From Branchiostoma floridae (taxonomy: Eukaryota; Chordata; Leptocardii; Amphioxiformes; Branchiostomatidae): 64,000 bases of DNA. The stretch is from NCBI RefSeq assembly GCF_000003815.2, contig NC_049988.1:16922088-16986087 (forward strand), given 5' to 3'. Under the pieces are notes generated by a model, which was not told where the DNA came from, did no database searches, and saw nothing but the letters and a program-made list of their open reading frames with translations. Made by a program: the position numbers and the translations under genes. This document shows, one piece after another, positions 1 through 64,000 of this stretch (position 1 is the stretch's first letter; each line of letters opens with the position of its first letter).

Positions 1-24
1 CACTCCCGACATGCCTCAGTATCA

Positions 25-46
25 TGACGTAATCCAAGATGGCGGC
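25..46 (+). promoter_or_regulatory. CRE-like and YY1-like sites at the NDUFV3 start
   Basis: TGACGTAA (25-32) resembles a CREB/ATF site. AAGATGGCGGC (36-46) matches the YY1 consensus and contains the start codon at 39-41. YY1 motifs overlapping the first codons, and CRE sites close by, are known from many nuclear genes for respiratory-chain subunits. This fits the identification of the gene as NDUFV3. Function is inferred; the window begins too close to see more of the promoter. Confidence 0.5.
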
Positions 47-3000
47 GCCCATGCGGATTGGTGCCCTTCTAGGAAAGGTGCTTATATTTTCATCAATTTA
101 CACAGGAAACAGTAGTTTATAAAGTAATACATCTATTCCGATGAAAGCATAAGGGTTTGGTGGGTGTACCGGAAATGTTTCAGGTGCGGGGCCAGGGTGG
201 GGAGTAAAGATCTGACCTGGTTTCAAAATCAGTAAAAAGCGACAACAAATTTAACGATACAAAGTGTGGGGTAAAAAACATTACAACAGCACGTCTCTAC
301 AATATTGGACAAGAAGTATCATATTATTTGTAATTCAATGGACCAAGCCCATAGATATTCACAGTGCAAATTGATTAAAATTAGCTATACAGTATTGCCC
401 AAATTACACTGTACCAGATTCACGTGTAACGTTACCAATTGGTTTAGTAGGTCTAGGGGGAGGGGTTGCATCCTTGTCCTAGGGGCCTTCACATATACAA
501 ACAATTCATGTTGCTGCACATGTGTACTCAGAACTGTGAATGTTCATAAGAATCGTATACTAGTACACTGGTAATTTTCATCGATGAAGGTTAGACATCC
601 AGGTAATAAGATATGCCAAAAAACAGTTACTCAAGCAACTGGATATGATTAATATTTTGGAAACGGTCAGACTTTTAAACTAGAATCCACCAGTTTTCGT
701 CAGTAAAACTGATAATTTTCATTCTTCCTTCACTGTTGTTGTTCCTGTACAGTATGTGCTGAGACCAGGGATGACCAGACCATGTGCAGCCCTCACCACA
801 GATGCAGGGGGGAGTAAGGCCACCACTGCCCCACCCCAGGGGGCCAAGGCACCCCCACCCCCTCCCCCAAAGGCAGCAGGTAACCTTTCCATGATGGCTA
901 CAATTTTGTCAAAACTGTGACCACTACATACTACAGCCCAAAGCTAACATGGCTGGACTTCTTGGCTGCAACATGCTGACTTTGATATGCTTATACATAG
1001 ATTTGTTACTATGCTGAAACTTTGTGCAAGGAAAAAGGGTATTCTGTATATTACTAGCTGCATTTAAGCTTGCAGTCTAATTAAAGCATTGTGAGGTGAT
1101 TTCAACCAAGACAGCCAAGTGCTGATGTACATTTAGTATAGTTTTTGGAGTTTTTTGTGTCTTAACAATGATAACATGTATTTAACCACTAGTGTGAGGT
1201 ATGTATCGGATATATTTCTGAAGGAAGGACAGGGTGTATTGTTACACATAGAACAAGAATCGTACATGTATCATAACCATTGCAGTTGCAAGTGCATACA
1301 TTTTGTAGTACTTGTACTTACATCTAATGACTCAAGGACTTTATCAGTAATCTGCAGTTTTCTATTACATTTGGGCATAACACCTTTATAACATTGAATC
1401 ATCCTGTCATCATCATGGATTGTAATACCTTGTTCTTTGGTGGAAAAATGGCTCTGTACATCAATTATTATCACTTTTTCCCTGTATAATGCCACCATTC
1501 TTGATCATACATGTAACACCACTGCATCCCTCACTTCAGCTAACCCTACCCATTTTCACTATCCCCACAACCCCAATGCCTTACCAAACTGTTGCAACAA
1601 CCACACCCATTCCCTCGAACTATAACCAGTCCCGAACACTGATTATTTTTACAGGTTTTTAAATCAGCTGCTGATTTTCCACAATTTTGTTGCCTCATTG
1701 AAAACTTCAGTCTTCTTTAGACTATTTTAGTGGTTCCAGGGCCGTTATATCTTACTGTCCTCTTTTAGGCTGACCAATTGGAGAATAAATGACCAAAAAT
1801 TCATCAAGAAAACATTTTTGTGATTTTTGCCCTTGTCTTTTTCTTTTTAGATCCAGTGCCTAATAAGGCAAATGATGGCAAGAGAGAAAGCAGACTGAAG
1901 TCTAAAAATGAGGCAACAACAACAGCAGGGACACCTACTAGTAATCATGTAGCCAGCCAGTGGACTGTGTCAGTCCTAAAACAACTTCTCAAACAAAAAG
2001 GCATCAAGTATAAAGCATCTGCAAGAAAAGCAGACCTTTTAACACTTCTCAGAGACTCAGAAGCCAAAGACGGTAGCCTACTGTCAGGGTTAGATACAGC
2101 AAGTGATAGAAACATGTCTTCTCAAACGTCTTCACCTCAAGATTCCGTAAATTCGAGGCTCAATGAAAACATGAGCCATAACCACCAAACAGTCTCAGAG
2201 CTAAGGCAACTTCTCAAGGACAGGGGAATCAAATTCAAGACGTCTGACAGGAAAGCAAAGCTGGTAGAACTGTTAGTGAAGGCACAGAGTGTAGACACAC
2301 AGATCCAAGACTCTGTAGTTCAGGCAGCAACAAAGGCAGGAGAGCCACAGCGAGATACATTCCAAAAGAATGCAGCGGAAGATGGTGATACTACAGGTGA
2401 TTGTCTTAAGAAAGAATCATTCTCTTCTACATCTACATCTGTAACAAAATTTAACATTTGTATTGTTCCTCTTCTTCCAGGCTTCTATTTTGACTTACAT
2501 GTAGCTAAAACTTATTTTGAGTCTTTCCAGCTCAAGATGAAACAAATGCAGCAAGACTCTCTGTAAAAGAAGATGAGAAAGCTAGAAAGGACATCTAACT
2601 GCTGTATATGGTTAGGAGATTTTAAGAAGGGATGGGTTAAGATATGTGCTGTCTTGTTGGTGCAATATAGAAGCTGAGGGAGGGAGTGTGCTTGAAGCCG
2701 CAGAATCGCTTGCAGCCAAGCCACACCAGGGTGTCGCTCAGGAACCCACCACCATTTCAGCAGCTGTGGCAGAGATGGCCGCAGCAGAGAAAGCTAAGTC
2801 CCAGTCTCACGCTAAGGAAGGGCCAGCTTCTGCAGAGACAACCTCCTCAAGCTCTTCATCAAGCTCAAGCTCTGGATCAAGTTCAAGCTCTGAGTCAAGT
2901 TCAAGCTCTGAGTCAAGTTCAAGCTCTGAGTCAAGTTCAAGCTCTGGGTCAGATTCTGAAGGGGAGACAGTCAGTGGACAAGCAGGGCTGATAACTAAAG

Positions 3001-6000
3001 AAGCAGATGCTACAGAGGTGATAACTAAAGAGCCAGATGCTACAGAGGTGATAACTAAAGAACCAGATGCTACAGAGGTGATGATTAAAGATCCAGTGGC
3101 TGCAGAGGTGATAACTAAAGAACCAGAGGTTGCAGAGGTGATAACTGAAGAACCAGAGGCTGCAGAGGTGATAACTGGAGAAACAGAGGCTGCAGAGGTG
3201 ATAACTGGAGAAACAGAGGCTGCAGAGGTGATAACTAAAGAACCAGATGCTACAGAGGTGATAACTAAAAAACCAGATGCTACAGAGGTGATAACTAAAG
3301 AACCAGAGGCTGCAGAGGTGATAACTAAGGAAACAGAGGTTGCAGAGGTGATAACTAAAGAACCAGAAGCTGCAGAGGTGATAACAGAAGCACCAAAGGC
3401 TGCAGAAGTGATAACTAAAGAATCTGACGCTGTAGAGGTGATAACTAGAGAGCCAGAGGCTGCACAAGGGAAGATTGAGGCACTGAAGGGGGAAGAAGTG
3501 ATAAAGGAAGCACCCGAAGAAGTTACACCACAACCGTCTGCATTTCCAGAAGAAGGAAGTACTACTGATGTCAAAGCAACTCAGGAGGAGCAAGTTGACA
3601 TACCCAAACCACCAGAGCCGGAACAGGTGGCCCAGGAAAATGAAGAGAAGACCAGTGAGGACCAGGTCCTACCTGAAGAGCACCTGACAGCTGATGATGC
3701 AGGCACACCTGGTCTGGAAGGGGAGGCTGAGGAGACAGGTGAGGGAGGCAGGTGTTGTCTTAGAACACATAGGCCCTGTTTGCCTCCCTGTCTCGCCTCA
3801 CCCACCCACTACTCATCTACTTTGTAGTTTAATTGTCTCCTCACATAGTCTTCATTCTTACAGTCACTAATAGTTATACTTAAAGAATAAAACTGTTTCC
3901 TCCATAATGTGTAGTCTGGTATAGACAACTAAAAAGTCCCCCTTTCATCAGTGTACACTTGTATTATCTCCAAGTAGAAATTGGTCAAATAGACAGATAA
4001 CACACCAAAAGAGTTAGCTGGCCGAGGTGTACACTTTGCAACCTAACTCTGCAGGCATGCTGTCAGTCTATTTGGCCAATTTCTACTTTTATCAGCAACC
4101 CATGCAACCTGGTAGAGGCCAAACTATACATGTATTTGCATGAAAGCTCGTCTGTGTTGGTGTAATCCATATTGAAGTTTTTAATGTCTTTCAACACAAC
4201 AAATTGCTCACTTCCAATTTTCATCCGCACAGCCATCAACCTTTGTCAGGAGCAGGTATATAAGGGGACCATGATATGAGGAATAGCACGACGTGAGGTT
4301 TCTCTTCACACGAGGGTCAACACGAAACGTGCCATTGCTCGCGTTCCGCTATCTTTGCACGCTCGCCCCAGGTAAAGGCCCATTACGTGCGCTTCTTCAA
4401 TTTTAGCAGTGTTCGCACGTAGCAGTGGCCGGGCATTCACGGCTATATTTTCTCGCCCCGGATGAAGACAATCCAGCCCCATTACGTGCGTTTCTTCAAT
4501 TTTAGTCGTGTTTGCACGGAGTTCTGGCCGGGGTAACACGGCTAATATGGCTTTATTTCCGCCCCGGCAGACTCGGCACTCAATGCGGACCCATTACGTG
4601 CGGTTTCTTTTTTTTTTCAATTTTAGCGGTGTCTGCACGTAGCCATGCCAGGCAACACGGCTACTAGTATATTTTCCCCGACTCGGCACTCAATCCAGAC
4701 CCCTTACGTGCGCTTCTTCAATTTTAGCGGTGTCTGCACAGAGCCAGGCCCGGCAACACGGTTATTTTCTCGCCGCCCCGCCTACCCTGGGAAAACGCAG
4801 ACTCCTACGAGGCACGCAAAGTTTACCGATCCCTACAACACGCACGCACGGGACACCCGCCGCCTAACACCCGCCGGCCCTCGTACCAGCTGGCCCCTAC
4901 TAACGAGAAGCGAGCGATGTTGGGGACCGTAGCGTAAGTAGGGCCAGCTGGTAGTGGGGCGGGTGCATAGAGGCGGGAGGGCGCGCGTTAGGCAGGGGAT
5001 ACTAACTCTTATTTGCGACTCTTATTTGCGAAGCTTCTCGAGCAGGTTTCCCAGGGTAGCCCCGTCAGACTCGGCTCTCAAACCAGACCCCTTACGTGCG
5101 CTTCTTCAATTTTAGCGGTGTTTGCACGGAGCCAGGCCCGGCAACACGGTTATTTTCTCGCCCGCCCCGCCAGACTCGGCTCTCAAACAGACCCATTACG
5201 TGCGCTTCTTCAATTTTAGCGGTGTTTGCACGGAGGCAGGCCCGGCAACACGGCTATTTTCCCGCCCGCCCCGCCAGACTCGGCTCTCAAACCAGACCCA
5301 TTACGTGCGCTTCTTCAAATTTTAGCGGTGTTTGCACGGAGGCAGGCCCGGCAACACGGCTTTATTTTCCCGCCCCGACAGACTCGGCTCTCAAACCAGA
5401 CCCATTACGTGCGCTTCTTCAATTTTAGCGGTGAAGACGCGGCATTTCAGCGGTGTTAGCCTTTTCTCGCCCGCCCCGCCAGACTCGGCTCTCAAACCAG
5501 ACCCATTACGTGCGCTTCTTCAATTTTAGCGGTGTTTGCACGGAGCCAGGCCCGGCAACACGGCTTTATTTTCCCTCTCTGAGAGCGTGAAGACTCGGCA
5601 CTCAATCTCGGGGGAAGTGAAAGTTGACTTGAAACTGACTATACCCAAGCTCCTGTATGGCTCGTATTTGACCAAGGAGGTTAAAATGCTTGATTTAACC
5701 AAGCATAGTGGACCAATATCCAAGCCATGGCGGAGAAGGCACGCCGGTAAATGTTATCATTGCGACGTGAAATCATAAACAAAGATCGACACCATTTTGT
5801 TTCCTTGTAGAATTATCGCACTTAACACATTTTCTTTCCGTTTATTATTATTTCACGTTTATATTCAGTATCTTGCCGGTACTCGATTCTGTTAGTGTAT
5901 CGACATTGTAGTCAAAGATTTTGTAGCATGTAATCTTGTTTAAAACTGCTTGTAAGGACTCTCCGTAGTGCCCAGGGTGTTTCATTTCTGATAAAATATC

Positions 6001-9000
6001 TCATAATTTACTTCATACAGTTAAATCTCGGTAGATAAACTGTTGTTTGTGGAACTTGATACGAAAAGTAACGCTTTTGTAGCTATATATCCAGATATTT
6101 TCAAAGTACATATTATTTTCCCACAACACGCAAAATTGATTGATGATCTCTCTTTGTCACGAGCCCAAGGCATGATCAAAGGCTGCCGCGGGCTGCGCGG
6201 GAAAACTTGAATGCAGCGAACAATTCTCACGCTTACGGTGCACGAAATCAAAATATGTGAGGCTTATATCTGATCTCACTCAACAATCGGAGACGAATTC
6301 AGCGCTCAACGCACATGTTACAAGCTAATTCTTTCTGGATACAGCGTTTTTGGTCCGGCGATTGAAATGGGCTACGAATTCGAAGGTTTGTTGTGTGGTT
6401 CACTTCTGTAAACAAAGGTGACGCCATGTAAATAATGAATTTTATTACAAATGGCTTTGATATGTGCGATTGTTACAACTCCTAGGTAATTACAGCTTAG
6501 TACATGTACTGCGTATATTATGGTTCATCAACACATTTCGATCTCAAATAAAATCTTCATTCACAGATCTTCATTAAAAAACGCCGCCATTTCTGCTGAC
6601 TGCAAGTGTACTGTGCTGTCGCAGTTTTCCCCGAGTTTACCTGAATTGTTCTGCCAGACTTGTGCGTACCGTACCGTATTACAGTACTAGCATTTACTAT
6701 ACAGTGTTTTCGATATCATAAATCCTTTTAATTGAGGCGCACATGTGTGTTAAAATGTAGACCCTAAGTATGAAATTGTAAACATGATTACGATCGTAAA
6801 GCTGTTATTAAAGTCCAAGAATAAAAATGAAGTACATGTTTGTATTATTGGGCAAGCGACATTTATCGTGTGGTACGGAGATGTCTTGTTTACAATCGGT
6901 AATCCTGGAGTATTTTTGACGCTTCTTCTCGGTTAACCTGGAATCCAGTCTACTACTGGCTCGGCCTACCGTAGTTAGTTTAGGCTCTCTACGGGGCCAG
7001 TGTAGCTTTCAGCCGCCGGGGTAATCATTCACACCCGGTAGGATTTTCACGCGGTTAGACTTGGCCCAGTGGGAGTTGATTGCCGGCCAGCAGTTTTTTA
7101 TTAATTTTAATTAAGCTATTAATTAACTCCCATTGGGCAAAATCCTACCGGGGAAAATGCTACCGGGTGTGAATGATTACACTGGCGGCTTAGAGCTGCA
7201 CTGACCCTGTAGAGAGTCTACACTAACTACGGTAGGCCGAGCCACAACTTGACTGGATTCCAGGTTACTTCTCGGTGTACGTCGCCGGCAAATGGCGTGC
7301 TTGGTGTGCTCACGAGATATCATGATTTTCTTCGTCAATGTTCAGTGACAAGCTTCGTATTTGCTTACAAGGAGGAAAGACGACTCAAAGTCGGAAAGAG
7401 TAATGAAACACAATTTCTGATAAAGCATCTCATAATTGACTTTATCCCGTTAAACTCAGTAGATAAACTGTTGTTTGCGAAACTTGACAAGGAAAGTCAC
7501 GTTTTGTGGCTATATATGTCAGTGTTAGTTTATCCAGATATTTTCAAACTACAAATAATTTTTCCACAACATGCGAGAATGGTACCTCCCAGACACCATG
7601 GCGCCACCGCTTTGTCGCGAGCCCGAGGCGGCATGACCAAAGGCGGCCGCGGGCTGTGCTGGAAACTTGAATGTAGCAGACTTCTCACGGTTACGGTGCA
7701 CGAAATAACACTAACAGAATATGTGGGGCTTGTATCTAATCTCATTCAGCAATCGCAGACGAATTCAGCGATAAACACATGTTACAAGGTAATTCTTACT
7801 GGATATAACGTTTTTGGTTCGGCGATTGAAATGGACTACGAAGTTTTATTAAAACAATGGTTAAAAGAAGGAAAAGTCTGGGAAGTGTGGTTTGATCAAA
7901 CGGCTGGATTCCTCTGACAAATTAAATCTACGCTCAGCTATATATAACGTTATTTCATTTCAACCTACATGTAAAACCCTACCGTTTTTTAAGATGTTGT
8001 CAACTACCTTTGAGATGGATAATGAGTTTCTGTTTGTTTTCTCTCCAATACGCAGGTACAATATATCGAAGCTCAGTGGTTTGAAGTGTCGGAGCAGGAG
8101 GTTAATTACAAGTATAGCCTCCTTGGTCGAAGGAAGAACAGTCTGCCAGCAGTTGTGTTGTTCTGAAGTGTGTGCATGTATCTCTGTGTGCAAGGAGCTT
8201 TTGATAAAAGCTCCTTGGTGTGTGTCGTTCAGTTCTATATATATGTGTGTGTGTGTGTGTGTGTCGTTCAGTTCTGTTGACGATATTTTGTTAATCCTAA
8301 CACTACGTTCGTTTATCCTAACCTTCTGGTTTCAACTAAGTAAGACGCATTTTGTATATAGAGTAGTTTATACAATAGATTATATACAGTAACAATATTG
8401 AATAGACTTTTATAGTATATAGATTGTAATGTCGCTCCTTCACAAGAACAAGAATGCCTGAAGCTTGTGTATAATAATTGCCAAATACTTCCAAATAAAT
8501 TCAAATACTGCTATTCGAAATAAGTTTTTTTACTAGAAATGTCAAATCCCAATACCACTGTCCCTGTAGAATTAGCCCCTTATGCAACAAAACAACATCT
8601 GGTGTTCGGATTGACGAACTAATGTCTAATCAGCAAATCAATCTCGCTAACTGGTGACAACGTGGATGGTGTTTTTTATGGCAAACTCGGGGGGGGGGAG
8701 GGGGGGTAAATGTTGGTTTCTTGTATTTTGCCACGAAACAGACAAAAGCCAAAGATTGTAATACACATCTGTGTCTAGAATGTCACGTCCAGGACTCTGG
8801 TCCACACTCTATTGTTCACAACTCGCTGTGACTTGAATGTCCAAAATGTCCTGCAACACATCAGCGCTAACGTTTATTAAAGCCGACAGTACAGTCTGAC
8901 CGTCGAGTCGTGAAATACACTACACTATAGACGTCTTCATTCATTCATCATTATCACCTATCAACTTACCTTTTGTTATATGTAAGTAGGTCGGTGTGAA

Positions 9001-12000
9001 CTGTCGGAACAAGTCGGAGCAAGGAGGTTTAAAAAACAACCTCCTTGGTCGGAGGAAGAGTTTCTCACGCCCTTTTACTTGTATGTTGATCTCTTTCAAC
9101 TTCTTGTTCTGACGAAAAATTTCTGTTCTGGTTTGCATGAAGATTGAAACTTACCTTCTATTAACTGTGTTCAGAACACCAGTTTTACCAAGGAGCTTGG
9201 TTTTACTAACACAAGTTGCGTCTTGACTTACCCTACAATAAATGACATTTGAGGAACAAGAAGAAAAACGAAAAGTCTTTTCTTGCAAATTAATGGTTGA
9301 TTCTTTTCGTTTTCCACCTTCGAATAAGGAGATTCAAACTGTTTTTCTTTAAAATTTGGACCTTGTTACCCCTTCATTTAATTTGGTGGTAGGAACTTTA
9401 TAATAATTCCTTTCACATTGTTTTCCTTACTAACGATTACATTGGATCCATTCCAAAATATACGAAGTACGGAATAAACAAGATACGGTAAATTACTAGT
9501 ATAAAGATAAGCGCCCAAAGAAAAAAACAACCATCCATGAAAGCTGCTTGTCAGTATAACAATAGAACAGCTTTACTTGGAAACAACAGCTTGAAACAAA
9601 AACAATGGGAAAATTACCTTGTGTAGATTTGTGTTGAGTTTGTGTTCAAGAAAAGCTCTTTGGTTCAAAATGACATTTTTTTTAAGAATTTGTTTTCATT
9701 TCTTGTTTATTAAAAGTTATTTGTGTTGGCGCTGGCTCTTTGCGTAAATTAACATTACTTCTAGTACGTATTACATGTACATGTATTTCTGACACGTCTA
9801 AAAACTGTTCTAGGCTGTTTTTTTATTAACAACACATGTGCATATACTAGTACATGTACAGTACGTCACGACATACTAGTGTCGTTACTTTTGAAGCATC
9901 AAAGGTAAGTGTATACCATGGTCATAATTCGTCAGTAACTACTTCCAGCCGGGCCGCTATTTCAAACGTCGGAAACACGGTACGTTGATAATTTAATATA
10001 TAGAAATTTACAAGTAAACTGATACATTTGAAATGAGACATATTGGAAAGCAAATGGATCATGAATGTAAAGTCATTTCCAAATTCTCTGATCGTGTCTC
10101 CACCGACAGGAGCAAGTTGGAAATAGAACACATCGTACTTCATTCAAATCAGCCAGATAGACATTGATTTGCATGCCATGGAGAACGTTGCCGATTCAAA
10201 TACTTAATACATTATACAATGGTGTTCATCACTCGTCGGCAACACGGTACGTTGATGATTTAATAGAAATTCATAAGTAAATTGATACAAATTTGAAAAT
10301 TGAGACATGTTTGAAAACAAATGGATCATGAATGTTTTAAGTCCTTTCCGAATTCTCCGATCGTGTCTCCCCCGACATGAACATGTTGGAGATAGAACGC
10401 ATCGTATGGAGTTCATTCAAAAGACATGCGTATATTCAAGACATTATAGAATGATTTCCATCACTCTGTATTATAAGCTGCTAACAACACCAATAATCAA
10501 CCAAGGATAAAGAAAATGTTTCGTGCAGGATGTGTCACTCAAATTGATCGACGCGGTGAAATTGTCTCCACCCATCCAAACTACACATTCGGTAGGTTCT
10601 CTTTTTGCCATAACACGACCGGCATCTGAACAATTAAGTCGAGTATTCGTACATAAGATGTATATAAGATTATAGATAGATATAAAATGAAACATCTCTA
10701 CCAAATAGACGGGGAGGTAATAATTGTATCAAACCAACCGTAAATAAATTCTGAAATGGAGTATTTTACAATGTTAAAAAAAGGTGACTCGTCCCAGGGA
10801 GTCTCGCGGATTGAAGTGGTAGTTCGGAAAAATCCCCAAAGAATTCGTAAAGGGCAGGCTATTATGTGAAGTGACACAACGGCCAGATGGAGAGAACTAC
10901 ATGATACGTATCTTTTTGTTACGATCGCTTGGCTAGAGCCTATATTAAGAAGCCATCTGAATTCCATCTGAATTTCCCGACACCTTCCGCTAAGATTTTG
11001 TATAAATAGAATTAAGTAATGCTTATTCCTATATTCGGGAGTTTTCTTGGCTGGATGTGAAATGAAAACTGTAGTTATCGTTGTATTTCCCTTGCCAACA
11101 TTTACCCCCGACGTTGCAGCCAACAGGTTATAATCTGTCGTTTTTCCCAAGAAATGTAACCTTATTAGTGTTATCGACATAAGTTACAACATTGTTACAC
11201 TGTATCTATTGACTTGGTTTCTCAGATTATCTACAGAAAATGTAACACGATCTTACCTTTTTATGTCTCCATTGAGTCCATTCTATATTTTGGAAATAGT
11301 CTCCAATCAGGTCGCATTAACACTCCTATGCCGGTTCCACTCCTCTGCCAGCTTTTGATACTATCTTATGCTACCGTAGGATCTCCTTGGACATAATCTT
11401 GGAAAATCGAACTACCGAAATGCTGCGTACGTTCGATCGATAAGTCAACAATCTTCCAAGTTTCCACCTTAAAAATGAAGTAAACACAAAGTAGCATGGC
11501 GAAGTTAGGGTACAGTGGCGAACTTTGTATCATCCATTATTCATTCAACCATATTTTTTTTATTTGCAAAATATAAATATCACACTAACTTTTGTGTGGA
11601 CTGAAAGCAATGAAATCATTTCTTTCAGCAGGGATTAGGATGAAATCTGTCCATCAATTTTGCCACAATGCCAAGGTGATTAAAAAAGAACCTTAGCGAT
11701 ACTAATAGATTCATTATTACATGTATTATAGTATACCTGACACCCCTCAAAATAAATAGTATCGCCCAGACCGAGATGCTTTGCGCTTGTTGGTTGCCTA
11801 GGTAACACGTGGGTAAGCAGCGCGCATGCGTGCATATTTTGTTTAGCCGCGTCATTCAAACAACAACCATGTTTACAGTCGGGCCGTTCATTTACAACCT
11901 GCGTCACTACTTGTTTCGAGTCAGCCTTTGGGAAGCTGTGGTTTAGTCACACATAGTACAAGGTATGAATTCTGTTTTGTAATATTTATCATTTATTTTC

Positions 12001-13343
12001 AGCTACGTACGCCGTAAATAGATTGGTTAGATATAGTAGAAAATGGTACGGTGTAGGCGGTGCATTTCCTCGTATCGTTTGTAAGTTTACTACTCGCTCC
12101 TCCAAAGTACCAAACTAGATCATCAGTTTTCGTTGTAAGTTCTTTGTAAATATGTAAAAATCTACTACTAGCTTGGTATCGCTGCGTCAAAAATGTTTGT
12201 TTACACAAAATATGTTGTTTACGCTGTGCAAATCCTGGGCTCTGTAATGAGGAAACGCACGTCGTGCGACTTTCGGTTATAATGAGGCATTGTACGCCCG
12301 ACCTCGCAAAGCATTGTGCGTTGCAAAATAGCGGCAGATGTTCCAATCTACCGCTGTAAACTCCTGTTTTTTAAAGGAAATTTACGCATTTCAAGTCCGA
12401 CGTTTGCGACACGTAACTCATCGTATCAATGCGGTCCGTTTTACACCACCGCTTTCCGCTTCTTGTGTACATGGATTACGTGCCAATTCGGGTTGCTTTG
12501 AGGTCATGCACGTGTCTGTTGACTACGCGAGGTACCTCGGCACGCGCAATGTCGCAATGTCCGCCGCTATGCCCGTCGCTTTTGCGCCCACGAAAATGCG
12601 TGTCCGTTCTGTGCCCAAGCGTGCGAAGTCAGCACGGGGCGAGGTATTGCACGCGTTCGGAGTTTGCGTGAAGTTGCTCAAAACTCGTCAATCGGCACGA
12701 AACGTGCTATTCTTCAAGCGACGCTATCTTTACACGCGTGCAGTTACCGTCACGCGACAGTAACTCCGCACCCGTGCAAAGATAGCGGCGTTTGAGAAAT
12801 GGCACGTTTCGTGTGGAATGATGTGTTTTGAGGAACTTCACGTCGTGTTGTTCCTCGTTTCGGGTACCCAAAACATAGCTCTCAGGAGTGGTGGTTCAAT
12901 TACTCTGAGCATGTAACCTAGGGCCACATGACTCGAGTGAAGAATCGTTGATGCCTGGCAAACTAGTAGTAATTCACATGTATTTAGTGAAACATTAGGT
13001 AGTCGTGAAGTCAGCTTATCGGTCCCAAGTTCTCATTACTGTAGATACCTTTTCTGTAATGTGTTGCCTGACTCCAGGACTCTTTAGCACCAGAGTGCGG
13101 TAACAGGACTAGTCTTATTCTGAAATAAGGGGGGGGGGGGGGCTTTGAGTGGTAGTGATCACATGGTTAACAGTGGGTTCATAACACTGACACTATATTT
13201 TCCTGCATGTTCCAGAGAAGCCAGTGGCAGCGGGGCCTGAGTACAAAGCTGGAGAGTACTACTCTTACAACCCCATGTCTTTCTACGATGTGGACGCCTC
13301 CTGCGATGCGCACCGCTTACCTCAGCCATCAAACAAGAAGTAG
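39..13343 (+). CDS. NDUFV3: NADH dehydrogenase flavoprotein 3 (complex I accessory subunit), mitochondrial, five exons
   Basis: Exons: 39-77, 753-879, 1851-2396, 2671-3738, 13216-13343. Exon 1 ends in phase 0 and all later junctions are phase 1. Exons 1-2 encode an Arg-containing, acid-free N-terminus beginning MAAPMRIGALLGK, a good mitochondrial presequence, followed by a Pro-rich stretch. The last exon encodes YKAGEYYSYNPMSFYDV and ends RLPQPSNKK. This matches the conserved NDUFV3 C-terminus (YKN-x4-DYSTYTF, ending RMPQPSSGR) that is associated with the flavoprotein arm of complex I. The two middle exons are multiples of three (546 and 1068 nt), so skipping them gives a short form of about 97 residues and inclusion about 635 residues. 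Vertebrates likewise have short and long NDUFV3 isoforms. Identification rests on the C-terminal motif plus presequence. A small extra exon near 2531-2562 was considered but does not keep frame. Confidence 0.78.
78..752 (+). other. NDUFV3 intron 1
   Basis: Donor GT at 78-79 and acceptor AG at 751-752. AT-rich with no recognisable gene, repeat or RNA. The open frame at 305-574 has no family resemblance and is not supported. Confidence 0.6.
880..1850 (+). other. NDUFV3 intron 2
   Basis: Donor GTAACC at 880 and acceptor TTTTTAG ending at 1850 after a T-rich tract. Short open frames on both strands (1155-1391, 1271-1498, 1437-1625) overlap one another and look random. Nothing else seen. Confidence 0.6.
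1851..2396 (+). CDS. NDUFV3: NDUFV3 cassette exon with two SAP-like motifs
   Basis: Phase 1 at both ends, 182 codons. It contains two related helix-extended-loop-helix segments of about 34 residues: one beginning WTVSVLKQLLKQKGIKYK (about nt 1960-2070) and one beginning QTVSELRQLLKDRGIKFK (about nt 2185-2290). Both fit the SAP pattern (TV..LK.LLK..GI...-K..L..LL), a fold usually binding nucleic acid. Low-complexity Ser/Gln/Asp linkers surround them. A SAP pair in a complex I subunit is unexpected; the resemblance is by eye and could reflect a simple helical repeat. The exon is symmetric and so can be skipped without breaking frame. Confidence 0.65.
2671..3738 (+). CDS. NDUFV3: NDUFV3 cassette exon: Ser-rich tract and decapeptide repeats
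   Basis: 356 codons, phase 1 at both ends, acceptor ATATAG ending at 2670 and donor CAG/GTGAGG at 3738. An Ala/Glu-rich start is followed by a Ser tract broken by single Glu residues (about 2845-2955). About 16 ten-residue repeats then follow, of the form (T/A)EVITKEP(D/E)A, and an acidic Pro/Glu tail. It is predicted to be disordered and strongly acidic. A long low-complexity alternative exon is a known feature of vertebrate NDUFV3, which supports orthology although the sequence is not alignable. The long open frames on the opposite strand here are by-products of the repeat. Confidence 0.7.
2986..3470 (+). repeat. Coding minisatellite, 30-bp unit
   Basis: About 16 tandem units of 30 bp with the core gaggtgataactaaag. 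The unit is a multiple of three, so frame is kept, and units differ mainly at Asp/Glu, Lys/Glu and Pro/Thr positions. Copy number is likely to vary between haplotypes. Confidence 0.9.
3968..4092. mobile_element. Short foldback MITE, copy 1
   Basis: Imperfect terminal inverted repeats: agtagaaattggtcaaata at the left and tatttggccaatttctact at the right. The internal part reads cagataacacacca then gagttagctggccgagg. The same internal sequence and termini recur at 60795-60943, so this is a family. No coding capacity. Confidence 0.7.
4272..4372 (+). repeat. Repeat related to 12770-12870 in inverted orientation
   Basis: It contains gcacgacgtgaggtttctc, cacgaaacgtgccatt and cgctatctttgcacg. The reverse complement of about 12770-12870 carries the same three blocks in the same order. 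The pair brackets 8.4 kb of the NDUFV3 intron. They could be ends of one old element or two independent copies; nothing between them decides this. Confidence 0.6.
4376..5575 (+). repeat. GC-rich tandem array, unit about 105 bp
   Basis: About nine units sharing attacgtgcgcttcttcaat, ttttagcggtgtttgcacgg, ggcccggcaacacgg and cagactcggctctcaaacca. They start near 4380, 4482, 4591, 4704, 5091, 5197, 5301, 5401 and 5505. The array is interrupted at about 4790-5045 by unrelated GC-rich sequence. Because the unit is close to a multiple of three, open frames run through it on both strands; these are not genes. Every unit has TTACGTGCG, which includes an RCGTG core. Confidence 0.88.
4883..4958. repeat. 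Inverted repeat inside the GC-rich array
   Basis: taccagctggcccctact at the left pairs with agtagggccagctggta at the right, separated by about 40 bp. It lies in the segment that interrupts the 105-bp array and may mark a small inserted foldback sequence. Confidence 0.55.
5968..6400 (+). repeat. Diverged duplicate segment, copy 1
   Basis: It aligns in order with 7420-7870. Shared blocks include gtagataaactgttgtttg, ccagatattttcaaa, ggctgccgcgggctg (ggcggccgcgggctg in copy 2), cttacggtgcacgaaat and gcgattgaaatgg. It has substitutions and small indels and no open frame across its length. See 7277-7917. Confidence 0.75.
6934..7267. mobile_element. Foldback DNA element with 9-bp target duplication (Mutator-like MITE)
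   Basis: About 150-bp inverted arms start TAACCTGGAATCCAGTC and end with its reverse complement. They continue inward through ggctcggcctaccgtagtta and atcattcacacccggtag to an AT-rich centre near 7100. It is flanked by perfect 9-bp direct repeats CTTCTCGGT (6925-6933 and 7268-7276). Long inverted repeats plus 9-bp duplications are typical of Mutator-superfamily non-autonomous elements; hAT elements give 8 bp. No coding sequence. Confidence 0.85.
7277..7917 (+). other. Unrecognised open frame in duplicate segment, copy 2
   Basis: Open for over 200 codons, but with no ATG until well inside (near 7579), and its 5' part runs into the right arm of the foldback element. No family is recognised. 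The segment 7420-7870 has a diverged copy at 5968-6400 in which the frame is not kept, which argues against a conserved protein. It may be an exon remnant or chance. Translation includes a Pro/Arg/Gly-rich stretch over the GC-rich middle and a hydrophobic start. Confidence 0.25.
7918..9900. other. NDUFV3 intron, no gene seen
   Basis: AT-rich. It holds a short (TG)n run at about 8243-8264 and a G homopolymer near 8690-8706. A short repeat (aggaggttaattacaag and cctccttggtcg at about 8098-8130) recurs in similar form at about 9024-9050. The remaining open frames are short and unsupported. Confidence 0.5.
9960..10425 (+). repeat. Direct repeat of about 190 bp, spacing 265 bp
   Basis: Copy 1 starts near 9968 and copy 2 near 10233. 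Shared blocks include aacacggtacgttgat, atttaat, aatggatcatgaatgt, ccgaattctc (variant in copy 1) and gatcgtgtctcc. No coding potential is apparent. It may be a local duplication of an older interspersed sequence. Confidence 0.7.
10430..12690. other. NDUFV3 intron, no gene seen
   Basis: No recognisable gene, RNA or transposon. The open frames at 10698-11180, 11625-11907, 11999-12346 and 12338-12763 have no family resemblance and overlap other frames. From about 12400 on, the composition becomes richer in CpG. Confidence 0.45.
12693..12870. repeat. Foldback sequence related to 4272-4372
   Basis: gcacgaaacgtgctatt...cgctatctttacacg at the left pairs with cgtgcaaagatagcg...aatggcacgtttcgtg at the right, giving a hairpin with arms of about 45 bp (12693-12811). 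The right arm continues with cacgtcgtgttgttcctcg, the reverse complement of the block at 4275-4300. Confidence 0.6.
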
Positions 13344-14784
13344 AGAGGGACAACAGCACTGCACTGCTTCTAGACACTGTTTGCAACTTTCTTGACTTGT
13401 TCTTGTTCCTTCTTTAAGTTTAAGTAGTCAGGACTACTGGAGACTCTTGCAAGCTGATCTTAAGTGTGAATTCTAAGACTATGTCAAGATTTAAGACTAT
13501 TTCTCTCTATTTACTGGTAAGGTTTGTTTGAAATGAAATGAGTGATTTGTCCATTCAATACCAAACAGATGTTACTACTATGTATGTCAAGTACTTCTGT
13601 AAAGTCAGCAAGTTTAAAACTTTGTGTCTGAAGATATGTAACACAACATACATTATTGTGTATATTGAACAAAATTAAACACTGAAACTTTGACAGTATA
13701 CAAAAGAAAGATTACATCTTATGATGCTGATAACACAATTAATTAAAACTATGGTAATAGAAAACTAATTAAAATTATGGTAGCTACATGTACAACCAAA
13801 CAAAACAACCCACTGTTATATGTTTAAAATAACTGAACATAGACCTACCACTGACAAGTAATTGAATACAATAAGACCTGCTACTTTCCTGTACATTGCT
13901 GTAGCTATAACAAAAGAAAGCAAAACAATCCAATCTTATACAATACCTATAATTATAATGTGCACACAGACAGGTCTTCAAGTTCCAATTGTTGGAAAAC
14001 AGAATTTGTTTTTAGTAGAATAATACTAATACTTTTCATAACACTTGCGGAAATACATTTGTACTAATACTTAATGTTACACATACATGTAGGTGACATT
14101 CAGATACATGTATTTGCATCTGCCTTGTGTTATGTTTCTAAGCTAATGTCACAGTCAAGGAGACTTGTCAGACATGAAGACAGAAGGCTAAGAAAGTCGT
14201 CGGAAACTATGTACTCTCAGAAAGTTCCATTTAAGGATGCTTTGACGTCACAAATATGGAAGGTACACAACTTGATGCATTGGCATCAACGTGAAACTCA
14301 GTCATTACCACTGAATACGGAAGACAGCTGTACAGTAGTCTATGTAAATAAATGGTTCCTACAGATTCCATTAGTTCTGGTTTGTAGACTAATGCTTAGA
14401 GCTTCCACCACACTTTCTTACAGTATACTTTTACTTAGTTTTACGCATTGATATTGAGATACATATATCTGCATCTACCTTGTGGTTCAAAGCTGTTTTT
14501 ATGGTTTCTACAGATTGCAGTAAGCTCAGACTTCAAAATTCTAAGTGACACAGCCTATCATTTTTAGAACAAGTTGAGCCAAATGAACAGCCAATCTGAA
14601 GTGTATTCTATACATAGGTTAACAGTAGAAATACAAAGACACAGATGTAGATTACAAAAAAAAAACCTTAGAACTGCTACTGCTACACAGCATGGAAGCA
14701 CGGATATATTTTAACCTGAAAGACACCAGTTCAAAGTACAATTATTGTTATACAAAAGTCCTCACAGAAATCAACATGTGGTTG
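13344..14784. other. 3' region between the converging NDUFV3 and Reeler genes
   Basis: NDUFV3 (+) and the Reeler gene (-) converge here. A possible poly(A) signal ATTAAA for NDUFV3 is at 13674-13679, about 330 bp after the stop. The open frame at 14074-14451 (+) resembles nothing and probably lies in 3' untranslated sequence. No repeats recognised. Confidence 0.5.
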
Positions 14785-17700
14785 CTAGCCCTCTACCATC
14801 CAGTTGGTCAGTAGTATGATGTTCAGCAGACTGAGGACTGTAGCTCCCAAGTGCAGGCTGACTGGGGTTCCTGAGAAGACAAATTGAAAAGCTTGTCATG
14901 CCATTCAGAATCCAGAATAGATTCATTTTAAAACCAAAACATGACATTTTCAAAAATAAATAATCACGAAACAGGTACTTTTATATAAAGGTGTGAAAGA
15001 TGCTGAACAGTCGATAACGGCCCCCATCTCGGTTGCGGGATATTTAGACTTCCATTCAGGTCACGTGACATACAACATGTATGTAGGCTTTGGGTCATTT
15101 CAACTTGAGACGGGTCAAAGGACTGACTGGAAGTTTGTTGGAAAGATCTTGATGAGATGAGCTTTTTTGTCTATTTTCCCCCAATTGGACTACAGATAAG
15201 ATGTATAGTAGCCTAGGAATCTCTCCGACAGGAAAAATGTCAACATTTACTTATTAACAAGACATGAGCTCATTTGGAAACAACATGCATCACTTCTGGT
15301 GATTGTCGTGTGCAGTAAGTCTTACCTCCAGAGACAGGGTCTGAGGTGATGCCTGTCCAGAACTGCTCACGTGACATGGCGATCGTGGCGCTGAGGGGGG
15401 AAGAAATGAAATCCAGTGAACTCAAATCAAGATTCAACATTTGAAACTTTGGCATAGCATCAGCGTTTGTTACTTCCAAGACACTCAGAAAGTACTTCTG
15501 TTTCAAAATTTGAAACAAACCTTAATCAGTTCCCAGACCCCAAAACATACTTCACTTACTCTTTATCTCAAGATGTTACTCCCACTTAAAAATCCTGACC
15601 ACAGCATGTGCAGAACTCAAGCCGTAGTACCATAACAAGCCGCTAGGGGCCCCAAAATATAATCATTTCAAAGGCTTATGAAGACCTACCAAATGCCAAT
15701 ACAAGCCATCCTAGCCTTCTATGGTTGCATGTGTTTGTATTCTGTCCATCCACAAACATGCGCACATACATATAATGATAATAAGTTTGTTGCAAGTTCT
15801 TGCCTGAGGGCTAATTGCAAGTGACAAGAATGCCAGACAATGGTACTCAGTATAGTAAGTGACTACTCTAGTCTTAAGTCTAACATCAAACAGTTACTTG
15901 TTGGTTTTGACTTCTTTCATTTTCTTAATTAAGACGAATGGTTTCAACTTTTCTGTAGAATGTGGGTTTTGTGACGTTAAGAGGAGAGTAGTTTTCTTTC
16001 TGTCTGTCTGTAAGTGTGGAAAAATTTGGATGAAATTTACTGGCCTCTTTAAAGAGATCTTATATACAAAGGCTACAGAAAAATAACCTTCTTAAGCAAA
16101 GATAAACAAGACCTAACTTACACGAAAGACACATCTCCGGGGGAATTCCTCGGCGCGTTCCAGGTGAAGTTGGTTCCGGCGACTTTTACCGAAGTGTTCT
16201 GGTGGGTGACGGAGTCTGCGGAGTTGTTGCACGTCAGCGATCGGGTGAAGTCGGGAAAGTCCGACCAGAAGCCGACGGCCTGGTTGGTGCTGTCTCGGGC
16301 CTGCAGCAGTATGCCTCTGAACGACGCACCCATTATTTGAACTGTTGAGAAAAAGGTAAAGGTATAATAAAAATGTAGTTTTTTTAAGGCATTATTTTAC
16401 AGCAGAGTCAGCAGAGATGAATCTGTGTCGTAGAAACAACTTAACTCACAGAAGCAGTGTAACAACGCTAGTCCCTTTGCGCAGGAGAATGTTTTAAGGC
16501 TGTAGGGGCAGTGGGTTGTTATCCACTGTGTTTAGGGCACTGTATTGGAAGGCGGAACGCATCACTGCCTTTCCACCGCATTTTACCTCCCCAACCGAAG
16601 GCAGGTATCCATTTTTTTACCCGGGTGGAATGAGGAAAGCGATATAGAGTGCCTTTCCCAAGAGCACAACATGTAGCCATGATGACAGGGTTTTCACCCA
16701 TGACCTCTGGCGTCTGGGCCAAATAACCTGCAGTTAGGCTACATGTACAAGACCCAACAAAACTGGTTTAAAAGTAAAGGCAAACTTTTTCATATATATT
16801 CAGATTCGGCGCGGAGGACGGGACAAAACTTCGGACTTTGAAAAGTTTAGACTAGATTGTGCAAAGTCATGTTGGTTTTGTTAATGGAGGTTTTTCATAC
16901 CCTTTTAGGGCACTTGTCATTCCGTGTTAACAAACACACTGCGTGATGTTTAGTCTGCAAAACAAAACTGACCCACAGAACGAAAAATGCTTGTCCTTTT
17001 TTTCAGCCTCTTACAGAGAACGTTTCTGTTCCTTTTAATTTCTATAGCCTACATTCGTCAATCCGCAGGACGATAGCCTCATATATCTATCATAGCAATA
17101 TTCAATCATAACGGTAGTAATATCTATCAGTTCATAACAAAAGTAAATGCCTGTGTAATAATTCGTTACTGCGTTGATCTAGTTCGTCCATTTCCTATCA
17201 GAACATTGGGCAGTTATAGCATCTCTCCAGACTTGGTGCAATTACAAATAGGCTCCAAATGTCTGTCAAGTACCTTAGAGTATGTGCGTTTGCCACACGT
17301 GTGTACTTTCAGTGGAGTCCACCCCGCCTTAATTGAGGGGAAAGCTTTCTTGGTTAAAGAGTTATCACTTGAGCATGAAGTGTCAAGAGCCTCTCGTTTC
17401 TTCGTTGACAAAGACTCGTGAACCCCACACTCTATTTAGAAGGCATTAGGACTTCCCAAAAATCAATTTCTAAAAGATGTAAGCTGTAGTTGTTACTTTA
17501 TAAGTGTGGAAAACCTGCAATGGGAGACTATTGTCCTGTCTTTGTAGGGCATGAACATATATGGCCTCCTTCGGCATGAACAAACTGGAAGAAATAGGAC
17601 GAAATGTACAAACGAAATGTAAATCTACCAACGAAAATTGATGGGTGGGGTTCTTGAGTAGCCAGATGCTACCGTACTTAGTTTACCGAGCCTCCTGTAC

Positions 17701-19050
17701 TGCTATCCTATGAATGAGAGAATGGCCCTGGTTCATCTTGGACCGTTGTATTACGATACCTTTACATCATCACATTGGGAACATTCTTATGACAATCGAA
17801 AAAGTGACGCGTGTAAAATTAAGCTGTCGTATGCCGAAACCGTCTGGTTTTCGTAGACATTTGCCAATGAATATGTTCCTTCTTTTAGCTTTGTTCGTTC
17901 GTTCGTTTGTCCTACTGCAAAACATCGTGCAACGGAAAAAGGGTGAATAATGTTCTTCCGATCCAAAGTTATTTCATTGTGCTGCCATCATGTCCTAAAC
18001 AGCTCGCTCATCCACGACGTGTTGGCAAGAAACAAAACCCCTGTCTCCACAACACTCGCCTTTTCCTTGGCACTTCAAGATTGACGAAGTGGAGTTTTAA
18101 GACCTCTCGAGTGAAAGGGATTGTCGGGGCGTGATATTCATTTGTGTAACGGTCAGTTCGAGACGATTCTGTAAGACAGCGGGTTGTGAATATTGTCGAA
18201 GCCTCAACGTTTTATGCCTTTATTAATAGTTTGTCATAGTCTGCAAAATACTTTTTACATATTGTCTGGCAGTCTAACGTTCTGATTTAACTGTTAGTGA
18301 GCTGTTATAAGGGCATTTTCACCCCCAAAATACAACTTTTTGTTTGCATGACGTTAATGGTAGATAAAATGAGCGTTCCATGTTACCGCATGTGTTACAA
18401 ATGTACAGAATGTAGGAAATGAAACTGTTTCGTAAAGCAGAATACAATTTACAATGTGATAAACATGAGTCATATTAGACGTCTTTGCCACAGATACCAC
18501 TATCGCGTATGCAAAATGTTGCCGCAACTTTAGTCAAGAATTCTTCCCAATCCTGCACGGCTATGAAATAATGAATGGTGGAGACTTCCAGATGGTTTCG
18601 CAAATTGGGTGCGCATCGATCGGACATTTTGAGAACTTATCTTTTTCGTCAGAAATATGCAATAATGACACAAATATGTCTAAAAGTGGTAATAAATTTC
18701 TTACATCTTAAATATTCTAAATTTTAGCGCCCAAATCCTGCAAAGTGTACCTTCTTATAAGTTATAAGTAACGTCGCAGTCACAGTCAAATAAAAAAATC
18801 CTTGGTCTTTTAGAGACTCGTGTGATTGGGTATACCACCACTTACCGCGCAGTGTGCCCCCGGGTTGGTAGGTGTTGCTGGCCGGCATGATGGTGAAGGG
18901 AGTAGCGGAGGAGTTAGCGGTGATGTTGACGTGCCCGGGCGTCAGGTTCTGACAGGCGTCGGTCGGCGCTCCGCCAGGGAAACACGCGCCCCGCTGCAAG
19001 AAACACGCCGCGAAGTACACCAGAAAAACGGGAAGACAAAATTGAGACAT
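14785..19050 (-). CDS. Reeler-domain protein, secreted or membrane-anchored, four exons
   Basis: Exons on the minus strand: 19050-18846, 16341-16122, 15390-15326, 14870-14785. Phases match (1, 2, 1) and total 191 residues plus stop. An N-terminal signal peptide (hydrophobic PVFLVYFAACFL) is followed by FPGGAPTDACQNLTPGH and TYQPGGTLR, the classic start of a Reeler domain. FRGILLQARD, the conserved Cys before NN, TWNAP and GDVSF follow. Exon 3 gives ATIAMSREQFWTGI, the usual end of the domain. Exon 4 encodes a hydrophobic C-terminal tail (LGATVLSLLNIILLTNW), suggesting a membrane or GPI anchor. Short Reeler proteins include insect Hdd11/Noduler-type defence proteins; the domain also starts reelin and FRRS1. 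It lies head to head with the DED gene, 1.27 kb apart. The start at 19050 was chosen because the signal peptide follows directly; an upstream in-frame ATG at 19173 gives no signal sequence. Confidence 0.85.
16490..16745 (-). mobile_element. Candidate tRNA-derived SINE in a Reeler intron
   Basis: Read on the minus strand, a tRNA-like head contains a B-box-like block (ggtcatgggtgaaaaccc). A tail follows with cctcattccacccggg, tacctgccttcggttgggg, ggtaaaatgcggtgg, and ends near gtggataacaacccactg. The arrangement and the minus-strand open frame through it are typical of interspersed SINE copies rather than genes. The family name was not assigned; a comparison with the rest of the genome would settle it. 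Confidence 0.45.
16750..18845 (-). other. Large first intron of the Reeler gene
   Basis: Donor GTAAG at 18845-18841 (minus strand). Open frames at 17206-17421, 17714-17950 and 17907-18134 have no recognisable similarity. No other feature seen beyond the SINE candidate at its 3' end. Confidence 0.5.
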
Positions 19051-19699
19051 TTTTGGGTCTTTCTTTAGCTCTGGAGGTACCTTCGGGAACTGAAACGTTC
19101 TCAACCGAATCCTGTCAAGTTTGAAGCTAAGATTGTGAGTGTTGAAACGGCCGTTACTTGGAGAGCGGAGCAAACCATTTCAGTAAAAACTAATACTATT
19201 TCTTCTTAAAAACGAAAAAGTATCCAAACAATCCAAACTGGTTTATTCACTTCAATGCATATTTGAAATTGCTATATTTTTGCAACGCAACTTCGTATTG
19301 TGCTGTTTTTGTTTTATAATTCCAACTTAACTCATCAGGTACCAAAAATGGTACTGTCCACTTCGTTCTGGCTGGTTGAGGTTGTGGACACGCCCTTGCG
19401 CCACCTTCTTGCGCCTTTTCACTACTTGAACTCTCGTCAAAGAAGGTGTTCACAGCTACATGTGTTGCATGTGTTACAGATTAAAGTATTAGCATTTTTT
19501 GTATTCTCCAAGCAGAGGTTGGGTCGCGGAGATGGAAGAGGCTAGGGCTTTCAGTGCAGGAAGCGAGCCAGTAAAAATCCTGTAGCGCACTTTCTTAGAT
19601 GAATCTCAAAGTCTCGAAATGTTGTCGTCTTTTTTTCCTATCTACATTTAAGATAGACCGCGGTTTTACATATCTTCTCTTACCGCATTGTTCCACCAC

Positions 19700-20324
19700 T
19701 GGACACTGAATTTCGTACAGGACAGTGCAAACAGCAAATGGTATTGTTTACAATGTAATTGCCTATCGCCTGTGTCATGTAAGCAACCGTTCGTAAAACT
19801 ACAGACGTGGCCGTCTCCTCCCCAACAGCGTACCTTTAGTCCACTTCACCCATACAAGCTTATAAGTATAGAATTTTGTCAAAAGATCCGAATACAGGTA
19901 GCAAAACGCAAGGTGTAACGCTATAGTCAGTCACCTCCAACCTTTGAACTTGATCTACCTGTCTGACATAAGCTTAATAACAATCAAGGAGGTTAATTGT
20001 TAACAATGGACCGGACCAGCTCGAGGGGTGGCGCCTTATCCTGTAAAACATTTCTACACATCTTTGTTGCAGTAGGATACAACACTGCGTGCGGGTCTTA
20101 CTAGTGTTGCGTTCACCAACAAATGTTCAGAGGAAGCAAGGAACATTGAAAACTCCTTGGAGGAAGAAAGACGTAAAAGACCACCAAAAAAAAGATTAAA
20201 TAACACCACCACCCCTTCCTGTCGTATGTTATCAAGACTGGGGACTTTTGCACTTGTAACGTTACATATGTCTGGGGGTTTCCATTAGTTTTGGCGGCCT
20301 TTTTGCCGCCAAAACGTCCTCTAA
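19700..20324 (+). promoter_or_regulatory. Upstream region of DED gene 1, homologous to those at 23880 and 62120
   Basis: Blocks shared in order with the regions before the other two DED starts include tggtattgtttacaatgta, gtctcctccccaac, ggtgtaacg, cacctccaacctttgaac and tgatctacctgtc. The three regions therefore arose by duplication with the DED first exon and probably contain the common promoter. It also forms the intergenic space with the divergent Reeler gene. No TATA box is evident. Confidence 0.6.
20274..20283 (+). promoter_or_regulatory. kB-like site before DED gene 1
   Basis: GGGGGTTTCC fits the NF-kB consensus GGGRNWYYCC. It ends 41 bases before the ATG at 20325. Equivalent sites (GGGGATTTCC) lie at the same distance before the ATGs at 24539 and 62689. 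Confidence 0.5.
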
Positions 20325-22410
20325 ATGGCGGGCAATCCTCGCCAGGATCTGTACCTGGAGATTTCTCGAAACCTGTTACAGGAAGAACTTAGAGATCTCC
20401 GTAACTATGTCAGCGGTGCGAAGATTTTACCTGCAGGTGTCGTCCAAAACGCCACCGCTCAAGAGATCTTCAACCAACTTGAAAAAGAATGGAATTTGAA
20501 GTCGGGAGATCTTTCGCTTATGGCAGACCTCCTGACAAAAATTGGAAGAAATGACTATGCTGAGCAGGCGGAGGAGATTGCTGAAAACGAGAGGAATTTG
20601 CAAGGTGCACGTGTGTTACTGTTTACCATGTTGTCATTAAATACATGCAGTAGCAGGAGAAGTAATGTTTATCTTTATAAATGGTAATGTTTATTTTCTT
20701 TCACCAAAGGAAAAACATTGCCCAATGGCGATTTTCAATGTGCCGGGGTGGGGTGGGGGGTTGATGGGTTGTGTTGGTGACCAAAGTCATATACATCAAC
20801 TCAGTCACAATAAAAGTAACAGAAAAAATGATTGCGGGTACTGTTTTACGAGAAAATAATTTATAATAGCGGTCAAAGGGTTTCATTTTCGTGGGAAAAT
20901 GGCGGCAGACTGCCTTTATTTGCTGAGCTAAATGTAGATGAACTTAAAGGCAACGTTCAAAATCGCGAACCCCCCCCCCCCAATAAAAACAGTCCCGTTC
21001 TATGACTGTAACGGAGGTTAATCAAGTAAGACTAGAAAGGCTACTTTCAGTGTGTTGAGGCTACTTTCTACTCCATTTGGTGTATGTTGATATTGATTTC
21101 TGTTTATTTAGGAGAACTGACCCCACGGCATGAACCCACCCAGAGGTTAGTGAGGAGATCTGGTGGTTCCTGGCACAGGAAGAGAAGGTCTGAGAACTAC
21201 GAGCAAGGATACGCTCCGGGTAGGCAGTATTACTAACTTCTGTTTCAAGATTTCTTGGTTGAATGGTCATTGGTGATTAGAAAATGTGATAATGCTTGAC
21301 AAAGAGAAGTATCTATTTTCTTAAAAGATTATTAACATTGGCTGGTGAAGAGTGGCTACTCCAATGCAAATATAGGTCAGGGAAGTACACTGTTGTTCTT
21401 TCCTACGTCTGAAATGTACTTCTATTTCATCAATGAAAGTGTCTGCAAATATCAGCAATAAATCTTTTATTCATTTTATATTTTCGCAGCAACAGCAAGC
21501 GGTAGACGGAGAGCACCCTTTGGACACAGCAGACAAAATGTGAATAGAGGTAAGTTTAGGTTATTGTCATTTCTTCAGTGTTCGAAGCCTAACTACAGTG
21601 ATGATAGGAAAGAGTCACATCACGCTCCCAAGAGCAAAGATAAGTCAGGTACTTAAGTTGTAACTTGTAACTTTGCTTATAAAAAACTTATTACACTGTG
21701 AGCACAAAGCTGATTACTGTTGTCTCAATTTCAAGGAATATACAAATCTTCAATGTATTCAACTATTGCTGTCTTTATCTTCAAATTTTATTTTTGTAAT
21801 GTAAGGTCAAATGTCAGTTAGTCTTCTCACAACAGCCATTTCGACAGAATGTAATTTGAAAAACGTATCATAATAGCCTGATTAATGCTCGCTTATAGCA
21901 GCCCACCCAACAGAGGGGCCAGTTACAGCCCTGGACAGCAGAGTTTTTTCAGACTGGTATCAACATCTATCCAAAAGCACCTATCATCAGTAACATTATA
22001 TATATATTTCTTTTATAATTACAGAGGATGACTTTGCGCCAGCGAGGAAGAGGCCTCGACAAGATCCAAATAAGCCACGACAAGATCCATTTGTGCTACA
22101 GATGAAACAAAGTATTGTCAAGAGATGTCAGGGGTGCAAACAGGAGTTTGGAGAACTCAGTTACCCAGCTAACGTAGTCATTCAACACCGTAACAACTAC
22201 CCCTATTTTGACAAGTGGGAGTGGTCAGTTGTCGACAGCTGGAGGAATGGGTACTTCCATGCAAATGTGGCTTGTATCAAACCACGTTACTCGGACTTTG
22301 ACCCCCATGAGGTAATGGTACCACCATCTACATTAGAGAACCTGACAGACGACCATGTAGAGTACTGCAAAGAACATGGCATACTGTTGTCCGTGCCGTG
22401 GGAAACCTAA
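20325..22410 (+). CDS. Death-effector-domain protein with Cys/His C-terminal domain, four exons
   Basis: Exons 20325-20604, 21112-21219, 21490-21549, 22025-22410; all three junctions are phase 1 and the product is 277 residues. Residues 8-88 form a death effector domain: LYLEISRNLLQEELRDLRNY, then EIFNQLEKE, LSLMADLLTKIGRNDYAEQA, the six-helix pattern of FADD and caspase-8 DEDs. The middle is Arg/Lys-rich. The last exon has R-C-x2-C, then about 25 residues later an I-x-H, then GYFHANVACI and a ten-residue spacer before FDPHEVMVPPS. This looks like a zinc-binding C2-H-H-C arrangement, found in many uncharacterised invertebrate proteins as far as I recall. Likely an adaptor; function unknown. 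Possible poly(A) signals AATAAA at 23386 and 23438. Confidence 0.8.
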
Positions 22411-23879
22411 ATTGTTGATGGTGGCCCCATTCCTTCGTTGGGATTTGCGATCTGAGTATCTTGGTTTTGACAATATTTCCATGGCTGCATTTTTTGTCAA
22501 CTGGGTACGTATTGTTTCTATCTGTAACACAAACAAAAGTTATTACAATGTAGGAGGCAAAAAGCTTTACAGAATTCTTGCTGTCATTTTTGTTGCCAAA
22601 TAGCTATCAGGTAAATTTGCTCATGGAGTGGTGGTGTTCAGTCATACTCACGTACAGACGACTTGGGGATCTACTTTTATGTACAATTGTCAGTTCTATG
22701 TAACAATGGAGAAAAAACTTTCCGGACACTTTGTATCTGAAGAAGAACTTTGGCAAATATATAAATTTAGAAAGCGTTACATTCCAAACATACCACAGAC
22801 AAAAAGCTTTTGGATGTGTTTAAAATCAATACCTTAATATATTGATGAAATTTTATTTGTAAGTTGATGCCGGGAGGCTAATAATTGCAAGTAAAGTATA
22901 TGGTATAAAAATAGGGAGCATACATGTGACAATAAATAGTGATAAATTGTAAAAAGAGACTACTCGAATACTAGTGTTGGCTATTTCTAAACAGGTTGGG
23001 TAATATATAGCACACAATGCACAAATATTTAGATTAAAATGTAGAAGAAAATGTTGTGTCCCGACCGACCCTAGCCAAAAACTGCTGACCCTAGGCTTTT
23101 TGGTCGGCCTCTGGCAAAAAGGCATAACATTTTCCATCTGACGTTTTGGTGACGAAATTTGAAACAGACTTCCTGAACTTTGCACTCTGTTGACTGTTGC
23201 TATGAACAATTGAAGTAAGTCTGTGTACTAAACATTTTTGTTCCGTTCTGATAATACAATTCACGGTGTTTGTATAAGGTACGAATGCATGCATACTTTA
23301 CAACATGAGTACGAGTGCCTGAAGCATTTCAGTTTTACATTGCTGAACTGTTACTTTTTTTCCACGTCGGCTGACATTTGAAAATAATAAAACTGAGAGA
23401 GAATCCTGCCTAATCCATGTTTACGCATCTATCATACAATAAAGTATATTTTCATCTTCGAACCTGAATCGTTTATTTGTTGTGATGGGGGCGAAAAGTT
23501 CTGACATAGTTGAATACATCACGTTTTAACATTTCTAGATATATTGTTTTATTCGCGTTCTTTTACACGTTTGGTGGGGAAGATTTTGACCTTATCATGT
23601 GCCCTGTTTTCAGTCCGCCGGCCCAAGCAACCACTGCCCCATGTCCCAATTGAAATGTCTAACGGACAAGGGGAAGGGCAGTTTTTTTTCCAGAGATGTA
23701 TACAAAGTCCCTCCCAGTGCCCTGTTCTCAACAATCTGGGGAATGGTAACGAAAATAGTTTTACAAGGGGTAGGGGCACGATCCTTTCCACTAACTTCTA
23801 TTTAGAGAGTACTCTTAATACGTTGTTCCGCCGTTCTGCATTGAAAAGCCATTCTGACTTGACACCAGCCCTGTTTGTT
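22411..23879. other. Region downstream of DED gene 1
   Basis: Probable 3' untranslated and intergenic sequence with AATAAA at 23386-23391 and 23438-23443. Open frames at 23544-23966 (+) and 23549-23791 (-) overlap each other and resemble nothing. No gene supported. Confidence 0.45.
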
Positions 23880-24538
23880 GCGAGCGGACATGCAAGACGA
23901 CCATTTACAAAAGCCCAGTGCCGTCAGAAAATGGTATTGTTTACACTGTACACAACGGCCACGTAAAAATCCAGACTTGACCGTCGTCTCCCCAACATTG
24001 TACGTTCGAATTTAGTTCCACGGAGTACTCTTTACTTTAGTGGTGATTGGAGACAACAGACGCCTTTACACATACAACCTCGATATGTATATGTACAGAA
24101 CTTGGTCATAGAATTCCATGCCTATACAGGTACATTAATTAGTAGACTACCACACACGAACCAGGTGTAACGGTCCAGTCTGCCACCTTCCACCTTTGAA
24201 CCCCTCCCTTGGTCTACCTGTATGACGTAACCTTAAGTAACAATAGGACCGTACCAAGATATTCTGTGGGGGGACGTCTTATATTGAACTTATATTTCTG
24301 TACGGCTCCAGTGCATCTGGGCACAATTTCGTATGTCGTCGGTTGTAGTTGATATTTTTTTCCACACAATAAAGAGGGTAGCTCATGATTGGAAAAGAAT
24401 CGAGACTACAGAAGTATAACATATAATGAATTAGTAACGAAATGCCCCCGACGGGCGCCAAATACACTGGCCCTCTTGCAAGTACCGCTGGGGATTTCCG
24501 CTACTTTCAGCAGGTGTGTGAGTCGTACAATTCTCCAA
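23880..24538 (+). promoter_or_regulatory. Duplicated DED promoter region, copy 2
   Basis: It shares aaatggtattgtttac, cgtctccccaacattgta, ggtgtaacg, caccttccacctttgaac, ggaccgtaccaagat and agagggtagctc with the region upstream of the FADD-like gene, and more weakly with 19700-20324. It is placed directly before the truncated DED exon. Confidence 0.6.
24490..24499 (+). promoter_or_regulatory. kB-like site before the truncated DED exon
   Basis: GGGGATTTCC, a perfect match to GGGRNWYYCC, ending 39 bases before the ATG at 24539. The surrounding 80 bases are nearly the same as those before 62689. Confidence 0.55.
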
Positions 24539-24589
24539 ATGGCGAGTAATCCTCGCCAGGACCTGTACCTGGAGATTTCTCAAAACTAA
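24539..24589 (+). pseudogene. Truncated DED first exon
   Basis: It encodes MASNPRQDLYLEISQN then TAA. The first 15 residues match the other DED genes in this window almost exactly; the remaining five helices are absent. AAG/GTAATA directly after the stop could serve as a splice donor. The sequence might therefore survive as a 5' exon (with a short upstream frame) for the DED exon at 25730. Alternatively it is simply a dead copy cut by a deletion. Confidence 0.7.
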
Positions 24590-24809
24590 GGTAATAACTA
24601 AGGAAATAAGGTATGTTACCCTTCAGTGATCATAAGTTTAAGGTCAGCAAACATTGCTCACTAAGAGGACATGCAGCTACAGTGCACCATAAGGAAATAA
24701 ACTTAAAATGGTCAGTACAAGTATCGAGCATAGACTCTTTAGTACAGGAAATGTCTAAGGGTGCAGAAGGGATAAATATTTTCTTTTTACTGTACAAAGA
24801 AAAGGGTAA

Positions 24810-25345
24810 GCAGATAGCTTGTGATGTAAGGGAAACGTGATGTATGTTTGGGTCCCCTAGCAGCTTGTTCTGGAACTGCAGGGGCATTCTGGTCAAAATC
24901 TTCAAATGTCCTTTTTTGACATAACGGAACAAAGGAACCATGAATTTCCATGATATTTGGCATGTAGGTATCTTTGGCAGAGATGTACTTAAAAAAGTTC
25001 ACATTATGCAATTTTTTACTTAATTTGCATTCTTAATGAGAAAAATCTACATTTATAGTATTTTCCATTATAGGATTCAAATGCATGTAACATACGTAGT
25101 TTTTGGCAGGTGGAGGATCAGCAGATTCCAATTATGCAAATAAGTCCCTAATTTGCATAATTAACGTGAAAGTGTCCAAATCCTTCCAAGTACATTTATT
25201 GCGTTATTGGATTGTCAATATTGTGACCTGTGTAAGTTAGCTGAAGGTGTACATAACCAAGCATAAATTATGCAGATGTGAAATTCATTGACATAATCAA
25301 AATATTTGATGGAGGTATGAGGTCTCCGAATTCTTGTTTGACTTG
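24810..25345 (+). mobile_element. Partial copy of the ATTATGCAAAT-type foldback family
   Basis: It shares in order with 27400-27940 and 42260-42690: cagatagcttgtgatgtaag, gcaggggcattctggtcaaa, catgatat, caggtggaagatta-like, ccaattatgcaaat and gttagctgaaggtgtacata. It is one arm only; the outer end is missing. Confidence 0.65.
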
Positions 25346-25729
25346 TTTTCGCATGACCCGTCCATGAGAATTGCCCCCCCTTACAGAAGAAGCCACGCAG
25401 AACCCCATGTATAAGAGTCTATGGCTAGCATCATCATGTTGTTTATTAAAGGCACTGTAAGTGTGATCATATTTCAACATCTTCAATTTTCAGGTCAACT
25501 GAGCTGGTAAAATAGCACAAGGAAAGAGTTGGCAAGATAATGAACGAGTTAAGAACATACCCAAAGAGCTAACAAGGTGATTAATGAATGTTTTATTATG
25601 GCAATAGGCTAAACAGATTGCAGTAGGCTGAACATCTCCAACAGCCCGCCACCCCCATAATGACACATGGCAGACTTCCAACATTCTTATATCTACACTG
25701 CCTTTCTATCTTTTACAGTGGCCACAACC

Positions 25730-26562
25730 ATGGCGTCTGAACAGGGTGATTCAACTTCAGTCAAGTTTGAGCTATCACCTCGTAACAAGCTTTATTTGAA
25801 GATAAGTCAAAATTTATCTCAAGACCAAGTTAAAAACATGAAACTTTTGTTGCTCACTGATCATTTTTTATCCAAATCAAAAATTGCAAATGAGACGCCA
25901 CAAGAAATATTTCATATGCTGGAAGCTGATAACAAAATTGGTGAGGGAAATATTAGATTGTTGAAGGAGCTGTTGGTAGCCCTAAAGGAAACCGAGCTAG
26001 CAAAAGAAGCGGAGGATTTGGAGAGGAATGAGCGTGAGTAGATTTCGATGCATTATTCATAGTGATTTTAGTTTTGCTTAGAATATTCTCAGTTTATTAG
26101 CACAACTAGAAAAGTAGTGTTTCGTTCATTATGATATTTTCTTATGTAGTCTGCAACTATAGATATACAAATGTGCATACAATAATCTTAACAGCGTTTG
26201 TCAATATTGCTTTAGCTACCGATGAAGAAAAAGTTTCAAATATCTTAACATTTTCTAATCTACTTTTTAGTATTTGCACTTTTTGATTTTATACCTGTAT
26301 AATATGGTTGAAGTTATCCATAGAATATCCTGCATCAAAAATTTGAGCATGGAATGAAGTTACAGTGTTGTTTGAACAATCCATATGTAACATCGTCTGT
26401 CTTTTTGTGCCTGTCTGTGCATCTTTTCCTTAGGAAGGGAAATGAGAAAGAGAATGGCCTCATTTGATGATGGCAATCCCGCTGTACCATATTACAGTAG
26501 CCTGAGAGGGATACGGGGCAGGTCCGGCCTGGGAGACCGGGAAACACGCGAATTTGAGAATG
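25730..26562 (+). CDS. Second, divergent death-effector-domain gene (3' end not found)
   Basis: Exons 25730-26033 and 26434-26562 (phase 1, phase 1 onward). The ATG lies 10 bases after a splice acceptor TTTTACAG (ending 25719), so an upstream non-coding exon is likely. Residues about 20-95 form a DED: LYLKISQNLSQDQVKNMKLL, PQEIFHMLEADNKIGEGNIR, LLKELLVALKETELAKEAED. Exon 2 is basic and Gly/Arg-rich, like the linker exon of DED gene 1. It ends in AATG/GTAGGT; no continuing exon is recognised before the transposon-rich region, and read-through stops at once. It may be a truncated gene, or its last exons may lie beyond the repeats. Marked as partial. Confidence 0.68.
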
Positions 26563-26829
26563 GTAGGTAATGGCATCTCCTGGGCGATGAATGCAACTGT
26601 CCGGCAAAGCGAGCGATAATTGCGACATTAAAGAAATGAAATGGCATTGTTGTGAGTTGCCCTCATCCTCCTGTGCTGTCGTTTACCTAGCCTTCCCTCT
26701 CCTTCGGAGTTACAATGGAGCAAAGTGCGCTTTATCCTGGACCCAAGTTTGTAGACAAATGACACTGTTTCCCAGGAATTGGCATTATTTATACAATGAC
26801 AGTAGTCTCATGGAGGTATAGTTTTTGGT

Positions 26830-29057
26830 GAGTCTGTCTGTGTGTCTGTGTTTCCGCATATTTTTTCTATTCACATTTATCTAACGAGGATTTGACAAAA
26901 AGCAAAGCTGCTTATCTGAGTCTTCTCCTCTACACATGACAAAAATAAGGACACACATACAAATTACGAACACAATAACATAGTCAAAAGATAATGATAA
27001 CGACGTGAAAATAAACAAGGAATCAAGTAACAGAGTGAACGTGCAGCTGGTTTACAAACTTAGGAATAATCAAATAAGGCTATATAATCAACTAAAACTA
27101 AAAACGACCTGTCTGTTGGATGAACTTAAATACAGCATCAAATAAAAGACAATTTTGAATGGGAGATAAGAGTGCATTTCCCCTGAGTAGAGTTGAACAT
27201 ACAATATTTTCAGCATATTTGTGGTCAGCATAACTTCAGATCCTCTGGATTGATTGTAATGATATTGTGTATGTGTGAAGGTTTTGAAAAGACGTAGATC
27301 AATGTCAACTTGGGCCCCCTGGTGTGTGACCTTAGTACTGCAGCAGTACTGCAGCAGAACGATTTTTTTAATTTTTTGTCCTAGACATGCTATGGTCTTG
27401 ATTGTTTGGTCGCAGATAGCTTGCGATGTAAGGAAGAAGTGATGTATGTTACACCCCCCCCCCCCCCCCCAGCTTGCTCTGGAGCTGCAGGGGCATTTTT
27501 GTCAAAATCTTCCAAGGAGCATAACGGAACATAGGAACAATGGATTTTCATGATATATTTACCATGCAGGTATATTTGGCAGAGCTTTACATGATGAAGT
27601 GCAAATCATGCAAATTTGGAATTAATTCGCATACTTAATGGGGAAAATCTGCATTTTCCATTATAGGACTCAAATACATGTAACATACATGTATGTAGCT
27701 TGTGGCAGGTGGAAGATTAGCAAATTCCAATTATGGAAATACATGTAAGTCTATTATTAACATAATTATGAGAAAGTGTCCAAATCCATTCAAGCACATG
27801 TAGTTTTATGATTGAATTGTCAATATTGTGACCTGTGTAAGTTAGTTAAAGGTGTACATAACCTAGCATAGATTATGCAGGTGAAAAAGTCATTTACATA
27901 ATCAAAATATTTCATGGAGGTATGAGGTCTCCAAACTCTTGTTTTTGTATGTTGCGTCATGCCAATAATCAAACTTTGCGAGTGAAAGGCTTTCAAATTA
28001 TAAAGCTAGACTGTATAACAATGTATAACAGAACTTGACACCATTGACATGCGTTTCCAGAAATTTCTGTAAGGCATTCATTCTGTCATGCCAAAGACTC
28101 AAACGATGGTGTCAGGGGAGAAGTCTATAATCCCAGTGTTATGTGATAGGAGTTTACCTAAATGTAATCAAGGCCAAATATATAAATCAACAGATACTGA
28201 TTATGTAAATGAGGTCCTCATCTGCATAATTAATGCAAAATACCACGATTCCTATTAAAGAAAGAAATGCTTGGAATTTTATACTTGTGATATATATTAG
28301 TTAGTTTAATTTGAACATCACCATGTTTAGATTATGCAAATGTGTACAACATGTTTGAAAGTCCTATCACGAAATGCAGTGGATTTATCGACTTTCCTCA
28401 TTAATTATGCAAATTAGCTGTTAATTTGCATAATTGGTATCTCATTATGTAAGTTTTCACTTAGGCTATCTACATACCCAAAATCATGACGATCCGTCAA
28501 CACGTTCATATTTTGCCATTTGCATAATTAATATGCATTGATATTTCTCTCTTTCTCATCTATATATGTGACAAGTTCGAAAGTCTTATCATGAAATGCA
28601 GTTGATTTATAAACTTTCCTCATTAATTATGCAAATTAGCTGTCATTTGCATAATTAGTATTCCATTATGTACATTGTTACTTAGGCTATCTACATACCA
28701 AAAATCATGACGATCCATCAACACGTTCTCGAGTTATTCTCGTCTAAAGTTTGAAAGGAAATCGGCGGCTGCAGTTCCAAACAAGCCACTAGGGGGTCCA
28801 AACTTACAACACTTTCTCTCTACCCCGAGGGCTATCTACCACTCAAAAATCATAACCACAGCAACCAGAACACGATATATCAAAAATTGAGGTTCTGCTG
28901 CAGTACCTTAGCAAGCCGCTAGGGGGCACATTATCGAACTTGACCTTCGTTTTCCCAACCCCTACCCACCTACCAAATATCATCGGAATCCATCCAAGGC
29001 TTCTTGAGTTATGCTGGTAACACACACACACACACACACAGACACACAGACTCACAA
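26830..29057. mobile_element. Foldback element of the ATTATGCAAAT family
   Basis: The two ends are related in inverted orientation. The left has gtctgtctgtgtgtctgtg, then ggccccctggtgtgtgacc and ctgcagcagaac. The right has gttctgctgcagtacc, ccgctagggggcac, acttgacctt and a (CA)n run with cagacacacagac. The interior repeats attatgcaaat/gcataatta blocks and cgatccgtcaacacgttc. No transposase is seen. Related copies: 24810-25345, 36050-37080, 41990-46960, 53895-54400. The open frame at 28843-29112 is part of it. Class not assigned. Confidence 0.65.
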
Positions 29058-31776
29058 TAGTCCATGGGCCAGCACCCCAAATTTCACATATCGGTACCCT
29101 CCAGGGTGGCAAATTCTCCTTGTTATTTTTGAATAGTAGAAGGCCTGTGGCATATATTTTGACGTGATAGCCATTCTGGTATGGTAGCTTTCTACCGGCT
29201 ATCAGCCTTCAAACCTATCACCACCTAAATGATCTGGAAATTTCGTGTCTTAAACAAGGGGGAGGGGCAAAATATCAAACATCAATATTTTTCAATGAAA
29301 ATTCACATGCTAGTAGAAACTGTTAAGAGGATCATAAAAATATTTTTAGATTTTCGGTTTTGTGATTCAACACAAACTTATGACCGCCTAAACTCAGATT
29401 TTTGACGATTTTCTGGTGAAAAATATATACTTTATTTTCCACTATTATATGTTATTCACATTACCTATGGCGCCTTGCCTGATGAGTTAGACTTACCGTC
29501 CATATCATTCCCTGCATATTAAACTTTAAATGATCGAAATTCGTCAATGAAATCCGGAGATATGAATGTGTGAAGAATGACACATCTGCCAGCTGATAGT
29601 GACAATATCGTTGCTAAGGCCGTTGCTAAGGCTGTTGTAAAGGAGGTTTCAGATCGTACTCCACAGCAAAACTGATACAAAGAACTTACTTTTCTGTAGT
29701 CTTTTGCTCTGATTACATCAGTAGAAGTACAAGGAATAGTGTTAAAATGTTTAACATTTAACAGATGCAGAAATGTGTTTTTTTACGTCATTTCTTTCAG
29801 AATCATTAGCAAAACTGTTGCTAAGGCCGTTGCTAAGGGGGTCCTCAGTCATGTTTCAAGCAAAGAACAGCAGATAGTCAAGTTCTCTGAGACGTGATTT
29901 CGCTCCTGCCATCTTGTAAATCATGAATAATTGTGAAAAATATCATAATTGATTAGAAATGTTAACTTGGGCTCTACATGGGGGTTATAAGGATACCTGA
30001 AAATGAATTACCTTCATTTTACACATTAAAAATGCTCTTTTACGTCATTTAATAGATGCCTCACTAAAATTCACAGCGTATATCTAGTATATCGTACACA
30101 ATGAAAAAGGCTCTGCATGGGGGTTACCAGGGCTCCACATATGTGACACCGTTGAATACACAGGACAAGTGGGTACAGGACTGCGTCATGCATATCAAAA
30201 TTCATCTAGAAACAAGACCATAACAAAAGGTCTAGAGCAAGGCTAATCTGGGATGAAAAAAGTATATTGTACTTTTCTTTATCAATTGTATACTATTCAT
30301 CAATGAGGTTATATCGATATAAAAATTGGGATATCTAGACATGTCTGTATAACCTCCTTGACTCTATGTTAGGTATAGTAAAGGTTTGCTGCTTTGAACA
30401 AACTGCATGACACTTAGTCTATAATGGTGTGTTATTATGCCTGACCATTCATTCATTTGTTAACATAAGGGCAAACCAAAAGCAAAGTCTATAACAAAAT
30501 TTTCATGTATGGAAATCCGTTAGAATGGAGCAGTGTAATATCTGGTGTAAAATGTAGCTAACTGCAATAGCTAGAAGATTCTGGCAGGCTTAAGACTTGA
30601 CATACTGGATACAAAACTACTCATGCCTTTTTTTACACTGTTGTAAAAATTAAACTACAAAACTTACAACCTACAAATTTCCACATGTGCATGTGCCTAG
30701 AACTAGGATTGTCTCCAATGCCTAAGGGAATTTTCTTTGTCATTGAGCCCGTAATAGGCATATGAAAATGGTCAGATATACGTTTTAGTTGCCTTTTATA
30801 GCTTTAACGATTTGAGGCCTTAGGTTTTTGCCTGTTCGCAAAAAAAATGAAGTCTTCAAACATTACAATATGACTGTAGGCAATATGTTAGTATATACAT
30901 AGTTGTCTTTCACAGTGCCTGCCACTCGCCTTTCTCCTCTATCACATCCATGCAAGGACATTACGTCCTTCGTCGGAATCAACTGACATTTTGAATCACA
31001 AGTGGAAGTAACAGTCAGACTTCCTCTTGTTCAACGTTGGGCATATCTGAGATACTGGTCAGAGGGAACGTTCATATAAAAAGTTGCCACACATTGTATT
31101 CTTTACAGTTGTTGTGCAATAAAGCTCTATCTATAAAAATTAGATATTTTATACAATGTAAGAAAATGGGCATGTCTCCTGTCAGAAAGAAGGTGATTTG
31201 ACTTGTGTGTGACCAAGGGGACCAGTACCAACCGGTGTCGCGATTGTCCTTGTTGGTAGGTCATGTGTCTGTGGCACTGTGGTAATCACCACTTCTCTGA
31301 CCCCAACACCAAAGGCTTTCCAGTCTCGCATGTCTTCATCAGGTTAAAACAAGAAATTTTTCCATGTCTTCGCATCTTCTTAATTTTCTTTTGCATTACC
31401 TGTTTGTTTCGCTGTTGGGCTATTCTACAGCCCGTATGCCTCCATCTGACCGTATGCCTTCAACGGTTTAGACTCCATGAATTTCATAACATACCGTCTT
31501 AGGTGAGTCTTCATTGATGCTATCTGGCGGTCGCACATGCCCTTACCGCTGGTTGAGACAAAATCAGCACAGTATCCGGCATTGTCTCATCTCAAAACAC
31601 TTAAGAAAACAAGATGGCAAAATTTCAAAATAGACACCATGAACATTACAATAATTGAAGCAATACAGCATGGTATCATAGCTGAATTCGTTTATAAAAT
31701 TTTGCAGCAGTTGGAACACCATTTTCCCCATCTTGCATACGTTTTTGCATTTATTTCTTGACATTTATTTCTTGCC

Positions 31777-31871
31777 AGCATATTTTGTGCAATTATTCGC
31801 GTGGTGCAAAAATGCGAAGTTATCCAGCTGGACTGCAAAGGTTTGGGATTTGGGGATTCCGTGCAATTAAC
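31777..31871 (-). mobile_element. Partial pogo-like MITE
   Basis: It matches the interior of the MITE at 31998-32171 in the opposite orientation (gaagttatccagctggactg, tttggggattc, gtgcaatta). The ends are not intact. Confidence 0.55.
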
Positions 31872-31997
31872 TATAACTGAACTATTCAAAACTACCAGTA
31901 AATATAGTTGACACTTGTGTTCCTCTGTGATAAGGCCTTTCTTCTCAAACATTTTGTTCTTAGTTAATAAACATCTTTTGTACTTTTAAAAAGACTA

Positions 31998-32171
31998 CAG
32001 TAGAAGCCAGTTAATTGCACAGCGGATTACCGTACACTTCTGTTAATTGCACTGAATCCCCAAATCTCGAACCGGTGCAGTCCAGCTGGATAACTTCACA
32101 TTATTGCACCATGTGGATAATTGCACGAAATACGCTTGCAATTTGGGTGTGCAATTAAGCGGCTTCTACTG
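31998..32171 (+). mobile_element. pogo/Tigger-like MITE with TA target site
   Basis: Terminal inverted repeats cagtagaagccagttaatt at the left and, complemented at the right, cagtagaagccgcttaatt. It is flanked by TA on both sides and is 174 bp. The CAGT start and TA duplication are typical of the Tc1/mariner-pogo group. No coding sequence. Confidence 0.75.
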
Positions 32172-33699
32172 TATTTCACAGCCCTTGCTTTATTTCCAAT
32201 GATGTATTTACTCGAGTACTCTGTAAGTACCAACAACTATAGCTGCAGTACAATGAAAATAAAACAAGGGTTGTGAAAAAAGTATCTTTATCCAGTACGC
32301 GTATGCGTACCAATATGAACATTAGAAATACTATTGTCTATCTCAGCTCATCGTTCACAATGGCTATTGTTGTTATTAGTAAGTTCAAGTCCTCCGTGAA
32401 TCACTTATTGGTGGCGCCCATCTCCATTCCTTATTTTTTAGTCCACAAGGCTGTTCAAATTACTACAGTGGGGCATGTCTGCTCTTAGTAGTGCGTGTTT
32501 GTGTGTACTACAGTATGTATTAAACTGACATACGCTGTCCTGAATGCTGAGTGCCTAGCAGAGAAGACAGTGTATCCTTGTTTGTCTTTGGTATGGCACG
32601 GTTGGAGATTAAACTCACACCATCGCACCCGCAGTATACTCTAATTGATCAAGAAGTGTGCACAAACTTTCAAGTAAGTTACGAATTTCATTTTATTACT
32701 CACCTCAAGTTTGCAATTGGTCTTCCTAAATGGATTCTCAATATGAAGAAGCTCCACATCTATGTGATCTGTATCTTATATGTCCATACAGAGCCCTTCT
32801 CATTATTGTGACCAGATTAAGTTTACACGATGGTTTAGTAAGTAGCATACCTAACTTTACATTAAACAGAGTAACGATGAAAGGTTTAAAACCCACCCAT
32901 TTCTCTTTCAAATGTCCCTATATCCCCCATGTAAAAACTAAATCAATACATCTAATTTATTGTAGCATTATGGCAGTTATGTGTGGTTTTCACACAGCTA
33001 CACAAAAAGTCTCCATAACTTACCTCCATAGTGAAACATCACTTACCTTATTCATCATGCATGGTCCCAAACCCAAAAAAGCCGCTAATACCCTGATATG
33101 GCTCACCTTATGTGTGGCTCAATAACACAACAATTAATATTTCTTTATTAAGTAGATTTTCCTCTTTCCTTCAACAATAACGTATACACCAGTTGCATTA
33201 CCTTCAATGTAAAGAGTAAGCATGGGAAGTACTGTATTACGCCTTAGAAATGACCAAAATTCTGAGAGATTAAAACTCTGCTCGTAGTCAATCAGGTAAC
33301 CCCCTATGAATCATTAAATTTCAGAGGATGTATCCTCTGAAATTCAATGCTTCGTCGTCACCTGTTGGTCTGTAAAATTAGGGGACCCATTTCCTATGTG
33401 ATAATAAAAAACTTCTTCACATCTTTATCAAATCTATGAGGGTAGCCGTCGCAATTTTAGTAATTTTCGGCGATAAATTGTTTGATTTTGAAGGGCCTCT
33501 TAGGGCGGCCCCAAGCCTCAATAACAGAAAAAATTGAGGGTTAGCTCCACATACCTATCACACATACAAAGAATTAATTATAATTTGGCTGACCCCAACC
33601 TTCCGACCTCAGCATAGTTTGTCTAGTTTCTCCTGCAATTATATTTTTGATGGTGCTCATCTGCACAAAAGTCAAGAAGACTAAAAGTAGCAAAATTAC

Positions 33700-34480
33700 G
33701 TGTCAAAGAACTTGATAAAGAAAAGTACAACATTTTTTTTTCATCCCAGATTAGCCTTGTTCTTGACCTTTTGTTACGGTCTCGTTCCTAGATAAATTTT
33801 CAATGTGCATGGCGCAGTCCTGTATCCACGTGTCCTGTGTATTAAATGGTGTCACATATGTGGTGCCCTGGTAACCCCCATGCAACGCCTTTATCATTGT
33901 GTAAGATATACTAGATATACGCAGTGATTTTAGTAAGGTATCTACTAAATGATGTTAAAAAGAATTTCTTTTAAATGTGTAAAATCAAGATAGTTCATTT
34001 TCAGGTATCTTTATATCCCCCATGTAGAGCCCAAATTAACATTCCGAATCAATCATGAAATTTTTCACAGTTAAGTATGATTTACAAGATGGCAGGAGAA
34101 TCACGTGTCAGAGAAGTTGTGAAAGATAAGTACAATATACTTGTATTCATCCAAGAGTAACCTTGTTTTTGACCTTTTGTTACGGTCTTGTTTCTAGATA
34201 AATATGCAGGACACAGTCCTGTATCCACTTGTCCTGTGTCACATATGTGGAGCCATGGTAACCCCCATGCAGAGCCTTTTTCATTGTGTATGATATACTA
34301 GATATACACTGTGAATTTTAAGGTATCTACTAAATGACATACAAGAGCAAAATGTGTAAAATGAAGGTAATTCATTTTCAGGTATCCTTATAACCCCCAT
34401 GTAGAGCCCAAGTTACATTTCTAATCATTATGATATTTTCACAATTATTCATGATTTACAAGATGGCANNNNNNNNNNNN
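33700..34480 (+). repeat. Tandem duplication of about 400 bp inside the right arm
   Basis: gttacggtctcgtt...ctgtatccac...gtaacccccatgca...gatatactagatatac occurs at about 33770-33920 and again at about 34180-34315. The spacing is about 402 bp, whereas the left arm of the element has it once. It arose within the 6.3-kb element. Confidence 0.75.
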
Positions 34481-34568
34481 NNNNNNNNNNNNNNNNNNNN
34501 NNNNNNNNNNNNNNNNNNNNNNNNNNNNNNNNNNNNNNNNNNNNNNNNNNNNNNNNNNNNNNNNNNNN
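34469..34568. other. Assembly gap of 100 N
   Basis: A run of exactly 100 N, a standard gap placeholder. Its flanks (caagatggca and cttgactatctgctg) are matched in the complementary left arm at 29862-29925, where only about 24 bases separate them. Confidence 0.97.
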
Positions 34569-36049
34569 CTTGACTATCTGCTGTTCTTTGCTTGAAACAT
34601 GACTGAGGACCCCCTTAGCAAACGGCCTTAGCAACAGTTTTGCTAATGATTCTGAAAGAAATGACGTAAAAAAACACATTTCTGCATCTGTTAAATGTTA
34701 AACATTTTAACACTATTCCTTGTACTTCTACTGATGTAATCAGAGCAAAAGACTACAGAAAAGTAAGTTCTTTGTATCAGTTTTGCTGTGGAGTACGATC
34801 TGAAACCTCCTTTACAACAGCCTTAGCAACAGCCTTAGCAACGATATTGTCACTATCAGCTGGCAGATGTGTCATTCTTCACACATTCATATCTCCGGAT
34901 TTCATTGACGAATTTCGATCATTTAAAGTTTAATATGCAGGGAATGATATGGACGGTAAGTCTAACTCATCAGGCAAGGCGCCATAGGTAATGTGAATAA
35001 ATGAACGATAGTGGAAAATAAAGTATATATTTTTCACCAGAAAATCGTCAAAAAATCTGATTTTAGGCGGTCATAATTTTGTGTTGAATCACAAAACCGA
35101 AAATCTAAAAATATTTTTATGATCCTCTTAACAGGTTCTACTAGCATGTGAATTTTCATTGAAAAATATTGATGTTTAATATTTTGCCCCTCCCCCTTGT
35201 TTAAGACACGAAATTTCCAGATCATTTAGGTGGTGATAGGTTTGAAGGCTGATAGCCGGTAGAAAGCTACCATACCAGAATGGCTATCACGTCAAAATAT
35301 ATGCCACAGGCCTTCTACTATTCAAAAATAGCAAGGAGAATTTGCCACCTCGGAGGTACCAATTTTTCCTCTGGCCCATGGACTACAAGCCCAAAACATA
35401 ACCTTAGCCATTCTGGCAATCTCAATATCCTTTTTGTTCACAACAGTCACTTTGTGCGGTGTAGTAACCGAAAAAACTAAGTCGATCTATCTTAAAAACT
35501 ACAGACAGACAGTCAGTGACAGCGACACCCGCAGCCTCTACAATTCCGACTGATGCAGAAATAAGACAGCGGGTCCGGTCTATCAGTTACAGCGACACTG
35601 GCGAGGTTAGTATAATAAATAGCGTTACTAAAATGCAAGTAGCACCACGTGATACCGTAGTACCGACTAGAATTTTAAAGGCGGTTTGGAATGGGTTGGC
35701 TGGGGGTTGGGAGTAAGTCGGTAGTAGTCATTACTACTAACTTAAATCGGGTATGATAGGGAGACAAATTTGACTCCCGGCAACCATACCATGACCACTG
35801 CTGGCTTCCAACTGCTTCCCTACCAGCCCATGACTCAACCAGAACGTGTGACAATCACCCCGACCTCCACCCGACCTAAATGCAACCAAAACAAAAGTTC
35901 GTAGACCTCAGGCCTGCATGAAATATATTGGGTGTCTGTAGACCTATTGTGTATTTTTTTTCCTTTTTGTCTGCGGTACGTGGTTGGAAAAGTAAGCTTT
36001 TTACCGTGTTGGTGAGCGGACCCAAACATACACCTCTTACTCTCTTCCA

Positions 36050-37080
36050 TCTTTCTCAGTTACATATGTGACAAATTTGAAAGTCCTATCACGGAATGCA
36101 GTGGATTTATCAACTTTCCTCATTAATCATGCAAATTAGCTGTTAATTTGCATACTTAGTATATCATTACGTAAGTTTTTACTTAGGCTATCTACATACT
36201 AAAAATCATGACGATCCGTCAACACGTTCATATTTTGCCATTGATTATGCAAATGAGGTCATCATCTGCATAATTAATATGTATTGATATTTCTTTCTTT
36301 CTCAGCTACAAATGTGACAAGTTTGAAAGTCCTATAAAGGAATGCAGTGGATTTACAAACTTTCCTCTTTAATTATGCAAATTAGCTGTCGATTTGCATA
36401 ATTAGAATTCCATCATGTAAGTCTTCCCTTTGGCTATCTACATACCAAAAATCATGACGATCCGTCAACACGTTTATGTTTTCTCATTAATTACGCAAAT
36501 GAGACCGTCATTTGCATAATCAATTTGCCTTCATATTTCTCTCTTTCTCATCTATATATGTGACAAGTTTGAAAGTCCTATCATGGAATGCAGTGGATTT
36601 ATAAACTTTCCTAATTGATTATGCAAATTAGCTGCTGATTTGCATAATTAGTATTCCATTATGTACATTGTTACTTGGGCTATCTACATACCAAAAATCA
36701 TGACGATCCATCAACACGTTCTCGAGTTATTCTCGTCCAAAGGAAAGTCCAAAGGAAATCGGCGACTGCAGTTCCAAGAAGCCGCTAGGGGGTCCAAACT
36801 TACAGCACTTACTCTCTGCCCCAAGGGCTATCTACCACTCAAAAATCACAACCAAAGCATGTGCAGAACACGAGATATTAAAGATTGAGGTTCTGCTGCA
36901 GTACCTTAGCAAGCCACTAGGGGACCCATTATGGAACTTGACCTTCGTTTTCCCGACCCCTATCCACCTACCAAATATCATTGGGATCCATCCAAGGCTT
37001 CTCGAGTTATGCTCTTAACACACATACACACAGACCCACAAGCCCAAAACATAACCTTAGCCATTCTGGCAAAGGTAACC
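36050..37080 (+). mobile_element. Partial copy of the ATTATGCAAAT foldback family
   Basis: It contains repeated attatgcaaattagctg, catgacgatccgtcaacacg, gcagttccaagaagccgctag, gaacttgaccttcgttttcc and ends acacacagacccacaagccc. It closely resembles the right half of 26830-29057. Its end is the apparent empty target site of the 6.3-kb element. The flanking stretch 35390-36049 holds no recognisable gene. Confidence 0.7.
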
Positions 37081-37338
37081 AATTCAGCACCGATATATCA
37101 TCTGGCAGGTGCTGTAGCATCATCTGGCAGGAGCAGAAGCATCATCTGGCAGCAGCAGCAGCTGGCACAAACAGGGGATACAAAGTAACCCAATACATTG
37201 AAGGTGACCTACATGTAGGCCTCTACTAACCAGATGACCGTTACACAAGTAAACTAAGACCTATCAATCAACCCAAACCCTGGACCATCACCTGTTTTCA
37301 CTGCCTCAACCAAGAAAAAAACAGCATCATGCCTACAG

Positions 37339-37945
37339 TGTCAAGTTCATGCACTAGGAGGCCCAAAATCAAACCTGACCACCAGGACACGAGCACCAAT
37401 TCATGTAACAAATAGCAACACAATGGCACCTTGCGTTCCGGAGATACAGCGCACGCCCCGTGCCCGCACAAAAGGTAACCTGGAATGTCAAGTTCAAGCA
37501 CCAAGGGCGCCAAAATCAAATTTGAGAATTATTCAGCCACCGCCGACACATGTGCCAAATATCATCGCGCCCGCACCAACCGTTCAGAAGATATAACTCC
37601 GGAAATACCCCTCCCGGACACAAAATTCGACCTGCCGTGTCAAGTTCAAACGCGACCAGGTCCAAAGTCAATCCTAGGCAACAGGCAACAACTCCCCACT
37701 CATGCACCAAAAATCTTCGCAATGGCGCGTATCGTTCCGGACACACAGCGCCAAAAGTGCCCCCAAAACACAAAAAATGCCACCTTCAATGTCAAGGTCA
37801 AGCACCAGGAGGCCCAGGATCACACCTGAGTGGCAGGCTACCACCCCCAACCCACGTACCAGAAATCATTGTGCTCGCACCATCCGTTCTCGAGATACAG
37901 CGCCCTACATCCCCAGCTACCAAAAATTCCCACGCCCATGAAAAC
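37339..37945 (+). repeat. Four tandem units of about 150 bp
   Basis: Units begin tgtcaagttc (or tgtcaaggtc) at 37339, 37486, 37638 and 37790. They share blocks such as ccaaa(a/g)tcaa, caac-x-catg-accaaa, gcgcgtatcgttccgg-like and gatacagcgc. Divergence between units is considerable. Preceded at about 37095-37160 by short catctggcag repeats. Not coding. Confidence 0.7.
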
Positions 37946-38149
37946 CATACCTGCATACATACAGGTAACAAGGTAATCTACCGGATGAGCTACTTGTGCT
38001 TATGATACATGTAGTGTGGTCTAAAACTGGTCAGACTAGTCACAATATATATTGGTTTGGCTAGTGGACGGGGGCGTGGTTGCCAATGTGTAACAAGGCA
38101 GAAATCTACACGATGAGACACAAATTAGGAATTACTTCGATGTACATAA

Positions 38150-39021
38150 GGCCATGTTGATTTGATTATATGGATGACATCCTCTGGGAACTCCAAAACT
38201 GATGCGAGCGAGCGAATAAAAAAAAAGTTTGGCAAAAAAAAAAGTTGCCTCCAGTATGAAATCAAAGTGGCCAGGAAGGTTGAACATAGGACTAAACACA
38301 CATAGTATGGTATACCAACAGGTAGGTGTAGGGACCAGTACATTATACGGGTGCAAGACATTATTTTCTTCTTGGCATAATCCGAAAAAAACAGACCTGG
38401 AAATAAATCAGAGGAACAGGTTTCGCCAATTACAGAATGGACACACTATGTCGGCAGGCATTTGGGGTCTTACCGGGGGGCCAAGAAAGAATAAGAGTGA
38501 AGTCGAGTAGAGTTTATAGTCAATTGTTTCTACAGTCAAAGGTACAGAGACAGTTAGCCTTTATTACTTTTTGCCAGTTTTCCAGTGGGAGTCCAATAAT
38601 CCACCAAACAGATTCCTTTGTAACAAAACTGACCAATTACTTTTGTTTTGAGCATTGCCAGTTCTCAAGTTTCCACAGACAATCAGGTCCAGGTTCAGAT
38701 CCGGACCTGAAAATGATCCTCTGGACCTGAACGGGACCTGAATTTTCTGTACTGGTACCCACCCCTACCAACAGTAGATTTTGTTCTTTCTGTCCTTTCA
38801 CATCTTATTCTTTGACTTTAGATTTATTTTGGCATTCTATAGCATTAGACTATGATTAGTTATCTGTTTTCTGATACTTTTTTTCAATCTACGGAATATT
38901 TTTGCTCATTTTACAGCTGCTTTGCACAATTTATTGTGTGGTCAAAAACTTTTTTTTTTTGGAAACGGCCGAAAATTGGTGCGAGCGCGGATGTCATCCA
39001 TATAATCAAATCAACATGGCC
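38150..39021. mobile_element. 872-bp DNA element with TAA target duplication (Harbinger-like)
   Basis: Terminal inverted repeats start GGCCATGTTGATTTGATTAT and extend for about 32 bp (through tggatgacatcc). It is flanked by TAA at 38147-38149 and 39022-39024. A 3-bp TAA/TTA duplication is the hallmark of PIF/Harbinger elements. No transposase; non-autonomous. It sits just before the first recognised exon of the large gene, so it may displace or carry promoter sequence. Confidence 0.7.
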
Positions 39022-39104
39022 TAATCAAAAAAAAAATTCAAATTTCCAGTGTTTGCCATAAGAGGACTTTAAGATATGTAATATGGGCGTTTCATTTTAC
39101 ACAG

Positions 39105-39297
39105 GTTGCCATAATGGACAGAAGGATTCACTACAACACCACTATGCGGTTCGACTTCAACACGATGCAGCTGATCTTCTACTGCGAGGCCTTGGACATC
39201 GGGACCGGCACGTCCGACAACTCCGGTAAACGCGAGAGTCGCCAGGGGGCAGCAGAGCACGCGATCGAACACCTGCTTAAACGGCTGAGGGAAAACG
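39105..39297 (+). CDS. Exon with half of a double-stranded RNA-binding-like domain
   Basis: After the acceptor at 39104 the exon reads through ATG at 39114. RFDFNTMQLIFYCEALDIGT resembles the beta strands of a dsRBD. GTGTSDNSGKRESRQGAAEH followed by AIEHLLKRL matches its last part (G-x-G-x-S...K..A...AA..A...L). The usual first helix is not in this exon; either an upstream exon supplies it or the domain is degenerate. The match is moderate. Confidence 0.5.
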
Positions 39298-42200
39298 GTA
39301 TTGTTCTAGGACTTTTCTATGTACTAACTAAGTTTGCTTGCAATATCAATTTGGGCTTGCAAGATTGTGATACTTACTTGCGTATGCAATCAGAAACTAG
39401 CTGTTGTTTGCATAGTGTACAGAACGTACCTGTTGAAATATCAGTCAACCGATTATTTCATGTCGCAAATTTTTCATTGCTCTGATATGTTAAGTACTGA
39501 TACCCTTCGTGCAGCCGCCTGACTTCAATGTCACATCACGGAAATAGCAGCAGACAGATTCATTCCGTGAATAATGCTGACGGAGTCAGGACATTGTCTC
39601 GCGTAATTTTGTCAAGCTTGTGATGATGTGATTACATGTTAAACATATAACGTTATTTACCTTAAGACAATAACGACTGGACTGCAGAAAGATAGTAGGG
39701 AGTCAAGTGCACTACACATTATTCTCAATACAGACCTGCCGGATTAAAGTAATGATGTACTAAACAGTAAAACAATATCCTGTAATACATTAGGCGAAAA
39801 TCGATCTGAAGACAAGTCTTCGAGCTCTAAATGACCGTCGTGAGTGAGACGTCCGGTGTTCTCACGATCATCCTGCGATTGTTAGGCATCGCCGGCGATT
39901 TTCAGGGGTCGTACGATGGTCGACATTCGATTGATAGTCGTGCGTCCATCCAGCACAGACCCAGTTATTAATCATCAAGCGCAAATCGGATGGCGAACGC
40001 CCGTCAGTCGGGCGACGTTCGGGCGACGTTTTCCCGACTTCCGTTTGTTTACAAATATTGAATTTCTGAGAATGTGAGGGTAGTTCTGACATTGTGGCCC
40101 CTGTGGCAGTATATAGGCTGGCTTTGTGACACAATTTCTTTTCTTTCGTCATTTCTAGCATGCCCGCGCATTCCATTAATTGGTTTAAAAAATTAAGACA
40201 ACATTAAGACAAGAAACAACATATATTGATATCTTGCCTTTCTGTGAGGAACGTTTTGTGTTACTTTGTCCGCGTGCAAGAGGTCATGGAAGGTTCATTA
40301 TCATAGATTTATTCAGAGATGATCGCACGAGCCTCGCTTATATGTGACGGGAACAGTTTTTGGGCGAAAAGTACGCAAGACCGTCTTAAGATCTTAAAAT
40401 CAGCCGACCTTCCTGCGATCGCGAAGTACGTCCGAAGATCGTATATAATGTGAGGGGGGTATAAAGAGTCTGATTGTAACTTTTATCGCTTATTACCATT
40501 TATTGATTTAACGGAATCGACTACTCAAATTAAAGGCGATTTCTGATAATTGTTTTATACTAGTAGGAACAAGGTATTTAAACTGTAGTGCGAATTTAAA
40601 CTGTTGATATATGTAACTTTTAACTCGTTGTAAGTAAAAAGTACATATATTTCTGTTGCATGTCTGCAAGGACAGGTTTTACTGGAATAAACCATTCGTT
40701 CAATCATTCAACATGTTTAGAAAGCTATTCAACTCAGACCGTGTTGTATGAAACATGTACGGTGAAATTCCAAGCACTTTGGCAATTTATTTACTGCAGG
40801 GATTCTCCTACGTTCTGAGGAGGATGACCCAAAAAGATCGAGTATATCATCAGGGCAGACGACAGAAGAGACTTTGGGTGAGAAGACATACATACACAGT
40901 CTAGGTAGGCTACATGTATGCATACATGTACATGTAGCCTACCTAGCATTTTTCTGCGTTTAGCGGCAACAGTTCGATATATTCGGTTGATTGACATATA
41001 GCAAATGGTTATTTTTGAACGAAGACGAAATTCTTCAATGTACCTCTTATGAAGCATATTCAAAAGTAATCGTTGACTTAAAGTCTTTGGACAGGAATTA
41101 ACAATATGGCTCAGTCTAACAGCGCATCATTTGTAGCATTGGGTATCAAATTATAAAAGCGTTTTAGATGTAAGATACCGATTTGCAATACACCGTTAGA
41201 ACACACAATACACAATACACACAATACACACAATATGAGACATATTGTCACTTCAGGTGACTTTGAGAAGTTGAAGCACCTGCTAACGGAGGTGAGAGTA
41301 GAAGACGACTCCCGTACTGACACCTACAACAGACTGGCCAGGCACGTGGCAGAGTCAGGGCTGACCTTCCGGGCTGAGGTGCCGAAGGACGGAAACTGCA
41401 TGTTTCATGCCGTGTCTGATCAACTCTTCCGTACAGAGGGGAGACGAATTAGCCACGGGGAGCTGCGCAAGCAAGTTGTTGACTTCTTGAGGCAGAATCC
41501 ACATAATGTAAGTAAATGTTGTCAATATTTGTAACAGGTATTTAAACAGTTATACCCCTGTCACATTATTCATGGTCTTCGGGCGTATCGATGGAAGATC
41601 GGCCATATTTAAGATCGACAGTGGGTTTCGCGTATTTTTCACCTGAAAACCGCCCCTGTCACATACTCTGTACCTTGCACAATTGTTGTGCAATAAAGTT
41701 ATTATCATAAGCGAGGCTCGGGCGATTGCCGCAGAATCGTCGTCTAAATGTTGTCAATATTTGTAACAGGTATAATACGAACATAGCATGTCTTTACTAG
41801 GTTAGCAACAGTTTAACAAGTATCGGGAGATGTTTCTCCGAAGTCAGTTTTATTGACGATATGCACAAATTTATATACTGTAATCGGTTCTTTGAAAGTT
41901 ATTCATCCAAAATCGACAAAATAAAAGTTCGGAGACCTCACACCTCCGTGAAATATTTAAAGCCTTTAGCTTTGAACATTTGTTGTTTCATCTTTTGGCA
42001 TTGATTATACAAATGATGCCTGTACTTAATTAGCACAATTTGTTTTATTATCTCCATAAGAAATAGAGATGTTGTTTAGGGTGTGACTGTGTGTTTCTGG
42101 ATTTTTGTAGTCTGCATGACGTCAGATTACGAGGATATTTGGTATGAAGGTAGGTGTTAGGAACACAAAAGTCAAGGTCGGTTTTGGGCCCCATGGCGTG

Positions 42201-45200
42201 TGACCTTGGTACTGCAGCCGAACCATGTTTCCATCTTATGACCTGAACGCACTATGATTTTGACTTTTTTGGTGGCAGCTAGCTCGAGATGTACGGAGTA
42301 GTATAGGTTTTGGGACATCTTGCAGAGGGAACTACAGGGACATTTTTGTCATAATCTCTCCAAGGGGAATGACTGATCAAAGGAAGGACGGATTTCCGTG
42401 ATATGTAGTATACAGTTAGCTTAGAGAGAGATGTACACAATGAAGCTCAAGTTATGCAAATTGGGACTTAATTTGCATAAGCATTTATGAAAATATCTAT
42501 TTGTAATGTCGTCCATTACTTGACTTTCAAAATACATGTAAGGTATGTAGTATATGACAGGGGGAACATTAACAGATACGAGTAATGCAAGTTCCTGACT
42601 TGCATAATCAATGCAAAAGTGCCATAGTTCTTCTCAGTGGTAAATGCTTGCACTGTCGACATTGTGTGTAAGTTAGTTAAAGGATTGATATGAACGTCAC
42701 AGATGTAATCAAAGGAAATGATGGTAGAAAACTATTGATTAAGTTAAAAGATCTTACAATTCTTAATGTTTATGTACCAACTGAAAAGAAGGAGCAACAA
42801 ACCTTCCTTACCACTCTAAGGGATTGGATTAATGACAACAATGTCGATAATCTGATTGCTGGAGGTGACTTTAATATGATAAATAACACAGCTATGGATA
42901 GGAAAAGTAAACAATCTCTGGCGCCTAGCGCAGGTGAAAAATAACTAATTAGATTTAAAAGACAGCTAAAACTCGCGGATATCTGGCGGGAGCGCCACCC
43001 CCAGGTGAGGCAGTTCACCTGGAGGCGGAAGAACCCAGACTTAATTTCAAGTAGAATAGACTTTTGGGTCATTCAGAAGTCAATTATTGATTCTGTTGTG
43101 AAATGTGACATACGCTGTTCTATAAAAACTGATCATCAAGCGATATATTAAAAGTTATTACTGACAGACTTTGCTAGAGGACCCGGAGTGTGGCGTTTCA
43201 ATACTTCACACCTTTCAGATGATTGTTAATGGTGTTAAGTCCACTCTTATTGATGTCGTTAAAGAGTTCAAAGACAATAATGTATCGAAACAAATGCTCT
43301 GGGAAGGCTGCAAAAAAAGATTAAGGACTTTACGGATAAGTTCTCTAGACAAAAAGCATTCCAACTGAATAACGACCTTGTGCGCTTGGAAACTCAGCTA
43401 ACAGAACTTGAAGAGAGAATAGATGAGACTTTAGATAAAGATGTTCTTGATGTATATGCACAGGTTAAGTCAAAAGTAGAAACCATCTATGAATATAAAG
43501 CAAAAGGGGCACAAGTAAGATCTAGAGAACAATGGATCGAAAAAGGGGAAAAATCCAACAAATATTTCCTATCTCTTGAGAGCTCCCGTTCAAAACAAAA
43601 CACCATTACTAGATTAAAGCATGAGAACAGAGAGGAAACAAATCCGTTTGAAATTTTAGATTTGGAGGCAGCTTTCTATAAAAATCTTTATTGTTGTGAT
43701 AGTCCTGCTACTGACGAACAAATCGACACGTTTCTTGAGTCGGTTGATGTACTCTCTCTTTCGGATGAGGACAGACTTCTGCTTGATGATCCTATAACAA
43801 AAAACGAATGTTTTTTAGCTTTAAAATACGTACATGAAGCAAAATGAAGCTCCCAGAACTGACGGCATACCAGCCGAATTCTACCTGAAATTCTGGAAAG
43901 AAATAGGAGACCTGGTCTTCGAATCCTTGAAAGAAGGGATAGAAAATAAACGCCTTTCAGTAACACAGAAGAGAACCTTATTAAAACTTATTTATAAAAA
44001 GGGTGATAAGACTGACTTATCCAATTGGAGACCAATAAGTTTGCTGAATACTGATTTTAACTAGCAAAATGACTGCAGGACTTTCTTCCAAAATTGATAT
44101 CCGAGGATCAAACCGCCTACATTAAGTCCAGATTTATTGGAAAAAATGTGAGACATACACAGGACGTTATTTACTACTCCACTTTTTACAACATACCTGC
44201 TGCAGTCGTCTGGCTAGACTTTGAAAAAGCCTTTGATTCGAATTTTATGCTTAAAGTTTAGACAAGTTTGGGTTTGGACCCACATTTACCTCCATAGTTA
44301 AGACCATGCATACTGACATAGAGAGTTGTATCATAAATGCTGGTTGGAAATCTGCTTATTTCAAACTGCAGCGAGGAATCAGACAGGGATGTCCTCTGTC
44401 AGCCCTATTATTCAACCTGGTAGTTGAAATTCTTGCTACTAAAATTCAACAAACGCGCACAGTCAAGGGTATTAATGTCGAGATTAATGATAATATGTTT
44501 GAACTAAAGATAAGTCAAGTGGCAGACGATACAACGCTTGTCCTTTACAATGATGATTCTATAAGAAATCCCTTACAGATTGTAGATGACTTTAGTAATG
44601 TGGCTGGACCTACACTAAATCGTAGAAAGTGTGAAGCTATGTAGATTGGGGCCAATCGAGGACGAAGAGACACTCCCTTCGGAATCGACTGGCCAAATAG
44701 ACCCATTAAATCCCTTGGAATTTACTATGGTTTGTCAGAGGACGAGTGTGAGACTTTGAATTGGGAAAAAAAGTTATAGATAGATAACTTGGAAAATATG
44801 CTTCTAAAATGGCTAAGTCGCAAATTAACCCTTTACGGTAAAGTACTGATGATAAAAACATTAGCTATCTCCCAAATATATAATATGTCCATGATCTCAA
44901 CACCTGACTGGGCCTTAAAACGTATTGAGAAAGCATGTTTCTCTCTTCTATGGAACCGCAAACCGGACAAAATAAAAAGATATGTGCTGTATTCAAATTA
45001 CCAAAAAGGAGGGTTAAAAATGGTTGATATATATTCAAAACGCAGTAGCCTACAGGCTGTGTGGGTTAAAAGACTAATGCATTCGGCACTCGATGACACT
45101 AAAGAGCGCCACTGGCATCTTGTACCATTACACTTTATTAATCATTTCGGAAAAGATTTCCTTCTCTTCCGCTTCAACTTTTGTAAAGGAGGAGATGCTC

Positions 45201-48200
45201 TTTCTCTGAGAGTGCTCCCACCTTCCTATAGACAGGTAGTTCTGACCTGGTACGAACTTGGAGGGGGAAAACAGACTTTGTAAGACAAAGACAAGAAATA
45301 ATTTGGTGTAACAAAAACTACAAGTTTAATAACAGCACATTGTTCTTTGAAAACTGGATCATTTTTAGGAGCGGATTTATATATGTAAATGACTTATGTG
45401 AAAACTCTGAATATGTAGCAGCATCTGAAAGCTAAGAGACAGAAGCAACTGGATGAGTGAATTTATGCAGGTCTATAGCTGGACTGATGAAAACGATTGT
45501 ACTGGTCGCGAAACATCATATGGCACTTGTGTATGGTTCAATTCCAGCAAGATTTCACTTGGAAAATGTTGTAAGACCTACTGCCCAAGCATATTGGGAT
45601 TCTGTAACCCCTAATCTTGATTGGAAAGCTATCTGGGAGTCCCAGACATGTTATATCAGATACAACAAGCTCCGCGAATTTAATTTCAAATTGCTCCATA
45701 AAATACTTCCTTGCAGGTACCTCCTAAACAAGTGGAAAATAAGAGATACGTCTGGAAATGTATACAGTCCTTTTTGTGATATTTGCAATAAGCTGGAAAA
45801 CTATGAACACATGTTTTTAGAATGCACTAGACTAAGGAAATTTTGGGGTAGAATAAATAACACTGAGGACAATCAATCTGTTGATAATGTATTGTTGGAA
45901 TATAACAAATGTAGCATTACTTTGCTGACTATCGCCAAGTATTCAATTTATGTTTCATGGCTACGATGGAAAGATAACCCGAGACAATTACTACTTGACG
46001 ATGTACACAATACCTTTGTGTCCCTATGCTCCCTGTACAGAGCTGACATAAAATAAAGTACCGTGGCGGACACGGAAAAGTTAAAAAAAAAAGTTAGTTA
46101 AAGGATTGCATAAAAAAGCACAAATTTTGTAGATGTGGAAGTCATTTGCATAGTCAGGATATTTTGGAGGCTTCGAACCCTGGTCTTTTTAACCCAAAAT
46201 ACAGATATACAGTATGTGTAGTCCTTTCGCTTGGCAGAATTCCACATTTTATTATAAATCATACAAATGACTTGCACATTTACATAATTCGTACATCTAT
46301 TTTACTAACTTACACATATCACATGTATGTAATCCCCACTATTTACCACTATGGAATTATGTCACTTTCACATTAATCATGCAAGTTAGACTCTTATTTG
46401 CATGATTATTAGTATCTGTTTGTACTTCACTTACCATTCATATGCATTGCGTGTATGAAAGCCTTTTTTTTGAAAACACTATGGATTTACACTGTGGAAT
46501 TACAGATTTTCCTTATCTGCCATGTAAATTAAATCCTGATTGGCATAGTTGTCATGTCATTGTCAACATCTCTGCCTAAACTCTATGAATACCGAATATA
46601 ATGGGGATTCGTCGTTCCTTTCTTCTGAGTTTTCCTTAATGAAATATTTTACAAAAACGCCCCTGTAGTTTCAGAGAAAGCTGACAGGGGACCCAAACCT
46701 TCACCATTTCGTCCTTGCATCAAACACTATCTGGGACAAAGAATGAAGGCATGTTCAGGACAAAAGATACAAAAACCGGAAGTTCTGCTTTAGTACCAAT
46801 GTTACACATCAGGTATTGACCTTCGCCTTTTCAACCCTTATCCACATACCAAATATCATTACAATCCATCCAAAAGTTATGCTGACCAAAAATATCCGGA
46901 AACACTAACATACGGACACACCTAAACGATACCGCTATTTTTTTTACGAAGGTAACACTTCTACACGCAGATAGATTTTACCTAACCGTAGTATGCAGTC
47001 ATAATGCTGATGCTGATGTTGTATTTAATTTCCAGGCCAATGGTGACCATCTCAGTGACTTCGTCCCAGATCAAAACTGGGAAAGCTACCTGGACACCAT
47101 GTCACATGATGGGACGTGGGGAGACCACATCGTCCTACAGGCCATGGCGGACATGTTTGGTCATGACGTCAGCATCGTGTCCAGTGTAGAGGCGGAGAAC
47201 TACGTCACCATCCTGACACCAAGTACCGGGACTGTGGGCAGGAGAGAACCTCCTCTGTTACTGGGGCATTATGCCGAGAACCACTATGCAAGTCTTGGTT
47301 CTGGTAAGTTGTATTTTTGTGTATGTAACTCAATGATGATGATATATGTAACCTAATGCATCCTTATACATGTACCTCATTCATGGCAAAGACATATTTG
47401 GGAAATTTCTATACAAATTACAATATCATGACAAATATTCCAATCAGTCAAGGAGATTAGGAAATAGAGACAATGGCATTGTGTTAAGAATTCCCAATAA
47501 ATCAAAAGTTCTGAATTGAATTCTGAACCGTTTGATACATTGTAAAAGATACCTGTCACATAATATGCCAAACTGTTTGTAAATTCATCATCATAAGGAC
47601 ATTATTCCAGAGGGGTCCCTGAAAACATCTCAAAACAGAAATACTAACATGAAGATCCATTCTTACATTTTACGAAGAGCAATGCAAGTATTATACAAGT
47701 AGCTTACAAAAGCTTCAAGGCTAAAAATCTTATTCTAAGGCCAAGGATTTTATCTATTTTCTAAAACCTTAGCTGGGTCATGAAGCAACATAACCAGTAG
47801 CTCATAACAGCCAAGAAGCTGTAATCACCCAGACCTTTGCCTAGAATAGTACTTCAGCTGATTCAATATAAATATATTGGAGTGAACACAACGATCTAGG
47901 AATGCGCTAAGAAACAAAACCATTGTATAACTAACTAATTGATGGGCTATTCCTTCCATGCAGAATTCAGCAGTGTCCCGGTGGAAATACAACTGCGTGG
48001 TCCTCGTATGCAGAAGCTTTACTCTGATGCCTGCCGCCGAGGCACCGGTCGGGTACACAGCTTACGTGCGCTCGTGGTTGGTAAGTTCGAATCTGGGAAG
48101 ACCTGTCTCGTCAAAAGGCTGACAGGAGAAGAGCCTGTGGAGAATGAGCAGATAACAGACGGTATCGAGATTTCACCAAGTGTGAACACGCAGACTTGGC

Positions 48201-51200
48201 GGAAGGCAACAGGTTCGAAATATATCTTTATGCATATATCTAAAGCCAGATATGAAGTAGTTTTTCATATCATTTTCAGCTTTCCACTTCAAATAGATAA
48301 ATTGTGATTAGAGAAGAAAATAAAAATACATACAGTAAAAACACGTACATATTGTTATGCTTACATCTAAAATATTTTGTGTTGTTGCAATGATCATGAA
48401 ATGGCCTCAATGTTTACTCGTACCTTCTGGATATTAACTTTTTTGCCAACAGCGGAGCCAGACGACTTTAAAGAAACCGTGGCACAGAATTTAGCGGATT
48501 GGATTGAATCTGAAGCAGACCAAGAGACACCGTCACCACCTGAAGAGACAGACGAGCAGGAAAGCAAGAGGAAAGATGATACAGGTATAGATAGCTTTGA
48601 TAGATGTTAATAGATAACAACATCCACTATAAAGGATCTGTCTGACACATTTGACCAAGACAGAGAGGGAAATCGACCGAGAAATCTAAAAGGCAGTGCT
48701 GATGACAATAACGTAGAATAAGTAGCATTCCCTCTTCTAACTACTGACACAAAACGCATAGTAATTAGTCTGTGACCAGACCCTCTGGTCGACAGACTTT
48801 TAGTTTTGTCACGTTTACGCGCGTTCGCAGCTGTATCTGTATGTTCCCGTTGTCTGAATTCTATGTGGTTTGGCAGGTCCTCTGTACTGAGGTTGACGAT
48901 GATGCACGTGACCTTTTTTTTGCGGCAGGTGGTTTTATTATGGATTTTATAAAAATAACACCCCTACAATTTGTTCGTCTTGCGGTGTTTTGGTCCAGAT
49001 CCTCTGTATGTGGGTCATGGTGTCATTGGAATTTGTCAAGCAGATGCGTGGTGTTACCTGATCGTCAAAGTTATTCGCGTTCGCATCTGTATCTGCATGT
49101 TCCCGTTGTCGCATACGTACGTTGTTTGGCAGGTCATCTGCACTGAGGTTGACGATGATGCACGTTGTTTTTTTTTTGCGGCTGCTGGTTTTATTATGGA
49201 TTTTATAAAAATATCACCCCTACAATTTGTTCATCTTCCGGTGTATTAGTCCAGATCCCCTGTATATGGGTCATGCTGTAATTGAGATATTGCAAGCAGA
49301 TGCGTGATGTTCTCTGGTCGTCAATGTAACGCGCGTTCACATCTATATCTGCATGTTGCCGTTGTCGCATACGTTTGTGGTTTGGCAGGTTCTCTGCACA
49401 TAGTTGGACGATGATGCAAGGTGTTTTATTTTTTCGGCAGCTGTTTTTATTATGTATGTAATAATTTCAGAAATCATCCATGCAAATTGTACGTTTCACA
49501 GTGTATTGGCCCATGTCTGCATATGGCGCCCGTTGAAGTAATTGGTTATAGTCAAGCAGATGCGCGATATGTGCATCAATTTTACGCGCGTTTGCTTTCT
49601 ACCTCTTATTCAACAAGTTTATCCGTACTACTTTATGTACCAGCATCATGGACCCCGGGATTCGCCCATTAACACTGTGTCATGCTACCTTATGGCTTCA
49701 CACTAGTTAAAAACTTATCGCACAGTTCATCATCAACAGCTGTGTGTTATCGTATGTGGGACATGGGAACCGACATCTAATGTTCCACTAATGACCCTGT
49801 CAATCAAATGCCTCCTGTTGCCGTTTGCAATGAAGCGTGTAAGAATTCTCGTCCCAAATGAAGTTTAGCCATATTATATTCCCGGACTTCGACTAAGAAA
49901 CATCAAGGTCCTATTCCATGCTTCATACGTATTACGTCCATAACAGAAACATGTTAATACTTGGTGCGTTTGTCAGTCTGTCTGTCGGTCTTGTAGGTGT
50001 GTCTGTGTGTGAATGTGCCTGTGTATTAGACCCTCCGGTTACTTATCGTCACCATATCTTTTAGACTTTGGCCACATGTTATCTCACAATCCATACCTTT
50101 TTAGTAAGATTCACATGACACAGAAATATTAAGCAACTTTAGATACAACTATATATCTAACACCATGAAAAGAATCATATAGGATATAAGCACAACGTCA
50201 CACACCAAAGAAGACAAAACAACCAACATATACCAGACCGACGTCACAGACTATGTTACCTACGGTCACTTGTTAGATTTGCCAATGTATTCTGTTCTCT
50301 TTGCCCATGCTAGAAGCAGAAAACATCAAAGAAGAAACAGAGAACCCCGTCCAACAAACGCAACGAGAGCAACCGTCAGAGAAAAAAGAGACTAGGTCGC
50401 AAAGGAAGGAAACACACAAACGGAGAAGTGAAGATGAGAAACATGGCAAGTATTTTCCACACATTTTCTACACTTGAACTGGAACAGTGCGTTCCTTACT
50501 GGCGCCGCCGGCGCAGCTGGGCGTTCCAAGTCACTTCGCGACCCCCTTCGCACGAGAAGCGGAATCAGCCCGAATGCCGTCAGAATGACTGTTCTTTGTA
50601 TATTCCTGTGAATTCGTAGTGCTTTCTAGAAATTCTTACTGTGTTTCATGTATTTCTGCCCACCCCTGGGGCGTCCCAAATGTTTTCGTCATGCTCAAAA
50701 CTCTCGTAGTGCATTTGAAGTGTATTCTAACTGCAGTATGACCGCATTTGACGGCATTTCAACATTATCCGAAACATTCCTATCTCATTCCATGGAGTAT
50801 TGAAACGGCAAGCCACTTCCAATCCTGCCAGAATATGGCTAAAAGAATACCTGGAATGCAGTGAGAATGTCTGGAATGCAGTTCAAATACCCAGGAATAG
50901 ATAAAGAATAGTTATTCTGAAGGCATTTCGGCTCATTCCTTCTTGTGTGAAGGGGATACAAGGTCCATTGGAATTTTCGCCCAAATGTGGCAAATCCGAC
51001 TCGTTCTGCTTGATTCCTACTGATTCGGTTTCAGTGTGGAGGCCTTATTGTCGGACTTCGGCTGAGTCAAGTCATATTAATCATTTCTTTCACACGATGA
51101 CTTTCGTAAAGTACATGCCGCCAACCCACATAATGCTGATGGCGATGGTGTCAAACCACAAACCAGTAATTCACAAACTTTACGTTACAGGTGGGAAAGA

Positions 51201-54200
51201 AGGTGATAGCAGGGAGAAGCCAACCCCAACCCCACTTATTCCTGACGACATCTTAATGGGAACCAAAAAGCGACTCCAAGGTGGCGTTACAGAGGAGCAG
51301 CTTGGAACAGCTGAATATCCGCGTATCTCCTTCTGGGACTTCGGCGGCCAGGCAGCGTACTACGGCTCGCACCAGTGCTTCTATACCTACCGCGGCATCT
51401 ACATCCTGGTCATGTCACTGCTGCAGAAGCTGTCAGATCCAGTTCCTGATCTGGACTACCAAGCATCAGCAGACAATCTCATGACAGGAAAAGGTACTTA
51501 ACCCTATTCAGATGTGTGTGTGTGGGGGGGGGGGGGGGAGGGGGCTACGCCAACTTTCATGTCGTATAACGCTAGAACGGCTTCCGCTATAGCCACCAAA
51601 TTTGGTGAGTTTTGCTAAAACATTGTTGGCAACAATTTCCTGAAGATTGAAAATTTAACTGCTATCATAAGTAAAATCTAATGTTATTTAGAATATCTTT
51701 CATAATTAAATATGCATAAATTATGCTCATCTAAACATTATTGCTTACGTAGTCCGTCAAACAGAAGGACATGGTGATGATAACTTAATTTTTGCTTACT
51801 TTAAAGTGGGTAGAGATGACAACAGTGTATAGAAATAAGCAAAGCTTCTGTTTGTACAGACTACTTGGACTACTGGGTGAACTGTGTACGCACACACACC
51901 CTGGTGCACGGGCGGGAAAAGTTGGGAGAGCCTCCTATCATTCTGGTACTCACAAACAAGGACCAGGTCAATGAGGTAAGCATAACCTATTATAAACATA
52001 ATTTTCAAAAATTCCATATATGAAATTATTACAGTTGTGCTCACTCCATGAGAAATGAAAAGCTGGAACATTGGTCTATTTCTATATCCATAGGTGGACA
52101 TCGAGGACTACATGAAGAAAATACAAGAGCACATCGAAAAGATGCCAGAGGATTTCAGGAAACACATCAACCTAAAGATATTCGTCATTGACAACTTCAG
52201 CGACGACAGCAGCACCTTCGACGAGCTCCGAAACGAGCTGCGTGAGGTCGCAAAGGGCATGTGGTACATGGGCCAGGAGGTGCCGATAACCTGGCTTCAT
52301 CTGAAGTCCAAACTGATGGACAAGAGGGGAGAGGACGACCCATTCTGCTCTTTCCAAGATGTCGTACATCTGGCCCGGAGTGTGGACATCACAGACGTCA
52401 GCGAGGTTCCTGGTATCCTGACCTTCCTGCACGACCTTGGTGACATCATCTTCATCGGCCGTCCGGCCTCAGGTGATGATTGACGTCTTCAAGACCATCA
52501 TTACCGTCCCTCAGTACCAACAAGGCAGGGCAACAAATGAGAAAATCGGGGCGATGTGGAAGAGGCTAGAGAATGAGGGTGTCCTGAGTGAAGAGTTGTT
52601 GACTAGCATCTGGACAACAGCAGACAAGAAGCTTCCGTTCCTACTAAGAAACAAGGTCTTTCTGAAGCGACTGATGGAGAAGTACTACCTCATCTGTAAC
52701 GCAACGCCGCCGAACAAGTCAAAGCAGGAAGAAATCTATTTCGTACCATCTCTGCTGGCCGCAAAGCCAGACGAAGACACATTGTATCCTCTAGATATGG
52801 CCGCCAGATTCCGGTCACCTCTGTATGTCGTATTTGAGCACATGTTCCTTCCAAGTGGCATGTTCTACCGTCTACAAGCAATTTGTGTGCGTAGATTTGG
52901 TCTTGGAGAATCCAGTGTGTATGCCGGCTGTGCACGTTTCCCTACTGATGATCCTAAGCAGCACTTCGTGTTAACCAAAGTAAACGACAAGCTGAAGGTG
53001 GAGATTCTGTCGGCTGATGAAGAGCGGCCGGTGTTCACAGAGGGCCTTCCAGTGAGAAAGTTCCTCAGCAGCTGTCTCTTTGACATCAAGGAGAAGTGGA
53101 TTCCCTCCATCCAGTATGACTGGTGCACTTGGGAAGAGCAAGAGCAAGGCAGACCAGTGTTCCGCCCGCTCCCTGACACCGGCCATGAAACAGAAATGGA
53201 ATCAAGTCGGTGAGTACACTTGTACGCTCATGTTATGTGACATATGCTTCCAACGAAAAGTTTTCTTTATGAAAATGAACTGATAATTTCAGTCATTATA
53301 GGGCAATGTATACTTTTTCTTAAACAGCATAAATGAAATAGACGTTTACACTGGCTATGTCATGGTAATTGGTTAAGGTAATTGTAGCTACCTGTCTGTC
53401 TCTCTGTTTCAGATTTTCAGAAGACTTTGTTGAGACGTGGATGGGTGGTAGATGTGACCAGAGAACATTATGCGCAGGTACGTTTATGAAGGTTAGACAT
53501 CCAGCATGATTCAGGTTAAAATGATGCAAACACAATTCAATCACTACAACTAGATATAAACGGAGATTTACTTCCGGACGTTTCGAGTGATATCAATAAT
53601 CCATCACTCTTCTTGATAGAGTACTATAATCGAGAAGGAACGTAAAACGGGGGACCGTGTTCGAGGAGATGCCTCGAGCACGTTGAAATCAACCTCATTA
53701 CTAAAAAAAAATGGGCACTTACTGGCTGCAAATACTACATCAGATGTATTACTATAATGCTGAAGAAGAGTGATGGATATCGCTCGAACGAACGTCCGGA
53801 AATAAATATCAGTTTTTATCCAGTTGTAATTCTTTCTGGCACTTTCTGATAAAGTTAGACAGACACTAAAACAGAAAGAGAACATTCCTCTCTTTCTCAG
53901 TCACATATTTGACAAGTTTGAGAGTCCTAGCTTGAGAATGCAGTGGATTTCCTCTGTTGATTTGCGTAAGTAGTATCAAACTATGTGCGTCATCACCTAT
54001 TAAGCTATTCACAAATTAACAAAAACCGTGACGATCCGTCAACAACACGTTCTTGAGTTATTCTCATCCAAACTTTAAAGTAAAGTTGGCCCCTGCAGTT
54101 CCAATAAACCCTCAAGGGGCCCAATTTCTTTAGCAATGGGCTATCTACCATTCAAAAATCACGGCTACAGCACGTCCAGAACAAGAGATATCAAAAATAG

Positions 54201-57200
54201 AAATTCTGCTGCAGTACTTTAAAGAGTCGCAAATGCCATTATCGAATTTGACCTTTCAGACCCCTACCTCCGACCTTCCTACCAAATATCACCAGGATCC
54301 ATCCAAGGCTTCGCGAGTTATGTTGTTCACAGACAGACAGACAGACAGACAGACAAATAAATAAACACACCGAAAACATAACCTTCTTAGCGAACTTTGT
54401 GCGTTTGCTCATATTCATACAGAGAACTCAGGTGGTACAGGGCCAGTGATGATACAGCCCACTCTGAGAACAGATGACGTAAGTCCAGTGCGCACTATCG
54501 GCCCTATCCTGGAGTGCCTGGAGACGTGCGGGGGACTCACCCTGGGTCAATGTGATTCCATCAGACGCCAACCCACATATGTTGGAAGGTTCACGGAAAT
54601 GGTTGCCATGGTAAACAACAACGGAGACGCGAGCCGCCGTATGTTAGGGGCGTCTCTTGAGATCTGCCGACCAGAAATAGCACCTTTGTTTCCACGGGAA
54701 GAGAGAGGTAACAATTTTTCTTAAAACCTTCTTGTTTAAGCTGTGGTTTACACCTTGCTTTACTTAGCTATTTAGCGCAACTTATGTGCAGCATCCCTTG
54801 TGTATGTCTGTTGTTTTATCATTCATCACGTTTTGCTTCAATTCTAGGGAACGAAGTTGTTGTGCTACATGTCGGTGACTACAATGACAAGCTTGTACAG
54901 CCACTTTTGCAAGAGGTTGTCAAGTCATCTAGTAGATACGGTGTATGCATCAGCGAAGACGTGATCGAATCAGGAGATGTCATCACTCAGAAAATCTTGG
55001 ATCATCTTCTAAGAACAAGCGTCAGAATGGTGGTACCAGTCATCACTCCGGACGTCCTTCATGAGAAGCACTGGTCCAAGCTCGGGTACGAATTCTCCGT
55101 ACAGAACCAGAACATGGTCTTTCCGGTATTCGTGTATCCAGCGGGACATAGGGAGAGGCTGCGAGACGCGTTGCGGTGGCACTGCCCGTTGATGTTAGAA
55201 ATGACATCAGCAGAAGTTTCAGTGACTGAAGAACAAGTGTCCAGCACCAAAGTCGGCCTCCTCTCTGCAGAAATCCTGAATAAGGTGCGTCGATACAGCC
55301 TTATGTACGTTCGTATGCTTATTTTGTTAAGTTGGAAACTTTAAGGAAAGATACATCTATTGGCTTCACGAATGTACCATATCGATTGACGGAAAATTGA
55401 TTCCACATATAGGCGTCGACCTCGGTTGAGCTGAACACCTTCATCATATCGACGGACGCTTGCACGTTTGAGGAGCATGGTGTAACTATCGTCTTCCCGG
55501 AAGGATGTGTCATGAGTGAAAGGGCACTATCTTTAGAGGTAAGGTCTGTTGTGTTGCAGTAGGCTTATTTGTAACTCTGTCATTTGAGGTTGAGTTGCTC
55601 AGACCCAGAAAATGACTACCGTTACTGTTCAAGGAATAGTTTCTAGATACCCTCTTTTCTAAATGCGGTCTTTTTTTGTGTCAATTCATAGGTTGAAGCA
55701 CTGCCCACCAATGACACCATGACAAGTAGATTTTCAGCTGTGACATCGATGCTGACTGTGCACCATGGACAGGAGAAAGGTTTCCTGGCACCCGTGACCG
55801 TCACCCTGCCATGGACATGGAAGAGTGACGGTGACCTCGGCAGGACCGTCATCATGAGAAGGTCAGGCGGCGGCCAATGGTCGTTATTGACGACAGAAAT
55901 CCAAGAGACTGCGGAGACGGTCACATTTACAACGGACCAGTTTAGCAGGTAATGCACTTCGCTAGTCTGTCTAACACAAACTCTGCTGTCCGGGGCTGTA
56001 ACTGGTCCCTCCCCGCAGGAGGCCGGCCGGATGTTGGGCGGGCTGCTATAATCGAGATTTAATCAGGCTAGCACTTTGCTAGATAGAAAAACAATGACAT
56101 TTTTCTTTTTATTTTGTTTCTGCTTAGGCGGGGTATACCCTCTGTTTAATGGTGAGCTATCTGCCCCTCTATATATCCTCTGTATATGAATGTGCTAAAT
56201 TCTACCCTGAATTTTTGTTTTAGCATTGTCGGTGCAAAGACTACAGATAATGACGCAGGAAGTTCAACTTCTGCTGACAGTACAGGAAAGCAGGAGGAGG
56301 CAGCCGTTAAGAAGGCAACAGATGACATTCATATCGTTGTAACGGAGTACAGTGAAGACACGTCACACCTCATAATCAATCCCAACCAAGCAACAGAAGA
56401 AGAGAATAGCGTTCACCTGCTGTGTCTCCGCAAGGGCGACAGAGTCGAAGATTTCTTTAGGGCACCAAATTTGCAATCACCCTCGCCGGTCGAAGTACAG
56501 GTGGTCATGCACAAAAATGAAAGAATACGTGCATGGTTCGGTGAGGATGAAGACGTCATTGGAGATTCACGCGACATTCCCAGGCCTGATGGTATTCTTT
56601 TTGTATACCCTCCGGCGAACCGTAACCGATTCTCTGTCAGGCTGAAGTTGCAAGACACCAGTACTCAAACAAGAGCGGGAAGGTTGGATGGGAAGGTTCA
56701 TTTCACACTGCTGTCAGAAGCAGGGGAACCAGTGAGTGACCCTAGACGAACAATCAATCCTGTCCTCGTTCACTTCCTGATCCAGCAAGGTATCTTTTTT
56801 TTAAATCTCATGTTAGCTTGATTTGAAACTGGAACTAAGGCACAGCGAGAGTCCAACAAACGGTAGATGTAAACGTTGTGGTAATCAAAGCACATTCAAA
56901 ATATCTATTCCCTTACTTTCTATTCGAAATCAACCTAGTAATTTAGAGTAAAAGTTGTTCCAACGGTTCTGAGGAATTAACTTTACACATTTTGATATGC
57001 AACTGCATAGTTGCATGATATGCAACTAGTTAACTGTATGTTCTACGATAGACGTGAAAAAGTAAAAACATGACATTGACTTCAGCGCTATGCATGTTGG
57101 GAAGCAAATTTGAACATGACATCTGGATGTAAATCACATCGGAACAAGCACCCCCGACCACCCAAAAAATGTATCCACAATTTACGAACAACTGCTGTAT

Positions 57201-60200
57201 CATTGTCTTGACTGTAATTACTCAGGTACAGAGACACGGAAAAGGTTGCGATCAGCTGCCAGTTCATCCGACCAGGAGGCCCCTGTCAAGCGAGGAAAAC
57301 AACATCCTGGCGCAAAGCAAGAAACAGGGCGGTCCGGACGGAAGACGAAAGGTGAGTTTGCATTGAATTATGTTAAAGGTATTGACATCATTGGAAAATA
57401 GTCAACCTTTATACATCTTTCTGTGCATACAGACATACATAATGAGTTGGACAATAACATTACAACTACTTTTATTACCAGTAAAGATGCATGGTATTCT
57501 TGACTGTACAAGCTTAGTTTCAGCTGATTCGACGACAAAACATCAGCAAATAAAATTTCATGGACCATTGACCTTTCTGTCTATACTTTGTTACTTACAC
57601 GCTGAGGAATATTTCATCAGATATGCAGGAAATTTATGGATATTTCATCATAACTTTTCTCGGAAGGAAACAATGACTATGCATAACCATGATAGCAAAG
57701 CCTATTTTTTTTTAAATCCCTGCCATTAGCCCGGATCCGTGGACTCGTAAGTTACCAAATGATATTTTGTATGATCCCTTATTGTGTTTATTGTTTGTCA
57801 GGCACTATATATGGCCCATAAGGACAAACAATTTGACTATACATTTAAAAAAAAAACAACAATAGTCTAGTACTTCAAATCAAAATACAGGGTTCACACC
57901 GTATCTCTTATTGTTCCAGTTGATGTCCATTTATTGTTTGCGCCTTCATCTAATCTCCAAAAAATTTCAAATCGACCTTTTCATAGGGTTCGAGAAGAGA
58001 GGATGTAAACTATGTCGTGGTATTGGCAATACATAACCTGATAACATCCTGCCTTCCCAACTTGTATTTGTTACATTGAAGACTATTTATAACCTGTTTC
58101 TTAGACGCCGCATTCACGAACAGCCCTTCCAGCGGAACGAGGTTGTCTAAGTCGACAGTAAAGCGACGGAAGTCACCACAGCCTTCCTGCAGTAGTGCCA
58201 AAGGAGCGACTACAAGTCAGTAGATTTTAGACATTAGTCAAAACAAGGTTCACTTTTATAATTTCGTGACACAAATTTCATACACCTAACGACTGGCAGG
58301 ATGAAGATTTTTTTTTGCTTTATTTTCTAGGTGGAAAATCCTCTGGTTCATCAAAACACATATACTTCACTGACAGTTCAAATTCGTCAGACGAAGATTC
58401 TCCTGATGTTTCACCAGCAAGACGACAGCCAACAAGAACATCATCAGCAAAAGGCGAGAAAAATGCAAAAGTCTTACTGTAACTCAAGCACTGAATCTTT
58501 TGCAAAATTCAAGAGTGAAATTGAGCAGAAACTGTAAATTGACGCAATGCTAACTGTGTCCTTGTGCTTCCTTAGGGCAAAAGACCAAGAAACGGTCGGC
58601 TGCTAGCGTCAGTTTACTCGACCGGAAGGCACCTGCCAAGCGACGAAATCAACACAAAGGCGCAAAGAAAGAAGCAGGACGGTCCGGACGGAAGACGAAA
58701 GGTGAGTTCACATTGACATCATTGGAAAATGTTCAATCTTTGTTTATCTTTCTGTGCATGTCACGATCGATATACCGTAATGATAGATGATTTAGCAATG
58801 TCACTCTAACTACGTTTATTGTTTGTCAAGTAAGAAAGAAGCATCATAATTGGCTGTACAGTTCATGATGAGATTTTGTTAGAACTGATCAGCACCTATA
58901 AACATTTAACCGGAAAAAAGCATGTTCTGTTGCACTGCAGTATTACTCCAATTCAGAATCAGAGCATCATAACATAGTCCTTTGGTCTTGGCAATTGTGA
59001 TCCAAATGAGATCCAAACCGGAAGACATGCTGTCGTACAGGGAAACACCACTAGGATCATCATTATATCTTCATTTTGCCAACGCCTACCAATATACAAA
59101 ATACATTGTACCATAAAGATCCATCCATGACTTGGCGATTGCCAGCTGTTTACAAACAAACAAGTAATAATGTTCTTTCACTTTACCGACCTAGCCTCCT
59201 ACGAAACCTTCTAAGAGACTGTCGTTTTTTTTGGGGGGGGGGGGTACAGTTGATTCGGTATTTTCAACAGATCCTTATAATAAAAATAATGATAATAATA
59301 ATAATATCGGGTATATTTTGCAGCCAGTAGATACCACAAGTGTGGGTAATGAGGCTGTTTAACGTGGTTGAGGCACCTCCTCGAGCACGGGACCCCTGTT
59401 TTACGTCCCTCCCGGAAGACGATTATGCCGGGAATGTCGTGTCTGCACCCGCTAGAAAAGCTGGCCTATGTTGAAAATCGCAAATCAGCGCTCCCAAACA
59501 AATAAGCACCAAGCTAGAAGTCTGCGAAGGAGGCTAGGTCGGTAATGTGATGAATGTGAAAGAACATCGTTACTTGTTCGTTTGTTTGGATGACTTTTAA
59601 TGACTACACTATGGTTTCAACGGATAGCTTTTACCGACTACACTATTATGTGGTGGCATTTGTATGAATGTTGTTGTCTCAGTTGACGTGTCGAAGTATT
59701 TCGACAAAGTCATCCGCGGGGCCAGCGCCGACTGGGACGAATTGGCACGAAAGCTGAAGTTCGGGGAAAACGAGATAAAAGAAATAGAAGATGAGAAACG
59801 TGGCAACCGTAGGAGATGTAGGGAGATGTTGGAACGGTGGAGGAACAGAAAGAGCAAGGTTGCGACCATTGAAGTTCTGAAGAAGGCTCTCGCCAAAATC
59901 GGACACCAACTCACTGCCGACCGTTTGGAAGGTAATTTTGAATACGGTATCTCTTCAAATTCTTCTATTGCATTGGACCTGTTGCGAGTCTAATGATTAC
60001 ATCCTGAACGTATTTTTAAATGATCCTTGCTCACCAATTGTATATAATTACTAAAACGATTTAGAATGAACAGATTTCCTTATCTATTAGTAAAAGATAC
60101 ATTTTTGTCCGTCTCTCTCATGACTCACTTATGATGATTTATATCATTGGTAGTTTTAAGAAAATAAAGCCCCGGACTGCGTCCCAAATATGGTGATGGC

Positions 60201-60388
60201 CTTGCGATATCCTTGCTAAGTGACCACACTGTCAGCGGTCCTGCTCCCTCACCGGACATGAGTGTACAAGGAACATAATGCAATCTATTACTGTAACAAC
60301 ACTTCTTCATAAGACGCTTGAAAAATAGTTATTTCTTCTTTTCTCAGATTCCTCAGCCTCATCGGAGTCTTCAGAAGACTGCAACTAA
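39105..60388 (+). CDS. Large death-fold ROCO gene: dsRBD-like, OTU, ROC-COR, CARD, TIR-like, ZU5, UPA-like, DD
   Basis: Exons: 39114(ATG)-39297, 40800-40877, 41257-41507, 47036-47303, 47964-48212, 48453-48584, 50314-50445, 51191-51493, 51860-51975, 52094-53209, 53413-53477, 54423-54707, 54848-55284, 55413-55538, 55692-55948, 56224-56789, 57226-57351, 58105-58215, 58576-58701, 59683-59931, 60348-60388. All 20 junctions are phase-compatible; 14 are phase 1. The total is about 1,740 codons. Only one flaw appears, a frame break in COR near 52460-52480. The first exon begins after an acceptor (39104), so an upstream exon is likely. Probable role: a cytosolic signalling scaffold linking a deubiquitinase and a Roc GTPase switch to CARD/DD death signalling. 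Neighbouring DED and FADD-like genes fit this. The join of the last five exons to the rest is by phase and canonical ZU5-UPA-DD order, not by transcript. Confidence 0.68.
40310..40460 (-). repeat. Interspersed repeat, also at 41555-41740
   Basis: Read on the minus strand: acccccctcacattatat, gatcttcggacgta, ttttaagatcttaagac, gtcacatataagcgaggctc. The plus-strand copy at 41555-41740 has cccctgtcacattattca, gtcttcgggcgta and ataagcgaggctcggg. Both are in introns of the large gene. The stretch 39780-40050 between exons has similar gtcgtacgatggtcg-type sequence. A MITE-like family is likely. Confidence 0.5.
41257..47303 (+). CDS. OTU cysteine protease module (two exons)
   Basis: Exons 41257-41507 and 47036-47303, joined in phase 0. 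FRAEVPKDGNCMFHAVSDQL carries the catalytic Asp and Cys (about residues 132 and 135). RRISHGELRKQVVDFL and SYLDTMSHDGTWGDHIVLQA follow, with the usual W-G-D helix start, and ENHYASL supplies the catalytic His (about residue 254). All three key residues are present, so an active deubiquitinase is expected. The 5.5-kb intron between the exons splits the domain and has been enlarged by a foldback element and a LINE. Confidence 0.88.
41990..46960. mobile_element. ATTATGCAAAT-family foldback element containing a LINE
   Basis: The left end has gtgactgtgtgtttctgg, ggtatgaaggtaggtg, gtcaaggtcggttttgggcc and ctgcagccgaacc. The right end has the inverted equivalents: gttctgctttagtacc, attgaccttcgccttttcaa and acataccaaatatcatt. 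The LINE at 42688-46090 interrupts it at an attagttaaaggattg block that other copies show unbroken (for example about 27841). Confidence 0.65.
42688..46090 (+). mobile_element. 5'-truncated, inactive non-LTR retrotransposon (LINE)
   Basis: Perfect 18-bp target duplications aagttagttaaaggattg lie at 42670-42687 and 46091-46108, with an A tract at the 3' end. It begins inside the endonuclease domain (LNVYVPTEK, GGDFN, FTWRR then SRIDF). It continues with GAQVRSREQWIEKGEKSNKY, the reverse transcriptase (DGIPAEFYLKFW, NWRPISLLN, WLDFEKAFD, RGIRQGCPLSALLFN, VADDTTLVL) and the thumb. A C-terminal C-x2-C-x6-EHMFLEC knuckle follows. Stops at 42942 and several frameshifts break it. The pattern suggests the L1/Tx1 group. 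It lies in the intron splitting the OTU domain, in the gene's own orientation. Confidence 0.92.
47964..51975 (+). CDS. ROC GTPase module, split by a charged linker (five exons)
   Basis: Exons 47964-48212, 48453-48584, 50314-50445, 51191-51493 and 51860-51975. The P-loop is GKFESGKT (about residues 300-307), preceded by LRALVV. Switch II/G3 is ISFWDFGGQAAYYGSHQCFY (DFGGQ about 481-485), and G4 is LTNKD (about 563-567). These are the signature motifs of Roc domains in ROCO proteins. Two 44-codon exons rich in Glu, Lys and Gln, plus part of the next exon, separate the P-loop from G3 by about 175 residues, far more than in other Roc domains. The intron after 50445 begins with GC (GC-AG class). 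Confidence 0.85.
48810..49625 (+). repeat. Intronic tandem repeat, about three and a half units of 255-265 bp
   Basis: gcgcgttcgcagctgtatct, gcatgttcccgttgtc, ggtttggcagg, gttgacgatgatgcacg, tggattttataaaaatA(a/t)ca and cccctacaatttgttc recur at about 48817, 49075, 49329 and 49587. It lies in an intron of the Roc module. Open frames at 48772-49146 and 48971-49249 come from it and are not genes. Confidence 0.8.
52094..53209 (+). CDS. COR domain exon with a frame break
   Basis: The first part (frame of 52094) reads VDIEDYMKKIQEHIEKMPED, VPITWLHLKSKLM, CSFQDVVHLARSVDI, LTFLHDLGDIIFIG, all typical of COR. It then reaches a stop at 52481. The downstream frame is shifted by +1 and resumes with RPQVMIDVFKTIITVPQYQ, VLSEELLTSIW, ARFRSPLYVVFEHMFLPSGM, FYRLQAICVRRFG and WIPSIQYDWCTW. 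The segment normally linking the halves (about ten residues before PQW-hIDVF) is missing, so a small deletion is more likely than a single base change. A splice-acceptor-like cctcag/GTGATG sits exactly at the join. Either the allele is broken or the assembly collapsed here. Confidence 0.8.
53545..53830. mobile_element. Foldback MITE in an intron
   Basis: Inverted arms of about 70 bp: atttacttccggacgtttcg and catcactcttctt at the left pair with aagaagagtgatgg and cgtccggaaataaat at the right. The outer ends (tacaactagatataaac versus gtttttatccagttgta complemented) extend the match. No coding. No clean target duplication identified. Confidence 0.7.
53895..54400 (+). mobile_element. Partial copy of the ATTATGCAAAT foldback family
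   Basis: It contains acaagtttgagagtccta, aatgcagtggattt, gacgatccgtcaac, attctgctgcagtac, aatttgacctttc, ccaaggcttcgcgagttatg, a short (acag)n run and ccgaaaacataaccttctta. It lies just before the CARD exon. Confidence 0.65.
54423..54707 (+). CDS. CARD-like domain exon
   Basis: A single exon, phase 1 at both ends, 95 codons. VRTIGPILECLETCGGLTLG, QCDSIRRQPTYVGRFTEMVA and NNNGDASRRMLGASLEICRP fit the six-helix CARD pattern (GxLT, a charged helix 3, G-x-A-x-x-x-h-x-x-x-L). As a symmetric phase-1 exon holding one domain, it is a good candidate for exon shuffling. It could instead be another death-fold subfamily. Confidence 0.7.
54848..55284 (+). CDS. TIR-like domain exon
   Basis: A Rossmann-like alternation of strands and helices: EVVVLHVGDYNDKLVQPLLQ, SSRYGVCISEDVIESGDVIT, LLRTSVRMVVPVITPDVLHE, WSKLGYEFSVQNQNMVFPVF. 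The layout (strand, helix, ...I..G..I, then VPVITP, then W..E....VFPVFVYP) resembles TIR domains. The usual box 1 (F-D-A-F-h-S-Y) is replaced by VLHVGDYND. A catalytic Glu for NAD cleavage cannot be assigned with confidence. A TIR-like call is therefore tentative. Confidence 0.55.
55413..55948 (+). CDS. ZU5 domain (two exons)
   Basis: Exons 55413-55538 and 55692-55948, joined in phase 0. TFEEHGVTIVFPEGCVMSER begins the domain (G-V-x-h-x-h-P-x-G). The second exon has MLTVHHGQEKGFLAPVTVTL, a Trp-rich WTWKSDGD, RRSGGGQWSLL and TVTFTTDQFS, the usual late part. ZU5 is found before UPA and DD in UNC5, ankyrins and PIDD1; here it precedes a UPA-like exon and a DD. Confidence 0.75.
56224..56789 (+). 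CDS. UPA-like domain exon
   Basis: After a short SIVGAK link and a Ser/Thr/Lys-rich stretch, residues DIHIVVTEYSEDTSHLIINP, ENSVHLLCLRKGDRVEDFFR, VQVVMHKNERIRAWFGED and NRFSVRLKLQDTS give a beta-rich region. Its place and length match UPA, the partner of ZU5 in UNC5, PIDD1 and ankyrin. Identification relies on order and pattern. Confidence 0.55.
57226..58701 (+). CDS. Basic linker exons, including a duplicated 126-nt exon
   Basis: Exons 57226-57351, 58105-58215 and 58576-58701, all phase 1-1. The first and third are paralogues of exactly 126 nt: each has a Lys/Arg start, AP(V/A)KR, a His/Lys-rich centre and GRSGRKTK before the donor. The FADD-like gene has the same exon (63173-63298). Between them, 58105-58215 encodes a Ser/Lys-rich segment (STVKRRKSPQPSCSS). 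Many basic residues suggest a nuclear localisation signal or a simple spacer before the DD. Confidence 0.65.
58331..58481 (+). CDS. Possible alternative last exon
   Basis: Acceptor TTCTAG ends at 58330. Joined in phase 1 to 58215 it encodes SGKSSGSSKHIYFTDSSNSS, then DEDSPDVSPARR, and stops at TAA 58479-58481. Its use would give an isoform ending before the DD. No phase-1 donor is seen, so it cannot be an internal exon in frame. Related sequence precedes 63173 in the FADD-like gene (gaatcttttgcaaa-ttcaa). Confidence 0.4.
59152..59591. mobile_element. Foldback MITE in the intron before the DD exon
   Basis: The left arm acaaacaaacaagtaata, gttctttcac, taccgacctagcctcct pairs with the right arm aggaggctaggtcggta, gtgaaagaac, ttacttgttcgtttgtttg. 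Arms are about 55 bp. The centre contains a G homopolymer and an (ATAAT)-rich run near 59280-59307. No coding. Confidence 0.7.
59683..60388 (+). CDS. Death domain and C-terminus of the large gene
   Basis: Exon 59683-59931 encodes VDVSKYFDKVIRGASADWDE, LARKLKFGENEIKEIEDE, CREMLERWRNRKSK, then IEVLKKALAKIGHQLTADRL. This is a complete six-helix Death domain with the conserved W-x-x-L-A in helix 2 and E-x-L-x-x-W in helix 4. The last exon, 60348-60388, adds SSASSESSEDCN and a stop. The first 43 residues of the DD are identical at 37 positions to the DD of the FADD-like gene at 63874. Confidence 0.88.
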
Positions 60389-60794
60389 ATCAGAGAACGG
60401 CCAGCAAGACACGAGATTCTACAGACGTTTCTGTACACATAATTTCTATTGAAGTGATTTCTTGGAGATTGTACGTGTTGTAGTGTGTATTGTTGGATAG
60501 GTAGTATATGTGGTTTCTGCTCTTACAAATTTGTTTTTTTAACTGAAGAACGTAATCGGAGGTCAACCATGTCTGATGTTTTGATTTGTGTTGGAAGATA
60601 GGAAAGTACATGTTTTGTAACAACATGATTTTTGAACTTCTGAGAATGAATGAAGGGGTAATAGATTATTTAATGTGTGTATAAATTAATGAAGCAAGTC
60701 TGGTATCCATCCCTATTAGTATTATACCTACCTGGTCAGCACTCTCCGAAGGGGACAGAAGAGACCTGGTAGTTACAACAGAGAACTACTCTGT

Positions 60795-60943
60795 CAGGCT
60801 CCACAGGTCGCTAGAGAGATAGTAAAAATCGGACCAATAAACAGATAACACACCAGAGGAGTTAGCTGGCCGAGGAGTACGTGTTGCGACCATTTGGTCA
60901 ATTTCTACTATTTTTCCATGGGCCTGTGGAGCATTGTAGAGGC
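60795..60943. mobile_element. Short foldback MITE, copy 2
   Basis: Same family as 3968-4092: caataaacagataacacacc, gagttagctggccgagg and ccatttggtcaatttctact. The outer ends gctccacagg and cctgtggagc are inverted repeats. Confidence 0.7.
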
Positions 60944-61756
60944 TACTCTGACTGGGCTCCTGTTTTTTTTTAAATTCTGGAGCATAGTTTTGTGGTGATC
61001 TCTTTATTTCGTTGTTTCCAATGTATTTGCCAAAAAAAATCTTGTACACTACAATGTCTTCCTTCAAACCTAGAGCGCGGATTTCACTTTCACTTTACAG
61101 ATTGTACCACAGCATGCGTGGTTGGTACAAAAGCTGGACTGACCGAGTACCAGTTCCATTGCTGAAGTGTAGGAATTATACGTATATTATGTTTGCATTT
61201 TAGCAACTGTCAATTGTGTGTTTTGTAAATTCTTCAAGGTAGGCCTTTTATGATGGCCTGTGGCCAGTTTGGCAACCTAGGCTGTACATTACCATGTATG
61301 TCAACTGAACAAATGAATAAACATCCAACAAGAATATCAATGTCTAGTGGCAACATTCTTATCTTCTATACTGACATATCTTCCTTTTGGGATTCGTATT
61401 GGAGTCCTGTGGGGAATAGACATATGAATGAATTCAATGAACTCTATTGCACGACAATTGAACACAGTGCAATGTATGGCATGCAGCAACTATTACGCAG
61501 TGTACAAAATAAAGGTATGGGGTAAAACTTAGCATCCTAATTACTATATAGTAGAACGCCGTATGTCGTATTAAAAAGCAAGTAAAAGTATTCCTGACAA
61601 TACTAATTATAATAATTCCAGACGCCTTTAGTACACCTCAACATCCTGTTTGGTACACCGGGACTCTCATACTGTCGCCTTCTCCCTCCCTGGATTTCGA
61701 TGGGAGCGAGTATGGAAGCCAAGCCAGTTACAAGTTCCCACCAGACACACTTGTTT

Positions 61757-61758
<2 letters not shown>

Positions 61759-61821
<63 letters not shown>

Positions 61822-61986
61822 TTTGTGTGTGTGTGTGTGTGAATGTGTGTATTTGAACGTGTGTGCGTGTGTGTGTGAATGTGTGTGTGTGTGCGTGAAT
61901 GCGTGTGTGTGTGTGTGAATGCGTGTGTGTGTGTGTGCGAATGTGTGTGTGTGTGTGTGTGTGTGCGCGTGTGCGCGCGCGCGCGA
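61759..61986 (+). repeat. (TG)n microsatellite with (CG)n end
   Basis: About 230 bp of TG repeats, interrupted by gaatg and tttga units, ending in a GC-alternating run (gtgcgcgcgcgcgcg). Alternating purine-pyrimidine sequence of this length favours Z-DNA. Long open frames on both strands here are artefacts. Confidence 0.95.
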
Positions 61987-62119
61987 AATGAGTGAGTGCG
62001 TTCTTACTTGGACTTGGTCAAAACAAGGTGTACGCATTACATACAGGCCATTTGGACGTCACACCAGTCCTATTTGTCGTGGGAGGACATTCAATACGAA
62101 CCTTAACAAAGGACCAGAA

Positions 62120-62688
62120 CAGTCAACATTGCTGTTTACAATGTAAGCAACGGTGCGTTAAGACAGACTTGATCGTCGCCTCCCCAACATTGTGCCTCAC
62201 TAGTTCCTCTGACTACCTTAAAGTGACGATTAACAACAGGGGAAGAAATCAAAGCCAGCACTGTTTAGATGTCTGCGAGGGAGGCTAATAATTATAACGT
62301 TAGCTATTATCGCTGGGTGTAACGTGCGATCACCTTCCACCTTTGAACTCCTGTCTTGATCTACCTGTCGACAAGACAATAAGACCGTACCAAGATGTTC
62401 TAGGGGTGACGCCCTATACGACAGTTATATTCCTACAAAGCTCTTTTACATTTGAATTCAACACCGTCGCATACCTTGTAGTAGCGTTAACACTGGTTTT
62501 CTCAGTAAAGAGGGTAGCTCGTAAGCGGAAAAAATAAGTAAGTGGAGGCTATATAAAAGAAATATATAATGATAGATATCAAAATGCCCCCCTACTGACT
62601 GACTCCAGATAGACTGGCGCCCTTTGCAAGTACTGTTGGGGATTTCCGTTGGTTTCGGCAGGTGTGTAAGTGTCGTACAATTCTCAAA
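62120..62688 (+). promoter_or_regulatory. Duplicated DED promoter region, copy 3, with kB-like site
   Basis: Homologous to 23880-24538 and 19700-20324 (gctgtttacaatgtaagcaa, cctccccaacattgt, ggtgtaacg, caccttccacctttgaac, taagaccgtaccaagatgtt). A kB-like site GGGGATTTCC is at 62638-62647, ending 41 bases before the ATG. CAAAATGGCGG across the start codon resembles a YY1 site. Confidence 0.6.
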
Positions 62689-64000
62689 ATGGCGGGCAAT
62701 CCTCGACAGGCTCTATTCCTGAAGATTTCTCGAAATCTAGTAGATGAAGAACTTACCGATCTCCGTAACTATGTCAGCGGTGCAGAGATCTTATCAGCGA
62801 GATTCGTCCAGAAAGCGGACCCTCATCAAATCTTTACCCAACTTGAAAAAGAAGGGAAGCTGAAACCAGGAGATCTCTCACTTCTGGCAGACCTCTTGAG
62901 AAAAATTGGAAGGAATGACTACGCTGAGCAGGCGGAGAAGGTTGCTGAGGATGAATGGAAAAAAGGTACGCAATTATTCAGTAACTACAAAGTCAAGACC
63001 AACAACGACCGATCGCGAGGTCAGCACAGCCTTCCTGTAGTAGTACCAAACACACCTTTGAGTAAGAGGTCTTACTATAAAGTAAGACCAGAATCTTTTG
63101 CAAAGTTCAAGGATCGATTCAGTAGAAACTATAAATTGATGTGATGCTAACTTTGGCCTTGTGCTTTCTCAGGAAAAAAGACCAGGAAAAGGCCGACAGC
63201 CAGCGGCAGTTCATCTACCGAGGAGGCACCTGCCAAGCGACGGAAACAATATCCTGGCACAAAGCAAGAAGCAGGGCCGTCCGGACGGAAGCCGAAAGGT
63301 GAGTTAAGATTGATTTTTGTCATATTGATTAAAATACTCAATCTTTGAATATATTTCCGAGCATACCTACATATTGTTATGATACATGATTTGCACAACA
63401 TCACTCCAACTTTACTTGGTCATTGTATATTTTTAGGGGGTGGGGGAGTGCTGATTCGCGAGCTTTGATATAGGCCACGCCAGGTTCTTGCCTTGCGCCC
63501 GTCAGAGGACATAGCCTTTATTTATTTATTTATATCGCAATTCGGCGCTTCCCGAAAAATAAATGCCAGCGCTCCTAGAGGTTTGCGAATCTAGATATTG
63601 CGTAATACGCAAAAGTATGGCTTAAAAGACAATAAAATACACAAAACCTAAGAAATTTTTTTTTTATCTGTTTTATAAATTACTCGTATTTGAGTATATT
63701 TCGATCCCAGCAGTGCCGCACCGGTGCCCCAAGTCCGGAGATACCTTGGTAATGTGAAAGGGGAAGAATACTATTTTTTTGCTTATGTGTGAACAGTTCG
63801 TGAAGTGTGTGGTTGGGTTTAGCCGACTACACTATTATCTAGTGACATTTTCTATGATTTGTTGTTGTTCCAGTTGACGTGTCGAAGTATTTCGGCAAAG
63901 TCATCCGCGAGGCCAGCGCCGATTGGGACGAATTGGCACGAGAGCTGAACTTCGACGAAAACGAGATAAAAGAAATAGAAGATGAGAGACGTGGCAACCG
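62689..64000 (+). CDS. FADD-like adaptor (DED, basic linker, Death domain), 3' end outside window
   Basis: Exons 62689-62965, 63173-63298 and 63874 onward, all phase 1. Exon 1 is a DED: LFLKISRNLVDEELTDLRNY, QIFTQLEKEGKL, GDLSLLADLLRKIGRNDYAE. Exon 2 is the 126-nt basic linker (TRKRPTASGSSS, EAPAKRRKQ, SGRKPK). Exon 3 begins a Death domain (VDVSKYFGKVIREASADWDE, LARELNFDENEIKEIEDE) and runs off the end. DED followed by DD is the architecture of FADD, the adaptor that links death receptors to caspase-8. The longer open frame through 63144 is intron read-through. Calling it the true orthologue rather than a lineage-specific paralogue needs a tree. Confidence 0.8.

Follow-up and report, generated by a model that had tools for sequence, protein, structure and literature searches.

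A probable mosaic ROCO gene, broken in the present assembly, within a lancelet tandem array of DED, DD, OTU and GT4 modules

Introduction

Does the lancelet genome encode, on one chain, a deubiquitinase, a GTPase switch and a set of death-fold adaptors? This question is raised by a 64,000-nucleotide stretch of Branchiostoma floridae DNA, hereafter the window (C10:16922088-16986087), for which a sequence-only reading had proposed a single uninterrupted gene running from a dsRBD-like exon through OTU, ROC-COR, CARD, TIR-like, ZU5 and UPA-like modules to a death domain (DD). All feature coordinates given below are window positions, and the features of the gene lie on the plus strand. The analysis combined a search of the genome (513 Mb, 431 contigs), a comparison with relatives at three further loci (A, B and C) and part of a fourth (D), and a comparison along the surrounding array, covering C10:16902001-17086000 minus 87 bases and with 2556 N within it. 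The reading preferred here, to which we assign a probability of about 0.6, is that of a mosaic ROCO gene that sits among tandemly arrayed DED, DD, OTU and GT4 modules and is broken in this assembly, and its basis is the exon orders, the homology and the frame break.

A ROC-COR core repeated in the genome

The Roc domain of the window is distributed over several exons. ROC exon 1 (47964-48212) carries the P-loop GKFESGKT behind a phase-1 acceptor, whose phase is the same in six other copies read, and is followed by ROC exon 2 (48453-48584), an acidic insert with partial homology in loci A, B and C. ROC exon 3 (51191-51493, with WDFGG) was assigned by Pfam and by homology in related loci, and ROC exon 4 (51860-51975, with TNKD) by homology in related loci. 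The end of ROC (ROC5) shares with COR the exon 52094-53209, after which comes a short exon (53413-53477) with weak matches in A, B and C only. Roc reaches 46.0 bits in Pfam against a cut-off of 27, and what we take to be its P-loop, DxxG-type and NKxD motifs were assigned by eye. COR, which the earlier reading had also named, is indeed present: it was identified by alignment to relatives, among them one that scores 44 bits with Pfam COR-A (cut-off 35.3).

Loci A (C18:3396325-3387813, minus strand), B (C18:16182725-16189009) and C (C12:2951494-2957447) contain the exons from ROC1 to UPA in the same order, and locus D (C18:3418924-3413064) repeats this order from ROC3 on, its ROC1-2 lying outside the fetched stretch. 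The core splice sites are kept in up to four related loci, and a DNA search located the ROC-COR exon in seven loci at 75-77% DNA identity. In A and C the UPA exon is followed by a DD with a shared linker exon, while in locus B a GT4-like frame (C18:16190163-16191398), 44% identical to an array GT4, comes after UPA instead of a DD; downstream coverage of locus D amounts to about 1 kb. As the same exon order is found elsewhere in the genome, the predicted assignment of ROC-COR-CARD-TIR-ZU5-UPA-DD to one gene is well supported. A constant core from ROC-COR through the CARD-like, TIR-like and ZU5-like exons to the UPA-like exon is present in several genomic copies, at least two relatives adding a linker and a DD to it, and it is apparently an undescribed ROCO architecture that is repeated in this genome.

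The exons between COR and the gene end

Downstream of COR, the exons are conserved and their domain names are weak. The CARD-like exon (54423-54707) is 56-62% identical in loci A-D, the TIR-like exon (54848-55284) 62-66% and the UPA-like exon (56224-56789), which is without a profile match, 38-52%. The two ZU5-like exons, a (55413-55538) and b (55692-55948), are conserved in related loci; hhalign against a single ZU5 that Pfam recognises gave E 7.4e-4 at a probability of 25.6. Of the four modules that had been claimed, what stands is therefore their conservation as exons; as for the names, Pfam CARD matched two of five family members (best E 0.0023), the window's own not among them, Pfam TIR matched one of five at E 0.011, which is below the cut-off, and Pfam ZU5 and Pfam UPA matched none of the five. 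Profile searches of the PDB returned a single match for the CARD-like exon (E 1.1, not a CARD), 23 chains at E up to 1 for the TIR-like exon, none named TIR, one unrelated chain for the ZU5-like exons (E 0.73) and three chains for the UPA-like exon (best E 0.04), with no UPA protein among them. Structure models of two exons were poor: the CARD-like model had a mean pLDDT of 49.6, with the NLRC4 CARD as second match at E 6.7, and the UPA-like model, with a pLDDT of 49.1, gave no Foldseek match at E 0.001.

At the end of exon ZU5b (about 55940), inspection by eye found QFS in the window and HFC in loci A-D. This is presumably the place where the ZU5 self-cleavage motif HFS occurs, and the change hints that the cleavage site has been lost in the window copy.

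Two Lys/Arg-rich linker exons, KR1 (57226-57351) and KR2 (58576-58701), were recognised through their copies, which precede the DD in neighbouring DED-KR-DD genes. A serine-rich exon, SS (58330-58464), was omitted from the model, as no clear donor was seen by eye. The death domain exon (59683-59931) scores 63.7 bits with Pfam Death (cut-off 22.6), and the last exon (60348-60388) encodes DSSASSESSEDCN and the stop. The Ser/Asp-rich end is similar, by eye, in locus C and in one array copy. Position 60388, proposed earlier as the gene end, proved to be the last base of the stop codon.

The broken ROC-COR exon

In all ten of the relatives compared, ROC5 and COR form a single exon whose open frame of 393-440 codons matches COR-A in full. 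The alignment likewise shows one open frame for ROC5 and COR in loci A-D and in three array copies. In the window copy this exon is split between two frames: the alignment shows it to be 26 nt short in comparison with loci A-D and 29 nt short in comparison with three array copies, near 52456. The 26 nt missing relative to A-D were placed at 52456-52457, a placement uncertain by a few bases, and the remaining gaps of the exon against these loci are multiples of three. Roc and COR are thus not in one continuous frame. Translation from the OTU ATG ends after 576 aa, covering OTU and ROC, at a TGA at 52481-52483, and the stretch from COR to the end of DD is open for 1004 aa in another frame; the window COR is missing from a list of 84 COR-A matches that includes the ten relatives. 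The break contradicts the proposal of one uninterrupted chain in this assembly, and of the claim that all exon junctions are compatible in phase it leaves intact the part outside the ROC-COR exon, since the frame fails inside that exon.

Rescue of the frame by splicing was considered and rejected. There are 122 frame-keeping GT-AG pairs at least 40 nt apart, none of them convincing; the pairs inspected lose conserved residues or have poor donors, and the one fair donor (GTGAGG) drops about 90 residues. As assembled, the window copy is interrupted and could yield an OTU-ROC protein of no more than 576 residues. Since the COR frame has an ATG at 52476, the part from COR to DD might conceivably be made as a product of its own.

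Two other accounts of the break have to be weighed against the constraint on either side of it, for which pairwise Nei-Gojobori dN/dS was calculated between the window and loci A-D, and for OTU against five copies. Among the ROC exons the values are 0.29-0.30 for ROC1, 0.15-0.29 for ROC3 and 0.47-0.59 for ROC5, the highest, which could reflect relaxed constraint. COR gives 0.22-0.29, CARD 0.13-0.25, TIR 0.21-0.29, ZU5a 0.18-0.31 and ZU5b 0.20-0.51. UPA has 0.37 against A, with dS saturated against B-D, that is, in three of the four pairs, and DD has 0.28 against A and 0.11 against C. OTU ranges from 0.19 to 0.49. Such pairwise values record past constraint and say nothing on the age of the break.

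According to the first account, the copy is intact in life, the break being due to faulty assembly or belonging to only one allele at a polymorphic locus, and a full OTU-to-DD protein is made. The frames, otherwise open for 576 aa before and 1004 aa after the break, and the low pairwise dN/dS on either side would fit this account, which nevertheless can be held only tentatively: a DNA search found no second haplotype copy of the locus in the assembly, the nearest assembly gap (34469-34568) is about 18 kb away, and 26 missing nt are more than a simple base-calling error would be expected to produce. The second account, by which the copy is a pseudogene that has been dead for some time, appears somewhat unlikely, as the roughly 4.7 kb predicted to be coding contain only one lesion and dN/dS is well under 1 elsewhere, although the frame break itself, the ROC5 value and the replacement of His by Gln at the ZU5 end all point in its direction. 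The mosaic gene, broken as assembled, remains our preferred reading, and its frame break is a reminder that arrays of this kind also yield dead or polymorphic copies.

The OTU exons as a front module

OTU exon 1 (41235-41507) has an in-frame ATG and the Cys box DGNCMF, and OTU exon 2 (47036-47303) has the His end NHYASL and a strong phase-1 donor, CTG/GTAAGT. By eye, an ATG is seen at the same place in five of the six array OTU1 copies, and the donor phase is identical in five other OTU2 copies. When joined, the two exons reach 64.1 bits with Pfam OTU (cut-off 23.3), and with the Cys and His boxes recognised by eye they are a predicted deubiquitinase module. OTU, Roc and Death therefore occur in the order claimed, all with Pfam scores above their cut-offs.

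The strong donor of OTU2 faces the strong acceptor of ROC1 across 660 nt, both in phase 1. Within this gap no comparable acceptor was found, the next best scoring 4.2 against 11.5 for ROC1 with a matrix that was trained on seven window sites, ROC1's own among them. A search for a first exon ahead of ROC1 (donor score of at least 5.5) found no candidate in three array copies and, in the window, one weak candidate of 5 residues. Array copy c3 has OTU, GT4 and ROC in this order, and the GT4 frames, three in all, lead into GTAAGT donors that score 4.1-5.2, less than the donors used for training (6.0-11.9). Copies c2 and c4 count against an OTU-ROC reading, having a caspase-like ORF with a stop ahead of ROC1. 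Moreover, phase fit at module borders is weak evidence, because the DED, OTU2, ROC1, KR and DD junctions are all in phase 1 (by eye).

It could be argued instead that there are two genes here, one for OTU and one for the ROC core, the latter with a first exon that went unnoticed. Other places in the array have OTU with no ROC core, for example before GT4, relatives A and C carry other N-terminal stretches, and a phase common to most modules makes the fit uninformative. The short spacing without a comparable acceptor and the single weak first-exon candidate speak against this division, which we consider unlikely. A mosaic gene in which OTU is the N-terminal module of the ROC core is plausible on purely splice-site grounds, and it is from the sequence that we infer OTU-ROC splicing, activity and partners.

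The stretch ahead of ROC varies between copies of the core. OTU in this place is particular to the window copy, and two relatives have ankyrin-like repeats there: locus A a run of them, and locus C such repeats together with a ZU5 (both by eye), the latter scoring 55.1 bits in Pfam. Ahead of ROC in locus B, the one frame tried had no Pfam match. No OTU on C18 or C12 was present among the 75 and 39 best-candidate OTU matches listed. A local capture of the OTU front is plausible.

The dsRBD-like exon and the upstream gene

The proposed first exon (39105-39299) is one of four dsRBD-like copies in the fetched array, all of which sit behind the same partner exon, recognised by TDAEIRQ.VRSISY or a divergent version of this motif (E 4.6e-21 to 7e-4; window copy at 35504-35608). 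The three other copies meet a stop 2, 2 and 10 codons past the exon, and one copy, on the minus strand, comes after DED, OTU and GT4 exons. The shared partner and the nearby stops in these three copies lead to the conclusion that with the dsRBD-like exon an upstream gene reaches its 3' end. Its dsrm score is 13 bits, under the Pfam cut-off of 23; two joined versions of the exon and its upstream partner gave no Pfam dsrm match, and the two-exon module has no real Pfam match.

A full OTU-to-DD model starting with this exon could appeal to a GT available after it, and is highly improbable in view of the partner exon in four of four copies and the stops in three of three others; in the window copy the bases at the stop position are altered and the frame continues to 39482. 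The exon was accordingly rejected as the gene start. The idea of a single gene survives for the ROC-to-DD exon order, which recurs elsewhere, and has to be given up for the dsRBD-like exon, and with it goes the suggested recognition of RNA through a first exon, which is left unsupported.

The surrounding array and a possible mechanism

With the window included, tblastn of window exons against the fetched C10 stretch located 6 OTU1, 6 OTU2, 9 DED and 6 DD exons, 4 dsRBD-like exons, and 4 ROC1 and COR exons; the array also holds 3 GT4 frames, and caspase-like pieces occur in 3 places. The OTU exons elsewhere in the array are 74-96% identical to the window OTU, and the three other ROC-COR copies show about 34-45% identity to the window in ROC1, ROC5 and COR. 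One GT4 frame has 239.6 bits with Pfam GT4-conflict, and the joined caspase-like exons match Peptidase_C14 at 8.2e-33, showing QAS, by eye, where QAC is usual. A GT4-conflict glycosyltransferase exon comes after OTU exons at three places in the array. Caspase-like exons, among them those at C10:16991959-16993823, adjoin ROC copies, and by eye QAS and QAT replace QAC in two of them. QAC is the usual caspase motif, so these exons are possibly inactive.

DED and DD exons are repeated neighbours along the array. A DED-KR-DD gene with a FADD-like layout adjoins at 62689-64000 and C10:16991959-16993823; its DED has 46.7 bits in Pfam, and its DD is 84% identical to the window DD. In this setting of DED, DD, OTU, GT4 and caspase-like modules, the core of the window copy is preceded by OTU exons and followed by KR-DD exons that are both local to the array. 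In the mechanism that seems likely, the ROC-COR switch would control assembly, the CARD-like, TIR-like and DD parts would recruit partners, which are probably the DED-KR-DD proteins of the adjoining genes with their closely similar DD, and OTU would trim ubiquitin on the complex.

Relation to known systems

Bacterial ROCO / AP-GTPase conflict systems have swappable partner domains, including GT4, TIR and caspase, as described in the main text of the source (PMC8195603). Like them, the lancelet genes combine a ROC-COR switch with varying modules, and exons of the GT4-conflict, TIR-like and caspase-like kinds are found within lancelet ROC genes or next to them. The lancelet differs in being an animal and in its constant CARD-like, TIR-like, ZU5-like, UPA-like and DD output, and OTU has no occurrence (0) in the main text on the bacterial systems (PMC8195603).

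Within animals, the C-terminal order of ZU5-like, UPA-like and DD exons is that of PIDD1, UNC5 and ankyrin, which are ZU5-UPA-DD proteins; unlike these, the lancelet protein has no Pfam ZU5 or UPA match and carries ROC-COR ahead. In the same group of animals, amphioxus immune and apoptosis genes have undergone lineage-specific domain shuffling, with some hybrids confirmed by cDNA, according to the accessible part of the text, which, unlike the window gene, is without ROC, OTU or ZU5 (PMC2575513). Brown-algal ROCO genes, proposed as immune receptors, join a ROC-COR core to shuffled N-terminal exons; in the accessible part of that source the exons shuffled are LRR exons and not enzymes, whereas the lancelet window copy has OTU (PMC11378527). 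Our literature search found no description of the OTU-ROC-COR-CARD-TIR-ZU5-UPA-DD combination; subscription journals and gene databases lay outside its scope, so novelty is unproven.

Tentatively, these observations could be drawn together as a lancelet ROCO family in which a constant CARD-TIR-ZU5-UPA-DD output is combined with an exchangeable N-terminal cassette (ankyrin, ankyrin-ZU5, OTU or OTU-GT4) by means of phase 1-1 exons and tandem arrays. Such a family would be the animal equivalent of the AP-GTPase conflict systems of bacteria, with a GTPase switch re-armed with different enzymes by exon shuffling. Should transcripts confirm the window gene, one chordate chain would unite a deubiquitinase with a GTPase switch and death-fold adaptors, and the genome would offer natural front-module swaps on a common core; it would then become testable whether animal ROCO proteins are re-armable immune platforms, as proposed for bacteria.

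Repeats and retrotransposon-like frames

Several other elements were observed in the window. The intron between OTU1 and OTU2 contains LINE-like retrotransposon frames at 42681-46056, with endonuclease and reverse-transcriptase-like pieces recognised by eye. A tandem repeat of 256 bp occupies 48817-49454 in the ROC2-ROC3 intron, and another, of 246 bp, lies at 36050-36721.
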